Below are positions 1-64,000 of a stretch of 64,000 nucleotides of DNA, piece by piece (position 1 is the stretch's first letter; each line of letters starts with the position of its first letter). Position numbers and translations under genes: made by a program. Below the pieces are notes generated by a model. The model saw nothing but the letters and a program-made list of their open reading frames with translations, searched no databases and had not been told where the DNA came from. Location of the stretch: the NCBI GenBank assembly GCA_905221615.1, contig CAJNDT010006134.1, forward strand, positions 194,501 to 258,500. The letters run 5' to 3'. The DNA is from Symbiodinium sp. CCMP2592 (lineage: Eukaryota; Sar; Dinophyceae; Suessiales; Symbiodiniaceae).

Positions 1-90
1 CGTGCTTTTTCAGGGGCCTCTCCCAGGTGACGGAGCGGAAGCGACCCTTCACCTGCAGCTGCACCTGGTAAGGACCAAATGAACACATCA

Positions 91-153
91 GGGCTTAGGG
101 TTTAGGGTTTAGGGGTTTAGGGTTTAGGGTTTAGGGCTTAGGGTTTAGGGTTT
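91..153 (+). repeat. Interstitial telomere-like tract (TTTAGGG)
   Basis: Imperfect head-to-tail TTTAGGG units with GGGCTTAGGG and GGGGTTTAG variants. This is the Arabidopsis-type telomere repeat reported for dinoflagellates. The tract is short, degenerate and internal, so it is an interstitial tract and not a chromosome end. Confidence 0.85.
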
Positions 154-1003
154 AAAAGGATTTAACGTTCAATTACCATATAGGGAATCATACTATCAGG
201 GTATAGGGCCCCTACTTCTAGGGTCAGTTGGGCCCCCGGGGATGTGGGAATCGGAACGATCGGGACATTACGGGTTAGAATCGGATAGACTGGGGTGCTA
301 GGGCTTTTGCGCTGTGTGATAGCATACTAGATAAGGAACCATACGGGGATATACCTGCCAATTAGGGGGGGGGCCTTAGATGGGTCACAGTATGCTTCGT
401 CTGTGCTACGGATTTAGATTTAAGGCTGATGGTTTAGGCGTTGAGGTTCAGAAGGTGCAAGGATATTCTGCTCTTTGGGCGTTGAGGGTTTGAGGTTCAA
501 GGATATCCTGTTCAACACGAACGGTCTAAGGGGTCTAGGGCTGATAGTATGGCCTTTCAGGGTTCAAACGTAGGGGCTTACAGTTTGAAGCCTGGAGTTT
601 AGGGTCTTTCGTGCTTTGGGCTGTATTGGGGCTTGCTGCGGACTGCAATGATGCTTGATCCTCTAGATTTGTGAAGCTCTCATGAACTCTTGAAAGCTTT
701 CGCTGTCTTTCCGCATAGCAGGACTCTTCTCAGATCGGATATGTTCATTGTCATCACTTTCGGAAACATGTATCGGATTGAAGACGTTCTGTGAAGCCAG
801 TTGACTCCTGACCAGTGGACAAGGGCTGAAAACGCCCTGGTGCCTGTGGCGGTGCGTCAAGGACCCATGTTGGAAGGGCAAGGGCATGGAACGCCTCTCA
901 GCTTTCGTTTCTCTCGGTGACCCTTTGCCGGCAGGTATGGCAATACTTTGCATGCCTATAGCAACAGCCGTATAACATGTAAAATACTACTCTGTACACG
1001 GTA
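154..1003. other. No gene seen
   Basis: AT/GC-balanced sequence with scattered TTTAGG remnants. Short ORFs on both strands lack recognisable domains. Confidence 0.5.
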
Positions 1004-1097
1004 TACCTTAACCCTATGGAACCTACCCTTTTAAGGACTTATATAAAGAAATCATATTAGGGAACCCTAAAAAGACAGGTTCCTTAGGGTCCAGGTA
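1004..1097. repeat. Palindromic mini-element, family R1 (copy 1)
   Basis: About 94 bp with imperfect terminal inverted repeats of about 20 bp: TACCTTAACCCTATGGAACC at the left, and its near complement ending GGACCTGG in reverse at the right. A second copy lies at 5750-5844 with the same interior. MITE-like; no coding capacity. Confidence 0.7.
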
Positions 1098-1130
1098 GTG
1101 TTCATACTATCTCAACCGAGGAAGGAAGCT

Positions 1131-1236
1131 GGACCCAAGAGTAACCTAGGAATAAAAAGGGTGCCCTTTTTGGGATAAAGGGGGTTATAAGGGAACCTAA
1201 ACCCTTAAAAAGCGAATAAGGGCCTACTCTGGGTCC
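1131..1236. repeat. Palindromic mini-element, family R2
   Basis: Starts GGACCCAAGAGTA and ends TACTCTGGGTCC, giving inverted ends around an interior with AAAAAGGG/CCCTTTTT motifs. A relative with ends GCCCAGTAG/CTACTGGGC lies at 15272-15370. Confidence 0.6.
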
Positions 1237-1494
1237 TAGGAAGTCGTGCAGTCTTTGCAGCTTGGCCGACAATCGCGAGACTCGGCCTGAATCTGGGGCG
1301 GTACCTTCTGCTGCAAGCGGGGAGATCGCTGAAAAGGAACCTTTTAGAGGATCCCCTGAAGCAATGCCGATCTTCGCTGAAATCGTGCATGAATGCCATG
1401 TGCGACGAGCAAGTGAGCTTGAAACTCCCAATTCGGAGCGCTAAATCCGCGCACCCTACGTCCCCAAACTGCCTAAACACGAGCGCCTGGTTCA

Positions 1495-1603
1495 CCCAGA
1501 GCCTCCAAAACCCCTTAATTAAGGAATATACCTTAAACTATATTAGGGATCCTATTCTGATTTAAGGTATATTCCTTAATTAAGGGGTTTTGGAGGCTCT
1601 GGG
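1495..1603. repeat. Perfect inverted-repeat element, family R3
   Basis: Two perfect 43-bp arms (1495-1537 and 1561-1603) surround a 23-bp loop. The arms begin CCCAGAGCCTCC and contain CCTTAATTAAGG. The perfect match implies recent insertion or strong hairpin-based gene conversion. A broken half-copy abuts the left LTR of the Copia element at 20883-20926. Confidence 0.85.
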
Positions 1604-1930
1604 AATGACACTTTCATAAATGAGGCCAAGCAGAATTCACCAAATGGCTGGATCGCGGGTGCAAGTATCTCCTCCTGAAACAAGGGCATTATTCCGAGAA
1701 GTCCCTCTACACTTCACCCCCAAACACTCAACCCCAACACCTGACCTTGTGAAACCCCGAAACTCTGAACCCGCATTTCAGTAGCCCAGCATGAAGGAAA
1801 GCTGTAATTATACAATACAAATATCACAACAAGGACACGCTGCATAAATGCTCGCGCACATTCCAAAGAAGCCCCATGTACACTCACCAAAAACCCGTAC
1901 TTCAAGCCTCAATCCTAAACCCTAAACCCC

Positions 1931-2013
1931 CATACTATTTTGGGGGCTCCTTGTCATTATATCTATAGCATAATGGGCTCCAAAACCCTATTCTCATCAT
2001 CAAGGCCCCTATG
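1931..2013. repeat. Diverged mini-element, family R4
   Basis: Contains the R4 hallmarks CATACTATTTTGGGGG, CAAAACCCTATTC and AAGGCCCCTATGG in the orientation opposite to the copy at 2451. The borders are approximate. Confidence 0.45.
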
Positions 2014-2450
2014 GTAAACAACCTTTGATCGGCACTGGAGCCAGGGACCTGGTACTGATCACCCGGCTGCCCCTCGTCCAAGGGCAACCTGCGGGAAGGA
2101 CAAACCCGAAGCCATATTATAGGATCCTTTTAGTAACCCTCATCGACCCCTTTAAAAGGCACCCTATTCTAGCCCCAAACCGGAAAACTTGCCAATGTTT
2201 GATGCAAAGCTTGGGGTTTGGAGTTTACTTTGTATTTCGAGTGTACGTATTGGAAATGGAGCATGTTGGAAACGTCATTTGGAATATAGTATATTGGGAA
2301 TGGGGTGTACTGGAGGCAATGAGAATCGGGTTGAGGTGTGGGGTTTTGGGAAGGCTTGCTGTAAAGAATTCGGGGGTCGGAAGTGGTTTCAGCGTTCTGC
2401 TGTGAGGCACCTACAGGAGGGCTTTGTGCCGACGTGGTTTCAATATCTAG

Positions 2451-2556
2451 TATAGGGGCCTTAATAATTCGAATAGGGTTTTGGGGTATATGATACTATA
2501 ATCAAAATAGGGAACCCCCAAAAGAGTATAGGCAATTATTTAGGCCGCGAAAGTAT
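2451..2556. repeat. Palindromic mini-element, family R4
   Basis: Starts TATAGGGGCCTTAATAATT, has GAATAGGG and GGAACCCCCAAAA inside, and ends with the diverged complement TTAGGCCGCGAAAGTA. Related copies lie at 6183-6300, 18405-18512, 58162-58242 and 61836-61934, with fragments near 3082, 6721 and 58590. Confidence 0.65.
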
Positions 2557-4050
2557 CTAGATCAATCTGGCTCCCGGATCTTCCAGTGTAAAAGGACAAA
2601 GAGATGGACGGTGTGTTCGGAACCACAACTTTTCAAAAACCGAGTGGGCAATGGGGATTAGACTTTAGGGTTTAGGGGCTTAATGGAGCAGCAGCAACAA
2701 AGAAGCATATCACGAAAACGGAAGCCTGACATGCACCGCAGCCACTTTAAACTGTAATATCCCATGCAGAACCCTTGAACCCGAAAGGAACCCAATTACA
2801 TTCTCTCTGCAACAACCGGGCCCCAAAAAACACAAGCTGTGTAAGATACACCAAATATGTATGAGCAAAAAGTTTAAAATCTTTCCATTGGCTATCTAAG
2901 AGAAAATTCTGCCGCAACTGAACCGTCGAACCCATAAAGGCAGCCGAACTATTCCAATTCCACAGGTTCAGCCTCCACCCCTTCTTGGAGGCCTCAAAAA
3001 GTGGGATTAAGGTCGGACTAAGGATCCCTTCTCTAAGAACTCTGGGGATTCGAAAAAAATGCTTTCATCATCACCGATACTAGTTTGGAGGTTCCTTATT
3101 ATGCTGCTATAGTATACGCCAAAACCCTATTCGAACTAAGAGGGGCCCTGGCCCCTTTCTTACCTTCATCTATACCGAACTTAGAACCCTAGCAAAAATT
3201 ATAATTTTAGCTGTTTCTTAGGGATTATAATAACCAAAAATTAGAAATTATTTCTAAGTACCCCTAAGTCATCGAACCCTTGGAGCCCTTTGCCCTCGTA
3301 GCTTCTGGGGCTGCAGGCCCGATGTCCGCCAGTGCTTTTGGCTCCCCTGCGGTGCAGGGATCCGACGGGGAAGGGCTTCCGTTTCCAAGGGTTAGGGTTT
3401 TAGGGTTTAGAGATCTATAAGGCTTACCATAAGGATTCTAGAAGGGTTTGTTTTAGGGGTACTTACAGGATCCTGGAACTTAGTAACTAGGGTAGGGCTT
3501 TGAGTTCAGGGTTTTGGACTTCTGGGGACGCTGTTCTGTTTTGACACGGGCTTGGGCACAGAAGTTTTCGGGGACAGGCTTCTCTGACTGTTGATGGGGC
3601 GTAGGGTTTCTTGCTTTGGGATCTTAGGGGTTGGGGACAATTTTATCTTAAGATTTGCAGGTTCAGAGGATTCACCGGGTGGGTCTTGGACTGGTTTTGG
3701 GATTGGGTGAGCTAAGGCATAGAAAATTGACACTTGCCGATTTGACTTAGGTCCCCGAGCCAGAGCCCCCCCAAAGCCTTCGGGTCGAGGGTTTGAGCTT
3801 TGAGGGCTTTTGGTTGTGGGATGGCGGTTTCTGGGTTTTACGTATGTATGCCCATGCCACAGGCGGACTGGTCTGATGGGTTCCGTGTTTGCACGAACTA
3901 CCCGTCTCAAGTTGGCCTCCCTTTTAAGCGTTAAGACCGAAACTGTGTAACCTTCTGCGTGATACTCCTCAACCTTCAAGGGAAACCTGAAAGCTCTATC
4001 TGCAAACCCGATGCTTGCCGAACAGCTTTTCATGCAGGCCGTGTCCTGGG
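2557..4050. other. No supported gene; R4 fragment near 3082-3155
   Basis: Holds a diverged R4 fragment (TAGTATACGCCAAAACCCTATTCG near 3110-3133), a short TTTAGGG remnant near 3390-3410, and an AT-rich inverted stretch around 3190-3260 (AATTATAATTTT / AAAAATTAGAAATTA). A 182-codon open frame on the minus strand (3506-4054) is proline/lysine-rich with no domain. Confidence 0.5.
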
Positions 4051-4985
4051 TCATTCCTGTGTGCGCCTTGGCATCCCCAAAATGCCTAAGCCCTCAGCGC
4101 GGTCTTTGCGCAAGATCCACATGGCGATATCTTCCGTGCGCAGGAAGATCTGCGAAACCCTGGGCTGTCTCAGATGGCAGCGCAAAAGGTCCGCAATCTC
4201 TGCATGGCCATTCTGAGCTGCAATGTGCAGGGGCGGGTGAGCAGGATGTGGAGCCTTGTTCATGTCTGCCCGGGCCTCCAGCAAAAGCCGAACGACCTCG
4301 AACTGCCCAGTCTGAGCTGCAACATACAAAGGGGTTTTGCCGCCGCTTTTTTTTCTTTATCCTTGTCCGCGTGGGCCTCAAGCAAAAGCCGTACAGTTTC
4401 CACCTGCCCACTCAAAGCTGCAACATACAAAGGGGTTTCGCCAGTCTCTTCCGCCTTGTCCGTGTTCGCATTGGCCTCCAACAAAAGCCGGACAACCTCC
4501 AACTGTTCATTCTGAGTTGCGATGTACAAGGGGGTTTCGCCACTCTGCATGGCTTTATCCATATCTGCACGAGCCTCCAGCAATAGACGTGTCACCTCCA
4601 GGTGGCCGTGCTCGGATGCCACAAACAGCGGGCTTCCTTGATTGGGGTTTTGCGGCCCCTGGAGAAGATTCTCCACTTCTGATGTGAGGCCGCGTCTGGC
4701 AGCATCCCGCAGCGCCCACGTTTGATTGTCAGATGCCTGGCAGAAGTTTAGAAGAAGCAACTGAATCTCGCCAGCTCTCAAGGCGTGATCATCATCTAGA
4801 ATCGTATCGTCACCCAGATATACAAGCCTTTGCCTGAACCTTGACACCCCAAGCATGCTGTGCAGGTGCTTCTTCAGTGCCCGGACAGGACTCATCCCTG
4901 CAGGAAGCGTCTGCAGAAAGCTTCCCACATCTATCTCCATGAGGCTTTCACCGGACACGGCCCGAATCCGCAGCATGTCTAGCAC
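4051..4985 (-). CDS. Ubiquitin-like / ankyrin-repeat protein, frameshifted
   Basis: The minus-strand frame from 4985 begins with a ubiquitin-like stretch of about 80 residues (LRIRAVSGESL, RQRLVYLGD, DDDHALRAGEIQLLLL). Ankyrin repeats follow with consensus GETPLYIATQNEQLEVVRLLLEA-type units; four are clear. Near residue 213 the frame is lost within a run of eight T (4347-4354 on the + strand). The ankyrin pattern resumes one frame over (PLYVAAQTGQFEVVRLLL) and ends at the stop at 4051. One base in the run restores about 311 residues. Ankyrin repeats mediate protein binding, and this domain pairing is common in dinoflagellates, but the ligand is unknown. The break may be a real mutation or a homopolymer sequencing error. 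Confidence 0.75.
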
Positions 4986-5288
4986 TGCGCGGAACTAGTT
5001 TCAGTGGTCGGTTCTCGAAGGAGCTGTGGAGGCGAGGCTACTAGTTGTGGGTCGTCAGTCTAAATCTGTCAAATGCACAAGGTACCGGCTTGAACCACAA
5101 CTGCGGTGATCATTAAATCACATTGAGGCTGCGCCCTAAAATCTATGTATGGAAACATGCGCTTCGCAAACATGGGTTGAGCTGAAGCTGAAAGCCTACA
5201 TACCCCCCATCTTCAGACAGACGCTGAGCCGTATACCCTCCAAAGCCTCCAAGCTCAAAGGAGAACTCCAGACAGACCTTGAGCCCTA
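4986..5288. other. Upstream flank of the ankyrin gene, no gene seen
   Basis: This 303-bp stretch between the ankyrin start and mini-element R5 shows no repeat or domain-bearing frame. It would hold any promoter or 5' leader of the minus-strand ankyrin gene, but no motif can be assigned. Confidence 0.4.
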
Positions 5289-5400
5289 CCTATAGTCTCC
5301 ATTGTAGTTCCTGTTTTTGGTTAACCAAAATCTCTATTATAGGATCGTAACCATAAAATTGGTTAACCAAAAAAAAGGGAGCTACAATGGAGACTATAGG
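5289..5400. repeat. Palindromic mini-element, family R5 (copy 1)
   Basis: Inverted ends CCTATAGTCTCCATTGTAG and CTACAATGGAGACTATAGG, with a second inner pair GGTTAACCAAAA / TTGGTTAACC. The second copy at 59084-59192 matches ends and interior. Confidence 0.85.
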
Positions 5401-5455
5401 CACACCCCAAAGCTCCAAAAGCTCCAAAGCGAACTCCCCGACACAGCATTGACAC

Positions 5456-5556
5456 GGAAACCCTAAACCCGAAATCCGTAAACCCTACACCCCCGAACTC
5501 TGAACCCCCAAACCCCCCCGGAATCCCTAAACCCTAAACCCTAAAGCCTAAAGCCG
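5456..5556 (-). repeat. Telomere-like tract, CCCTAAA strand
   Basis: Degenerate CCCTAAA units, including three clean units near 5526-5548. It faces the TTTAGGG tract at 5634-5749, so the two form a head-to-head interstitial pair about 80 bp apart. Confidence 0.7.
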
Positions 5557-5633
5557 GAAGCTCCCATACAGCCTCAGCCCCCGCCTCGCCCCAAAGCCTA
5601 GGGTGATAAGTAGGGTTACCATAGTTATAACTG

Positions 5634-5749
5634 GTTTAGGGTTTAGGGTTTAGGGTTTAGCGCTTTAGGGACTTTAGGGTTTTAGGGATTATGGTTTAGG
5701 GTTTTGGGGTTTAGGGTTTAGGGCTTTCGGGTTTTAGGGGTTTAGGGTT
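5634..5749 (+). repeat. Telomere-like tract (TTTAGGG)
   Basis: Clean then degenerate TTTAGGG units ending exactly where mini-element R1 copy 2 begins. Confidence 0.8.
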
Positions 5750-5844
5750 TACCTTAACCCCATGGAACCTACCTTTTTTAAGGACTTATATAAAGAAATC
5801 ATATTAGGGAACCCCAAAAAGGCAGGTTCCTTCGGGTCCAGGTA
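5750..5844. repeat. Palindromic mini-element, family R1 (copy 2)
   Basis: Same ends and interior as 1004-1097 (TACCTTAACCCCATGGAACC to GGTTCCTTCGGGTCCAGGTA). It abuts a telomere-like tract on its left only. Confidence 0.75.
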
Positions 5845-6026
5845 GCTCATATTAGGGGACGTATAACCCCAAATATAGCTACCCGTGAAGCTCCATTAGG
5901 CGGCTTACAACCCCAAGTATAGCTACCAATGAAGCTCGAAGCAGTTCTGTCAAAGGGATTTGACCTGAAGTCGCGGAGCCCCAAACTCCACCAACAGCAT
6001 CAAGGTGGTTTAGAGTTCCGGGTTGA

Positions 6027-6139
6027 TACGGTTGATGATATAAAATCTGCATTACCTTATAGATGATTCTAGACTATGGGATTTTTGATGTATTCCTTAT
6101 TATCGGTAGTGTAACGCAGGATTTGTATCATCAGCCGTA
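6027..6139. repeat. Palindromic mini-element, family R6 (copy 1, diverged)
   Basis: Ends TACGGTTGATGATATAAA and TTTGTATCATCAGCCGTA. Five copies of this family lie in the window (also 6354, 7248, 59361 and 60478). Confidence 0.8.
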
Positions 6140-6182
6140 GGGTTTTGGACTGAGGGTTGCTTGAACTTTAGTCAGTCGGATT

Positions 6183-6300
6183 TACTATAAGGGCCTTAAT
6201 AATTAGAATAGGGCTTGGGTGCCCGTTATACTGTATTTGTAGTAAAGAACCCCCAAAATGCTACAGGTAACTATTAAAGCCACTATAGTAGTTAGTCGGA
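6183..6300. repeat. Palindromic mini-element, family R4
   Basis: Starts TACTATAAGGGCCTTAATAATT and ends AAAGCCACTATAGTA, with AAGAACCCCCAAAA inside. It lies between two R6 copies. Confidence 0.65.
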
Positions 6301-6353
6301 TGTCGGGTTCAGGGCATAGGAATTCGGGTGTACGGTTTAGGGTTTGGGGTTTC

Positions 6354-6458
6354 TACGGTTGATGATGTAAATCCTGCATGACCCATAGTAAGGAACCTAC
6401 CATAATTCCCATAGTTTAGGGTCATTAAGGTAATGCAGGATTTATATCATCAACCGTA
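6354..6458. repeat. Palindromic mini-element, family R6 (copy 2, reversed)
   Basis: Ends TACGGTTGATGATGTAAATC and GATTTATATCATCAACCGTA are almost perfect complements. The asymmetric interior is in the opposite orientation to the other four copies. Confidence 0.85.
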
Positions 6459-7247
6459 AGGATTGGGCACGCGCGTGAAAAAAGCGTTCATAGGCTTCGC
6501 GTGATGGGCGAAGAAGATATGCCGGCATGTTAGTGCCACGAGAGATTCACAAGGACACGCATTGACCCCAAGCTCCAAATACTTTTCACTTTAAGCCCAA
6601 AACCCTGACTCTGTGACCATAAACCCTCAACCCTTCAACCCGAATGAACCTATAACCAAAAATCAAACCCTTGCGCTTGGGGGTATACCCTGGACCCCAA
6701 ACCGTGAGAGCCAGCACATAATGTAGGGGCCTGAAAAAAACCATTATTGGGCTTCCTTCTAAGAGTTATGGTATACTATGCCCCAAAACCCTGTTCGAAT
6801 TATAAAAAAGGTCCTATATTAGGGACTTTACTAGGGACTGTAAGGGGCAACTACTGTGAGTTGCGGAACAAGAGAGTAGCAGTGAAAAGGCCCCCCACAA
6901 ACTCAACATCTGAAACTTTAGGGCCGTTTAGGGGTTTAGGGTTTAGGGGCGCCATAAGCATAGGGTTACAAGTAGCACCATAATGTCTCAGACGGGCATC
7001 CCTGTCCCAGAAAACCCCAAAACCTCTCCACTTTAAAGCTTTGAACATAAAACGAAAACCCAGCAACCCACACAATCGAAACGCATTAGCAGGCAATCTT
7101 TCAGAGAGGTCCCTAAATCCTTAAACCCAAACCCGACAAAATACATCGAGACACCCTGACAGCTAACACCACAGCTCCCAGACCCGAAAATCCCCCCTGG
7201 CCAACGCCCCCAAGAAACCCATACGCCCCAATACCCTCTTGACTCCA
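6459..7247. other. No gene seen; R4-like fragment 6721-6826
   Basis: Contains TGTAGGGGCCTG and GCCCCAAAACCCTGTTCGAATTATA in R4-like order, plus a TTTAGGG remnant near 6925-6950. Open frames are short and contain no domain. Confidence 0.5.
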
Positions 7248-7353
7248 TACTGTTGATGATATAAATCCTGCATTTTCTTAAGGACCCCACACTATGGGAA
7301 TGATGGTCTATTCCTTCTTTACGGGTCATGCAGGATTTAGATCATCAACCGTA
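7248..7353. repeat. Palindromic mini-element, family R6 (copy 3)
   Basis: Starts TACTGTTGATGATATAAATC, ends GATTTAGATCATCAACCGTA, and has the family interior AGGACCCCACACTATGGGAAT. Confidence 0.85.
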
Positions 7354-7440
7354 CCAGTTCCGCGCCCGCCTCGCGCATCCGTGGCACTCCTGGGTCGTGT
7401 GTCAATGGCCCAGCCGTAGATGGCAGCCTGCATCGGGGTT

Positions 7441-7541
7441 AGGACTTTAGGGCTTTAGGGCTTTAGGGGTTTAGGGTTTAGGGGTTTAGGGGTTTGGGGC
7501 TTTAGGGGTTTAGGGGTTTGGGGCTTTAGGGGTTTAGGGTT
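7441..7541 (+). repeat. Telomere-like tract (TTTAGGG and GGGGTTT variants)
   Basis: Runs of CTTTAGGG, TTTAGGGG and GGGGTTTGGGG units. It ends at the start of mini-element R7. Confidence 0.75.
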
Positions 7542-7651
7542 TACCTTCAAACTACCGAACCCTACTTGTTTTGGTAGGTTCTTGTTCTATACCCTCATAC
7601 GGAATGTCTAGGGGACCCTACAAAAACAGGAAGGTTTTGGTAGCTTAAGGT
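7542..7651. repeat. Palindromic mini-element, family R7
   Basis: Imperfect inverted ends TACCTTCAAACTACCGAACC and GGTTTTGGTAGCTTAAGG with inner CTTGTTTTGGTAG / CTACAAAAACAG. A telomere-like tract abuts its left side only. Confidence 0.65.
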
Positions 7652-7962
7652 CGGTTCCTTCTCGTATGCCGAGGCTTTCGTTAAGCTTTGAAGCCATGTA
7701 CAATAAGGGCGCTGCAATGGTTCTAGCAGTTATGGTTGAGGGCTGTAGGGCTTGAGGTCTGTGATCTAGGACATGTCTGTTTTGGGGTAACTAAGTAAAG
7801 TTTTGGGGCATTCAGAGGGCCTTAGAGTCTATGCTCCACACTCAGGAATTTCGGAGCACTTGCAGGGACTTCCCTGTCCAATCACACCATGGGACCCTGG
7901 GATGCAGCGGGAGAGGCTACGGCGCCGAGAACCGACAATCACCGCCTGCGTCAAACGAGGCA

Positions 7963-9438
7963 TCACGGCAAACGTCCAGTCAGCTTGTCCTGAACAGCCC
8001 TGCTGTCGCCGCCGCTGGACGCATCACCCCAACTCACTACTGAACCATTGCCGAGGATCGCAGCAAAAGCACAACCAGCAGCTTGAATGTGGTGCACATC
8101 CTGTAGCTTCCCTTTCACAAGCGTGCTGTCACCACCACACCCTGCATGACCCCAGGTCACCACAGATCCATCGCCGAGGATCGCTGCAAAAGCAAAGGCA
8201 GAAGCCTGGATTTCTTGAACCTCCTTCAGCTGATCTTGTACAGCTCTGCTGTCGCCGCCAGAACCCGAGTCGCCCCAGGTCACTACAGATCCGTTGCCAA
8301 GGATCGCGGCGAAAGCACAGTTGGAAGCTTGGATCTGCTGCACATCCTTCAGCCGCGCTTGAACCGAGCTGCTGTCACCACCGTAGTCAGCATCACCCCA
8401 GGTCACGACAGAACCATCGCCGAGGACAGCTGCAAAAGCATGGGCAGAAGCTTGGATTTGTCTCGCATCCTTCAGCTGATCTTGTACAGCTTTGCTATTG
8501 CCGCCGTGGAGGGGATGGCCCCAGGTCACCACGGATCGATCGCGGAGGATCGCAGCGAAGGCACTACTAGAAGCCTGGATCTGTTGCACATCGTTGAGAA
8601 GATCTCGCGCAGCACTGCTGTCGCCGCCGTACAGTACATGGCCCCAGGTCACCACGGATCCATTGCCGAGGATTGCAGCGAAAGCACAAGCGGATGCTTG
8701 GATCTGTTGCACATCCTCTAACTGGTCCTGAACAGAGCTGCTATCACCACCGTAAAGTGCATCACCCCAAGTCACCACGGAGCCGTTGCCGAGGATCGCA
8801 GCAAAAGCGCAGTTAGACGCTTGGATCTCGTGCACGTCCTTCAGCTCAGCTTGCACAGCCTGGCTGTCTGCACCGTGGAGAGGATGGCCCCAGGTCTCCA
8901 CAGAGCCATTTCCAAGGATTGCGGCAAAAGCATGGGCAGAAGCTTGGATCTTCTGTACATCCTGCATCAGGTGCTGCGGAGCAGAACTCGCATCGCTCCA
9001 AGATACCACGGCTCCGCTGCCCAAAATCGCAGCAAAAGCGCTGTTCGATGCATGGATCTGGTGCACATCCTTCAACTGATGCTCCACGGCCGCGCTGTCC
9101 CCGCCAAATTCAGCATCCCCCCAGACCACCACGGATCCGCTCCCGCTGATTGCAGCGAAGGCGGCGGCTCCATCGGCGTAGCTTTGCTTGGCTTGCTTCG
9201 AAGCTGCAACACGAACCTGCGTCACATGAAAAGTCAGCAGGTCACCACTTCTTACTCCAGCGCTCTCGATGGTTGCCTCCGCATCCAAGACTTTCCCAAA
9301 AGCATTCAGCAGCCTGCCCTTGCCGACTGCCAGAGCCCTCTGAGCAACTTGGGAGAGCGAATCAATGGTTGCGTGCGCACTTGCTTCCAGAGAAGTCGTC
9401 TTGCCGCTGAGGAGATGCACATCGACCGTGACAGACAT
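7963..9438 (-). CDS. Ubiquitin-like / RCC1-type repeat protein
   Basis: A 491-codon minus-strand frame. Residues 1 to about 75 resemble a ubiquitin-like fold (VDVHLLSGKTTSLEASAHAT, GRLLNAFGKVLD, GVRSGDLLTFHV). From about residue 90 there are ten tandem repeats, nearly all 41 residues (123 bp), with consensus AFAAILGNGSVVTWGD, GGDS, VQDQLKDV and IQAS. This is the RCC1/BLIP-II type of beta-propeller repeat, commonly annotated in dinoflagellates as HERC2-like. Repeat 2 is a few residues short, and repeat 10 is cut off before IQAS and ends GRLP, so a downstream exon or truncation is possible. The high identity between units suggests recent expansion. The partner is unknown; protein binding is the family expectation. 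Confidence 0.8.
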   Translation of the reverse strand: MSVTVDVHLLSGKTTSLEASAHATIDSLSQVAQRALAVGKGRLLNAFGKVLDAEATIESAGVRSGDLLTFHVTQVRVAASKQAKQSYADGAAAFAAISGSGSVVVWGDAEFGGDSAAVEHQLKDVHQIHASNSAFAAILGSGAVVSWSDASSAPQHLMQDVQKIQASAHAFAAILGNGSVETWGHPLHGADSQAVQAELKDVHEIQASNCAFAAILGNGSVVTWGDALYGGDSSSVQDQLEDVQQIQASACAFAAILGNGSVVTWGHVLYGGDSSAARDLLNDVQQIQASSSAFAAILRDRSVVTWGHPLHGGNSKAVQDQLKDARQIQASAHAFAAVLGDGSVVTWGDADYGGDSSSVQARLKDVQQIQASNCAFAAILGNGSVVTWGDSGSGGDSRAVQDQLKEVQEIQASAFAFAAILGDGSVVTWGHAGCGGDSTLVKGKLQDVHHIQAAGCAFAAILGNGSVVSWGDASSGGDSRAVQDKLTGRLP

Positions 9439-9953
9439 GACAGGCCCTCATACACGAGACCTGCTCTGGAAACAGCCGGACACTCGGAGCCCAATTTGGA
9501 TTATTGTTCCAGGATGCCATGTGGAGCGTATATCGGCATTAGGTCGGTTAAGTCCGTCTTCTGTGCATCAACCACAGGCGCGACAATCATGCAGGTATCA
9601 AGATTTCAGCATTTATGCATTCGAATTCGGGGTGAAGGAAGTTTTGAGGGTTTTGGCCTCCGACAAACTCCGGAAGCTCAACTTCTTGAAAGCCTCTACA
9701 ACCCTCTGAACCCCAACAGCAGCCAGTCAAGTGGGCTTGGATTTGGGTCTCGGCCTTTGGATTTCGGGGTTCCGCGATGCTACATCCGATCTGCACTTGA
9801 AGACGAGCATAAACTGCTCCGCACCATCGACAAGCGGGGATTGCTCAAATTGCTGCCAGCAGTGCGGGCAGCCGAAGTCCCATGTGGCAGTCCAGGTTGG
9901 GGGTTCAGGATTTAAGGGTTTGCCTTGATACCAAACGCCTGAACTTCATACAT
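9439..9953. other. Upstream flank of the RCC1-type gene, no gene seen
   Basis: No repeat or domain-bearing frame. Short plus-strand frames that run out of the RCC1 gene are shadows of it. Confidence 0.45.
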
Positions 9954-10058
9954 ATGGCAGTTTCCGAAAATAGGGGACCCTAATATAGCTCCTTAAATAG
10001 TAGGATCCTTTTCATAAGGACCCCCAAATAAGGTACGCCTAATTTCCGGAAACTCCCA
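9954..10058. repeat. Palindromic mini-element, family R8
   Basis: Ends TATGGCAGTTTCCGAAAAT and TTTCCGGAAACTCCCATA, with GGACCC and AGGATCC motifs inside. Family R8 (end motif GGGAGTTTCCGAAAAT) recurs at 12414, 16364, 58757 and as fragments between 14810 and 15055. Confidence 0.75.
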
Positions 10059-10090
10059 TATCATCAGCCTGTTGCTCTTCCCATACTTCA

Positions 10091-10194
10091 AGGACCATGG
10101 GACTTAGTAACTAGGGTTATAAGTAAGGTAACTATACTTACAACCCCAATTAAGGTACTCCTACTTACTAAGCCCCATGATCCTCCAAGTACTC
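10091..10194. repeat. Palindromic mini-element, family R9 (copy 1)
   Basis: Ends AGGACCATGGGACTTAGTAA and TTACTAAGCCCCATGATCCT. A partial second copy is at 18883-18977. Confidence 0.75.
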
Positions 10195-10589
10195 TAAACC
10201 CGCTGTAGACTCACCACCAAGGGGGCGAGGCCTACACCCAAGATAGACCAAGGCCTACACCCCAAAGCCAGGATGCCTGGCCCAAAACAACCGAAGCCCG
10301 ATCTGCACCAGCACCAAGCCGCTTTGGCCTGGCAAAAGGCATGTGGCCCCTGCACTTTCTCCTGCCATGTGGATAGGTCGACGGAGAGGGTGTGGAATGC
10401 TGGGGCCTTCCTGCTTGCCTTAAGGTTTTGAGGTAGTGCAACTGCAACATATCGTGAGGGTAAAGAATGCTATTGACTATTATTCTTTGTCAGGCCCTGC
10501 ATCGAGCTTGACTTCGGGCTTAGGGTCTCCAAATCTTTGGAAGCTTTTACAAGCCAGGTGTGAAGGTAAAACATGCTCTTGACACAAGG
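10195..10589. other. No gene seen
   Basis: Contains a short direct repeat of AGGCCTACACCC(C/A)A around 10229 and 10251. Otherwise featureless. Confidence 0.4.
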
Positions 10590-11090
10590 ACGACCTTTCT
10601 GGCCCGACCCCTTTTGAGGCTGGAACAAGATGCGCGTTCAATTGCGCTTCTGGTCGGTCGGAGAAAACCGTCCTGGGAATTTTGTCCCAGTGGCAGGTGG
10701 TCAAGGAAAACAGACCTGGGACGGATGCGTGTTCAATCGTGCTTGTCGTCGGGCGGAGACAACCGTCTTGGAAATTGCGTGCTGTCGGCAGCTGATCAAA
10801 GAGAATTGTACCTCCAGAGATGCAGGTTCAATCGTGCTCGTAGTTTGTTGAAGAAGCTTTCCTTCGCAATTTTTGCTTTAGGTGGTTCGTTACGGACTAC
10901 TTTCCTAGAGCAGATGCGTCTTCAATCAGGCTCGTGGTCGGTGGGAGCAACAAAAGCCTGGGATGTGTTGTTTTGGTCCCAGAAAAATTTCTGGAACAAA
11001 TTTGTGTTCAATCGCACTTGTGGTCGGGCAGAGACACACTAAGAGACCTCTGGGACATGGACAATGTCTTGCACTGGCACAAGACGGCTC
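10590..11090 (+). repeat. Decayed tandem array of about 95-bp units
   Basis: The motif GATGCGTGTTCAATCGTGCT followed by TGGTCGG(T/G)CGGAGA recurs with TTCAAT at 10637, 10732, 10827, 10921 and 11007, spacings of 95, 95, 94 and 86. Units also share CTGGGA and CTGGAACAA segments. Divergence is high and open frames across it are not periodic, so this is an old minisatellite and not a repeat protein. Confidence 0.7.
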
Positions 11091-11448
11091 CTCTCCGGCC
11101 CCCCGCAGCGATCCGGGATGGAGCACGCGATCCTTCTCACCTAGGCTCATTGCCGAAACTTAGGCTGAAAATGATCACCATAAAAATTCGCCGTACGTTG
11201 TACCATCGTGTGTAGATTATCCTATACTGTGCTGGTTGATTGGCTGTGGGCGCTCATAACTATACCGTACAAGACTTCGGCACGTGAAGGATTTCTGCGA
11301 AAAAGCCTATCCCAAAGCCACCCTCCCTGTCGCCGTCGTCGACGTCGTCGCAATATACAGATGCAGAAGGGAAGGAGTGGGTCTGTGCTTGAGGGCTGAA
11401 AGGACTGTTGCTTTCCGAGCGTAGCTGATGCCAAACACTGAAAGCTGG
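11091..11448. other. No gene seen
   Basis: Only a short CGTCGTCGACGTCGTCG run near 11333-11350, plus short frames in all directions. Confidence 0.45.
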
Positions 11449-11558
11449 TAATGTAGGAACCTGATTAAGAAACCCTGGGCCTATAACCCCAAAATAGTGG
11501 GGTTCATACAAGGAACCCTAGTAAAGGCCCAAGGTTTCTTAATCAGGTTCCTACATTA
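11449..11558. repeat. Palindromic mini-element, family R10 (copy 1)
   Basis: Ends TAATGTAGGAACCTGATTAAG and its complement CTTAATCAGGTTCCTACATTA. The arms continue through AAACC(C)TGGGCCT with an ACCCCAAAATAGTGGGGT core. Copy 2 is at 12049-12158. Confidence 0.88.
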
Positions 11559-11633
11559 TGTCAGGATGCAGGACTAGTGCGCAGAGTTGAGGGTTGGGGC
11601 TTCAATTTAAGGGTTGGGGCTCGTGGCTTCTGT

Positions 11634-11720
11634 TACCTTTTGTTAGTAGGGAATGGAAGAATGGTAGTAATAGTAGCTATAATTGTACCCCATTCTTCCA
11701 TGCCCTACTAACCAAAGGTA
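11634..11720. repeat. Palindromic mini-element, family R11
   Basis: An 87-bp inverted repeat: TACCTTTTGTTAGTAGGG and CCCTACTAACCAAAGGTA, with inner AATGGAAGAATGG / CCATTCTTCCAT. Single copy in this window. Confidence 0.8.
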
Positions 11721-11749
11721 AGTTCTAGGGTTCGGGTTTCATTCTTGTC

Positions 11750-11905
11750 GTAACCCTCTTAGCATGTTGTGTACAGTGCCCTTACAGTACCCGTTAGAGC
11801 CCCCTTATATACTCTACCCTTGTAGTAGCCGTGATAGCACCCGTTACATAACACCTTCACAGCCTTGTGACAACGCTTAAAGTAACTTTTAGCCTGCCCG
11901 TGATA
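11750..11905 (+). other. Degenerate short-period segment
   Basis: Loose 11-13 base steps such as ACAGTACCCGTT, AGAGCCCCCTT, ATAGCACCCGTT and ACATAACACCTT follow each other between two R10/R11 elements. The period is irregular. This may be an old microsatellite; no gene is seen. Confidence 0.35.
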
Positions 11906-12048
11906 ACCCCTTATACAGAACCCTCAGAGCACGTAACCCCTTTGTGAGGCTTTTCTATGCTGGTTTCGGGCAGGTGGCCGTCTAGCCAGATCTGAAACCA
12001 CTCGCAGCCGTGCTCGCCGAGGGTGAGCGTGAAGCAGAACCTCAGGGT

Positions 12049-12158
12049 TAATGTGGGAACCCAATTAAGAAACCCTGGCCATTTGACCCCAACATATTAG
12101 GATCCATATTAAGAACCCTAACAAAGGCCCAAGGTTTCTTAATCAGGTTCCTACGTTA
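12049..12158. repeat. Palindromic mini-element, family R10 (copy 2)
   Basis: Same arms as 11449-11558 with a few changes (TAATGTGGGAACCCAATTAAG to CTTAATCAGGTTCCTACGTTA). The interior is diverged. Confidence 0.85.
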
Positions 12159-12413
12159 GGCTTGAGGGTATAGCGTTTATTTAGGCGGGTTGAAGGCCGG
12201 GGGGTTTGTTGAGGATTGAGGGTTTATAGGGTTTAGGATTCGGGATTTAAGGTTTCTCGTATTTGGAGGGCGGTGTTTAGGGCCCTACAGTTTAGAAGTT
12301 GATGGAGCTTCTGCAAGCCTGTTGGACCCAAAGAAATAACACTGTTGTCTAGCAACCGATCGGGTGCACAGTGTGAAAAGCGCGACCAGAATTCTTCCAA
12401 GCAGAACCCGCTT

Positions 12414-12511
12414 GGGAGTTTCCGAAAATTCAGGGTACCTTCTTTTGGGGTCCTTATAATATGTAGACTATTCAGGGTGCTTTATAATGGTTCCCTATTT
12501 GCTGAAACTCC
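12414..12511. repeat. Palindromic mini-element, family R8 (diverged)
   Basis: Starts GGGAGTTTCCGAAAATTCAG and ends TTTGCTGAAACTCC, with GGGGTCCTTATAATATG inside. Confidence 0.65.
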
Positions 12512-12907
12512 AACTTCTGAGGACAATTGAAGCTATCCGTCCTAGATCTGGTATGCATCCTCAGCGTCATTGTTAGAATTAGTAGGTGGTAAGAGGCTCT
12601 AGAGAGCTGCAAAGTTTTAACTGGGTTTTTGTAGGGTGTTAACTGTTGACTTCTTTTTGGAACAAGGTTTGGGAGCAGATCAAACAGCCCTGTTTTTATC
12701 ATGCAGAGCCCGTAAGGCAGTAGTGTTTCAGGCGTTTGTGCCTTTTATTTTTGATGTCACCCCAGGCACGTTTCAGATCAGCCGGCTAGCCCCGGAACTT
12801 GCCCGAAACTCCGCGACAAAAAGATCCCAAAGTAGCCTAAGCCCAAAAACCTAACGCGCCAACCCTACCAATGACACCCTCCTAAGCACACCCCTAAACC
12901 GACAAAG

Positions 12908-13214
<307 letters not shown>

Positions 13215-13376
13215 GGTACAAACAAAAACTGCAGCCCCGTCAACCCATATATCTGCTTTTTGTCTGTACATTAGGTAGAGACAAAAACAGGAGCCCCGTC
13301 ATGTTGTTTTACACCCCCCCCCCCAACAACAACAACAACACAGTGCCTGTGGATGACTGTGATGTATACTGTTTGG

Positions 13377-13672
13377 TGTGTATTTTCAATGGATTTCGTC
13401 TGTATTTCAGTGAATTTGGTGTGTATTTCAATGGATTTCGTGTGTATTTCAGTGGATTGCGCGTATATTTCAATGGATTTGGTGCGGAGTTCAATGGGTT
13501 TGGTGTGTATTTCAGTGGATTGTGTGTATTTCAATGGATTTCGTGTGTATTTCAGTGGATTGCCTGCGTATTTCAATGGATTTGGTGTGCATTTCAATGG
13601 ATTTGGTGTGTATGTGGATTTGGTGTGTATTTGGTGGGTATTTCAGTGGATTTGGTCTGTATTTCCGTGCAT
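13377..13672 (+). repeat. Minisatellite, about 20-bp units
   Basis: About 13 units of GTGTATTTCA(A/G)TGGATTT(G/C) with small length variants. Open frames in several phases (VYFNGF- or ISMDFVC-type repeats) are by-products. Confidence 0.9.
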
Positions 13673-13854
13673 TTGGTGGTTCCCCGCCGTGCAGAATATG
13701 CATTTGCGAGGCCTGTGCAAACTACTGTATAGTAACTGGTAACTATAGTTTTGAGTGTACGGGTATCCAATGCAAACCCCTCAAAATTCCAGACAAGCCC
13801 TTCCAACACCCATCAGAACCCTTCTGGATATCGCAGATTCTTTTCCCTGTGGTG

Positions 13855-14045
13855 GAAATGTGGTGTAATGTGGGCGGTTGTTGTAAAGGGGGGGTGGTCA
13901 AAACAACAGACGGGGCTCCAGTTTTTGCCTCTACTACAGGGGGTAGAGACAAAGTCCTGATTTCGCTGGTGCCTTTGTCTCTACCCCCTGTATGTTGTTT
14001 TGACCCCCCCCTTTTACAACAACCACCCAGCCTACACCGCATTTC
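13855..14045. repeat. Palindromic element, 191 bp
   Basis: Long inverted arms: GAAATGTGGTGTAATGTGGG to GGTGGTCAAAACAACA, and TGTTGTTTTGACC to CCACCCAGCCTACACC and GCATTTC. An inner pair GTAGAGACAAAG / CTTTGTCTCTAC closes the loop. Part of the composite element 13214-14178. Confidence 0.85.
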
Positions 14046-14178
14046 TATCATGGGGCAGTTGCTGTGTAAACCATGGCTTGCACTTCTCAAAACTCTACAG
14101 GCACCCTACGCGGTCGCCGGAAGCATTCCCAATTGCTTCTAATTAACAACAAGTACGGGCTGCTGTTTTTGTCTGTAC

Positions 14179-15271
14179 CAACAACAACAACAACACAGAC
14201 TCTCTGTAGGACTGAAGACCACAACCCTGGTCCCCAACACGTACGATCTTAAACTACACCACAAAACTTAACTTAAAACCCTCAAGGCCCGAATAAGACC
14301 CGTGCTACCTTGCACCGACAGTTCCAAACCCCTGCACTTTGGCCCGGGGGCTTAGGATTAGAATAGGGGTTTTAGGGTTTTAGCGTTTAGCACTTCCATG
14401 TTGTGGCAGCTGTCTTAGCTCCTAGAGGGTCTGAATGCTCAAGAACTCAAAAAACTAGACGGAAAAACCACTGCCTTATACCTAAATCCCCTGAACCCCA
14501 CCTTCCTTAAAGTCGCTTTGGGCCTGTATACTGCTGAACCCTAACAGTTGGTGTTTTGGGAATTCAATTCCGGAATCTTACTTGTCGGGTATCATGGGGA
14601 TCTAAAGTTATATAGGGACTGTTCTACCCACAAAAGGTTAAAGGTTCCCTACTCTACTACTAGGATAAGGCCCCTAAAAGAACCTAAACCCTAACACGTA
14701 GGGTTTTGGGAATTAAGTTCCTCAATTAACAATAACCCCGTTTTTGTCGGGCCGGGGAGCAGTATAGGTAATTTTTAAGGCCCCTCTACTCAACCCCCAT
14801 TTAGGGTACTATATTAGGGTCCCCTATTTTCGGAAACTCCCATACCCTGAACCCTAAATCCTATAGATCCCTTTTGAAGGAACCCTTAAAGGAACCCTTA
14901 CAGATCCCTATGAAGGAACCTTATATTCTATATTAGGGTCCCCTATTTTCGGAAACTCCCTAAGCCCTAATCCCTAAACCCTTTGTAGAATTATAGAACC
15001 CTTAGATCCCTTTAAGGAACCCTAGGGTCCCCTATTTTCGGAAACTCCCATCTGAAGCGGCTCTTGTCCAGCCGAGGAGCTGGTCCAAGCCCTCGCCCCG
15101 CATGCGCTCGCACTGGTCCGGGAGGTTCCAAGACCCTGAGATGCTGCAACCTGGGGCTTTTTAAGGAGGCCTTCTATTTTCTGTAATTTTGGGAGGCTTT
15201 AAGGTTTAGGGATTTAAGGTTTTGGGGTTTTAGGGTTTTGGGGCTTAGGGCAACCTGGGGCTTTCTAGGAT
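14179..15271. other. No gene; fragments of family R8 and telomere-like remnants
   Basis: R8 right ends (CCCTATTTTCGGAAACTCCC) occur at about 14831-14850, 14940-14960 and 15030-15050, each preceded by AGGAACCCTTA/GATCCCT steps. This suggests repeated insertion or tandem duplication of a truncated R8. TTTTAGGG remnants lie near 14368-14390 and 15200-15250. Confidence 0.6.
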
Positions 15272-15370
15272 GCCCAGTAGCCTAGGAAATAAGCAGGGCA
15301 CCCTTTTTGGTATTGGGTAACTTTATAGGGAACCTAGGACTACAAAAAGGGAATAAGGGTACTACTGGGC
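15272..15370. repeat. Palindromic mini-element, R2-like
   Basis: Ends GCCCAGTAGCC and GGTACTACTGGGC around CACCCTTTTTGG / ACAAAAAGGG. Both sides show CAACCTGGGGCTTT, a possible duplicated flank of about 14 bp. Confidence 0.6.
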
Positions 15371-16363
15371 AACCTGGGGCTTTTTAGGGAGGCTTTAGGG
15401 TCTTTAGGGTTTGGGGGTTTAGGGCTCTATAGGGGTTCTAGGGTTTGGTTTAGGGTTTAGGGTTTAGGGTTAAGGGTTTAGGGAGGCTTTAGGGACTTTA
15501 GTGCTTTAAGGGTATCCTTTAAAGGGATCTATTGGGGCTCCTATAAGGGATCTAGAGGGTTTAGGGTTTTAGGGTTCTAGGTAGGATTTGGGGTTCTAGG
15601 GGTTCGAGGGGTTTAGGGAGTGGTACAGGGTTAGTAATCAGTGCCTCTTCTTGGATAAAGGAGGTTTTGAACAAGCTCTTATGGAATTTGAGAGGGCTTT
15701 AGAGTGCTACTCGATGGTTCTATTTCGGGCTTCTGCTGTTCTGCGCGGCCTTGTTGGATTTCGGGGCCGTGTACAAAAGCAAAGCACCCCGGGACATGCG
15801 AAACTAAACCCTAAATCCGGTCCGGTGCAAACATGCAAAGGCTTCGAGCAACAGTGTACAGCTAGAAATAAACTAATTATTGAAATTCCACCCTCCCCCC
15901 TCCCCAGCCTCGCCGCGGCTCGCACGCCGGATCGAGCTCTCCGCCACCGCCGGGCCAGAAAGAGAGCACCTCCTTGCCAGTATAGAAGGTCTACTGGGTT
16001 GTAGATTTGGGGAAACAAAAAAGTTTCTATGACTAGGTACCCCTATAGGCACCATGAAGGAAATTTTGCAGTATCTCAAAGTGCCACCTAGGGAACCCTC
16101 CGCAGATCAGCCTCCTAAATCCTAACTAACCATGTCCTGACGAGAGCCTGATGCATCTTGCCAAAAAATTTACAACTAGAGTTAACGCTATCCTTAGCGT
16201 TGCCTCACTTGCTTGTTCTGACAGTCTCATGTGCAAATCGCAGATAGCCCACGCTGACAAGGAAAGCCCGGTCCTTGCTATTCGATCCGTGACAAATATG
16301 TGAAGGCAAGCCATGACAAGTATCTAACAACAGTTCCCAAGCCCCGAAGCCCTGAACCCAAAT
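15371..16363. other. No gene; degenerate TTTAGGG sequence then unique DNA
   Basis: 15371-15640 is rich in TTTAGGG variants. 15650-16010 holds a plus-strand frame without a domain and a GC-rich CTCCCCCCTCCCC stretch. Nothing else can be supported. Confidence 0.5.
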
Positions 16364-16465
16364 GGGAGTTTCCGAAAATACGGGGTACCTTATTTTGGGA
16401 TCCATATCATATGAATCCTACAATCTAGGGTACTACATTAGGGTCCCCGATTTTCGGAAACTCCC
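16364..16465. repeat. Palindromic mini-element, family R8 (well preserved)
   Basis: 102 bp from GGGAGTTTCCGAAAATACGG to CCGATTTTCGGAAACTCCC, with GGTACC and CTAGGGTACTAC inside. Confidence 0.85.
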
Positions 16466-17338
16466 CTAAATCAAAGTAGAATCCCTGATATGATTTAAAT
16501 AAAATTCGTTAACTAAGGGAAGTTGGAGTCTCGGGGAGGCCTTAACCCCGACTCTAAACCGTTATATAGAGCCCTTTCAAAGGAACCCTTCTAGTACTCT
16601 TATAGTAACCCTTTAAAGGAACCCTAAGGTACCCCCCCCCCCCCCCCTCCCCCCCATTTTTCGGAAACTCCCAAATAAAACAGATCAAGAGATTCTCTGC
16701 CTCGGCCTGGACTGCTTTCTCCATCTTCACTTGCCTGCGGACGGGGCATCCAAAGAGCCCAATGCTTCTTAGCTAAAGATACCTCGAATGATGGATCCAA
16801 AGAGCCCGGTACTTCTTAGTTAATGAACGATACCTCAAGCCATAGAGGGCTTCGAGGGCTCTCATCGCAGCTTAAGTCGCACTTGCCTGCGGACGAGTGA
16901 TTAACCACAGCGAAGGTTTGATGCTCATATAAGGGTCTGAAGAGACTGACGGATGAGAATGCGATATAGGGCGTAGGCATACTGCAGTGAGCCCCCTAAA
17001 AGTTTAACTGGAAACAGGATGAAGAGCAGATCGTTAGCTTCTTTGGCATGAGGACGATAAGCCTTGAAACTGTATGGAAATTGCCGTCCAAAGATACCAG
17101 GTGTAGCTTGTCAAAGAGAGTCGAAATGAGCTACACTCGCGAGCCCCTCCAGATGATTACCATAGCCAGTTGCGCCAGGGATTTTGGGATTTTGTAGGGC
17201 TTTGGGGTTTCGGGTTGGAATGCTACAGAGATTGCGCTACCCAGAACCATGAAAGGCTGCTAGCTCAACCACCGAGACGGCGAGCTCCAAAAGAATAAGC
17301 AGAATAGGGCTTTGGAGTATCTGATAGCTAAGTTATAC
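16466..17338. other. No gene; R8 end fragment with poly-C at 16630-16672
   Basis: A right-end R8 fragment (ATTTTTCGGAAACTCCC) follows a C-run of about 14. The rest holds a diverged duplication (AAAGAGCCCAATGCTTCTTAG at 16752, AAAGAGCCCGGTACTTCTTAG at 16800) but no domain-bearing frame. Confidence 0.5.
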
Positions 17339-17471
17339 ATTCAAAGGGGAAAGGAGGGACCCTTAATGGGGACCCCTACCCTGTAAGGGGCTATATAATG
17401 GGTATATAATGGCTACATTATGGGTATATACCTAGGGGTCCTTATTAAGGGTCCCTCCTTTTACCCTTGGA
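17339..17471. repeat. Palindromic mini-element, family R12
   Basis: Imperfect inverted arms TTCAAAGGGGAAAGGAGGGAC and TCCCTCCTTTTACCCTTGGA, continuing as CCTTAATGGGGACCCC / GGGGTCCTTATTAAGG. The core has TATATAATGG duplications. Confidence 0.75.
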
Positions 17472-17619
17472 TACAGGGTTGATGAGGGGATGCCAAGAAG
17501 AGCTAAACCCCATGAGCCATAAGCCGCAAGTCACCCCTTCTACAGCTTGATCCCGAAACCCTGAACCCGAGAAGCCTTGTGCAAGCACGGCCCCAAAGAA
17601 TGGCATGTGCCTGAGGCTC

Positions 17620-17732
17620 TGGACTTCGAAGTAACCAGGGATAAAAGAAGTATAGACTTTTATTTCACAATGGTTCCTTTAAGGAACAGGTACCAAAAAA
17701 AGCAAAGCATTCAAGTATGGTTTTCCAAATCC
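17620..17732. repeat. Dispersed repeat, family R13 (copy 1)
   Basis: GGACTTCGAAGTAACCAGGG to TTCCAAATCCAGG, with AGTATAGACTTTTAT and CATGGTTCCT(T)AAGGAAC inside. Copy 2 is at 62714-62825, in the same orientation. Confidence 0.7.
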
Positions 17733-17793
17733 AGGGGCTTGAGCGTTCAGATTCGCAGTCGTGGGCTGAGGACTTTTTGTGTTTACAGGGAAC

Positions 17794-17880
17794 TCCAGAA
17801 AGTTGGAATATGGTTTCATGGTAGGATACCCTATAATTTACCATAGAAGTGTTAGGATAATCATATTCCAACTTTCTGGC
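17794..17880. repeat. Palindromic mini-element, family R14 (copy 1)
   Basis: Perfect inner arms CCAGAAAGTTGGAATATG and CATATTCCAACTTTCTGG around GGTAGGATACCCTATAATTTACC. Copy 2 is at 19842-19945. Confidence 0.8.
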
Positions 17881-18404
17881 TTCTACCTTGCAGGCCTAGA
17901 ATCCGGAGTTGGGCTTGTGCTTCCGGGAGTGCCGGCTGTTTCGCATTCTGGGCCTTGGGGGCAGGCTGCGATTATCTTGGTGTCACCGCCCTTCTTCTGC
18001 ATCAGTTTGCGTTTGTCACGGTATAAACAAAGGTGCTGATCCCCATCAACCTATGAACACCTTAATCGGAACCTATACTGCCTATACTTTCCCTTATTAT
18101 GGGACGGTGACCGTCACATGCAGGTTTGGTTCGTAGGGTTCGCCTTTGCAGACCTGTGCAAGCACCGGATGCAGTCACTGCTGTCGAAGACCCCTTGACC
18201 AGCATTCACGGCAAAAGGGGGTTCGAAACTTCAGAGGTTTGCCGGCTTGGGACGAGGGACACAAACACAAGCCTTAATCCACAAGAAAGTTAAGTGGCGG
18301 TGAACATCTGGGCTAAAAGAACGTGACAAGATGTTTCCGCTTCGAGACATCGTGGTCAGTAAACCACGTTTCAAAAACTTGCCATGGCAAGGAAGTGCGA
18401 GTTA
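17881..18404. other. No gene seen
   Basis: Unique-looking sequence; short frames only. Confidence 0.4.
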
Positions 18405-18512
18405 ATATAGGGGCGTTAATGATTAGAATAGGGGTTTGGGGCCCATTATACTATAGTTATAATAAGGAATCCAGACCATCATAGTGGTAACTATTTCGGC
18501 CCCTGTAGTATA
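18405..18512. repeat. Palindromic mini-element, family R4
   Basis: ATATAGGGGCGTTAATGATTAGAAT to TTTCGGCCCCTGTAGTATA, with GGGGCCCATTATACTATAG inside. Confidence 0.7.
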
Positions 18513-18612
18513 CAGCATTCCCCATGATTCCGGTCGGGGCGCATTCGACCCGCCAATGCCGCAGGCCGTGCAAGCTACGAAGGCCGAGCTCATCCGATGC
18601 GGCCTAGAGGGC

Positions 18613-18705
18613 ATTCGGGGTTTAGGGTTTAGGGTTTAGGGCTTTAAGGGTTTAGGGTTTAGGGTTTTAAGGGTTTAGGGTTTAGGGGATTTGGGGTTTA
18701 GGGTT
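18613..18705 (+). repeat. Telomere-like tract (TTTAGGG)
   Basis: About a dozen TTTAGGG units with TTTAAGGG variants, ending at mini-element R15. Confidence 0.85.
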
Positions 18706-18834
18706 TAGGGATCCTTAGGGGTGTAGGGGGAGGGGGGGTACGGGGCCTTAAGGCCCATAATAAGGACTAATAAGGCCTATTTAAGGAAATATAGTACCCT
18801 ACACCCCTCCCCCCTACACCCCTAAGGATCCCTA
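18706..18834. repeat. Palindromic mini-element, family R15
   Basis: Inverted arms TAGGGATCCTTAGGGGTGTAGG and CCTACACCCCTAAGGATCCCTA, extended by GGGAGGGGGGGTAC / GTACC-CCTCCCCCC. A telomere-like tract abuts its left side only. Confidence 0.85.
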
Positions 18835-18882
18835 TGATAGAGGGCATTTGGGGTTTCAGGTGTTGGGAAACACTTTACCTCA

Positions 18883-18977
18883 AGGATCATGGGACTTAGT
18901 AACTAGGGTTATGAATAAGGTAACTATACTTACAATTAAATATAACCCGAATTAAGGCTTAATTACTTATAAGGCGA
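18883..18977. repeat. Partial mini-element, family R9 (copy 2)
   Basis: Left half AGGATCATGGGACTTAGTAA and interior TAACTATACTTACAA match 10091-10194. The right end is lost. Confidence 0.65.
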
Positions 18978-18992
18978 GGGCATTTGTAGGGA

Positions 18993-19110
18993 CCCCAAAA
19001 AGCACATAGGCATAAGCATGTTATAAGGATATCCCTGCCTTAGTGGGCTTCATTACAATGGGATTTATATGGGATATCCCATCCTTATTTGCTTATATGC
19101 TTTTTTGGGG
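18993..19110. repeat. Palindromic mini-element, family R16
   Basis: Inverted arms CCCCAAAAAGCACATAGGCA and TTGCTTATATGCTTTTTTGGGG, with inner GGATATCCC / GGGATATCCC. Confidence 0.7.
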
Positions 19111-20707
19111 CTTCAGGTGTTGGGAGACAGTTTAGGTTTCCTCCAAACCTTGGACTCGACACTAACGCGTTTCGGAGGGTTTGGGCATAAAATGGGTGGT
19201 GTAGGGATTTAGGTTTCGGTTGCTGTTCAGGGTCTTCAGCCCGTTGTACAGTCTAGGGCCTAGGGTTTAGAGCAAGGAGCTACTTGCACAGTTCAAGTCG
19301 CATTTAGGGCGGTGGATCTGCCGGCAGTGTCTAAAGAGTTGAGGTGAAGTATTGGCATTCTGTTATTGCAAAACAGCCGCAAAGGTACACCCGCCAATGT
19401 TCCAATGGAGCCCTAGATGCAGTCACCGACTGCTTGTACAGTTCCCCAAGCCCACATTACAACCCTGTAGAATCGAAGGATATAAACCTTACTTCAAAGC
19501 GGGGTCCAGCTGAGCGGTTGAGAATTGGTCTGCAACTCACATGGCGCATTTGATAAAAAATGACCCAACCTTCAACCTACAAGGCCCAAAATGAGTTGTC
19601 CTTTAAGCCCTTGGAGAATGTTTTTACTATTATGGCTCTCTAAAAAAGAACAACCCAGCAAAGGCTTAGGTTTGGGGTTTAGGGGGTCCCTGGCTCCGCA
19701 CTAGCACATAACTCTTCTACCGAAGCCGTAAACCCTAAGACTCCAATATGCCTCAATTCATGACACCTTAATTTTTGGTAGGATCCCTTACATGGTTTAA
19801 AGAATATTCCTATCTCCCTAACCCTAGTCAAGCCCTGTAGTGAAGCCCAGACAGTTGGAACACGGATTCAAGATGATTCGTGCTGGGATCCCCTATGCTT
19901 TACCTTATAGGCATGAGGATAATGATGTCCCAACTCTTGGGCTTCTACCCTAAGCCTAGGCTGTTCAGTACCCCACTGGGAAAAAGTATATACTCTTTTA
20001 GGCTTCTGATTTTAAAAAAAGGAACCAGAAACCTGAAAGTACACAAGTGTACCACTGAACAGCCTGGAAGCCCTAACACTCGGACTCGGAAATCTCTAAA
20101 ACAATCGTCGCGCCCCTGAGCTGCCGACACATGCTCTGTTGACAGGAACATGGGCACCCCGTCCTTACACGGCGACGGGCGGCAGTGTCGTGGGAGGACG
20201 GGCTTGGGGTCGCAAATTGTGATAATTAAGATCTTTGCCAATTTTAGGTACTCTTGCCAACATGTTCAGTGCTGTTTGTAGGATTGTGTCGATGTTCGTT
20301 TGCACCGGCATAGCTCTTGGATCAGCATCGTCGGTTGAGGGTCTCAGGCTCTCTTGGAGTTTTGGTTTAGGGTTTAGGCTTTAGGATTTAGGGTTTATCC
20401 GGTGTGTGTCGGCGGATAGGTCTTGTTTTCACCAGCTCCGGGTTGAATAACCCTTCAGCAGAGACTTGCACTCATGGCCCAACTTACTGTCAACAAGGCA
20501 CAATACAGAAGCCTAAATATGTAGACTATTGCTACTAGGGTTGGGAATCTTGTGAACTGCAGGGGTTTGTGTGAAGTCCTTCCTTCCTATTCACTGAAGC
20601 GTTGGCGAGTGTATTCTAATGCAGTTAGACCTTCAAAAAACCATTGGTACGAGTGTGTTCTGTGATGGTAACTGCTTTTACTCCCGGGTCCCATTGTAGA
20701 ACCTTGA
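19111..20707. other. No gene; one R14 copy and telomere-like remnants
   Basis: Apart from R14 at 19842-19945 and TTTAGG remnants near 19260, 19675 and 20365-20395, only short frames without domains are seen. Confidence 0.5.
19842..19945. repeat. Palindromic mini-element, family R14 (copy 2)
   Basis: Arms GAAGCCCAGACAGTTGGAAC and TCCCAACTCTTGGGCTTC around GGGATCCCCTATGCTTTACC. Diverged from 17794-17880. Confidence 0.6.
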
Positions 20708-20780
20708 ACCCTAAACCCTAAACCCTAACCCCTAAACCCTAAACCCTAAACCCCAAACCCTAAACCCTAAACCCTAAACC
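20708..20780 (-). repeat. Telomere-like tract (CCCTAAA)
   Basis: About ten CCCTAAA units, among the cleanest in the window. Confidence 0.9.
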
Positions 20781-20882
20781 GCGGCCGTGGGTTCTTCAGC
20801 AGTTTTGCAATGTGCGCAAGAGCATTGGGCTGCTGTGGGATTCCGACAAGGCAGACAGGATCTACAGTTTTGGGTGACGGAA

Positions 20883-20926
20883 CCCAGAGACTCCAATATC
20901 CCTTAATTAAGGAACAGTCCTTAAAT
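20883..20926. repeat. Truncated family R3 element at left LTR border
   Basis: CCCAGAGACTCCAATATC then CCTTAATTAAGG and GTCCTTAAA match one arm of the R3 element at 1495-1603. The other arm is absent because the LTR starts at 20927. Confidence 0.75.
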
Positions 20927-21368
20927 TGCGTGGGGGATTGATCTCGACTTGGTTGCTGCTCTCCCCACCAGAGCTGTAATGAATGTAGGTGTGGCTGGCT
21001 TGCACTCTCCACAGACTGGACCCTGTCTCTCCCTCTTACTTCCACACGTTCCATGCACGTGCAATCCTATGCAGGCAGAACCGGCGGCCGTTCCTTTTGC
21101 ACTCACTGCCGGCGGCGGTTCGTCTGTGCAACGGGATAGCTCTGATTGCTCAGGATAGAAGACACATATAGCACTTAGCTATGGGCATTGACTTGAGCCA
21201 AACGTTGCGTTGGCGGTCACATAGAAAGGTAAAGATGAGGGATGCGTAGCATGCCCCCTAGAGTCGAGGGACGCGTAGCGTGCCCCCTTCTCTGCACTTT
21301 ACACGGTCTTGCTCACAGCTCTTATAGTGACACCTTAGAACTTGACAAGGCATCGCAGTCCGTTCGCA
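20927..21368 (-). repeat. 3' LTR of the Copia element (442 bp)
   Basis: In element orientation it starts TGCGAACGG and ends CCCACGCA, the usual TG...CA. It is identical to the other LTR except for an 11-bp extra stretch (TTCCATGCACG region near 21050) and one missing T near 21292. It contains a direct repeat of about 24 bp (GATGCGTAGCATGCCCC / GACGCGTAGCGTGCCCC) and TTTGGCTCAAG on the minus strand at 21192-21202. Confidence 0.95.
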
Positions 21369-21376
21369 CCCCCCAT
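21369..21376 (-). promoter_or_regulatory. Polypurine tract of the Copia element
   Basis: On the minus strand ATGGGGGG directly precedes the 3' LTR. A purine run at this place primes plus-strand DNA synthesis in LTR retrotransposons. Confidence 0.7.
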
Positions 21377-21648
21377 GAGTTGCGTCTCCGACGCTGCTCA
21401 CCCGGAAGATGGCACGATAGGACAACAGAAAATGTTCCGCCGCAACCGTTGACATTGAAAATCAGAGCTTTGCATCCCAATTAGAAACGTTGTGACACTC
21501 ATCTACGTCAGTAACGATCCCCTGAAATGGCAAACGAATCAGGCGTCACCGAAGAAAGAAGCATTCGCGATGGCATTCCATGGGCGAAGCTCAGAGGTCA
21601 CGAACTGATAGGCGAGGAAGACCAAGGCGAGGAAGACCAAGCGTTGAT

Positions 21649-23681
21649 TCATCTCCATCTTCGCGTGGTCGCAGGATCGCGGTCCCAGGGCCGGAGGTTT
21701 TCCTCTGGATACTGTTCCCTTTGCTTTCCTTTGTCCTTGCCTTTGTTTCGGCCTTTGCCGGCGGTGTAGTCGTAGTAGGAGTTGGAGTTCCAGCCTCCAT
21801 GCTGCTCACCTCCGGTTCTCTCACGCCCTTTTGAAGGTCCCTTGGCCGAAGAAGCGCTTTCACGTTCCTCCGTAGTGACAGGCGTGTCCAGGATGGAAGT
21901 ACCACCTGGAGGGAGATAGTCAGCGGCCGAAATGTGGTGTAGGGCTTCAGTACGCTTGGTCGTCGGGTTTTGCTGTCTCTCAGCCTTGGATCTGTTCAAT
22001 CTGTCCATGAAATGCGCAGGCATTTGCACACTGTGGTCCACCAGCAAGCCGATGGTATGGACTGACTGATCAGAATGAGTCAGCAGAATACCGACGGGGT
22101 CGATGTACAAGAAGTCCACCGGTCCAGTTGGCGTTGGTCGTAGCACTGAGAATTGTTGGTGTCCCGTCACCATTGGAATCACCTCGCACAGGACGTTCAG
22201 GCAACAAAAGTGCATAGCCTTCACATCTTCATCCCTTTCGCTCTTCAAGTAAGTAGTAGGGTTGAAGTTGTCCCTGCCAATTCCCATCATGTTGGCTCCC
22301 CGTGTAAGCAACGAAAGCATCTGGTTCGTCCGGAAGCGCTTCAAGGTGTAAGTCCCGTTGGGATCATACTGCTTGAGGTTCTCAGGCTCCTTGGCAAAGC
22401 GAATGATCTCCTCATCAGTCACATCCTTGCTCACACCCGTTTCCCTATCCACTGCCGCCAAAGATCCCCACTTTCCGAGCACATCATAGCGTTGGCCAAG
22501 TGCGAAACTTTCCCTCATCTGGAACAACGGCATAGTCGCCCACTTTGCGAATCCTGACCAAGCCTTGTAGATGGATCTGCATACCACGTATGCCATGTAC
22601 GAAAGAGCGGTCATGTTCGCGTCAATGCAATGGGCATTTCGCTTTCCAGAATAGTAGGATGGCTGCATGGCGGTACGTGCAAGTTGTAGCTCAGGATCGA
22701 TGTTCAAAGACTGGCCGGTAACGAAGACGGGACGACGTTCCTGTGCAATTGCTTCTGGTACTGCGTCATCAAAGTCCTCTCCAGGCTCTATGTCCATTTC
22801 TTCATCAGGTTCCTGTTCTGGATCGTCCTCCGCGATGACAGATGGTTCTGGGATTTCCTCAGGTTCCGCAACGGTCTCTACCTCCATGGCTTCCTGCTCC
22901 TCTTCGGGCGCCTCAGGCACTGCGGCTGCTGCGGCTTCCATTGTCTGAGCAATGAAGTCACTGGGGATCTCCGTAGGAGTCTCCCGTTGTGGAGAACCTT
23001 GGTAATATCCGCTCGAAACGAACTGTGACCAGCAAGACGTGCATCGGGAGAAACATGCTGGAACGATGTTGTAGCATGCCGGGCATACCCTCATTCTCCG
23101 TCCATCCTCGTCTCTGCGTAGGTCTTCGGGTCGCCAATTCTTGATGACAAACTTGATTCCTTTGTCCATGTAGTGATGCCGAACCGTGTTCTCCCTGTGG
23201 GACTCCAGGACAGTCGTGAGGTCTCGAATGATCTGCTCCTTGCTTGTGTCGTGGGGTCCAGGAGGCATCTCGCAAAGCAATTCCATGATCTTGCTTGGCG
23301 TTCGGTATCTCTCGAACTCAGGAAGCAACGGTGATGCATTGTAGTCCAACACCAGCTCTTTCTCCAACCGTTCATCGTAGATCTTTTCCACCAGAGCGAA
23401 AGAGTGTGTATCTCGAGGATCAGGGACGCAAAACCATACCTCCTTGACGAAATGGAAAGGTATCTTTCGGCCAACGATCACGATGCCGCTGTCTGTGATA
23501 CGTCCATCTTCTCGTGCAAGGTCCTGCGATGGGACATGAAGGACCGCCAATGGCATGTGCTTGGCGTCTCGTCCATGTACTCGCATCTTGGTCGTTGCGT
23601 TCCGGTGATCGAACGGCGCAAACACCCCCCAATAGCTGTGGAGTCTGCCACCTTGGTTGCCTCGGAATTGGCGCCTATGGT
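21649..23681 (-). pseudogene. Copia downstream ORF, C-terminal part (Tpt1-like domain end, zinc ribbon)
   Basis: The last about 677 codons of the long ORF whose first part is 39918-45433; the open frame is read in from the inserted element's repeat. The first about 85 residues complete a Tpt1/KptA-like fold: GRLHSYWGVF, MRVHGRDAKHMPLAVLHV, a DG-containing loop, GIVIVGRKIPFHFVKEVWF. A four-cysteine ribbon follows (CPAC about 30 codons into the next segment, then CTSC), then an acidic stretch, a cysteine/aromatic-rich region and a Gly/Lys/Arg-rich tail. No family is recognised for the last 500 residues. Direct joining to the other half leaves the frames out of step by one base, so the insertion or later decay changed the length. 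Confidence 0.65.
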
Positions 23682-23891
23682 GTACACTAGCTAGCGTATC
23701 CTCCCGCCACCTCCCTCTACACCTCCGGGGAGTACGTAGCAAGCCTAGCTTAAGCTAGCTGGCTTCACGCAGTAGCACGGACAACACGAACTTCTCTCTT
23801 TTTAGCGTTGTGGCGAAGTCCCGCGTTAGCCCGGAGAAGAACTCCCGCGTTAGCCCGGAGAAGAACTCTAGCCTTTGGCTAGCTAATCTCC
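23682..23891 (-). repeat. Terminal repeat B2 of the split-direct-repeat element
   Basis: 210 bp. Matches B1 (24136-24321) except for a 24-bp tandem duplication (CCGCGTTAGCCCGGAGAAGA plus four bases). Begins GTACACTAGCTAGCG and ends GGCTAGCTAATCTCC on the + strand. Confidence 0.95.
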
Positions 23892-23970
23892 AGGGTGGGT
23901 TGGGTGGGCACTCGAAATTTGCCCCCCAATAGCTGGGGGCCTTTCAGCACAATGGCCACGGAGTAGCACT

Positions 23971-24135
23971 GCTTCACCGGCCATGTGCAGACACTCTAGC
24001 AAACAGACAAGCTTCGTTCTGTTTAGCTTCAGAGGAAAACCCCTTCGACGTTTTCTAGCGAAACACCTTCGATGTTTCCCAAAGGGATACTGGCGCTAGC
24101 ATACACTGTCGTACCTCGTCCCTCGGCACGAGTGC
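23971..24135 (-). repeat. Internal repeat A2
   Basis: 165 bp, matching A1 at 39753-39917 with no difference seen. Begins GCTTCACCGGCCATG and ends CTCGGCACGAGTGC on the + strand. Confidence 0.95.
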
Positions 24136-24321
24136 GTACACTAGCTAGCGTATCCTCCCGCCACCTCCCTCTACACCTCCGGGGAGTACGTAGCAAGCCT
24201 AGCTTAAGCTAGCTGGCTTCACGCAGTAGCACGGACAACACGAACTTCTCTCTTTTTAGCGTTGTGGCGAAGTCCCGCGTTAGCCCGGAGAAGAACTCTA
24301 GCCTTTGGCTAGCTAATCTCC
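24136..24321 (-). repeat. Internal repeat B1
   Basis: 186 bp copy of B2, lying directly between the RNase H end (24338) and A2. Confidence 0.95.
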
Positions 24322-24337
24322 TTGCGCAGCCGTAGGG

Positions 24338-24676
24338 CTACCAGGGACCTAGCTTACGGGCCTTCTTAGCGAACCTCGGAGCCTTCGGCTCTCCGGTCCT
24401 TTTCCTCACTCCTAGCTCTTGGAAGTAGCTAGCCGAGTGTTCGAGGAGACGGCCCAGCACGCGCCACTCTAGCTTCCCCCCCTCCAGGTTCACCCTGAAG
24501 TCCGGGGAGAAACTAGCGAAGTTCTCGTTCGTGAGGTCGTCCGCTAGCTGGTTCAGATCCCTGCGGATCCACTGTAGCTGAAGCTCACAGTTCTTAGCGG
24601 AGAGTTCCTCTGCTAGCTCCATCAACACCAGGGTCGACGGGAACTTCGTCGTCATAGCCTTCTTCAGTAGCGCTTC
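24338..24676 (-). pseudogene. RNase H C-terminus of the split-direct-repeat element, cut off by the LINE
   Basis: After the LINE target copy the frame reads EALLKKAMTTKFPSTLVLME, then LQLQWIRRDLNQLADDLTN and ends KKARKLGPW. It continues the protein that stops making sense at 35460 (TDNQSNEALLK), so the two pieces are halves of one RNase H. The QWIRRDLNQLADDL segment matches the end of DIRS-type RNase H, where an aspartate and ADxL stretch are typical. About 110 codons. It cannot be translated with the first part while the LINE is present. Confidence 0.8.
24661..24676. repeat. LINE target-site duplication, left copy
   Basis: TCTTCAGTAGCGCTTC, identical to 35460-35475. Removing one copy and the LINE restores the RNase H frame. 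Confidence 0.95.
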
Positions 24677-24682
24677 TTTTTT
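24677..24682 (-). other. LINE 3' end, A6 tail
   Basis: Six T on the + strand directly after the target copy, read as AAAAAA at the element's 3' end; a short tail typical of target-primed reverse transcription. Confidence 0.75.
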
Positions 24683-25473
24683 GCTTGTTGAGTGCTCGCG
24701 CCGCCTGTGTAGGCACAAACGACGTGTCAGAGGTCTCAAGCAGGGACGTGAACTACAGAACTGTACCACACAAGCTCACGTAACACTAAGTGGTGCATTC
24801 CCGGCGGTAGCCGAAGTCCTTCGCTGGGGTTAGCACTCTGGTGACAAACTTTCCGCCGTGCAAACAGTTGTACACCGCACAACAGGAAAGTATCAATCTA
24901 CAAGTCAACGACCGGAGGGCTCGGGGTGTACAGTAGAGCCTCCTCAGGACACGGGCAAGCAGGCCCAGGATCCAAGTCGGACTAGTCACTTTACAGAAAA
25001 CGTAGTACAAAGGTGCTTACAGACCTTAAACGGAGCCAAAAGCACAAGTGCAGCTCCTAAACTCAACGTGCCTTACACTCAGATGTACAGGGTCCAAATG
25101 AAGGCACAGGCAAAGCCCCACACTTATTTACAAGAACTGTACACGAAGCGAGCAGTCAGGTTTCACGACGACGTTCGAACTCAGGTGACGTCGCTGCAGC
25201 CCAGACAGCAGCCCAGGTCACAGCGGCTCGAAGAAGCAGCTCAGCGGCCCACCATTGCCAGCAGCACCAGCCCAGAAGTGAGTCTCGAAGCAGCAGCACA
25301 GCTGCTGTAAGCGCTAGCAGCTCCAGCCCCGAAGAGTCACAGAAAGTCCAGCCTTCTAGCGAAGAAGAGCTCCGGCGACCCTCAAGCTGACAAAGAGGCA
25401 CTCGCAGCAGGCCAGAAGCCGTGCAAGTACCTTTCCACGCAAGCGGGCGGGGGAACCAGGACTAAACCCTAAA
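24683..25473 (-). other. LINE 3' untranslated region
   Basis: About 790 bases between the ORF2 stop and the A tail. Rich in GCTGCTG/CAGCAGC steps near 25190-25330. No domain-bearing frame. Confidence 0.6.
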
Positions 25474-28400
25474 CTAGGCCCCTTGGGGGAGGCCTTGTGC
25501 GGCAGTCAGGCATCGACGGACCTCCCGAGGAAGGGTCCTGATACCTTTGAGGTGTTCGTGCAATCGCTCCGCAGCCTTAGCCGAAGCACGAACAGCAGTC
25601 ACCTCCCACTCCTTTGCAGTAGCAGCCTCAGCATACCACTTTTCACGAAGCGATCCCCGCAGGCGCCTGGCAACACAAGCCTTGGCGGCTTTATCCGCCG
25701 CTGAGTTCAGGGATCTAAGGTGATCAGCAGTCAGGGCGGGGTGCTCCGGCCGCCAATTCAGATGTCTCTCGTGAGCAGGGACCCACAAGAATGTCAATGT
25801 GATGCCTTGGGCTCGAACAGCAGTTGCAAGGGACGATAAACGTGCCCCAAACAGGGGCATCGCCTGGCAATTAAAACGAGCTTTCAGCGCCGCTGTGCAG
25901 TCGGCTGCGACAAAGACGTGGCCTCTAGAGCCTCGTTGGGCCGCCAACAGCACAGCCTCAAGAGTGAGTCTTAAACCGCACATCTCTGCTCTGAAGGAGG
26001 ACTGATCTTCCGCGTTATCAGCTCCAGCGAAGACTTGATCAGGTCTGTTGACGACCGCCGCATGCGCCGCGATTCCATTTTTGGCAGAGCCATCCGTGGC
26101 AATGACGATGTGATCAGCACACTGCAGCTCGGTCACTATGGTCTCGGCAAGCTCCTCAGTGAGTCCAGTGATGTCAACAGCCGGAGGCGGCGGAGGCTGT
26201 TCTGAAACATGTTTGGATAGGAGGCGCTCCTCCCCACGATGCTGTGGTTGGCTCAACCCATTGCGGAGGTCACTAGTTTTGGGACACACCCACAAAAGAT
26301 GCGAGCGACTCGGCCTTACATCCCCACACATGCAGTTGCAGCGCTCAGCTATTGCCTCCTGCGGGGCGGCAGCATTGTAAAACCATGTTGTGCCTCCTGA
26401 AAGGAAAGCAGCGCGGCGGTTATACTCAGAAGAACGATCATTAAGGATTATTCTGTGACCCTGAAACGTTACCCTATATCCCGGCGGGGGACTCGGGAGA
26501 TCTAAGCCTTGCGCAAGATTTGGTTCTGTAGGTCTGTGCAACGATTTGGCAATTCGACGGCACCTCGACAGAAACTGCCCTCTATAAAAATCCTCCAGCC
26601 ACCCTTTCAAGACCGAAAAACTTTCAAAGCCAACACAAACTTTGCGGAGGCCTCCATTGGCATCTCTCCGGAAAATGGTGTCGGCTCGGGCATTTGTCCA
26701 CCACCCTGTCTTGTGCAGAAGATCACCAAACTGAGGCAGGTGACAGATCCAGGTTGCTGGCATTGCGGTTAACGGCAATAGTTCATGCCACACTGGCGGT
26801 TTGGCAATCCACCGCCAAGCCAACTTGCACAATCCAAGATCCAAGGCAAATTCAGGTTCAAGGCCCCAGCCCAGGAGCTCATAGAAGGCAACAGTTGCAG
26901 TGTCGCCTCCATACCCTCCGCTGAAGAGGTGACGAACCTCCGATCTAACAGCATCCAGGTCCTGTCGCGAAGGCCTGGCGAAACCTGAGGCCCATGCCAG
27001 ACACGGAATGACAAGAGATCTGACCAACATTATGCGTGCTCTCGTGGTGGCCTGAGTCCATTTAAGAAGTCGAAGCCTCAGAACAGCTTTGCGCAGTGAG
27101 AACTTGGGCAAGGCTCCGGAGCCGTCAAACGCAAAGCTAACACCTAAAAGGTCAAGTGTGTTGCAGGTCAGAAATTGCCATCGTCTTGCAAGATTCTGCG
27201 TTCCCTCATCATGTGTAGCAGCTGCGATGTAGCACTTGCCCGCAGAGAGCCGGAGCGAAAAGGCATCATCAAAAGCAGCACTGGCATAGAGGGCTTGTTC
27301 AAGATCTTCTAGCGACCCCGATGGCTCCAACACAAGGGTCCGATCATCCATGAAGATTTGCACACCTACGTGGCTACACGATGCTTTCAGAAAGGCGCTC
27401 CAACAATGCGACAAGGCAGCTGCAGCGATCGGGCTGAGCGGGCATCCCTGGGCAAATCCCGACTTAACTACGTGACAACCTTCATCAAAGGAGCCCTCGA
27501 AGCAAAAATACCGTGAGGCCTTGCCATAAAAGGAATCCAAGAGGGGCGCAAGTTGGAGTGGCGCACCCAGTTGTTTGAACACCTTATTCATTGCCGGCAT
27601 GCTCATTGCATCAAAGTATCCTGCAATATCAAGTAGTGCAGCTGTCCGCGTGCCACGATGCAATGCTGCCTGAATTTGGGTCAACACATCGCAAATGGAT
27701 CGGCCAGCAATGCCTCCGTGGTCACTTTCAGTGGCCCATTCGGGCGTCCATTGTCTGAGTGCTTTGGCGACGATTTTTGCGCCAATGCGCCAGATCACCT
27801 GGGTAAGGGTGATTGGTCTGGTCGCTGGCCCGCCTTTCTTTTTGACAAGCACGACCTTAGCCGAGCGCCATAACTCAGGCACAACACCTCGATCCCAGAC
27901 CTCCTGCCATAGTGCAGCTACATGTGCCCACCAACCGATTGGCATTCTACGTAGGTCTCGCCCAAACCAGCCATCGGGACCTGCAGCCTTATCGGCTATG
28001 GAAGCCGACACTGCGCGAAGTTCCTCGGCTTCAAATTTTAAGTTGAGAACCGTCTGCGGCACCTCAGGTACCTTCCGCAAAATGCAATCGATGGCCTCGT
28101 GCTTTGGTTGTGGCTCCGCTTGCCATTTGGCGATCCATTCCTTGGTCTGGTCACGTACCACGACCGACGGGTGTACGGGGCCAGCTTGGTCAGCCGAGGC
28201 AATGTCTAGCGAGCCTTTTTCAAACTCAAGTTGAGCATCGGCACGGGTTTTGACAAAAGTGCGTTGCTTTCCGCTGTCATCCCTGAGGAGTTCCTTCCAG
28301 TTGGCTCGTATGGCCTTTGCTTCCTGGTCCTGACACTCAAGGAGTCGTCTGTCGACGAACGAAGCAAGCTCGTTAAAGTCTGAGCGAACCCAAGGGAGAT

Positions 28401-29382
28401 CAGAAACAAAACGGCGGGCCCGTGGAAGGGACTTCACAACCTTTTGTGCAGTCTGAGGGTCACCGGTTTCAAGAACAACAGCAAGTTGGCGCTGGAGCTT
28501 TGTCAGTGTTTTAACTGTAGCCGAGCCCTGAAGAGCAGGATGAGCCTGATGTTCCATGCGGCGAGGCATCCACGACTGATGTCTGGGTAGGGCCTCGGCT
28601 CTATCGTGGCAGAGACATGTCTCCGCACACGCCGAAAGGAAATTCCAGGCGTGGTCGAGCTGTCCATTATTGAGGGCCTCACGAAACGGGGCACAATCGA
28701 TGGATGCAAACGCTGCAGCGACATCCTCCAAAGGCTGATCGTGTGGGGATCGCCTCAGCGGACCCACATGGAAGTCAGGCACATTTAAAGGGATCTGATA
28801 GCCTACCGATGCGTGATCGGAGAACTCTGGATTGAAGTGCATGATAGCATCCGCCGCAATCGACCAGTGGCATAAGCCGAAATCTATGCGGCGCTTGCGT
28901 CCTGGCCCCGTGGCCGGAAGTGGGGCTCCTTGGGCCGCATCATCCAAGGAGTTTACGGCACCGCTGGCCCGAGCTTCGCCCACAATGGCCTCGTGGGGCT
29001 CTAGATTGAAATCACCGGCGACGATAAACGGCAAATTGCTGTGACAACAGATCGCCAATATGTCCTCTGTCTGCGCAGAGGCGGCCTGTGGATTGCCGGA
29101 TTGCGCATAAATAGCAGCAATCAAAACTTGCTTAACTTCGGAGTCATTCTGAAAATCAAAAATGCCAGCGGCGCATCTTGACGAAGCAAAGCCCTCTGCC
29201 ACCTGAAGACTCCTAAACGTCACCCTGCTAACCAAGGCAACCCTTGAATCTCCAGGACCTTCCGGCACAGACAATGAAACCTGGTATCCTCGCCGCTTCC
29301 AAGCCTTAATAAAGCCTGGTGCCGACGATTGGTTGATATCGGCCTCTGCCACCGTGCAGACCTGCAACTGATGGCAGTCCAT
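25474..29382 (-). CDS. LINE ORF2: endonuclease / reverse transcriptase / RNase H
   Basis: 1302 codons. Residues 1 to about 200 form an exonuclease-endonuclease-phosphatase (APE-type) domain: VAEADINQSS, AGDFNLEP near 122 and the closing SDHASVGY near 190. The reverse transcriptase spans about 500-830, with WRSAKVVLVKKKGG, ALLDIAGYFDAM, GFAQGCPLSP near 640 and FMDD near 676 as catalytic motif. A cysteine-rich segment CNCMCGDVRPSRSHLLWVC lies near 1010, as in many LINEs. RNase H at about 1095-1240 shows ATDGSAKNG, RAEMCGL, AADCTAAL and NSAADKAAKA. These activities nick the target, prime and copy the RNA, and remove it. Start chosen at the first ATG (MDCHQLQVC). Confidence 0.92.
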   Translation of the reverse strand: MDCHQLQVCTVAEADINQSSAPGFIKAWKRRGYQVSLSVPEGPGDSRVALVSRVTFRSLQVAEGFASSRCAAGIFDFQNDSEVKQVLIAAIYAQSGNPQAASAQTEDILAICCHSNLPFIVAGDFNLEPHEAIVGEARASGAVNSLDDAAQGAPLPATGPGRKRRIDFGLCHWSIAADAIMHFNPEFSDHASVGYQIPLNVPDFHVGPLRRSPHDQPLEDVAAAFASIDCAPFREALNNGQLDHAWNFLSACAETCLCHDRAEALPRHQSWMPRRMEHQAHPALQGSATVKTLTKLQRQLAVVLETGDPQTAQKVVKSLPRARRFVSDLPWVRSDFNELASFVDRRLLECQDQEAKAIRANWKELLRDDSGKQRTFVKTRADAQLEFEKGSLDIASADQAGPVHPSVVVRDQTKEWIAKWQAEPQPKHEAIDCILRKVPEVPQTVLNLKFEAEELRAVSASIADKAAGPDGWFGRDLRRMPIGWWAHVAALWQEVWDRGVVPELWRSAKVVLVKKKGGPATRPITLTQVIWRIGAKIVAKALRQWTPEWATESDHGGIAGRSICDVLTQIQAALHRGTRTAALLDIAGYFDAMSMPAMNKVFKQLGAPLQLAPLLDSFYGKASRYFCFEGSFDEGCHVVKSGFAQGCPLSPIAAAALSHCWSAFLKASCSHVGVQIFMDDRTLVLEPSGSLEDLEQALYASAAFDDAFSLRLSAGKCYIAAATHDEGTQNLARRWQFLTCNTLDLLGVSFAFDGSGALPKFSLRKAVLRLRLLKWTQATTRARIMLVRSLVIPCLAWASGFARPSRQDLDAVRSEVRHLFSGGYGGDTATVAFYELLGWGLEPEFALDLGLCKLAWRWIAKPPVWHELLPLTAMPATWICHLPQFGDLLHKTGWWTNARADTIFRRDANGGLRKVCVGFESFSVLKGWLEDFYRGQFLSRCRRIAKSLHRPTEPNLAQGLDLPSPPPGYRVTFQGHRIILNDRSSEYNRRAAFLSGGTTWFYNAAAPQEAIAERCNCMCGDVRPSRSHLLWVCPKTSDLRNGLSQPQHRGEERLLSKHVSEQPPPPPAVDITGLTEELAETIVTELQCADHIVIATDGSAKNGIAAHAAVVNRPDQVFAGADNAEDQSSFRAEMCGLRLTLEAVLLAAQRGSRGHVFVAADCTAALKARFNCQAMPLFGARLSSLATAVRAQGITLTFLWVPAHERHLNWRPEHPALTADHLRSLNSAADKAAKACVARRLRGSLREKWYAEAATAKEWEVTAVRASAKAAERLHEHLKGIRTLPREVRRCLTAAQGLPQGA

Positions 29383-29444
29383 AAAGTTAGCTAGTGCATC
29401 GACAGAAGAAATGCCTTTACCAGCAAGGTTTACAGTTGCAACTC

Positions 29445-32400
29445 TCAGGAAAACGGCAAATTGAAAATATCTCGGGCCTGTTGGAGCAATTTGCTCTCAC
29501 GCTGCTTCTTCCCTCCGGGGGGCGTGTTTTTGCCATGAGCCTTGGCAAGCGCGTCAATGGCCTTGACACGGCGCTTGGCTTTCTTTTGGGCGGTCTCCTT
29601 GTTACACAGTCCCCTTTTGGCGTGGGAAAGGGCATCCCCAGAGGTGCGAAAGGGACCGCAGCAGTTCAGACACATCCATCCAAAAGATGCCGCAAGACCA
29701 CCTTGAGCCTTAAAGGTTTTGGAAGGCGCTGCCCTTGGCCAGCAGAACAGTCTGAAACCCTCAAGGTCAGTGCCCTTGGCTTTGCTAAGGCGCTTGATGC
29801 ACTCGCGACCCCTTCGTGTGACGGCCGCCTTCTCAATGGTGCTGGCACGGTCGAGGGCTTTGAACTTTTTCCAGGAAGTATCAGGATGTGCTTGTGTGCA
29901 GTGGGCCCGCTTGTCAGCAGTGACAGCGTCTGCACTTTTTGAAAAAGCATCCTGCGCGACAATCCCGAAATTGCAAATCGGGCACTTCCAGTGAAGCGTC
30001 TGGCCTCGGCCTGCACGAATCAAAGAAGGCTGCCGCCGACCATGCAACACGCCTGAAGGTACCTGACCAGGGTGATGGGCTTTGTAATGGCTATAAAGCA
30101 TGGTCTTGCGGGCAATGGCATTTTTTGCGGTGGCCCTAAAGGGGCACAAAGGACAGACAACCGCAGTCTTACGATCGAGACACAGCCCCGCACGGCCCCA
30201 GTACCTGATTTGGCGGTCGGTTGGTGGTTGAGGGCCGGTGAAGAGTTCTCCATCATGCTGATCGTGGCTTGCAACCGCCGTCGTCTCAGAGGCAGCGGGG
30301 AGCACGGACACATCCTCACTCCTGCCTTGATCAGCAGGGGATCCGGGCTCTGTCCAAACTGATCCTTGGCCCGAGCTGATGGTGACCTGGGCCTTTGTCC
30401 AGACCGACTTGTGACTGCACGAGCGCTGTGAAGGCAATGTCCAGACCGAGTGCTTCGAAGCAGCAGCGCTGGTTCCAACAGAGGATGTTTTGCCACCCCC
30501 TCTCATGGGCACCTTAGGCGGGGCAGTAACAACATCGCGCAGTTCCTGCGGCAATTTATCTACTGGCCGGAGCCACTCATAATGGCTGCCATTAAAAACC
30601 AATACTACAACCCTTTTGCGCTGCTGAACGTGGACAGCGCACACCTCGAGGTCGGGCGACCGGGGATAAATGACGAATTTAACGTCAAAAATGCGCCCTA
30701 GCGCGGCGAGTTCTAGATGGCCTGACCATGTCCCGACCTCCGCTATAGCATTGATATACTCTGTAAACGAACTGGCAGGAGCCTTGTTCGGCATCTCTCT
30801 ATCCCAAGCAAGTTCGTACCGCTCTTTGTGTTTAGTGAAGTGTTGTGCAACTTTGGCGCGTAACACACTATGCGGTTCTGGCTTAGTCTTGAGAACATGA
30901 GCTAAGGCCGAGGATGCAGCATGGAAAAGGCAATTACCGTCGGTCGGGGCGCTTTCTTGCACCATGCCTTTGGGAAGGTCCCGGGTTTCAGTGCACGTGC
31001 GTTTTGCGGTGCTCGTGCCTTTGCTCGGGGAGCCCCTTTTTGCATCTTTCTCATCCTTGGCCTCTTTAGCTTCCTGAGCAGCCTCCTTTGAGTTGGCCGA
31101 TTTCATGGCAGCGTCATCCTCCGGCTGATTTTCGTCCTCGTCCGGCTGAACAACTTGTGCAACCTTGGTGGTGTCCCCAAAGGGGTCACGCGGAGGCAAC
31201 AGCGACCAGGAGCCATTCGTTCTGATGGTTTGGGCTTGGGGTCTTGCACGGACCGGCGCCCATCTGCACCACATAATTTCAGTCTGGTCCCCATCATCAA
31301 AAGGAAGGGCAACGACATCGTGATCAGTGGTGTGAGCAGCTTTGAAAAAGAAGTTGATTCCCTTACGCGTGCGCTGCTGGCGAGTCATGGTCACTTCTGC
31401 AAAGATGCTCGATACAGCCTCGAGAGCCTGGGCCGCACTCCAGTCGAAGGGGGCATGCTCAAGCATCCACATCCTGGTGATGGCCTGATTAGCATCCCTA
31501 GCAACCCGTTTCCCCAAACCCCTCCGGCCGACTATGATGCCATAAGGGGCTTCGACAGTCCTGACCCGTTGCAGGAAGTCAAGATCACTTTCCTTGGGCT
31601 CTTTCTCAGCCCACTGCACAACAAATGAAGGGAAAGATATCCATCTCGGTGGGTCGATAAATATGCCGTCCCTCCCACTCAATGCAACGAAGGCTGTAAC
31701 GTCGGCCTCGGGGACTCTAAAAAGGGCGTAAACCTTATGATCTTCCCCCTGTGCTTGCTCCTTGGCCCATCCCCAACTGTCCTGCACTTTCATATGTTGC
31801 TGCGCAACCCAAGTGTGGAAAGCTCGCTGGGGACTTGCTATCACATCTTTCCAGGTGGCCTTGGAAACATACCTCTTATAAATCCTCACATACAAGACTG
31901 CTGTTTTCGCCGGCATGACTTTTTGAGCCCTGGCAGCAGCTACCTTTGGGCCCGGCAGGTCAATTCCAGCCGTGCTGATGTGATGGAAATGGACCTGCTT
32001 GAACACACAGCTGTTCCCTATGGCACCAGGACAGCGAGCTGAGGCATCAGGGTGATCAGGAGTGACCGCAACGACCCCATGAGGTCGCTTGGATCCAAGA
32101 AGCAAGGTTGCCAAGAGGTCGGCCTGCCCTGGCCCACAAAGTACGACAGCTTTGTAAACGCCAGTGGTTTTTTCCAGCTCATCTGCGACAGCATCGAAGT
32201 TGACGGCAGGGGCCGTCCAATCCGAGGACCGAAGGCTCCACGAAGCCTGCGGTTTTCTGCGGTCTACGGTCTGCCATTCATCGGTTGGCTGCGCTTCGGC
32301 TGCTCTTGGCTGGTCTTTGCCTTTAGCACCGTCGCCTTTGCCACGGCCGTTGCCAACCTCAGCGGGCTTGCCACCTTCCTTGCCACGACCTTTGCCTACA

Positions 32401-35387
32401 TTGCCCGGCGATTGACCATTGCCGGGGCCTTTGGCGCCGCCTTTGGCGCCTTTGGCCTTGCCTTTGGCATCTGGCGAGCTTCTGTCAGGCTGGGTGGCAT
32501 GGGCGCTGGAGGCAGCAGAAGAATCCTCCCCAGCGGGTGCGTCGGACGCTTTACCATGCTGACGCTTGCGCCGTTTCGGCCCAGGCTGTTCAATCTCCGA
32601 TCCTTGCCTGTCGCCAAGCGAGAGGCCCTGCAGGGCTTCCTGGATGGCTTTTTGCACTGCGGCCTCGATGAAAGCACGGATGTTCGAGGCGAAATCGGGC
32701 CCCAAGATACTGCCAATATCTAGATTGAAACCGCTCTTACCCTCGGATCCCTTGGGTCCTGGATTGCTCGCTTCACCGACACGCACCCCCACGAGGGGCG
32801 ACCAACAAGTTTGCAGCCGAGGAATACAGGCCAAGGGCAGTGCACACCCGACCCACATGGCAACCTCAAAGATGCAATCAAGAACTCCCGGGTCCTGGGT
32901 ATCACTGGTCACGCTGCGCGGTCTCAGGAGGTCCGGGTGCCTCGCCTCAGGTTGAGTCAAGTCGGCATAAACATTTTCATGGTGCTTAGCGCTCCTAGCA
33001 GCTGTCTCGGTACCTAGGGATATACTCGGATCTTGCGACCTACTTGAACCCACGGTACCAGTTGACAGCGCAGTGTGCAGCCACAACAGATCGGGATTAA
33101 GGTGCGAAGCGGTATCATCGCAGCAAATGGCATCAGAGGATTCGGCGCTCCAAGGAGAGCAGGAGACACTAAGGGATATGCTTGGATCTTGCGATCGACC
33201 TGAACCCTCCGTGCCCTGCAACCCTGTATGCTGCCTGCGTCGGTCACTTTCAGCAAACTGGTCCCAAAGTGCAAACCAGCCCGCACTCCCAATGGATATT
33301 CTAGGGTCTTTCGACCGACCTCGACCATCAAGCGTGCAAGGCAGTCTTTCCTCATTGAAATTGGCAGCTTCACCGACCAAGCCTGGGCACAACCTGATCG
33401 AGAAGCCAAAGCACTGGTCACTAGCGGCAGTGATGTCCTCACACAGCAACCCTCGAGAAATAAACCCACCTAAGGAGTGGGAGGACCTAAACCCTAGGGG
33501 GGTGTGGGGAACGATGTTTTCATCTGCGACGCCTCGCCAAGCAGGTACCTTGCACGAGTCTCCCGAAGAGACTCCCAGCCAAAGCCCACGGGACTTGAGG
33601 TCGTCATCGTCTTCATTGCCAGGTGCTGGCATGCACACGTATACCCCACCTAAACCACCTAACGGGGAAGAGGACCTAAACCCAAGGGGGGAAGGAGGGG
33701 CAAAGGCGGCACAGCACGGAGACTCCGCTAAGGGGTCTGGCAGGTAGTAGCTGCCTGCATCACAAGTGTCTTCCCACACAACTGCACCGTCGCAGCGATC
33801 AAATGTCCTGCGTCTGTCGTCGTTGCGGAACAGCCTGCACTCGGGAAACCCACAAAACCCACCTAGGGGGGAAGAGGTCCTAAACCCAAGGAGGGCGGAA
33901 GGTTCGTCGTCGTCGGTGTCTGGTAGGCACACGGATGACCCACTAAACCCACCTAGGGAAGGGAAGGACCTAAACCCTAGGGGGGCAGCAGGGGCGGTGG
34001 CAGCACAGCACGGGTACCCACTAAGGGATTCGTGAGGCCTAGACCCGAAAGAGAAGAGGGGAACCCCTTCGGCACCACAAGCAGTGGCGCAGCAAGCTCG
34101 GTCGGGTGCGTCATGTTCCTGCCGGGCATGACTGCCTGCATCTTGGTTGTCCTCCCAGACGATCGTCGTCCTGTGATCCCATCTCGAGTCCTCAACGTCG
34201 TCACCGAAGTCGATGAAGCTCTGGCCGCCGAGTCCATTCCGCCGCTTGCCATGGCAACAGTTGAAGCTACCAAAAGGGGGCCCAGAACGGGCCGGTGGCG
34301 GGTTAGGGCTCGGGAGTGGCCTCGCGGGCTCTTCATTTTCTTGTTTCGACCAGTTTTCACAGGGGATGGGGCTGGCCGTAAACTCACTTCTTTGCCCTTT
34401 GCGGGTCTTGTTCTGAGTCTTGAAATCAGTCACACTTGCTATGCCTACATGGTGGCTGCTGTCCTGAATCATGTCGCTCCTGATGAGTAACTGGTCACCT
34501 CTGTCATCACTGCATGCAGGTTGGCACTCCTTGTCGCTACCATCTCGTTTCAAGAAGAGGTTGTCCTGAAACACGGTCACGGGCTCGTTGTAGTGGTCCT
34601 GCGGAATCGCCGGGGCTGGGTAGAAGAACTGGCCGCCACCTTCGCTTTCTTCCGCAGCTCGATCAGGGCCTGTGAGGTCCATCGTCGTCAAGCCTTGCCC
34701 CGTCCTGACACCAAGGCTGCTCCTAGCAAAGGCACCGGCAACAACCTCCAGGTCAGGGCATTTCCTTGCATTGTCCAGGAAAGCCTCCTCGACTTCTTCA
34801 GCAGAAGGGCCGCCGCTGATCGTGGGGTGGCAGTCACCCTCCTTGGTCCCAGCAGCTGTCCTGCCCTCCTTGTCGACATTGCTCGCGAAAGCCCGCAATC
34901 TGCAGGCTGGGCCCTCCTTGGAGAGCCTGGGTGGGCTGTCAACGCAGCCTGTCTCTAGGCACACACCATACAAAAGTCCACGTCGCCACAAACAGCTGCA
35001 AAGGAAGAGGTCACGCTCACCACTTGCAGGGTCATGGCAGTCAGGGGCATGAACAGCATGTGCAATTTCACTCGAAACATGTGTGCCATCCAACACCCGA
35101 AGGCGCAGGACTTCCCTCATCACTTCATGTTTCTGTTGTGCCAAAATGGCATGGATTCTCCACAAAGGCGTAGTACCAGAGAGGTTGCCCTTCTCGAAGG
35201 GAAACCGCAACTTTCGACCGTCAACCCAAACGGCGAAGTATGGAACATGTGATTTCTCTGGAACTTTGGGTAGGGAAAGTTCAGGGGTCGTGTCGAGTAT
35301 GTACTTCAACTTGTGCATATAGTAGTCGCGCGCCATGCCACCGGACGACGGAGCCATCACTGGAGCACAGCTTTTTCTAAACGGCAA
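29445..35387 (-). CDS. LINE ORF1: repeat region, NPGP motif, OTU protease, zinc fingers
   Basis: 1980 codons. The N-terminal third has degenerate repeats (LGFRSSSPLGG about 5 times, then GRSQDPSISL about 4 times). Residues 867-878 read VRVGEASNPGP, which resembles a 2A-type NPG/P site but lacks its usual acidic residues. A Lys/Gly/Ala-rich basic stretch follows. Near 1480 an OTU cysteine-protease domain starts with TDGNCLFHAAS (candidate catalytic Cys) and closes near 1598 with FNGSHYEWL (candidate His). The end carries C2H2-like fingers (CPLC...HYKAHH near 1745, CPIC...H near 1800) and CLNCCGPF near 1915. Likely roles are RNA binding and a protease/deubiquitinase step, inferred from domains only. 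The start lies 58 bases after the spliced-leader relic. Confidence 0.85.
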   Translation of the reverse strand: MPFRKSCAPVMAPSSGGMARDYYMHKLKYILDTTPELSLPKVPEKSHVPYFAVWVDGRKLRFPFEKGNLSGTTPLWRIHAILAQQKHEVMREVLRLRVLDGTHVSSEIAHAVHAPDCHDPASGERDLFLCSCLWRRGLLYGVCLETGCVDSPPRLSKEGPACRLRAFASNVDKEGRTAAGTKEGDCHPTISGGPSAEEVEEAFLDNARKCPDLEVVAGAFARSSLGVRTGQGLTTMDLTGPDRAAEESEGGGQFFYPAPAIPQDHYNEPVTVFQDNLFLKRDGSDKECQPACSDDRGDQLLIRSDMIQDSSHHVGIASVTDFKTQNKTRKGQRSEFTASPIPCENWSKQENEEPARPLPSPNPPPARSGPPFGSFNCCHGKRRNGLGGQSFIDFGDDVEDSRWDHRTTIVWEDNQDAGSHARQEHDAPDRACCATACGAEGVPLFSFGSRPHESLSGYPCCAATAPAAPLGFRSFPSLGGFSGSSVCLPDTDDDEPSALLGFRTSSPLGGFCGFPECRLFRNDDRRRTFDRCDGAVVWEDTCDAGSYYLPDPLAESPCCAAFAPPSPLGFRSSSPLGGLGGVYVCMPAPGNEDDDDLKSRGLWLGVSSGDSCKVPAWRGVADENIVPHTPLGFRSSHSLGGFISRGLLCEDITAASDQCFGFSIRLCPGLVGEAANFNEERLPCTLDGRGRSKDPRISIGSAGWFALWDQFAESDRRRQHTGLQGTEGSGRSQDPSISLSVSCSPWSAESSDAICCDDTASHLNPDLLWLHTALSTGTVGSSRSQDPSISLGTETAARSAKHHENVYADLTQPEARHPDLLRPRSVTSDTQDPGVLDCIFEVAMWVGCALPLACIPRLQTCWSPLVGVRVGEASNPGPKGSEGKSGFNLDIGSILGPDFASNIRAFIEAAVQKAIQEALQGLSLGDRQGSEIEQPGPKRRKRQHGKASDAPAGEDSSAASSAHATQPDRSSPDAKGKAKGAKGGAKGPGNGQSPGNVGKGRGKEGGKPAEVGNGRGKGDGAKGKDQPRAAEAQPTDEWQTVDRRKPQASWSLRSSDWTAPAVNFDAVADELEKTTGVYKAVVLCGPGQADLLATLLLGSKRPHGVVAVTPDHPDASARCPGAIGNSCVFKQVHFHHISTAGIDLPGPKVAAARAQKVMPAKTAVLYVRIYKRYVSKATWKDVIASPQRAFHTWVAQQHMKVQDSWGWAKEQAQGEDHKVYALFRVPEADVTAFVALSGRDGIFIDPPRWISFPSFVVQWAEKEPKESDLDFLQRVRTVEAPYGIIVGRRGLGKRVARDANQAITRMWMLEHAPFDWSAAQALEAVSSIFAEVTMTRQQRTRKGINFFFKAAHTTDHDVVALPFDDGDQTEIMWCRWAPVRARPQAQTIRTNGSWSLLPPRDPFGDTTKVAQVVQPDEDENQPEDDAAMKSANSKEAAQEAKEAKDEKDAKRGSPSKGTSTAKRTCTETRDLPKGMVQESAPTDGNCLFHAASSALAHVLKTKPEPHSVLRAKVAQHFTKHKERYELAWDREMPNKAPASSFTEYINAIAEVGTWSGHLELAALGRIFDVKFVIYPRSPDLEVCAVHVQQRKRVVVLVFNGSHYEWLRPVDKLPQELRDVVTAPPKVPMRGGGKTSSVGTSAAASKHSVWTLPSQRSCSHKSVWTKAQVTISSGQGSVWTEPGSPADQGRSEDVSVLPAASETTAVASHDQHDGELFTGPQPPTDRQIRYWGRAGLCLDRKTAVVCPLCPFRATAKNAIARKTMLYSHYKAHHPGQVPSGVLHGRRQPSLIRAGRGQTLHWKCPICNFGIVAQDAFSKSADAVTADKRAHCTQAHPDTSWKKFKALDRASTIEKAAVTRRGRECIKRLSKAKGTDLEGFRLFCWPRAAPSKTFKAQGGLAASFGWMCLNCCGPFRTSGDALSHAKRGLCNKETAQKKAKRRVKAIDALAKAHGKNTPPGGKKQRESKLLQQARDIFNLPFS

Positions 35388-35445
35388 GCACTGTTGGCAG
35401 CCGTCCTACCCTACGACACCCAGCTTTGATCGCGTGGAGATCGTG

Positions 35446-35459
35446 CTTGAGCCAAAGCC
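35446..35459 (-). promoter_or_regulatory. Spliced-leader relic at the LINE 5' end
   Basis: The first 14 bases of the LINE read GGCTTTGGCTCAAG. The last 11 match the 3' part of the dinoflagellate spliced leader (...CATTTTGGCTCAAG), directly after the target duplication. This is what reverse transcription of a trans-spliced mRNA, stopping just short of its 5' end, would leave. Confidence 0.75.
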
Positions 35460-35475
35460 TCTTCAGTAGCGCTTC
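35460..35475. repeat. LINE target-site duplication, right copy
   Basis: TCTTCAGTAGCGCTTC, identical to 24661-24676. Confidence 0.95.
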
Positions 35476-38310
35476 GTTGGACTGGTTGTCAGTGTAGCCC
35501 CGGATGGCCACCTTGGAGGTCTTCTTAGCATCCCCTTCCGGTACCCAGAGCCTCACACCAACCAGAGTAGCCAGTAGCTCCAGTGCGGCTATGACCTTGT
35601 TCGGGTCTCCCTTAGCGAAGGCCCAGGGGGCCCATTCCTTCTTCACCTCTAGCGAGAACCAGGGACCGTGGCAGCCGTCCACTAGCTCGAGGAAGCCCCC
35701 AATCCAGGCACGTCCGTTCTCGGCCTTAGCGTCGGTGTAAAAGGAGAGCGGTGCCGCCCCGTCCAATAGCGAGGCCGGCTTCTGGAGACGGCCCCCCGCT
35801 GCTAAACGGTCTGCTAGCCAGCCACAGAGGACGCGAATCATCGTGGGTAGCGTGAGGATCCCCAGCTTCCCTTGTACGGCTGAAGACCAGGCGTGTAGCG
35901 GTCCCAAGAAGGGGCGCTCCCAGTCTAGCGCCATGGAAGCGAACCCCAGGCGCCCTAGCCCCTGCGCAAAGGGCCGGGCCTCGCACTTCCCGTCACGGAC
36001 TAGCTTCCGTAGCCATTCCACTAGCCAGTCGGTTCTCTTCTGAGACAGACCTAGCCTCCAGGTGGAGTACTCCGTCTCCATGCCTAGCCACTCCACCCGA
36101 AATCCCCCCCTCGTCTTGGCCCACTTGAAGGGGTACCCAAGACTAGCGAGGAAGAGATAGCTTAGCGGGATCCCCATGCGCCCTCTAGCCCCCCGGCCCA
36201 AGGACTCGAGGTCGTCGGCATAGAGGAGCATGTCTAGCGGGAACGATGGCCCTAGCAGGTGGTACGTGAGCCGAAGCCCACACGCCGCTATGCGGGTCCA
36301 CCAGTAGCTCGCGCAGGATAGCCCGAAGGTCCCCACCAGGTTAACGTAAACCGTCTGGCTGTCGGGGTCCCCCGGTGTAGCTTCCTCGGTGTCGATCTGA
36401 CACCCCAGGTAGCCATGCTCTCCTTCAGCATGCTTGTAGCGTCGGTGAGCCTTAGCGATGTCGCCCACCACGGAGAAAGCCACCTCGTTAGCGTCGATGT
36501 GTTCCCGAAGTAGCTGCTTCTTCTCCCTAGCTCCCGGGGCCCGGATCTTATCCCTGCACTTGATGCGGTGGTTGACCCGGACCCCGTGAGTAGCGTCGTG
36601 GATCATCCTCTTCTTTCCACTAGCTTCGTCCTCGACGATGACAGCTAGCGCGGCGATGGCTCGATGCTCGCCATAGCGGGCTTTGAACTCGCCTAGCGTC
36701 ATCTTGACCATGAGGCCCTCCGCCACGTCCTCTTCGAACTTCTCCCTAGCGAACTCCCGGTACTCCTCCACCGAGGAGTAGTTCGGGACCCAGGCTAGCG
36801 CCGCCTCCCAAGGGGCGTTCTCCAAGGGCCACTTTAGCTGTTCCTCGAAGACGTGGGGAGTGCGTGGTAGCGGGTCTCTCACCCCCACCGGTAGCCCCTC
36901 CTCGGCCTGGAGGAGGAAGTCCCTGTCGGGATCGCCGGCCGCGGTCAGTAGCGCCCGAATGAGGCGGAGGTATAGCGGTTGCCCCGGGGCCACCTTCAGC
37001 AGCTCCGGGTCCCCCAGGTCGTTAGCTTCCAGCCACTCTTTCCAGATCAAGCGTAGCTGCTCCTGGAGGTCTTCGGAGCTAGCCAGGGCACAGCCCTTGG
37101 CCCCTCCGGCCGCCATTCGGAAGGCTTCCTTCTCTAGCTCCGCCTCCGAACCCACCTTAGCGAGGATCACCTCCATCATCTTCTCCCGTAGCCAGTTCCA
37201 GTTGGGACCATCGGCATAGCTGCGGGTAGCGTGGGGCCAGCGTCCTGGGGAGCAGAGGCCCCCACCATCGTGGTAGCTCTTGTTGCCACCTAGCTGTTGG
37301 CAGGTCCTTGGTGGTCCTGAACCCCCTAGCACTCGCGGACCCTCCGGCTCACAGGTCGGGAAGGTCTCGGGTAGCGGGCACTCCGGCCTAGCGCCACCCC
37401 CCTCCCCCTGGGCAGCGGTAGCAGGGTGCTGGCAGGAGTCCAGAATTAGGGTAGCCAGCCACTGGCACATCCTAGCGGGCCACTTCTCGGAACCTGAGGT
37501 CTTGAAGGGGCCCTTAGCGGTGCGTTTGAACATGCGACCCAAGGTAGCAGCAGAAGGCAGCGGTCCTGTGTAGCAGCCCTTTTTGTCATAGCACGGCAGG
37601 CCTTCGTGCACAAAGTCTGGCATAGCGGAAGAACACTTCAGGAGTAGCCGTGTAGGCTTAGCGTATGGCGTACCAAAACTAGCCTGGTGGAAGGCCACGG
37701 TCCGTAGCCCCTTTTCCAGAAGGGTGGCTAGCGGCGGCCACTGCCACATAGAGGCCGGCCGTGCTCCTTTGCGCGGGCCCTTAGCGAGGGCACCAAGGTC
37801 CTCGGGCTGTTCCATGGCCAGGAAGGTAGCTGCACCATCGGCCACGAGATTAGCGACCTCAAAGCTGAAATCCGCAAAAATGTTGCCTAGTATAGCTCGA
37901 TCGCGCTCTGCAGGTGTCACCGTCTCCAGGCCTCGGGGGAACTCGTAGCTGCGCACCGGGCGGGGCCCTTGGAAGTTAGCCCAAGGCGCCCTGGAGAAAC
38001 TAGCACATGGCGGGGAGAGAACCACGGCATGGAACTCTTTGCTAGCGATCCGGTCCAGGTAGCTTTGCCGGATCTTGGGGTGGCTGAGGTCGTATCTAGC
38101 GTGCCGTAGCAGGTCGACACATTCGACCCGCACATCTTTCGCGAGCTCTGCTGCTAGCTGGTGCAGGCAGTGCGCCACATCTAGCCGGCGTGAGGTACCT
38201 GAGAAGAGGTACAGCACCCGTAGCGGCTTTGTCGGCGTAGCGGCCGGCGCTGCTGGCGTAGCGGCCGGTGAGTCTGGCGTAGCATCCCCCCCGGGGGGGG
38301 TCACAGGCAC
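35460..38310 (-). pseudogene. Methyltransferase-like / reverse transcriptase / RNase H protein (first part, cut by the LINE)
   Basis: About 950 codons up to the LINE; the frame runs on into the LINE leader and stops at 35377. Residues 30 to about 290 resemble a DNA cytosine-5 methyltransferase core: LYLFSGTSRRLDVA (motif I-like), VVLSPPCASFSR near 96-107 (the PPC motif IV), FLAMEQPED (motif VI-like), FGTPYAKPTRLLL near 215 (motif VIII-like). The reverse transcriptase lies at about 540-800 with RMIHDATHGVRVNHRI, VGDIAKAHRR and LYADDLESL near 694. RNase H starts near 845 (SFYTDAKAENG, ALELLATL, GYTDNQSNEALLK) and is finished by 24338-24676. A start at 38310 lies 24 bases after the gag stop in another frame. 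Whether the methyltransferase is active is unknown. Confidence 0.8.
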
Positions 38311-38334
38311 TGAGGGCGCAGCCGCCGTAGCGGG

Positions 38335-39564
38335 TCAGTTGGAGGGCTTGTCCTCCTTAGCTGCGTCGGTCTGCTTGCTCGGGCACTTGGTAGCTGGGTG
38401 CTTGCCGAAGCATAGCGAGCAAACGTGCTCGAAGTGGCACTTGCTGCCATTCTTGCATCCCTTAGCATTGTAGCGGAAGCAGATGGGCTTCCCCTGCGGG
38501 GTGCGATCGGCACCCAAGCGTTTCTTAGCTTTGCCCCCTTTGGGGGGGCCGTCTTTGCCTTTGCCCTTCCCCTTGGGGGTCTTAGCGGGCCGGTCCTCCG
38601 TGGAGGTCCAGGGCTGCGGCCGCTTGGCATGGAGGGCGAGCGGCGTCGTGAAGTGCCGCTCCTTCACGCTAGCGTCCTTGTAGGCCAGGACTAGCGCAGC
38701 ACCGAAGGAGTAGCCGGCTGTGGCCATGACCTTGTAGGCGTGCTTCCTGATAGCGTGCTCGTAGCTGAGGACCAAGGTCCACGGGGGCACTAGCGACCCC
38801 GAGTCGGCACTGGACCGGAGACCATAGCAATAGTCTCCGAGGAGATAGTCTTTATAGCGCTCGAAGAGGGCCATGTTGACATCCTTTAGCTCCTCTCGAT
38901 TGGGGTGTTTTAGCTGCATCATAATTAGCGTGTTCTGGAGGACCGTGAGCCGCAGCCGTAGCTGCTCCGGCCCAGAGGGCATGGGGGCCCTAGCTCCGCC
39001 CTTCTTCATGGATAGCGTGCCATTGCCGTTCCAGACGGGCAGTAGCGTGTCAGGATCCCACTCGTCCCGGCTGATGACCTCGGTTAGCGGCTCCGCTCGG
39101 AACTCGCCAGATTCGAGCTCACCTAGCTTCTTCTCGATGTACTCCTTAGCGGGAGTTTGCTTGTCCTCCAGGTCTCCGAACTTAGCTGTGAAGGCCTGGC
39201 GCATGGCCATGTAATCCGTAGCGGGGATGGGCTTCGCCCAATCCCGGACCTCATGTGTAGCCTCCGCCTCCGCTTGCCGCTCGGAGCGGGAATTAGCGGT
39301 CCGCCATGCGATGGTGACCCCCGCGGCCTGAGCGCGGCTAGCGAGCGAGGTGGACGGCTCAATTGCAAAGCTGTCTTTTAGCATCTTCTTGAGGTCCGCC
39401 TCATCTGTTGCCGAGGCTGCGAACTTAGCGACGGTATCAATACCGTTGGAAAAGAGCTCGGATTGGATAGCATCCGAGACTTTATGTTGCACTAGCAGGA
39501 AACGAAGCTCGCTGCTTCCGAGGGCTAGCTTCTTCGCCAGAGCCTCTGCCATGGTAGCCGGCAC
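38335..39564 (-). CDS. Gag-like zinc-finger protein of the split-direct-repeat element
   Basis: 409 codons, intact. The N-terminus is acidic/alanine-rich (MPATMAEALAKKLALGSSEL), the middle is charged with no recognised fold, and a Lys/Gly-rich basic stretch (KTPKGKGKGK) follows near 330. The C-terminus has a CCCH finger (CFRYNAKGCKNGSKCHFEH, about 357-375) directly followed by a CCHC-like knuckle (CSLCFGKHPATKC). Such fingers bind RNA, so a nucleocapsid role is the natural reading. It is the first ORF after terminal repeat A1 and is followed by the polymerase ORF. The CCCH finger is of the same type as in the Copia Gag of this window. Confidence 0.8.
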   Translation of the reverse strand: MPATMAEALAKKLALGSSELRFLLVQHKVSDAIQSELFSNGIDTVAKFAASATDEADLKKMLKDSFAIEPSTSLASRAQAAGVTIAWRTANSRSERQAEAEATHEVRDWAKPIPATDYMAMRQAFTAKFGDLEDKQTPAKEYIEKKLGELESGEFRAEPLTEVISRDEWDPDTLLPVWNGNGTLSMKKGGARAPMPSGPEQLRLRLTVLQNTLIMMQLKHPNREELKDVNMALFERYKDYLLGDYCYGLRSSADSGSLVPPWTLVLSYEHAIRKHAYKVMATAGYSFGAALVLAYKDASVKERHFTTPLALHAKRPQPWTSTEDRPAKTPKGKGKGKDGPPKGGKAKKRLGADRTPQGKPICFRYNAKGCKNGSKCHFEHVCSLCFGKHPATKCPSKQTDAAKEDKPSN

Positions 39565-39752
39565 GACGGGCCCTACGCTACCCTAAGGAAAAATGTGAAA
39601 AGAAAAATTCCTGCTAGCACATTGGGGAAAAGCTCCTAGCGTGAGAGTGTGTCTGGGAGTGCCGGTCGATAGCTTTCGCTGAAAGGGGTCACTGCAGCAG
39701 AGAGCGGCCCTAGCAGCACCACCGACCCCGGCCCCGGCCCCCCCCAAGACTA
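39565..39752 (-). other. Leader between repeat A1 and gag
   Basis: 188 non-coding bases with TAGC at a density similar to the coding part, and a GGCCCCGGCCCC run near 39728-39743. Confidence 0.6.
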
Positions 39753-39917
39753 GCTTCACCGGCCATGTGCAGACACTCTAGCAAACAGACAAGCTTCGTT
39801 CTGTTTAGCTTCAGAGGAAAACCCCTTCGACGTTTTCTAGCGAAACACCTTCGATGTTTCCCAAAGGGATACTGGCGCTAGCATACACTGTCGTACCTCG
39901 TCCCTCGGCACGAGTGC
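39753..39917 (-). repeat. Terminal repeat A1 of the split-direct-repeat element
   Basis: 165 bp, same as A2 (23971-24135). Its outer edge cuts the Copia ORF after the codons for GSEDPDGDFG. Confidence 0.95.
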
Positions 39918-42900
39918 CGAAGTCCCCGTCGGGGTCCTCCGAACCAGGCATGATGCCTTGCGTGACAATGGAATCCAAGTTGCGGCATGCCGTAGCGTGG
40001 AACGCTCCTCCAAGACGTTGCAAGAGGGTCATAGATGGAGATATTGCGAACCTGTTCTTGTCCAACTGAAGCAAGTTGTTCTGGGGATCTGAGTGCGCAG
40101 AGTGACCACTCGTAGCCCGAACTGCCCATGGCTTCACCCAGCCGTTGCACATGTTCAGGTACCTCTGGCCGTGCCGGCAATGATCATTGTTCTGGATCTC
40201 CGTGATCTGGTCCTGAACCGATACCAACCTGTTCGAACCTGCTGATCCAAGAGTTTCCGTGCCGGGGTCCTTCACTCTCACACCCAGGAACTGCAACCGA
40301 ATCTTGGCCTTGTGGCGTTTCGTGGCTGCAATCATGTTCCCTTGGAACAATAGCTGAAGTCTTTCATTGTACACTCTCTTCTTCTGTTGCTCATCGGTCC
40401 TTGAGACCGCTTCGGTGATGCGTCTGCTTTCATGGGTCCATAGTGGCTCATGCCTCACCAAATCTTCGATCATCACCCACCCTCCTTCATCACATTTGAT
40501 GACACTGTTGAATGCCACCTGGCACCTGTTGTCAAGCCATTCCGAGCCTGGGCGCCTGGCGATTCTGTGGCGCAGGTCAGATTGGATGCATGATAGCGCC
40601 CAATCCGCGTTCAGTCTGCGCTGACGGGTGATGTCGCGAAGGACAACTTCGTTCACGAGGTCCCATCGATTGTTGATGAAGCTTGCACCCTTGGTTGGGA
40701 TCAGGTCGAGAATCCCGCACCGGATTGGCCTTCCGCCGCCGATGGATTCGTAGCCTGCATTGGTGTAGCTATGAGTGGTATCATCGTAAGCAAAGCTAGG
40801 ACGGTCTCCTCGTTGAGGTAGGCGTCGGTCGCGATGGTCCGAAAGCTGCTCAATGAGGTCCACCACTCGCTGGCTATTCTCTGGTCCCGATTCCTGCAGT
40901 GGTACGCCACAAGCATCATGTAGGCCCCGACGGTTCTCCACATCCGTGCAGAGATTGTGTTTGTTCTCATAACGGATCAAGACCACATCACCCCGTACGG
41001 CTTCGCCTCCGCGTCGCGGTCGGGCTTTGGCCTTGGGTCGTCGGTCCGAGGATGCAACACTCACATGGTCTGTGGTGTCAACGTCCATTGGCTCAGCCTC
41101 TTGTGGAGGTACTCGACGTGGATATCGAAGAAGGCTTTCCTTGATAATCTGGACGCCTCGAAGTACCAGATCCCGGGTCGCAGCATTTTCTGTGCAATTG
41201 GACAGAGTGTGTAGATCACTGCCACAAGCGACACAGAACGTGAGGCGGTCGCTTCCGACCGACATTTCGCCCTGAGCGAGTACTCCCACATAGTCCTGAA
41301 GCTGCGCGACAAATCCTTCACGAATTGCATGCCTGGGATCAGGGCCTTCTGCACCTTGTTCTTCTTCGGGTTGCGCATCCACATCTACATCCTGTGCAGG
41401 TATTGGTGGAGCAACTGAGAACCCTGGATCGTCCGTGACGTTGTCAGCGGCCTGTGTCTCGTCGGTTCTCGCAATCTCTACAGGGTAGATATCACCATCG
41501 ACGATCACTGTGAAATCAATCACGAGGTCAGCGGACATGTTGTTGACGATCTCAGCGACTGCTTCATTCTTCTTGGGCGGTGTCCTTTTGCGCGGGGAGT
41601 CAACCGTGATCAGCTCGATAGCTTCGGCCGACGCGTAGCGGAAGAACGATCTTTCGATTCCCCTCGCGCACGCATTTGCTCCCTCAAGGCCACCCCAATT
41701 CGGAAAATGACTTGGGTGTCTCATTGCAATTGTAAGAAGCCCGAGCGCCAGCTCCACCGTGTCACCCAGGAGCTCTTCCTTGGGCAAGACTGACCCTCTG
41801 TAGCATTCTTGGCGCTCTTCCGGAGTCAAAAGCATTCTCATGAAACCAGCATAAGCGCAGTTCCCGGCATCGTAGTAGCAGATGTAGCATGTCTTGCCTT
41901 CGGAGTCGTACCCTCTGTCCCATGCCAACTGTTTGGCCTTTCCCCATGCCGCGTACTCGATGGCCTGACTGGCTGTGATTCGGAGACCACCGTAGTGAGA
42001 AACCGTCTTGCCGATGTCTTCATAGACCATCTCCGCACAAACTTTGAGGAACTCCTTGATGTCCACGCGAGGATCCACGAATTGAAGCCTCAGGTCATAA
42101 AGGTGCTTTGCGCAAGCCAAGGTGTACTTCTGGGACGTGATCAAGTCATTGAAGGAGCCGATTTGATGCTGCATCTTCAAGGCTGAAGTATGCGCGCACC
42201 CAATGCAGTGTCCAGGATACCCGTTTCCGGTCGGCTTGAAGAAGGCTTGTGCGTAGCACTCAGCCAACTTCATTGCTTCACATCCAGAGCAATAGAACGT
42301 TCTCCCTTTGACATAACCAGTGTTCGGGGTCGCATAGGTGTCGATCCGGAACCAGTAGTGCCTGTTGTCGTAGTAGGCTTCGGGAACGGTCATGGCGATG
42401 TCAAAATCCTGCCAGGTGACTGTGGACGATTCAGCGACCGTGTCACCCTGGGCACCCGACCTGATCTGTTGCTGCTGTTCTCCCGTAAACCATGTCTGCG
42501 AAATCTTGGTGGACGTCTTGACTTCACTCTTGTCCTCCCAAATCTCGACAAGCGACGGGTGAGCGACTGAGTCGGTTCGGACAGTTTCGTCCCATGAGCG
42601 AACTTTCGATGCCTCAACAAAGCACGTGGATACCATCTTCTCGCAGAACAGCTGCTTCTCGTAGATAGCGAAGCCTAATTTGAACCTGACCCGATTGTCC
42701 GGTGCTGGCACCTTTTCGGCTGACAGTGTATGCACGCCTGATGACGCGTGTTTCGTCTGGCTGTACATTCTTGACCAAAACGAAGATCCATGAATCACCA
42801 CGCACGCTCGGGCTCGCAACTCCAGTTCAATATACATTCCCAGCGCGTGGAAGCCGTTGAACAGAGAAGCTTTCTGTCGAAGGTAATTGCTGGCTGCTCC

Positions 42901-45433
42901 TACAAACCGTAAGTCGTGATTGATGTTGACAATAGGAGGGCGCGTGGTACGCTTCCCTGCCGCAATGATAGGGTCAACGTACGTGACCTTGAGCTGTCGC
43001 TGCAAGTCAGAACGAATTGCTGCTCCGTCTCCGACCTCACTCATCGGAAATGACATGTTCTCGATGAGGATCGCCTGGAGAGACAGATGGTAATGCAATG
43101 TGACGGTTGCAAGCTGCTCTTCAGTCAAGCCATCCAATGTCGCATTCACAGATTCCAACGATCCTTTTGTGACTTGGAAGTTGTAGTTGGCACCTGTGGT
43201 GATCGACGGGCTCACAATGTAGATCTCACTCCATCCATGCATGCCGAGGTTCTCTCTCACTGTATGCGTTGATCCCCTGGTCCTTGCGACCATGTCAAAG
43301 TCTTGGACGAGGATTGTGCATTGAGAGCGCATAGTCGCGGCATCAGGCTTGCCACCCATACCCAAACTATTGCGAAATCCGTTCAGCGTGTTCATGGTGT
43401 TGATCCTTGCTTCTGCCGGAATTTCATCGTTGTCGACAAGATCGTTGTCTGCCTCGATCATCACTGCCGAGGTAAGCATCGGAGGAGAAGGAAGATGCAC
43501 GCATGACACCAATGCCAATGCATGGTACAGCCGTGAATACATCCGTAACCACACCTTCGTACTCAGCTTCACGTAGACCTTCAGGTTGAGACCCTTGTCA
43601 TCACTTTGAGAGACGGAACGGATCCTTGCCAAATAGGTCACCAGTCTTCTGACGTAATGCTGAATCGGTGTGGTCCCCACGTCGTGGTTGGCCACAAACT
43701 TTGGCGTCTCATCAATGGTAGGTGGGTACTCGTCTTGATCACGGGTCGTCGCCAGCAAGCTCGAGCGACAGCCCTTTTCATCGATGTTGACATAATGGTA
43801 CCAACTTTCCTGAGCGCCAGCGGGGATTGGAGCTTCCTCCCATGTCGGTTGCGATGGTTCCTCTTCCGGTTGCGAAGACGATGGTTGTGGAGGAGGTGCC
43901 GCGGAAGATGACGACGCCGATGCCGTTGCCTCGTCCGTCCTTGCCCTCTTTGGTCCGTGGCTAGGGGTGGCTCGAGGCTCGGCAGCGGATCCTTGCGATT
44001 GTCCCGGCGTTCTTCCATGCTCAGGGTGCACGATTCCTTCCGGTTCGAGGTTGCTTGCCGTAGGCATCGCAACTCTCCCCGTTGAGTATACCCAGCTAGG
44101 ATGCCGTTGAAGATTGGGCGGAAATAGGCCATCATCTTGCATAAGCGGACTTGGTGCCCCCATCTGTTGGAATTCTGCTTCCCATATGCCCAACGTGGCG
44201 CGTTTGGTAGAGCAGTCGACCACGTACCCAGATTCAACTCCGCACTGATTCCAGGTGTAGCCACGGAACGCATCCGGCAATTGGAAGCCGTTCCTGTCCT
44301 GATCTGCACATACAGCATCCACATGGTGCTTGAGGAAAGCATACGTGGTGTAGTCGGAATCAGGGAGCACATCGTTGGACCATCTGTAATGCGGGTGTCC
44401 AGTTTCTGGATCAACCCATGATACGTAGGAATGAAGCACGTGGAGACAGACACTGAACGCCTGGAGCGAGTTCATCGCAAAGGCGAGCGGATGTCCCATG
44501 CCTTGAGGCATTGTGCGCATCATCAAAGCCAGCTGGTGAACGTTGAGTGGCGTAGCGCCATCGTTGCTCGCTGCACATTCCTGGTTGTAGGTCCGTAGTC
44601 CATACCCAGTGTGTTTTGCGAACATGTACATCAGCTTGCACACCCTACATAACGTAGGCTCTGCCAACAGGTCTGATTGGTCAGGTGCTCTACCTGACAT
44701 AGGCAACTTGTGGTAGTAGTCCTGATTCACCGTATACCATTGTTGAATTCTCGTGTCTGTCACAGCCTGGTAGGGCGTCTCCACGGAGTTGATGAGAACG
44801 GCGAGGTTGTAGTACCCGTCCGCACTGACGATGTTCCTTGTTGCAGTGTTCAAGTCGAACCGAACTTGTTTTCGTTCTTGTTCCAGTTCAACTACAGCCA
44901 ATTTTGCATCATCGCGGATCACTTCCTCATCCACCATAAACCTGGTGATGGCATTGAACTTCCCCTCGTAGTCAGCAACAATGTGTTTGAGACCTCCACC
45001 AAACTTGATGACCATGGCGAGTATCTCCCCATAGGGTTTGTCCATGTACTCCTCAAAGCAACTTGATGACCATGGCGAGTATCTCCCCATAGGGTTTGTC
45101 CATGTACTCCTCAGGGGCAGCAAATAAGCAAGCTTTGAGGATTTCTCGGACTCGAATGGAAAGATCCCCTCCTGGCGACAGATTTGCACACGTGAACAGC
45201 AAGACCAACGGAGGTGCTTTGAACGCTGCCCATGTGCGAATGAGATCATTGTCGACCACTTTGTCTTTCGTAATCTTCGGCGGGAGCGAAACGCTCTGCG
45301 ACGAATCCCCAGAATACATCTCCAGGAACTTGTGGAACTTCAGAAACGTTCGCATCATCCCACCAGACGGGAAAACTTCTTCGTGGTCCACTCCTTCGAA
45401 GGCCAGCTCGTAGGCATTGTAGCTTTCAGCCAT
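39918..45433 (-). pseudogene. Copia downstream ORF, N-terminal part (CCHC knuckle, Tpt1-like domain start)
   Basis: About 1820 codons starting MAESYNAYELAF at 45433. A 58-bp tandem duplication (45003-45118) shifts the frame after EEYMDKPYGEILAMVIK; skipping one copy makes it continuous. Visible parts: a Ser/Pro/Glu-rich linker near 43850-43990, cysteine pairs (YCSGC, HCIGC, CYICYYDAGNC) near 41870-42300, and a CCHC knuckle CVACGSDLHTLSNC at about 41196-41237. Then comes a Tpt1/KptA-like domain: DLRHRIA near 40565, EGGWVMIEDLV near 40490, VRATSGHS near 40105, FHATACRNLDSIVTQGI near 39990. Tpt1 transfers an RNA 2'-phosphate to NAD+. The split-direct-repeat element interrupts the domain; its end is at 23681. 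The first 1200 residues have no recognised family. Confidence 0.65.
45003..45118 (-). repeat. 58-bp tandem duplication inside the Copia downstream ORF
   Basis: ACTTGATGACCATGGCGAGT to TGTACTCCTCA occurs at 45003 and again at 45061 with period 58. The period is not a multiple of three, so the duplication breaks the reading frame. The copies look identical, so it is recent. Confidence 0.95.
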
Positions 45434-45545
45434 GGCTCGGGTTTCGGTCCTTCCTCCGTAGGAGGGAAGTCCCTACACCCTACTCGACTTCACGGTTCCG
45501 GGTTCTCCGTAAGAGGCACCCTTCCCCGATCCGTCTGGTCAGACC

Positions 45546-46250
45546 TTAGTTGTTCCTTAGTTGGGGCTGTCTAATAGCCCCTTCATCAGCGTCTACACAC
45601 TGATGTTGCTGCCATGCAATGTCCTCAGATTCATGTGCAACATGACTGACACTGACATGAGCTCGAACAAGGCTGCGAACATTCCTCGCAATTGACCGCC
45701 ATGAGACATCAATGCGCTGCGACAAACTGCTCTTCGAATCATGGTCCAAGCAATCATCCGGTCTCACCATCAAACGATCCGCTTCAGGCATGTTAGAGAA
45801 CATGATCCTGCGTCCACCACCATCGCCACCAGCACCAACATGATCATCAACCTTAACCTTCGTCACCTTGCCACTTGAAACAAGAGCATGCAACTCTGGC
45901 CAAGACCAACATGAACATGAAGAAGGCATGTCAAGCGAAAAATAGACGTCGGAAAATTCCGCACACTTCTTCAGCAGGCGTTTGAGAGATTTCAAGACAC
46001 TTCTGAAAACCTTGTACTTCCCACCGGAACGTTTCTCACCCCCCACGCAAGCCCCTTCACTACTTCCAGGACCAGCACCTGATCGCAAAAGCGATGCCAC
46101 GAATAGCACAGGTGTGCGCAGGTCGTTCCGGCACGCATCCTTCATCGTACCGATAAGGTTGTCCTCATCGGCCTTAGAGCCAATCAGCTCCTTGCAAGTT
46201 ATGCGAGCGCATCCCTTAGTGGACTTAGGCACGGCGTAGCCATTACCCAA
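45546..46250 (-). CDS. Copia accessory ORF, 234 codons, unknown
   Basis: Starts at 46250, overlapping the end of the pol-continuation ORF (46199) by 52 bases in another frame, and ends 113 bases before the next ORF start (45433). Notable segments: TPVLFVASLLRSGAGPGSSEGA, a Lys/Leu-rich helix (VLKSLKRLLKKC), and DMPSSCSCWSWPEL, which loosely resembles the E-x-P-x4-C-x-W stretch of methyltransferase-like domains in other dinoflagellate elements. No firm family. It could be a separate protein or be reached by frameshifting from the upstream frame. Confidence 0.45.
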   Translation of the reverse strand: MGNGYAVPKSTKGCARITCKELIGSKADEDNLIGTMKDACRNDLRTPVLFVASLLRSGAGPGSSEGACVGGEKRSGGKYKVFRSVLKSLKRLLKKCAEFSDVYFSLDMPSSCSCWSWPELHALVSSGKVTKVKVDDHVGAGGDGGGRRIMFSNMPEADRLMVRPDDCLDHDSKSSLSQRIDVSWRSIARNVRSLVRAHVSVSHVAHESEDIAWQQHQCVDADEGAIRQPQLRNN

Positions 46251-48290
46251 GCCACAAGGTCAACGATCATGCGGTCTGGCTTTCGTCCACCAGCCTTCGA
46301 CGGCATGGCTACCAATCTCCCATCGCCCGTTGCCTGAAATTTCAAGGCTTTAAGCAATCTCCTGGAGATTTGGCTAGTCAACTCGCATTTATCAGATCGA
46401 TCCTTAGCGTCCGAATCAGTCATGTGCAAATGTTTGGACGAGCACACATCAGACGACTTAGGATGCAACGCGACGTTTGCGGCAATGTACTCCCATTCAT
46501 CCTTGCAGTAGCCGAGCTCAACGGCGGTTCCGGGAGATACAGGATCCCGAAAGGTATAACGCTGCCCGTGAGTGCATCCTTGGATCTTGATGCTCTTCCA
46601 CATGGCATCTTCCTGAAGTCCCTTGTACTGCTTGGTTTCCTGGACTGGTACTCGAGGAGGTACTTCGATGATGATTTGGAACCCCCATGATGCCGCTCTG
46701 CGCGCAATTCTTTGGACGACCTCCCCCCATGGGTAGTCTGTCCGCAATTTGGCCCTTTCAGGGTTGTCAGCGATTTTCCGACTCAGCCACGAATTCTTGC
46801 CCAACACCCCTGCACCAATGAAGATCACGGAGTTAGGGTTGTCTTTCCTTGCTTCCACCACATCAAAGAGGTAGGCGCACATGGCGTCGTCAACTTCTCG
46901 CCCCATACTCAGAACATTTACTTGCAGCCCAGGGTCGTAGTGAGAATCGGGAGCATGCTGGGCGATGCAATCCTTGCCTGGAGCATACTCATTCCACCAG
47001 TTCTCCTCATCGACTCCTATCAATGTCCACACCGTCACTGCCTTTGGAGCATCTTTGATAGTGATACGGTACTTCCACCGGCTGTAAGGATTCTTGTAAG
47101 TATGGACCAACCTTCCATCGTGGTCGAGGAATTGGATCACCAGACCCTCCTTGGGTTTGTTTTCGGCGAAATTGACCACGTGAGGCACAATTGCTCCATC
47201 ATATCCTTGATATTCCCTTTTCTGTTCCGCCGCATCATGCCATACATCCTCGTACACCGACGACCATTGGTCATAACCAAATTGAGAGGCTTGACTTTTG
47301 GACTGGCCGTTGAAACAAAAGCCCTGGTGCAATGTAAAGCCCTGGTACCCCCCATGGATGGCACGCGCCAGTGTGACAACCACCGCTCGCCATTTGGCGG
47401 GCAGGGCGCGCACATAAGACTGGCCTAGAGGCGGTTCAGGAGGAGGCAAAAACGGCGGCGCAAGGACGTCCGCAATGGCGGCGGGGCGCAAATGCCCCCG
47501 TACCGGATGGTACTGAAACACAGCACGCTCCACATAGCGGTCGAACTTGCCCGGTGTGTCAAGGATAGCAGCACGGTCCTCCAGCTGGTGCCACTGCCCT
47601 TCACGAAGAATCCAAGTCGACCGAAGGTAACGACCAGGCGGCAACGCGGAAGGCGGCCCCCGCAACATGCGCGGGAACTTGACAACCAGGATGGGGTCCA
47701 CACTGTCATGTTCTTGCAAGCCTTCCTTACTCGACAATCCAGCGCGATACAACACCTGAGGGAGGATCGGCGTCTGCGTGTAAGGAAAACAAGGCACCTC
47801 GCTCTTGAACGAGTAGTGCTGCTGACCCTTCTCATCTGTGCTTTGGGTATGAGTAGGGCGCATCAGATCCATAATCTCTTGGGAGCCGATGAGATCCGGC
47901 GGAAAGATGTTGATGAGCTGACACGCATGTGTCCAGGACACGGAATCCTTGAACGACTTGGTGTGTATGTCCGCTGACATCTTGGCAGTGACCTCATAGG
48001 CAAGAGAAACGTAACCTTCCTGAAATATAGAATGCATCCATCCAATACAGATGCCATGGGTACGCTCCAAATGACGCATAGTCGGATTCTTGCCCGTGCG
48101 AATCACCCCGATCATGGTCTGGTTGTCGTCGTAGAAGACGAAGTTGGGGTCTTGCCCCCCAAGCTGCTGCCACAACGTGATAGCAGGCAATCCAAGACGT
48201 GACATGGCAAAGTCGGCCGCGACAATCTCGGCCTCAGGTGTGGAATGACTCAAGCATCCCTGCCTTTTGCTAAGTCCCGCCAAGGGAAAT
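46199..48290 (-). CDS. Copia Pol continuation: RNase H end and extra C-terminal domain
   Basis: In a different frame from the main Gag-Pol. It reads FPLAGLSKRQGCLSHSTPEAEI, then DDNQTMIGVIRTGKNPTMRH and KMSADIHTKSF, the usual closing part of Copia RNase H, so the two frames are one domain split by a +1 shift near 48286 (skipping the A in CGG-A-TTT). About 550 residues without a known fold follow; they include a region VNVLSMGREVDDAMCAYLFD, GVLGKNSWLS and IIIEVPPRV, then a GCTHGQRY...KDEWEYIAAN...HLHMT stretch. That last part vaguely recalls methyltransferase-like tails but is unproven. The open frame itself starts at 48325. Ends at 46199 inside the next ORF's start. Confidence 0.75.
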
Positions 48291-51200
48291 CCGTGTATGA
48301 GAACCTTGAATGTGCAAGTGAGCACCGGAGGTAGATTTCAAACTTTCTCCACAACCTGCATAGTCCGCATCTGCAAACAGCCCGATGGACGAGTCCTCCA
48401 AGGAGTTCCCGACCCATCCAATCATCATGTGATGTTTGGACTGGTGCACATAGGCCATGAGATGATGAAGAAGAGCATCCTCCTTCTTGGTCCATTTCGT
48501 GATCTTGCGTGCGAGATTGTTGATACTGCGCAGAAGATCAAAGCGGCAAATGCGCGCGGCATAAAGCAATTTCATGAGAATGCTGGCTGCCTGCGGAGCA
48601 AGTGCACCGCGATTAGCCTCGTTGATTTCCTCTTCCTCGGGCGCCTTGGGAATAGGTGGAGGCGGAACGAGCCGACCATCCTTATCAACAGGCATGGTGT
48701 GTCCACACCACGTGCATCGATGGCTTTTACCTGACTGTGCCGGAGCGCGAGCTGGGTGATTCTTAGTCTCCTCAGCCGGACTCGGCGATGGTACCGTCTT
48801 GAATTTTGTCGGATCGAACCCAGTCACGTCGCAGTACTTCTTGACTGTCATGTCCAGGTACGTCTCCATGTCGTAGGTAACGGTCTGCACCTTCGTTTTG
48901 TCATGCAACGTTGCCTCGCCCTTGGAGATGCGACAACCCAGATACAAGCCCAGTGGCGTTTCCTCTTCCAATCGAAGTTCTTGGCGCAGCATGTCCCAAC
49001 CCTTGGGTAGATTCTCTTTGGGTCCTGCCATCTTGAGATCATCCACGTAGATGACAAGCAAGAGCTTCATTTGCGGGTGGAAATACAATGATGGCCATTC
49101 ATCGCCAAGTGGCTTGAATCCTACTTTCTGTACCGCGGTATGGCAATGTTGTTCCCACATGGTTCCTGCGTCAGGATGTCCATATAGAGCTTTGATCAGG
49201 CGACATACAGGCCTACGGAATTTATGCCGTTTCGCAGATGGATGCCAGGCTTCATCAGGCAGTTCAACCCAACATGGAGTACCCGACAGTCTTGCCTGAA
49301 TGTATGCTTGGATAGCATCCGCCATCTGGACATCGTTGCCAGGAAGGCATCCGTAATAATCTGCCCACCGTGAGGCGTCAAACGTAGCCGGGGAATTCCC
49401 CAAATCCTGAAACAATGCGGCTTCCATATTCTGGTCTTTGACCTGATCACCGAGTAGTACACCTCGCCCTTTGAACTTCCTGGCAGGATCGTCCTCTTTG
49501 AGCTGATAGTTCTTCTCGTATATCAGTCCATGTACTCGCGCCATGTGTACTTTCTCACCTTTCTTCTTTGCCTCAGCGACGACGTCGTCATATTCACGCG
49601 TAGTTGAGAAGTCAAACACCTCTTGGTCCCACAATCCCTTCCATTCTTTCATGAAAGCTTCCATGGCCTTGGGATTGTTGATCATCTCCTTGCGTGTGAC
49701 GGGTCGAGTGACCATGGCATTGAAGCACGATCCTCCTGCATGATTCTTTTCCCGATGTACGTTTCTGTGAGAAGTCGTACACGGCATAGAAGGAATCCAG
49801 TTATCATCCATGACCATATGCGCCGGAACGGCCGGCACAACATCTGCCAAGAATTGTTCCTGTGTATATTGATCCACATAGGACTGTGCCCATGACCAAC
49901 CATCGTCGTCATCAATGGACACGTTGAGTTGCAGATCAATTTCTTCACATGGGACAATCTTGGGAAAGATCATGTTGTCCAAAATCTTGGTAACTATCTT
50001 CTTTCCTATCACAGCCTTCTTCCGGTCTTTCTTGGCAACTCGAGCTTTGTCTCGCTTTTCTTTCTTGTATGCTGCCTTCTTCTCCGTTTCGCTCATCTTC
50101 TTCCATGCTTCCGGAGAATAAGAATGGATAGGTCGCCGTGTAGGAAGAGTTCGTCGACCGTCACTTCGGATCTTATACGGAACTCCCCTTTTGTCGATCT
50201 TGCAGGCTTCACCGTCATCGGTGAGATATACAATGCCGTCCCCTTTCTTCCCCGTACTCCAATGTTCAATCTCCTCGGGAGCCAACTTCTTTTCTTTCAA
50301 GATCTTGATAATCTCTCCAGGTTCTTCGATGTCTCCTTCGGGGATGAGTCTACCGGTTGGACCGACTTCGCGGGGCGATCGTCGATCTTTCCCAGTGACC
50401 TTTGGTTCAGAAGGAGGCGGTGCTGCACGTAGACCCAGCTCTTCGTCTAGTTCTTCGAGTCTTTTGTCTCCTATGGCATCAATAGCTTCATGTTCTGCTG
50501 ACTTGAAGACTTCGCCGGACGGCTCCGTCTCTATGTCAGATGGATCTATGTCCTGTAAGTCAGGATCTTCTCCGGGATCCGGTGGAGGAAGAAGTCCATT
50601 TTGATCATCATCATCCCCGTCGCCACCATTTCCTCCGGGCGGACCGTCATCACCGTCATCGACGTCTTTTATCTCCTTGCCAGCGAGGTCAACGTTGTCC
50701 CTGAGTCCCTCAATGGTTGAATTCATCCTTTCGTACTCGGCTTTCAGGGGAAACGTTATCTCCTCTGGGAAGTAGATAACTTCTGTCTCGTACGGTCTCA
50801 TCAACTTCCTGGGAACAGATGCGTCCATCGACAAGTTCGCATTGGCAAATTCCTTCATATCCCAAACGCGATACTTCTTGGACCATCCTTGACCAGCAGT
50901 GATGATGTATCCGGCAAAAATGCCTGGGATCCCCTTTGGATCGAATTTGTTGCCATATGTCTTCGGCCTTGTGTCCGTCGGCTTGAAGAAGACTTTGGCC
51001 CCAAAGGGTATGGCTTTTCCCTCGAAGTCCTTTCCAGTCATTCGCTTCCATGCTGAATCACCATCGCCCTCCACGTCTTCAACGTTGAGGTTCTGCATCA
51101 CGCAATTAAGCGCAAAGGACCAGTATTGAGCGGGCAATCCGGCGTGTAGCATGGATGCTGCGACTGTGTTGATCACTTCTTGATTTGATCGTTCAGCGAG

Positions 51201-54200
51201 TGAATTGTTACTGGGTTTCCCTGGAAGGGAATGATCTATCACGATCTTCAACTGCGCCATAGCTGAATCGAACTCTGGTGCTTCATCACTGTACGCCATA
51301 TGAATCTTGCGTCTTCCCATTAGACGTCTGATGGCCATGACGACCTCGTCAGTACTCCTTGAAGCCGTGGGAATCGCTGCGATCATTTTGGTGGCGATAT
51401 CTCTGATGACTAGAACTTCACGTGCTCCGTCATCGAGTCCGATGCCTGCTTCGGCGGCCTTGCGCATGTCAAGGAAGTCGAACGTCACAAGATCTCCCCA
51501 GTGTTTGATCACACGTTGAAACGCACCTCGTTGTGTTCGCAAGTGCTTCATCTTCGCGCGTATGCACGATTCGCAATATGGGTTGCGGTAGCGATGAGTA
51601 CACAGATGTGCCAACGTCTTAGCTTCGGCTTTCAGTGTTCCGACTCTGGCCTTGCGGCTCGGCGCACCGTCGCCTTCCACATCAATGATCACCTCATCGT
51701 CACCGTCCAATGGAATTTCACCCACTCCTTTTCCTTCGTCGTCGTCCGGAGGTCGTCCGGCCTCGGACTCTGGTACTTCTTCTATAGGAGGTTCTTGGGG
51801 TTCAGGATCAGGAGGTCGTTCATGATCGTCACCTTCTTCTTCTGCTTCAATCTCGCTCGGTGCAGCTTCAGCGGCAGCTGCGACGCTGACGTCAACATTG
51901 CCCGCTGTTAGCGCACCCTTGAAGATTTCGGTGATCGCTTTGGCCTCCGGATCATCATGAACCAATGACTTAGAACTCCCGGCACGAACGTACGGGATGT
52001 CACCGTTCACGAACAGAGATATTCTCTTGCCCTGCGGGTTGATCATGAATGGTTCCCTTCCGGGTGGCCACACAAACCCGTAGTTGAAGTTCATACATCT
52101 CTTGCCTATGGAAAGCACCGACGGTGTGTCATCCAACACATAAGCGTTGATCGGTTCCTCGAACGACTCAGTCTGGAAATTCGACACGAGATCGGTATCG
52201 GTGATTCCATTGGCTGTCTGAAATGATATGGGCTCTGGAGTCACGAGTGTTTCGAGACTGTGCTTCTCGATCTTCTTCTGAGATATGAGGTCGTGACCAC
52301 ACCCAGTGTCCATGAGAAACTTGATCTTCTTCTTGAGGATGACTGGTTGAACCATGCATTTGAATACGCCTTGATTGATGATCCGTTTGCTGTGTGCAGC
52401 ATCGAGTTCGCGCTCAACGATGGAATCCTCACCGTCGTAGAAAGAAACTTCTTCCACTCGAGGCGTTCCTGGGATTCGTACGAATGAAACTCGATCTCCG
52501 CATTGATCATCATCGTCGTCAACCATGTCTCTCATGATCTGTGCCCTCAATCTCGCTTTGTGCTTGGCGAATTCCAAGCTCACGGCGCGGTCCTCATCAT
52601 TGATAAACGCTTCCATGTCGACGTACTTCACCTTCCGCTCTTTGTCTTTCTTCGATCTTCTAGGACACGAAGAAATGAACTTCACGTCATCGGCGAACGT
52701 CACATTACGCTTTATCTCTTTTCGGGTCGACGTAGTCGTTCCCGAGGATTCGTCATCTGTTGAACAATCCGAATCAGCGTCGCTGTCAACGGATGGACAA
52801 TCTGACTCCTCCTCATCTTGTCTTGAAGATCGCTTCCATATAGCCGGAGCTGATGGATTCCACCTTCGACACAATCTGATGGCGGGTGCCGCAGGGAGTG
52901 CCTTGGCCTTGGCATTCGGCTTCGCTGGAGCTGCCTTCGCTTCGGATTTAGCTTTAGCTTTTGCCTTTGGTTCCGGAGCTGGGGTAGCTGCTGCCTCATG
53001 CTTGAAAGGACAATTCTCTCTTGAGCACGAGCCTGTGTTCTTGAACGAGTAGCATATCCTGTTTCCTCCTCCTCCAGATGGACTTGGAGTTCTCGTCCTC
53101 GGCGTGAAGGGTCGCTCTGGAGTCTTCTTCGAGTGACTGAATGGACACTTATCACCATTTCGACACCCTGCATCTGTGAAATGGAACTTGCAGCGGATTT
53201 GCTTCTTGCTTTTGTCACCTCTGTTGTCCGCTGACTCACTCCTCGTCTTCTTCTTGGGCTTTGGCTTGGTCTTCGCATGACTCTTCGCTTTGCTTTGAGG
53301 TAGTACAGGTGTTGCTTTATCCGGCTTGGTCGGCGAAGCCTTGACCTTTGCGGATGGAGCTGCGTTAGGCGTAGGTTTCTCAGGTACCTTGGCCGGTGCA
53401 GCAAGCAAATCCTTGCCCTCAAGCATCTGGCGCAAGCCAATTTGGGTCTGAGTGAGATTTGACTGTTCTCGTCTCCGCATGATAGTACGGTCAATGATCT
53501 TCATCAGGTTGTCGTACGATCGGTCTTCATGATTGTAGGGCAAGTGTTCGTAATGCATGCCCAACTCCATCTTCATTGCGGGCGAGTCCTTGATCTTGCT
53601 GTACAAGCAATCACGGAGAGCTGTTTTGGATGGAATGTCCTCTGGTCTCATCCGTCCCAGAACTTCCAACCACGTCTGCTTGAACGTATGAAGCTTGTTG
53701 TCGCCTTGGTACTGGAGCTTCACCAAATACTCAAGAGTGATGATCATGTCGAGACGATCGTGCGTTCGAAAACTTTCATACATCATCGCAATGATTTGTC
53801 GTCCTTTGATGATCTTCCCGTCGGGCCTGCTGATGTAATCGTTAGCCTTCCGGTTCACCTCAAGGTACAGGTCAGCTGATTTGTCACCACCGGCACGTAG
53901 CATTGCGACCATGGCGATCCCCAATTTGACGTCTATGCTCTTGAACTTCTTGTGTCCTGAATCATTCAATGCTTCGACATCAGGGAATGGGTTGAACGCT
54001 GGTGCCAGCCATAACATCCAGTCCTCATGATGTGGGTCGGCTGATGCTCCTAAGACATTGGCCGTGCACACGGATCGCCAGTTGTTGAGATGAGTGAGAG
54101 TAGGCCATGGAGGAACGGTCACTTTGTCGGCTTCCCTCCTGGAAATTCTCACCTCTGTGACTTCAGGATCCGCGTCTCCATCAGGATCACGCGCATGCGA

Positions 54201-56444
54201 GCCAGGATCCGATTCAGGTTTGCCTCCACCGCTTTTCTTCTTATCATCATCATCGTCAGGCGGGTCAGGAGGGTCATACCCCGTGCCGGTTCCTTCATCG
54301 TGCTCTCCATCTTCGTTCTCGTCGCCAGCCTCGTCACCGTCATCGTCTCCATTATCCTCCTGAATCGTTTCAGCGAATAACTTCCACTCATCACGATCAG
54401 CTCTGAGACGTTGTTCGGCTTTCTGGGCCTTGAGTACTTCGCTTCGCAGATCGGCAATCTTCTCCTCGTACCGTTCCGCGACCTCTTTCTCGATCTGACG
54501 TCTCCTTGCTTCATGAATGGAATCGTCATAGGCAATAGGGGGACCGATGAGGTCGTTGCCCTTCGTAGATGCGGTGATACCGTCGACACCAACAGGTCTT
54601 GAGGAGCTGGCAGATGCTGTGGACTTCGATCCCAACATCCCGCGATCCTCCAAGAGTTCGCGTAGCTGTCGATCACGCACGGCTGCCGCATCACTTTTCC
54701 CATGAAATCCGCTTGGTATGCCGAACAAAGTGGCTGCACTAGGCGTGGAACGCGCAAGTGCTGGGCTGCTAATACCTGGCACGTAGTGCTCGGGCATTGC
54801 ATCCGCCACGATTGGCATTGAACTGCGGCCAGTGAAGAAGTTTCCACCGGTGAATGGAATTCCATCCATCACAAGGTTCTTGTCCTTGTCCGATTCCGAG
54901 AATGCGAACTTCTCTTTGGCGACTGGACTAACTTGACTTGGGGACCGTATTTCAGGGGATCGTACCTCACCTCCTACGGAAAATGCAGGCACTACTTCCT
55001 TTCCTACGTGCTCCCAGCCAGACTCAGTAGTCCTTGAAGACATGGGCATGCTCGAAGGCCGCGTCGCTCCACCATAGTTGGAGTTCCGCGCTGCCTCCAA
55101 TTCGCTGCGTGTCCTCGCTTGAAGATCTTCTTGTGCTTTGAGCGTTTTCCTGAGTTCACTCAGCTCGTCGTGCAAGGTAGGCAATGATCGCCTTGCATGA
55201 TCTTCATTCTGATGAAGTCGGTCCTCTGCTTCTTGCATCCTCTTCACAGCCATTTTGCGGTACTCTTCCTCTTCACCAAGACGTTCGCGAAGCCGAAATC
55301 GTTCTTGATCAATGGCTGCGCTGTTTCCAGCTAGCCCTTGAATCTCGTTCACGGCCCGCAACTCCTGGTTCTTGACCAAGTGGAATCGTTCCTGCATTGC
55401 TTGTAAGGCTTGTTCCGAACTTGCTGTGTTTGACCGGAGGACCAAGTTCTCTCTGGCATGTTCATGAAGTTCATGAGTCAGACGCTCATACTCACGTGCC
55501 ATAAGCTCACCATCGCCTTGCGCTCTTGCCTCCAACTGCACAAAGTTAGTGGCTGCCTCCGTGCGGAACACGTGTAGCTGTTGAGCTAACTCCTCGGCAA
55601 CGGCATGTGCTTGACGTTGTTGAGCAGAGTTCTGTTCATCCATGCGAAACAAAGCTGTTTCATAGTCTCGCTTCATCTCCTGATTGACATTGTTGATGTG
55701 CCTCATGGCTAAGCATGCATGGTCACGTTGTCGTTCCAATTCTTCAATGCGAATTCCAGATCCTTCATCTTCTTGTTGCATCTCCTTGATCTTGTCCATC
55801 AGGGTCTGAACAACTCCTTCGTATTCTTGCATCTGACTGCGATAGTACATCTGCTGCGCAAGGTTAGATGCTTCGAGCTGTTGCGAAATCGTCAGTTCCT
55901 GATAGGCATTCGGACCATCGGCTATGGCTGGCGTGGTCACCGATGATGCATCACCACGTGCTGGGATAGTGTCCAGAGTCATATCCAGATCGTCAGCATC
56001 ACGTGGTTGATTGGTAACCATCCGATTCCAAGTCATGGATTTGTCACGCCCACGAGTAGCCGAAGTCCTCGATCGTGCTGAAGAGCTTCTCGAAGATGAT
56101 GGTCTTGACTTCTTTTCCAAGGTCTTCACTCCTTTGTCCTTGGCCCTGGACGTAGTCCGAGGTGCCTGAAAACCAGACGCTTCGGCCCGTCGTTCTGAAG
56201 CCTTGCCCGTCCTCGAACCTGTGGATGTCGGACGCGAAGGCGTAGATGCTCTTGGTAGACTCTTTGCTTTCCCCTTGGGAACTGCCTTTGCAATGGCAAG
56301 CGCAGAAGATTGACCTTTGTCATCTTCCGTGGAGCTATCAACGGATTGCACCACTGTGTCATCAGCTGTTGACTCACCAACGGCTGGCGCTGCCACATCG
56401 GCACCGAAAGTCATTGTCGTATCTTGACTTGATCCTGAGTTCAT
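48270..56444 (-). CDS. Copia Gag-Pol polyprotein
   Basis: 2724 codons. Residues 1 to about 170 are Ser/Arg-rich; about 170-470 are heptad-rich coiled coil (EELERQRDHACLAMRH, RFRLRERLGEEEEYRK). Gag follows, with two CCCH fingers (C-x8-C-x5-C-x3-H near 1084, C-x8-C-x4-C-x3-H near 1130) in place of the usual CCHC knuckle. The aspartic protease is at FLMDTGCGHDLIS near 1375. Integrase shows H-x3-H-x6-C-x2-C near 1612, then VTFDFLD (D, about 1655), AYSDEAPEF (D, about 1718) and LAERSNQEV (E, about 1750), giving D,D,E. The Copia reverse transcriptase is at about 2240-2560 with ADAIQAYIQA and LVIYVDDLKMAG near 2463. RNase H begins SSIGLFADADYAGC and loses frame near 48286. The start is 64 bases inside the 5' LTR. 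Confidence 0.92.
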   Translation of the reverse strand: MNSGSSQDTTMTFGADVAAPAVGESTADDTVVQSVDSSTEDDKGQSSALAIAKAVPKGKAKSLPRASTPSRPTSTGSRTGKASERRAEASGFQAPRTTSRAKDKGVKTLEKKSRPSSSRSSSARSRTSATRGRDKSMTWNRMVTNQPRDADDLDMTLDTIPARGDASSVTTPAIADGPNAYQELTISQQLEASNLAQQMYYRSQMQEYEGVVQTLMDKIKEMQQEDEGSGIRIEELERQRDHACLAMRHINNVNQEMKRDYETALFRMDEQNSAQQRQAHAVAEELAQQLHVFRTEAATNFVQLEARAQGDGELMAREYERLTHELHEHARENLVLRSNTASSEQALQAMQERFHLVKNQELRAVNEIQGLAGNSAAIDQERFRLRERLGEEEEYRKMAVKRMQEAEDRLHQNEDHARRSLPTLHDELSELRKTLKAQEDLQARTRSELEAARNSNYGGATRPSSMPMSSRTTESGWEHVGKEVVPAFSVGGEVRSPEIRSPSQVSPVAKEKFAFSESDKDKNLVMDGIPFTGGNFFTGRSSMPIVADAMPEHYVPGISSPALARSTPSAATLFGIPSGFHGKSDAAAVRDRQLRELLEDRGMLGSKSTASASSSRPVGVDGITASTKGNDLIGPPIAYDDSIHEARRRQIEKEVAERYEEKIADLRSEVLKAQKAEQRLRADRDEWKLFAETIQEDNGDDDGDEAGDENEDGEHDEGTGTGYDPPDPPDDDDDKKKSGGGKPESDPGSHARDPDGDADPEVTEVRISRREADKVTVPPWPTLTHLNNWRSVCTANVLGASADPHHEDWMLWLAPAFNPFPDVEALNDSGHKKFKSIDVKLGIAMVAMLRAGGDKSADLYLEVNRKANDYISRPDGKIIKGRQIIAMMYESFRTHDRLDMIITLEYLVKLQYQGDNKLHTFKQTWLEVLGRMRPEDIPSKTALRDCLYSKIKDSPAMKMELGMHYEHLPYNHEDRSYDNLMKIIDRTIMRRREQSNLTQTQIGLRQMLEGKDLLAAPAKVPEKPTPNAAPSAKVKASPTKPDKATPVLPQSKAKSHAKTKPKPKKKTRSESADNRGDKSKKQIRCKFHFTDAGCRNGDKCPFSHSKKTPERPFTPRTRTPSPSGGGGNRICYSFKNTGSCSRENCPFKHEAAATPAPEPKAKAKAKSEAKAAPAKPNAKAKALPAAPAIRLCRRWNPSAPAIWKRSSRQDEEESDCPSVDSDADSDCSTDDESSGTTTSTRKEIKRNVTFADDVKFISSCPRRSKKDKERKVKYVDMEAFINDEDRAVSLEFAKHKARLRAQIMRDMVDDDDDQCGDRVSFVRIPGTPRVEEVSFYDGEDSIVERELDAAHSKRIINQGVFKCMVQPVILKKKIKFLMDTGCGHDLISQKKIEKHSLETLVTPEPISFQTANGITDTDLVSNFQTESFEEPINAYVLDDTPSVLSIGKRCMNFNYGFVWPPGREPFMINPQGKRISLFVNGDIPYVRAGSSKSLVHDDPEAKAITEIFKGALTAGNVDVSVAAAAEAAPSEIEAEEEGDDHERPPDPEPQEPPIEEVPESEAGRPPDDDEGKGVGEIPLDGDDEVIIDVEGDGAPSRKARVGTLKAEAKTLAHLCTHRYRNPYCESCIRAKMKHLRTQRGAFQRVIKHWGDLVTFDFLDMRKAAEAGIGLDDGAREVLVIRDIATKMIAAIPTASRSTDEVVMAIRRLMGRRKIHMAYSDEAPEFDSAMAQLKIVIDHSLPGKPSNNSLAERSNQEVINTVAASMLHAGLPAQYWSFALNCVMQNLNVEDVEGDGDSAWKRMTGKDFEGKAIPFGAKVFFKPTDTRPKTYGNKFDPKGIPGIFAGYIITAGQGWSKKYRVWDMKEFANANLSMDASVPRKLMRPYETEVIYFPEEITFPLKAEYERMNSTIEGLRDNVDLAGKEIKDVDDGDDGPPGGNGGDGDDDDQNGLLPPPDPGEDPDLQDIDPSDIETEPSGEVFKSAEHEAIDAIGDKRLEELDEELGLRAAPPPSEPKVTGKDRRSPREVGPTGRLIPEGDIEEPGEIIKILKEKKLAPEEIEHWSTGKKGDGIVYLTDDGEACKIDKRGVPYKIRSDGRRTLPTRRPIHSYSPEAWKKMSETEKKAAYKKEKRDKARVAKKDRKKAVIGKKIVTKILDNMIFPKIVPCEEIDLQLNVSIDDDDGWSWAQSYVDQYTQEQFLADVVPAVPAHMVMDDNWIPSMPCTTSHRNVHREKNHAGGSCFNAMVTRPVTRKEMINNPKAMEAFMKEWKGLWDQEVFDFSTTREYDDVVAEAKKKGEKVHMARVHGLIYEKNYQLKEDDPARKFKGRGVLLGDQVKDQNMEAALFQDLGNSPATFDASRWADYYGCLPGNDVQMADAIQAYIQARLSGTPCWVELPDEAWHPSAKRHKFRRPVCRLIKALYGHPDAGTMWEQHCHTAVQKVGFKPLGDEWPSLYFHPQMKLLLVIYVDDLKMAGPKENLPKGWDMLRQELRLEEETPLGLYLGCRISKGEATLHDKTKVQTVTYDMETYLDMTVKKYCDVTGFDPTKFKTVPSPSPAEETKNHPARAPAQSGKSHRCTWCGHTMPVDKDGRLVPPPPIPKAPEEEEINEANRGALAPQAASILMKLLYAARICRFDLLRSINNLARKITKWTKKEDALLHHLMAYVHQSKHHMMIGWVGNSLEDSSIGLFADADYAGCGESLKSTSGAHLHIQGSHTRISLGGT

Positions 56445-56496
56445 TGTGGTCGTAGTAGATCAAGTAGTCGTTGCTGTAGAAAGGCAGAGCCGCGTA

Positions 56497-56508
56497 CGGC
56501 TGATAACC
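56497..56508 (-). promoter_or_regulatory. Primer binding site of the Copia element
   Basis: Directly inside the 5' LTR the minus strand reads GGTTATCAGCC. This resembles the initiator-Met type site of many Copia elements (TGGTATCAGAGC) with one extra T, so it is a plausible tRNA-primed start of minus-strand synthesis. Confidence 0.55.
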
Positions 56509-56940
56509 TGCGTGGGGGATTGATCTCGACTTGGTTGCTGCTCTCCCCACCAGAGCTGTAATGAATGTAGGTGTGGCTGGCTTGCACTCTCCACAGACTG
56601 GACCCTGTCTCTCCCTCTTACTTCCACACGTGCAATCCTATGCAGGCAGAACCGGCGGCCGTTCCTTTTGCACTCACTGCCGGCGGCGGTTCGTCTGTGC
56701 AACGGGATAGCTCTGATTGCTCAGGATAGAAGACACATATAGCACTTAGCTATGGGCATTGACTTGAGCCAAACGTTGCGTTGGCGGTCACATAGAAAGG
56801 TAAAGATGAGGGATGCGTAGCATGCCCCCTAGAGTCGAGGGACGCGTAGCGTGCCCCCTTCTCTTGCACTTTACACGGTCTTGCTCACAGCTCTTATAGT
56901 GACACCTTAGAACTTGACAAGGCATCGCAGTCCGTTCGCA
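56509..56940 (-). repeat. 5' LTR of the Copia element (432 bp)
   Basis: Identical to 20927-21368 apart from the 11-bp and 1-bp indels; no substitution seen. Carries TTTGGCTCAAG on the minus strand at 56763-56773. Confidence 0.95.
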
Positions 56941-56965
56941 GAACTACTATGGGGCCTATGGGTAG
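56941..56965. repeat. Truncated family R17 element at right LTR border
   Basis: GAACTACTATGGGGCCTATGG is the right arm of the R17 palindrome found in the array at 57244-57720. Its left arm is missing because the LTR ends at 56940. Confidence 0.75.
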
Positions 56966-57079
56966 GGTTTAGGGCTTAGGGGTTTTCGGATTCCAGGGTT
57001 TAAGGGTTTTTGAATCCGGAGCTCCGGGTTGGCCAAAGTGTTCTGGGTTGAAGGCCAAGTCAGGCTTCCCTCCAGAACC

Positions 57080-57162
57080 CTAAACCCGAGGGTTTAGGGT
57101 TTAGGGTTTTAGGGTTTAGGGTTTAGGCTTTTAGGGTTTAGGGTTGAGGGTTTTAGGGCTTA
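57080..57162 (+). repeat. Head-to-head telomere-like tract
   Basis: CCCTAAACCC meets GAGGGTTTAGGG at about 57085-57100, then TTTAGGG units continue to 57162. The junction is palindromic. Confidence 0.75.
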
Positions 57163-57243
57163 GGGTGCATGTTCTCTTACTCAGTATAGCAAAAGAGGGA
57201 TCTCCAGCGGTTCAGGTTCTCAAGCTTTGCTGGTTCTTCGTGT

Positions 57244-57720
57244 GCAGGATTGAAGGAACCTACTGAGTAGTTCCTTTTGGGGATTACCTTATGAGCCCCC
57301 AAAATGAACTACTATGGGGCCTCTAGGTACCGAGATTCAAATCCTAGACTAAAGTCCTAAACCCTAAACCCGAATCGTCTGCAGGATTGAAGGAACCTAC
57401 CCATAGGCCACATAGTAGTTCCTTGCGGGGATTACCTTATAGGATTGAAAAACATGAGCCACCAAAAAGGAACTACTATGGGGCCTTTAGGTACAGAGAT
57501 TTAAATCCTAGACTAAAACCGTAAACCCTAAACCCTAATTGGTTTGCAGGATTGAAAGAACCTACCCATAGGCCCCATAATAGTTCCTTTTGGGGATTAC
57601 CTTATAGGATTGAACAATATGAACCCCAAAAAGGAACCACTATGGGGCCTCAAGGTAAAGAGATGCAAATCCTAGACTAAAACCCCAAACCCTAAACCCT
57701 AATTCGTCTGCAGGATTGAA
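57244..57720 (+). repeat. Tandem array of about 165-bp units carrying R17 palindromes
   Basis: GCAGGATTGAA starts units at 57244, 57381, 57546 and 57710 (spacing 137, 165, 164). Each unit holds an R17 palindrome (CATAGTAGTTCCTTTTGGGG / CCAAAAAGGAACTACTATG) followed by AAATCCTAGACTAAA and CCCTAAACCCTAA. The palindrome and its flank were amplified together. Confidence 0.85.
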
Positions 57721-57819
57721 GGAGCCTAAAGTCATCCAGCTGCTGCGCAGCCGAGGGGCCAAATCCTCGGGCTGGTCCTCTTCCTCGTCATCCAGGAAGG
57801 AGACCTTCATCATAGGACC

Positions 57820-57935
57820 CGTTTGGGGGGGTAGGGGGGAGGGGAGGTAGGGGACTATACTTCCTAAAATTGGCCGTTTGGGGGGGTAGGGGGGAGGGGG
57901 GCCAGGGGACTGTACTTCCTTAAATTCGCCGTATT
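57820..57935 (+). repeat. G-rich 55-bp tandem duplication
   Basis: GTTTGGGGGGGTAGGGGGGAG followed by GGGGACT(A/G)TACTTCCT occurs at 57821 and 57876. Runs of three or more G suggest quadruplex potential on the + strand. Confidence 0.85.
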
Positions 57936-58161
57936 AAGACCTTATCATGGGTATTAGAGCTCCCTACCCTTAAGGGTCTTCATGACTTCATCAAGCGCAT
58001 GAGTCTCGAAATCCTTAACCTAAATGCGTCCTTTACGACAACCTTATGCATCCTAAAGCCTCAACCCGTAGCCCCCATAATCCTAAACCCTTTGATGCCA
58101 GACATGCTAAACCCAACCCCTAAACCCCACAGCGCCAAGCTCAAAACCCGTTGAAGAAAGC

Positions 58162-58242
58162 ATACTCTAGGGGCCTTAATAATTATAATCGGGTTTCGGG
58201 GCATATGAAATTATATTTTACGTATCTAAGCCCCTATAGTAC
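58162..58242. repeat. Palindromic mini-element, family R4 (short)
   Basis: TACTCTAGGGGCCTTAATAATTATAATC to AAGCCCCTATAGTA. Confidence 0.65.
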
Positions 58243-58756
58243 CTGTCAATGCTCAACATGTAGAGTTGCGGTTGAACTTTATCAGCCAGTCTCCAGCAGG
58301 AAGCCAGAAACCCAGAAAGCCAAAGAGATGGAGGCAAACGAAGAACGCATAACACGCTCGAATCTATAGCGCTTAGGGCACACTAGGGGAAGAACTGCAA
58401 TGAAGCCGATAGATAGCTGGGTAGCATGATGAGGGAGACCCCTTGAAGGGTAAGGGACCTTATTGAGAGGGTCTATATCCCCGAGGGTCCCCCTAATCCT
58501 GACTCCCAATAGCACCCCAACAACCTCGACTCTGAAGCACTTTTAGGAGCCTGAGTTGCTTGCTAATTAGGGCTTGTTCTTTTTTTTTTTTTGGGGGGGG
58601 GCCTGAAAAAAACTAATCGTAGGCAAAAAACAACTATTTGTTCAATTTTTCATGCTCCTTATTCACTCACCAAAGGCCTGGAGCCCTATTACACTTCACA
58701 CCTTGTGCCGGAACCCTCAATGCCACACTAACCCCCCTCCCCCATGGAGTAGCTCA

Positions 58757-58845
58757 ACGTTTCCGAAAATTAGCGAGTACCTTATTTTGAGGCTCCTTAT
58801 AATAAGGATCCTACTATTTAGGGTACCACACTAGGGTCCCCTATT
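58757..58845. repeat. Mini-element, family R8 (right end lost)
   Basis: Left end GTTTCCGAAAATTAGCGAGTACC and interior GGATCCTACTATTTAGGGTAC match R8. The end CGGAAACTCCC is missing and replaced by a repeat of the interior. Confidence 0.6.
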
Positions 58846-59083
58846 AGAATAAGGATCCTACTATTTAGGGTACTACATTAAGTGCAGTCCAGACACATCT
58901 GCCCAACCAAGCCCTGCGAAGTTGATCCGTGGTCGGCGCAGGGGGTTTTGTAGGGCTTTGCTCTATAAGAGGGATCTATAGGGCCTCCTTTAAAGGGGTC
59001 TATAAGGGTTCTACAAAAACTTCGATCTGTATGCTCAATCAGGGCCTTGGTTTCAGGGTGTAGGACCTGATATTTGGGGGTTA

Positions 59084-59192
59084 CCTATAGTCTCCATTGT
59101 AGTTGCTTTTTTTGGTTAACCAAAATCTCTATTATAGGGTCCTAACTATAAAACTGGATAACCAAAAAAGGAACTACAATGGAGACCATAGG
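59084..59192. repeat. Palindromic mini-element, family R5 (copy 2)
   Basis: CCTATAGTCTCCATTGTAG to CTACAATGGAGACCATAGG, same interior as 5289-5400. Confidence 0.88.
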
Positions 59193-59360
59193 TACGGGCG
59201 CAGGACCGGAGAGAAGCCTTCGTAGCCTTCATAGGTAGCTACAGTAGCGGATTTCAGTTGAGGCCTGCGGGCAAGAACGACACCTGACCTGACTCCTACC
59301 CAACCAGGAGACTCACCTTTGGGGCCATGAGTGCAGACCCAACCGACCCACATTGAGTTT

Positions 59361-59462
59361 TACGGTTGATGATATAAATCCTGCATTACCTTAAGGACCC
59401 TAAACTATGGGAATTATGGTATATTCCTTATTATGGGGAATGCAGGATTTATATCATCAACA
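59361..59462. repeat. Palindromic mini-element, family R6 (copy 4)
   Basis: TACGGTTGATGATATAAATCC to GGATTTATATCATCAAC, with AGGACCCTAAACTATGGGAAT inside. Confidence 0.88.
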
Positions 59463-60477
59463 TTCGGGCTAAGGTTTTGAGGCTTTCAGGCCTTCGGGTT
59501 TTGCGGGCGTGACAAATAGCAGAAGTGACGACCGGGACCCCCCAAGTATCTGAATGTCCTGAACAGAAGGTATTCAGTCTGTAGAAGAGGTAGTTGGGGA
59601 TTAAGACCCCTACAGTAGGGCTCAGGGTTTACCGTCTCGGATCGCTGGCGCTCCTCCTCGCGACATCTCGCCATTGAACCTGCGCAGCGAAAAGGAGCAA
59701 GTGGTCAAACGAAAGGGTCTAGGGTTTAGGGTTTAGGGTCTTTCGGGCTTTCGGCGCCACAGGGTACACTCTGAATAGCTGTTTCCACCTAAAACCTACC
59801 TGATTGAGCACTTTGGCCCTTAGGGCTGTGCAGCAGGCCAAGAATTTGGAACGCAGTTCTTGGAGGATAGCACGAAACATTGACCTGTAGTTGCAACTTC
59901 TGAAGGATACGCTATCTACTTCGGCCTCAATCAAATCGTGCTTACAAGCTTTTGCAAGCACCGGTTCGGCTTCTTTTTGCCATAGCTTACCTCGCAGCCC
60001 TGAGTGCTGGCGACTCTAGCTCCCTGAACTGGGGGTTAGGGTTTAGGGTTTAGGGGTTTAGGCGTTTGCATTTAGGGTTTAGGGCCCTGCGACATCCGCA
60101 CTAACCTGAGAGGTTTCTTTGTATGCATGCCAAGTTATGCGGTTACAAGCATTCTACAACATGTCATCTGGGTGAAGGGCTTAGCTAAGGAGGCGGTAAT
60201 CCTCTGGCAGGCTACGACAACACAATCCCCTTTCAGCAAATGGGAAATGTCCCAAATACCAACTGTTGCTGCAGAGAGCATTTACCTAACCTTATAAACC
60301 CTAAGCGCGACAAGCCACGAAACCCATCACCTTCACAAGGCCGAAAGTCCACTCACTCCCTACCGATAAACGCTACTGCCGTCGATCAAGTTACCTAGTC
60401 TTCCTGGTGCTTAAGGAAGAGTGGAGGAGAAAATTTAGCAGCTAAGCATCCCACACTCCCACTCAAACACCTGTACG
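59463..60477. other. No gene; short telomere-like tract at 60030-60090
   Basis: TTTAGGG remnants near 59715-59740 and 60030-60090. Frames are short and domain-free. Confidence 0.5.
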
Positions 60478-60583
60478 TACGGCTGATGATATAAATCCTG
60501 AGTTACCGTAAGGACCCTAAACTATAGGAATTATGGGTATATTCCTTATTATGGGTAATGCAGGAGTCATATCATCAACAGTA
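60478..60583. repeat. Palindromic mini-element, family R6 (copy 5)
   Basis: TACGGCTGATGATATAAATCC to ATATCATCAACAGTA; slightly diverged. Confidence 0.85.
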
Positions 60584-61835
60584 GTTAATGACTGCTTGGA
60601 CTACGCAGCAATTTCCCTGCCGGTCCACGTGCTACAGAACTCCCCCGAAACTACCCAGCAAGTCCCTTGCGCACCTGGACCCTAGGGTCGCCAAATACTT
60701 CGGTGCCCTCCAAGTCTCTGCTTCCCCGTCTATAAACATGCCCAGTCGAACTTTCGATACGCCCTATCTCAAACAAAACAAAACAGGCAAATGAAAAAGC
60801 ACCTAACAATACAACTATGAGGCCCGATCAACACCAAATGGAATTATTGGAGCCCCCAACCCGGACCCTAAACCCTAAACCCCACATGCCCTGAACCTTG
60901 GACCCTGATACCCGACACCCTGAAGAAAAAGACAAACGACGCCGGGGCTCCCAACCCGGACGCCGAGACGGATCCCTTGAGACGAGCCTGTGACCAAGGC
61001 CTGGGTGTCGAAAATGAAGGGTTTCTAGTTTCTAAAAGTTTTATCAGGGGTTCAGGGTTTAGGAGTTTAAGGTTTAGGGTTCTGTCAGCATCGTACTAAG
61101 GCTTTAGAGCTGTTTTTGGGGTGTTGTAGCCGGGTTGCGTTGGAGCCTCATATGGGCCTTTACACAGGTTTCATCGGGGTTTCTCAAGGTTTTCAGTGAC
61201 GCTTAGCTCACTGGGGTCTGTGAAGAAAGCACAAGCCTGCAGCCCAAGGCCCTCCTTCGCACTACCCAACCCCTGAGCTCTAAATCCCAAGTTGCCCCAT
61301 ATCCCTAAGGGCCCAAAGCAGCTAATAATCAGGTACTCGGGTTTGGGATAGCAGTTATGTAGGTTACTAGTTTGGAGAGTATATGATAATTAGGTACTTG
61401 GACCCTTGGGGATATCCCTAACCCTGACCATCAAACTTTAGAAACTCCAAACCCTAAACCCTGAACTACGGGAAACCTTCAACCCGGAGGCAACGGAAGG
61501 TTGAGGCCAGTGCCCGGAATGGTCCTTGGCGTCGGTTCGGGAGTATTCGGATCTTGGGGTACCTTCTCAAATATCCGGGGTGCAGGGTTTATGATTTACG
61601 GTTTAGGGTACACCCCGCCCTAATGGTTTGGGATTAGGGTCAAGGGCTTAGTGTCACTGGGAGCCGCAGCCGCAGCCGCTTCCTTCTTTGATGCGGCATT
61701 GCGTTTAAGCTGCATTACCCTGCGGTAGCAATGCCTAAACTAGGTCGAAATGTCCTACAAGCTAGGTGTGTTGCTGATTAAGAATAGCACAAGATGTGGC
61801 CCACCAACAATACACTGAAGCTATGAGGTTCAATG
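60584..61835. other. No gene seen
   Basis: Scattered CCCTAAA/TTTAGGG remnants (60863-60885, 61050-61080, 61445-61465). A CAGCCGCAGCCGCTTCC triplet run lies near 61662. No domain-bearing frame. Confidence 0.45.
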
Positions 61836-61934
61836 CAGGCGCGTTAATAATTTGAACACGGTTTCAGGGCCAATACTATATATAGTAAGGAGCCTCGAAA
61901 ATAGTATAGGTAACTATTTCGCCGCCTATACTAC
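61836..61934. repeat. Palindromic mini-element, family R4 (diverged)
   Basis: GCAGGCGCGTTAATAATTTGAA to CGCCGCCTATACTAC, with AGGAGCCTCGAAAATAGTATAGG inside. Confidence 0.55.
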
Positions 61935-62190
61935 CTCGACCCTCCATCTACCCTCCATTAGACCCTAAATGCCCCTTATTTGGGACCATATACCCCTATT
62001 TGAGGGTACAAGGAGGGGTAATATAGGGATTATTATTTTTTATTTTTTGGGGGTTTCTTAAGCAAATAGTAAAGGAGGGCCCTGGTATGCCTTTCGAACT
62101 GCAGGAAATTTCAGGCCCTCCTCCGTGCAGCGCTTTCCGCAAACTCAGGGCCCCCAGATCTCCCCAACCTGCTCAAAGCAAACCGTAAAA
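61935..62190. other. No gene seen
   Basis: A weakly palindromic stretch (TACCCTCCATTAGACCC, TTTGAGGGTACAAGGAGGG) may be one more decayed mini-element. Confidence 0.35.
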
Positions 62191-62194
62191 ACGG

Positions 62195-62312
62195 TTGAAG
62201 GGTTTAGGGTTTTTAGCGTTTTAGGGTTTTAGGGTTTAGGGTTTTTAGGGTTTTAGGGTTTAGGGTTTTTAGGGTTTTAGGGTTTTAGGGGTTTAGGGTT
62301 TAGGGTAGCAAG
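62195..62312 (+). repeat. Telomere-like tract (TTTAGGG/TTTTAGGG)
   Basis: Mixed seven- and eight-base units ending at mini-element R18. Confidence 0.85.
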
Positions 62313-62410
62313 CCCTAAGGGTCCAAGTAGTCCTTATTTATGGCTTTTGATACCTAAAAAGGCCCTAAAGTCCTATAAGAGGGACTACTTGACTACTTGG
62401 ACCCTCAGGG
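62313..62410. repeat. Palindromic mini-element, family R18
   Basis: Arms CCCTAAGGGTCCAAGTAGTC and GACTACTTGGACCCTCAGGG. A telomere-like tract abuts its left side only. Confidence 0.8.
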
Positions 62411-62550
62411 AACCTGACAACCTGAAGCTTCAAGCCGGGATCACCCGCCAACATCCGACCTCGGAAGCTTGCGCACTGGAACGTCAAAACCCAAAGACAG
62501 AGCCTCTCTGCACCAGTGGTGGAGGAAAGCGGGTTGAACCGTCAGAATAA

Positions 62551-62651
62551 GGGTGGTTGTCAAAATTAGGGTCCTTTTTGAAATCCCTATTATTGTACGG
62601 CACCTATTATTTAGGGTACCCAAAAAGGGACCCCGATTTTGACAACCACCC
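62551..62651. repeat. Palindromic mini-element, family R19
   Basis: Near-perfect arms GGGTGGTTGTCAAAATTAGGG and CCCCGATTTTGACAACCACCC around an AT-rich core. Confidence 0.88.
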
Positions 62652-62713
62652 AATATGACCGAGCTGTACGAATCCGTTACTTCCAAGGTTGGGTATTGCG
62701 GAACTAGGCAAAC

Positions 62714-62825
62714 CTGGACTTTGAAGTAACCAGGGGAGAAAAAGTATAGACTTTTATCTCATCATGGTTCCTGCAAAGAACAGCTACCAAAAAAAAGTAT
62801 TCAAGTATGATACTCCAAACCCAGG
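62714..62825. repeat. Dispersed repeat, family R13 (copy 2)
   Basis: GGACTTTGAAGTAACCAGGGG, AGTATAGACTTTTAT, CATGGTTCCT and CTCCAAACCCAGG occur in the same order as at 17620-17732. Confidence 0.75.
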
Positions 62826-63210
62826 AAACCCAACTCCCGCAAAAATCCGGAAACCCCAGCGTTCCTTGTACCAGAGGTTGGTGAGGAATGTATTCGCCTG
62901 CCGCATCGGATGAGCCCCGACAGAAGGATTACAACTACGCCGCTACGCCTGTTTTGCCCCTCACCCCACATCCCCTCTCTGCGCCTGCAAGTTTTCGGAC
63001 CTCTTACATTAGTCTGGCATGTTTGACCGGCCATGAAAGAATCTCAGAAAGGCATTGCGGAGGAATGCGTCTTACCTTCCGCGGGTGCCGACAGACTATG
63101 TAAGTTGTAGGTCTGCGAGCCATTGCTTCCAAAGCACTCCTGTCAGATGGTGATGAGGCTAAGTGCTGAAGCTGATGATAATGACGACGACATGGTTAGG
63201 AGGATGTTGC

Positions 63211-63216
63211 TGATGG

Positions 63217-63269
<53 letters not shown>

Positions 63270-63440
63270 TTTTTGATGATGAGGATGATGAGGATGATGA
63301 TGCCGAGGATGATGATGCCGAGGATGCTGTTGCTGGTGATGATGATGACGATGACGACGACGAAGGATGAGGAGAAGAAGGAGGAGGCGAAAGAGGAAGA
63401 GGCGGAGGAGAAGGAGGACGACGATCCCGGACCCTGAAGC
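63211..63440 (+). repeat. GAT microsatellite grading into GAG/GAA-rich DNA
   Basis: Perfect GAT run at about 63216-63267, then interrupted GATGAGGAT/GATGACGAC steps, then a purine-rich AGGAGAAGAAGGAGG stretch. Poly-Met and poly-His frames here are artefacts. Confidence 0.9.
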
Positions 63441-64000
63441 CCCGAATCTTCTGATTAGATTCAGTTCATCCCAAGGGCAAGATCTTCGGTGCCTGCTTGG
63501 GCGGACCATAACCATGAAACACCTGGCGATGGCGGGGCTTGCGCTTAAGGTCTGACGAGGTTGGAGAGGCTTTAGGTGTGTTTAGGGTCTATAGGGTGTA
63601 GGCGTTGTTCTGCTTTGAGGTTTGGCTTCATACTGGGGGGTGGGCTTGCGTTCAGGCTTTAGATTTTTGGTGGATTGCGTTTTTGATATTGGGGGCTTGG
63701 GGTTCAGGGCTTGCAGAAACAAGGACTTCCAGTGTTTATTCAGGGTTAGCCGGGCAATGGATCTTTTGGTGTTTTGCGACCTTGAGGGCTAGACCCTCAA
63801 CACAACCCTTCCAGAACAGGTGAGGAAGCCTCATAGAGCCATAGAACATCTGTAGAGCCCTTTCAAAACCGTGCCTCACACACCCCCTAAAGAACCCTCA
63901 AAGACTCCTCAAAGACTCCTAAAAGAGACCATAACGAACCCTTGAAAACAAAACAGCCTCAAAGAGACCCCCACGGAAACCCCATCAAAAGACTTTACGA
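63441..64000. other. No gene seen
   Basis: The end of the window shows only short frames. A CAAAGACTCCT / CAAAGAGACC step repeat lies near 63898-63970. Confidence 0.4.

What the first reader, a model, noticed from the sequence alone, without database searches (positions are those of the whole stretch)
23682..39917. One-strand GCTA punctuation about every 30 bases, only in the split-direct-repeat element
By hand count, TAGC (+ strand; GCTA in element sense) occurs 24 times in 36061-36840 and 23 times in 37217-37854, a mean spacing of about 30 with few gaps above 50. Chance predicts about 3 in 780 bases. The 780 bases at 42001 (Copia) and at 27001 (LINE) show only about 2-4. The opposite orientation is at background. 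It occurs in all three codon positions and also in the non-coding repeats and leader (11 in the 210-bp B2), and stops sharply at 24676/35460 and at 23682/39917. Spacing is more even than random. I know of no described signal like this. Options: a repeated RNA site for the element's own zinc-finger Gag, a target or shield for its methyltransferase-like domain, or a single-strand packaging/replication signal.
Basis: seen in the sequence. Interest (0 to 1): 0.9.

Follow-up and report, generated by a model that had tools for sequence, protein, structure and literature searches.

The report
Jumping gene dotted with GCTA marks
A jumping gene of a single-celled alga carries the same four letters, GCTA, about every 31 letters along one strand, kept there by selection about as strict as that on its proteins, which looks like a self-identity mark for its RNA of a kind I know no description of.

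Summary
GCTA (element sense, minus strand) occurs 136 times in 4458 nt (15.6 expected) and 40 times in 995 nt (3.7 expected), mean spacing 31. It is a nucleotide-level constraint: permuting synonymous codons keeps only 39-47% of it, and use of a synonymously possible GCTA depends on the gap it fills: 68 of 71 if its absence would leave 60 nt or more, 9 of 51 if under 40. Among synonymous differences between closely related copies in the same genome, 4 of 244 destroy a GCTA (42.4 expected). Five Gags 60-64% identical to the window's stay enriched although positions turn over. By a protein proxy the trait marks one clade of the family, and that clade alone has a one-residue insertion in Gag's CCCH zinc finger (30 of 30 against 0 of 64 rows). 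Main gaps: no binding data, and DNA of GCTA-free relatives from the same genome could not be fetched.

The parts
35460..39917 (-). Main part of the element (5' part in element sense), 136 GCTA in element sense, 16 on the other strand
23682..24676 (-). Rest of the element (3' part) beyond the nested LINE, 40 GCTA in element sense, 13 on the other strand
39753..39917 (-). Repeat A1 (165 bp), 4 GCTA
39553..39752 (-). Leader before gag, 5 GCTA in 200 nt
38335..39552 (-). gag ORF (405 aa; CCCH finger plus CCHC-like knuckle near the C-terminus), 35 GCTA; 62 synonymously possible sites
35460..38334 (-). pol ORF, first part: methyltransferase-like stretch (motif only), reverse transcriptase, start of RNase H; 91 GCTA
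24338..24676 (-). pol ORF, last part (rest of RNase H), cut off by the LINE
   Evidence: translation; end coordinate read by eye
24136..24305 (-). Repeat B1 (170 bp core); 11 GCTA in 24136-24357
23971..24135 (-). Repeat A2 (165 bp, identical to A1), 4 GCTA
23682..23891 (-). Repeat B2 (210 bp with an internal duplication), 11 GCTA
24677..35459 (-). Nested LINE with 16-bp target duplication (24661-24676 = 35460-35475); GCTA at or below background: internal control

Best explanation
SHOWN: GCTA on the sense strand is a distributed nucleotide signal under purifying selection in this element, present in coding parts, leader and repeats. Selection acts on coverage rather than on fixed places: a possible site is nearly always used where otherwise 60 nt or more would lack one, and seldom beside another. 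INFERRED: the signal is read on single-stranded element RNA (GCUA) by the element's own Gag, through its C-terminal CCCH finger (a finger type known to read GC or GCU in single-stranded RNA) and the neighbouring CCHC-like knuckle. Gag loads at one site per about 30 nt and coats the RNA from end to end, so that only the element's own full-length RNA is packaged or protected for reverse transcription. The code arose once in this family, together with a one-residue insertion in the finger, and has since bent synonymous codons and even dipeptide choice.
For: Enrichment and strand bias; synonymous permutation gag 36 against 16.9+-2.7, pol 91 against 35.9+-4.2, nested LINE ORFs and Copia at or below their shuffles; base before CTA codons is G in 55 of 57, base after GCT codons is A in 55 of 66 (gag and pol summed); 126 of 214 synonymously possible sites used against 12 of 168, 11 of 178 and 20 of 230 in the LINE ORFs and Copia; gap dependence 68 of 71 against 9 of 51, difference 0.78 against a null of 0.01+-0.09, largest of 2000 0.32; synonymous GCTA losses 4 of 244 against 42.4 expected in closely related copies; private differences hitting GCTA 3 of 287 against 35.0 in six more diverged copies without frame damage in the piece examined; enrichment kept in five gags at 60-64% identity with codon identity of only 0.39-0.49 at same-residue sites outside GCTA; 1470 nt upstream of gag in another subfamily (L022), without significant DNA similarity to the window's leader, has 39 GCTA against 4.9 expected and 3 TAGC; one clade by protein proxy in gag (55 rows) and pol (23 rows); finger insertion 30 of 30 rows in that clade, 0 of 64 outside; sites slightly more unpaired than tetramers of equal composition, p 0.0018. 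A CCCH finger of MBNL1 reads GCU in single-stranded RNA (PMC3103431, passages).
Against: No binding, packaging or RNA data. The finger/GCTA link is one evolutionary event, and a second fixed indel (two residues near 255) separates the same groups. P0139, at the base of the clade, has the insertion but a proxy score of only 0.1. Even spacing is not universal: L047 has enrichment without it (max gap 264; 570 of 1000 nulls as even), L049 is borderline (95 of 1000), L046 weak (41 of 1000). Between distant gags, lost sites are mostly not nearer to a site of the other sequence than random points are (median 10-22 nt against 11-17), so local replacement is not shown, and sites are kept only moderately better than other codons (0.44-0.66 against 0.39-0.49 in pairs with the window's gag or L022). 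The accessibility effect is small. Gag's model matches no solved fold and the Ty3 Gag match is not significant (E 0.28). A reader acting on cDNA, or a host protein, would fit most of the data.
Confidence: 0.55

Rival explanations
1. GCUA recruits a host RNA-binding protein (export, stability, or a licence against silencing or splicing), and elements are selected for coverage so that no stretch is left unprotected.
For: The same one-strand, coverage-type selection would result; sites in leader, coding and repeats alike.
Against: Other elements of the same host (nested LINE, Copia) do without it; relatives outside the clade, by proxy, lack it; a clade-specific change lies in the element's own finger. 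DNA of GCTA-free relatives in this very genome was not obtained.
Confidence: 0.2
2. GCTA/GCUA is the substrate of the element's own cytosine-methyltransferase-like domain, marking its RNA or single-stranded cDNA as self.
For: Pol starts with residues resembling C5-methyltransferase motifs (P108 and C110 of PPC, E175 and P177 of EQP), invariant in the 26 aligned sequences (motif names recalled); retroelement DNMTs are known in Symbiodinium (PMC5890265, parts 1-2 read).
Against: The same residues are invariant in relatives without the GCTA proxy; Pfam sees no methylase domain; the paper's abstract reports CG methylation for retrotransposon DNMTs; a one-strand motif is odd for duplex DNA methylation.
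Confidence: 0.12
3. The signal works on single-stranded cDNA (GCTA or its complement TAGC), for example for loading a DNA-binding protein, second-strand priming or recombination in a tyrosine-recombinase-like cycle.
For: Strand polarity and whole-length coverage fit a single-stranded DNA intermediate as well as RNA.
Against: One site per 31 nt is far denser than priming would need (inference); no recombinase ORF of 200 aa or more is seen in this copy; no positive evidence.
Confidence: 0.1
4. Mutation bias, hypomutability or codon usage makes or preserves GCTA without selection.
For: Nothing positive; the hypomutability test on broken copies rests on few sites.
Against: All three codon phases and non-coding parts; synonymous permutation; dependence on the distance to the next site, which no mutation bias predicts; of two copies with frame-breaking gaps, L054 loses GCTA at the neutral rate (4 of 36 private differences, 4.4 expected) and L057 has too few differences (0 of 7, 1.0 expected), while six copies without such gaps have 3 of 287 (35.0 expected).
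Confidence: 0.03

Closest known systems
SymbioDIRS-Dnmt3 and other DIRS-like retrotransposons of Symbiodinium (PMC5890265)
   Same: Host group, repeats in A-coding-B-A-B order, RT/RNase H pol with a methyltransferase-like part
   Different: No tyrosine recombinase ORF of 200 aa or more in this copy, no Pfam-recognisable DNMT; in the parts and passages I read no dispersed tetranucleotide is described
UCUG sites of murine leukaemia virus bound by nucleocapsid (PMC2951377, passage)
   Same: Unpaired tetranucleotide read by a zinc-finger Gag product for genome packaging
   Different: Over-represented in the 5' untranslated region; here the whole element is covered, evenly, with coding sequence bent to fit
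Dispersed packaging signals of small RNA viruses (STNV, PMC3593212, seen in a search listing only)
   Same: Several sites along one RNA that bind the coat protein
   Different: Those are stem-loops with a short loop motif (recalled); here a bare tetramer without evident structure
MBNL1 CCCH fingers (PMC3103431, passages)
   Same: CCCH finger reading GC or GCU in single-stranded RNA
   Different: Splicing factor, not compared with Gag by any search; only the finger chemistry is comparable
Polar genome motifs such as Chi, KOPS or DNA uptake sequences (recalled)
   Same: Short, strand-polar, dispersed, selected
   Different: About 8-12 bases long and hundreds to thousands of bases apart, read on DNA, in bacteria

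Membership tests
DIRS-like retrotransposon (split direct repeats, tyrosine recombinase) | Split direct repeats A1 ... B1 A2 ... B2 | tested here: met
   A 165 bp 100% identical, B 170 bp 98%
DIRS-like retrotransposon (split direct repeats, tyrosine recombinase) | Reverse transcriptase and RNase H | tested here: met
DIRS-like retrotransposon (split direct repeats, tyrosine recombinase) | Own tyrosine recombinase | tested here: not met
   apart from the LINE and two flanking frames that run a little way into the edges, no ORF of 200 aa or more in the element but gag and pol; shorter ORFs were not searched. So DIRS-like in anatomy, not filed as a full member
SymbioDIRS-Dnmt3 | Dnmt3 (PF00145) domain in pol | tested here: not met
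   no Pfam match to it for the window's pol or any of the 26 aligned sequences; motif-level resemblance only
Gag-bound dispersed packaging signal | Many copies of one motif along the genomic RNA, conserved against synonymous drift | tested here: met
   density rather than position over long times
Gag-bound dispersed packaging signal | Motif presented unpaired or in a loop | tested here: inconclusive
   mean unpaired probability 0.177 against 0.142 for tetramers of equal composition, p 0.0018; small effect
Gag-bound dispersed packaging signal | Binds Gag and drives packaging | not testable with these tools
   only the finger insertion points to it
C5-methyltransferase target site | Base modified at the site by the element's enzyme | not testable with these tools
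   no modification data; the fold of the first 300 residues of pol was barely tested

The most novel reading that the evidence does not exclude
A retroelement carries a linear covering code: a bare tetranucleotide, read on one strand by its own Gag finger, which must occur in nearly every stretch of about 60 nt of its RNA. It works as whole-length molecular self-recognition, constrains synonymous sites about as hard as protein sequence, and bends amino-acid choice; it arose once together with a finger insertion.
Probability: 0.5. Interest if true: 0.95.

Novelty: categorically new. Interest (0 to 1): 0.9.

Why it matters
How retroelement Gag proteins pick their own full-length RNA out of all cell RNA is largely unsolved outside a few retroviruses (recalled). 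Here the answer may be written in the sequence as a countable code with a measurable spacing rule, whose reader can be tested with one purified finger. It is also a clean case of a nucleotide signal that constrains synonymous sites about as hard as protein function does and visibly shapes protein sequence, and it would let GCUA-marked non-autonomous passengers be predicted from sequence. If Gag binding is shown, it would be re-filed as a new, extreme variant of dispersed packaging signals.

Tried and rejected
Codon usage: rejected (all phases, non-coding parts, permutation). Mutation bias: rejected by gap dependence. Longer motif: only a weak preference against G before the site. Helical spacing: none evident by eye in the pair correlation; multiples of 3 are in excess (64 of 135), as coding sequence would give. 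Another tetramer in remote relatives: none stands out in L001; the protein scan is too blunt to say for others. In that plain protein scan GCTA ranked 2nd of 256 in the gag clade and 6th in the pol group, so not first; in the clade-against-others contrast it ranked 2nd in gag, 1st in pol and 1st combined. The pol groups and the gag groups were partly chosen by the proxy itself, so they are supporting only; the tree-based groups were not (trees rooted at the midpoint). Viral and prokaryote collections: no relatives, one (L001). Gag fold search: nothing with E under 0.001. Methyltransferase fold: the second look listed only RT matches, which is no evidence against it.

Corrected on re-checking: I had first described an exchange of sites at pol positions 783/786 as a two-step compensation. 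One search shows one base change (GCTGCTA to GCTACTA) that loses one site and makes another three bases upstream, an Ala-to-Thr change; 7 of 20 copies have it, 12 keep the old site, and one (L008) has neither. The column has three states and was therefore not's count; being non-synonymous it does not touch the 4 of 244.

Dropped rows: one search used columns with exactly two states and at least 15 (pol, 20 rows) or 10 (gag, 17 rows) letters; one search's distant comparison used 6 of the 9 gag sequences (near duplicates left out); one search fetched 8 of the 105 gag matches, fetched 8 of the 41 rows, those of lowest identity apart from the 70-base fragment; one search's private differences were not cleared of variants shared among those eight. 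The trees hold the 120 best listed hits: of 124 for pol, of 265 for gag.

Full report

The count. GCTA in element sense occurs 136 times in 4458 nt and 40 times in 995 nt, where base composition predicts 15.6 and 3.7. The other strand has 16 and 13. The density is at least 24 per kb in each of nine segments: repeats, leader, gag, pol, spacer. The LINE inside it and the Copia ORF beside it are at background.

It is a nucleotide constraint. Permuting synonymous codons within each ORF gives 16.9+-2.7 against 36 (gag frame) and 35.9+-4.2 against 91 (pol); in the two LINE ORFs and Copia the observed number is at or below the permuted one. CTA codons follow a G in 55 of 57 cases and GCT codons precede an A in 55 of 66 (gag and pol summed). 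Of 214 places in gag and pol where the amino acids permit GCTA, 126 have it, against 12 of 168, 11 of 178 and 20 of 230 in the controls; no tetramer with more than 20 such places reaches a higher fraction.

It is a covering rule. If leaving a possible site unused would leave 60 nt or more between neighbours, it is used in 68 of 71 cases; if under 40 nt, in 9 of 51. Random choice of the same number of sites gives no such difference (0.01+-0.09, largest of 2000: 0.32, observed 0.78). Spacing CV is 0.43 in gag and in pol against 0.81 and 0.82 (0 of 5000 in each). Each site thus seems to serve about 20-30 nt on either side (inference).

It is under selection in recent copies. The genome search listed 41 rows for a 1.5-kb pol piece at 93-100% identity, the window itself and one 70-base fragment included. 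Among synonymous differences between closely related copies, GCTA is destroyed in 1 of 67 and 0 of 69 (pol; private and shared differences, 20 rows) and 2 of 60 and 1 of 48 (gag, 17 rows), 4 of 244 in all, with 42.4 expected. Non-synonymous differences are depleted in the same data (pol private ones 28 of 95, 67.4 expected), so the constraint on GCTA is of the same order as that on protein. Six more diverged copies without frame damage in the piece examined have 3 of 287 private differences in GCTA (35.0 expected); of two with frame-breaking gaps, one has 4 of 36 (4.4 expected) and the other 0 of 7 (1.0 expected), a hint, on few sites, that dead copies lose the sites freely. In pol, 7 of 20 copies have lost a site by a base change that makes another three bases upstream, and one has lost it outright.

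It is old and not tied to places. Five gag sequences 60-64% identical to the window's (L022, L046-L049) have 29, 32, 22, 24 and 27 GCTA against 16.0, 15.2, 10.2, 11.0 and 13.0 in synonymous permutations, although codon identity at same-residue sites outside GCTA has fallen to 0.39-0.49 between the window's gag or L022 and the others. In the 12 pairs at 60-83% identity only 5 to 14 sites are shared. Results against a simple picture: sites are kept only moderately better than other codons in these distant pairs, and lost sites are mostly not nearer to a site of the other sequence than random points are. Even spacing is clear in L022 and L048 (2 and 16 of 1000 nulls), weaker in L046 (41), borderline in L049 (95) and absent in L047 (570). 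In L022, 1470 nt upstream of gag, with no significant DNA similarity to the window's leader (best E 0.15), hold 39 GCTA (4.9 expected) and 3 TAGC; part of this may code, as one frame is open for 245 codons. In L024 the density drops to 0-1 per 150 nt over most of that stretch, whose sequence there differs from the other members printed.

One origin. Without DNA for most relatives I used a proxy: GCTA favours Ala before residues with A-starting codons and Tyr after Gly/Ser/Cys/Arg. In a midpoint-rooted tree of 121 Gags, all 55 rows on the window's side of a branch with support 99 score above zero (0.1 to 4.8), while the 66 others scatter around zero (-2.1 to 1.6). In a pol tree, the 23-row clade of the query scores 1.6 to 6.1; the next 20 rows average 0.72 and the remaining 78 average -0.23. 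The one remote relative whose DNA I have, L001 (33% identity, a contig filed under a Planctomycetota MAG), has 6 GCTA in 3403 nt, where its base fractions predict about 10.5 (and my arithmetic).

Who reads it. In Gag only two indels separate the two groups almost completely (90% against 10%): a one-residue insertion between the second and third cysteine of the CCCH finger, in 30 of 30 clade rows and 0 of 64 others that span it, and two residues near position 255, lacking in 48 of 49 clade rows and present in 66 of 66 others. CCCH fingers are known to read GC and GCU in single-stranded RNA (MBNL1, PMC3103431, passages), and MLV nucleocapsid reads unpaired UCUG (PMC2951377, passage). The simplest reading is that the altered finger created or sharpened a GCUA specificity and that the RNA followed. 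This is one event in evolution, so it is an argument of coincidence, not proof. The methyltransferase-like residues, by contrast, are invariant in clade and non-clade members alike.

What is not settled. RNA against single-stranded DNA, Gag against host reader, and packaging against protection cannot be told apart here. DNA of GCTA-free relatives from the same genome was not obtained, because the genome search answered only two of its many requests. The trait may be described somewhere I could not read: a full-text search for GCTA with dinoflagellate and retrotransposon gave 0 papers, and two wider searches (titles and abstract starts seen) listed nothing like it.

Noticed in passing
24677-35459: Nested LINE whose 1986-aa first frame carries an OTU-like cysteine protease domain (E 6.4e-15); the second frame has an RT domain (E 1e-13) and an endonuclease match just under its cut-off.
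   Followed up: partly
39811-45339 and 21649-23754: Long minus-strand open frames end and begin just inside the element's two edges; by eye they may be one frame interrupted by a clean insertion without target duplication.
   Followed up: no
L001 1-3403: A contig filed under a Planctomycetota MAG encodes a pol relative (33% identity) of a family whose named members here are dinoflagellate proteins: probably eukaryotic contamination.
   Followed up: partly
35460-39917: GTAA (0, 10.7 expected) and GTAG (2, 16.2 expected) are strongly depleted in element sense; may reflect codon use or avoidance of splice-like signals.
   Followed up: no
L022 upstream of gag: Another subfamily has an open stretch of 245 codons within the 1470 nt upstream of gag, where the window's element has only A1 and a 200-nt leader.
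   Followed up: no
38335-39552: The Gag profile gives a non-significant match to the C-terminal half of Ty3 Gag, zinc knuckle included (E 0.28).
   Followed up: no
L022-L028, L031, pol parts: Members of one gag subfamily have pol parts of differing identity to the window's (55.9-76.2%), which may mean recombination between subfamilies.
   Followed up: no
7963-9447: 494-aa minus-strand frame with repeated 'VVTWGD' units that look like RCC1-type repeats (recalled; translation only).
   Followed up: no
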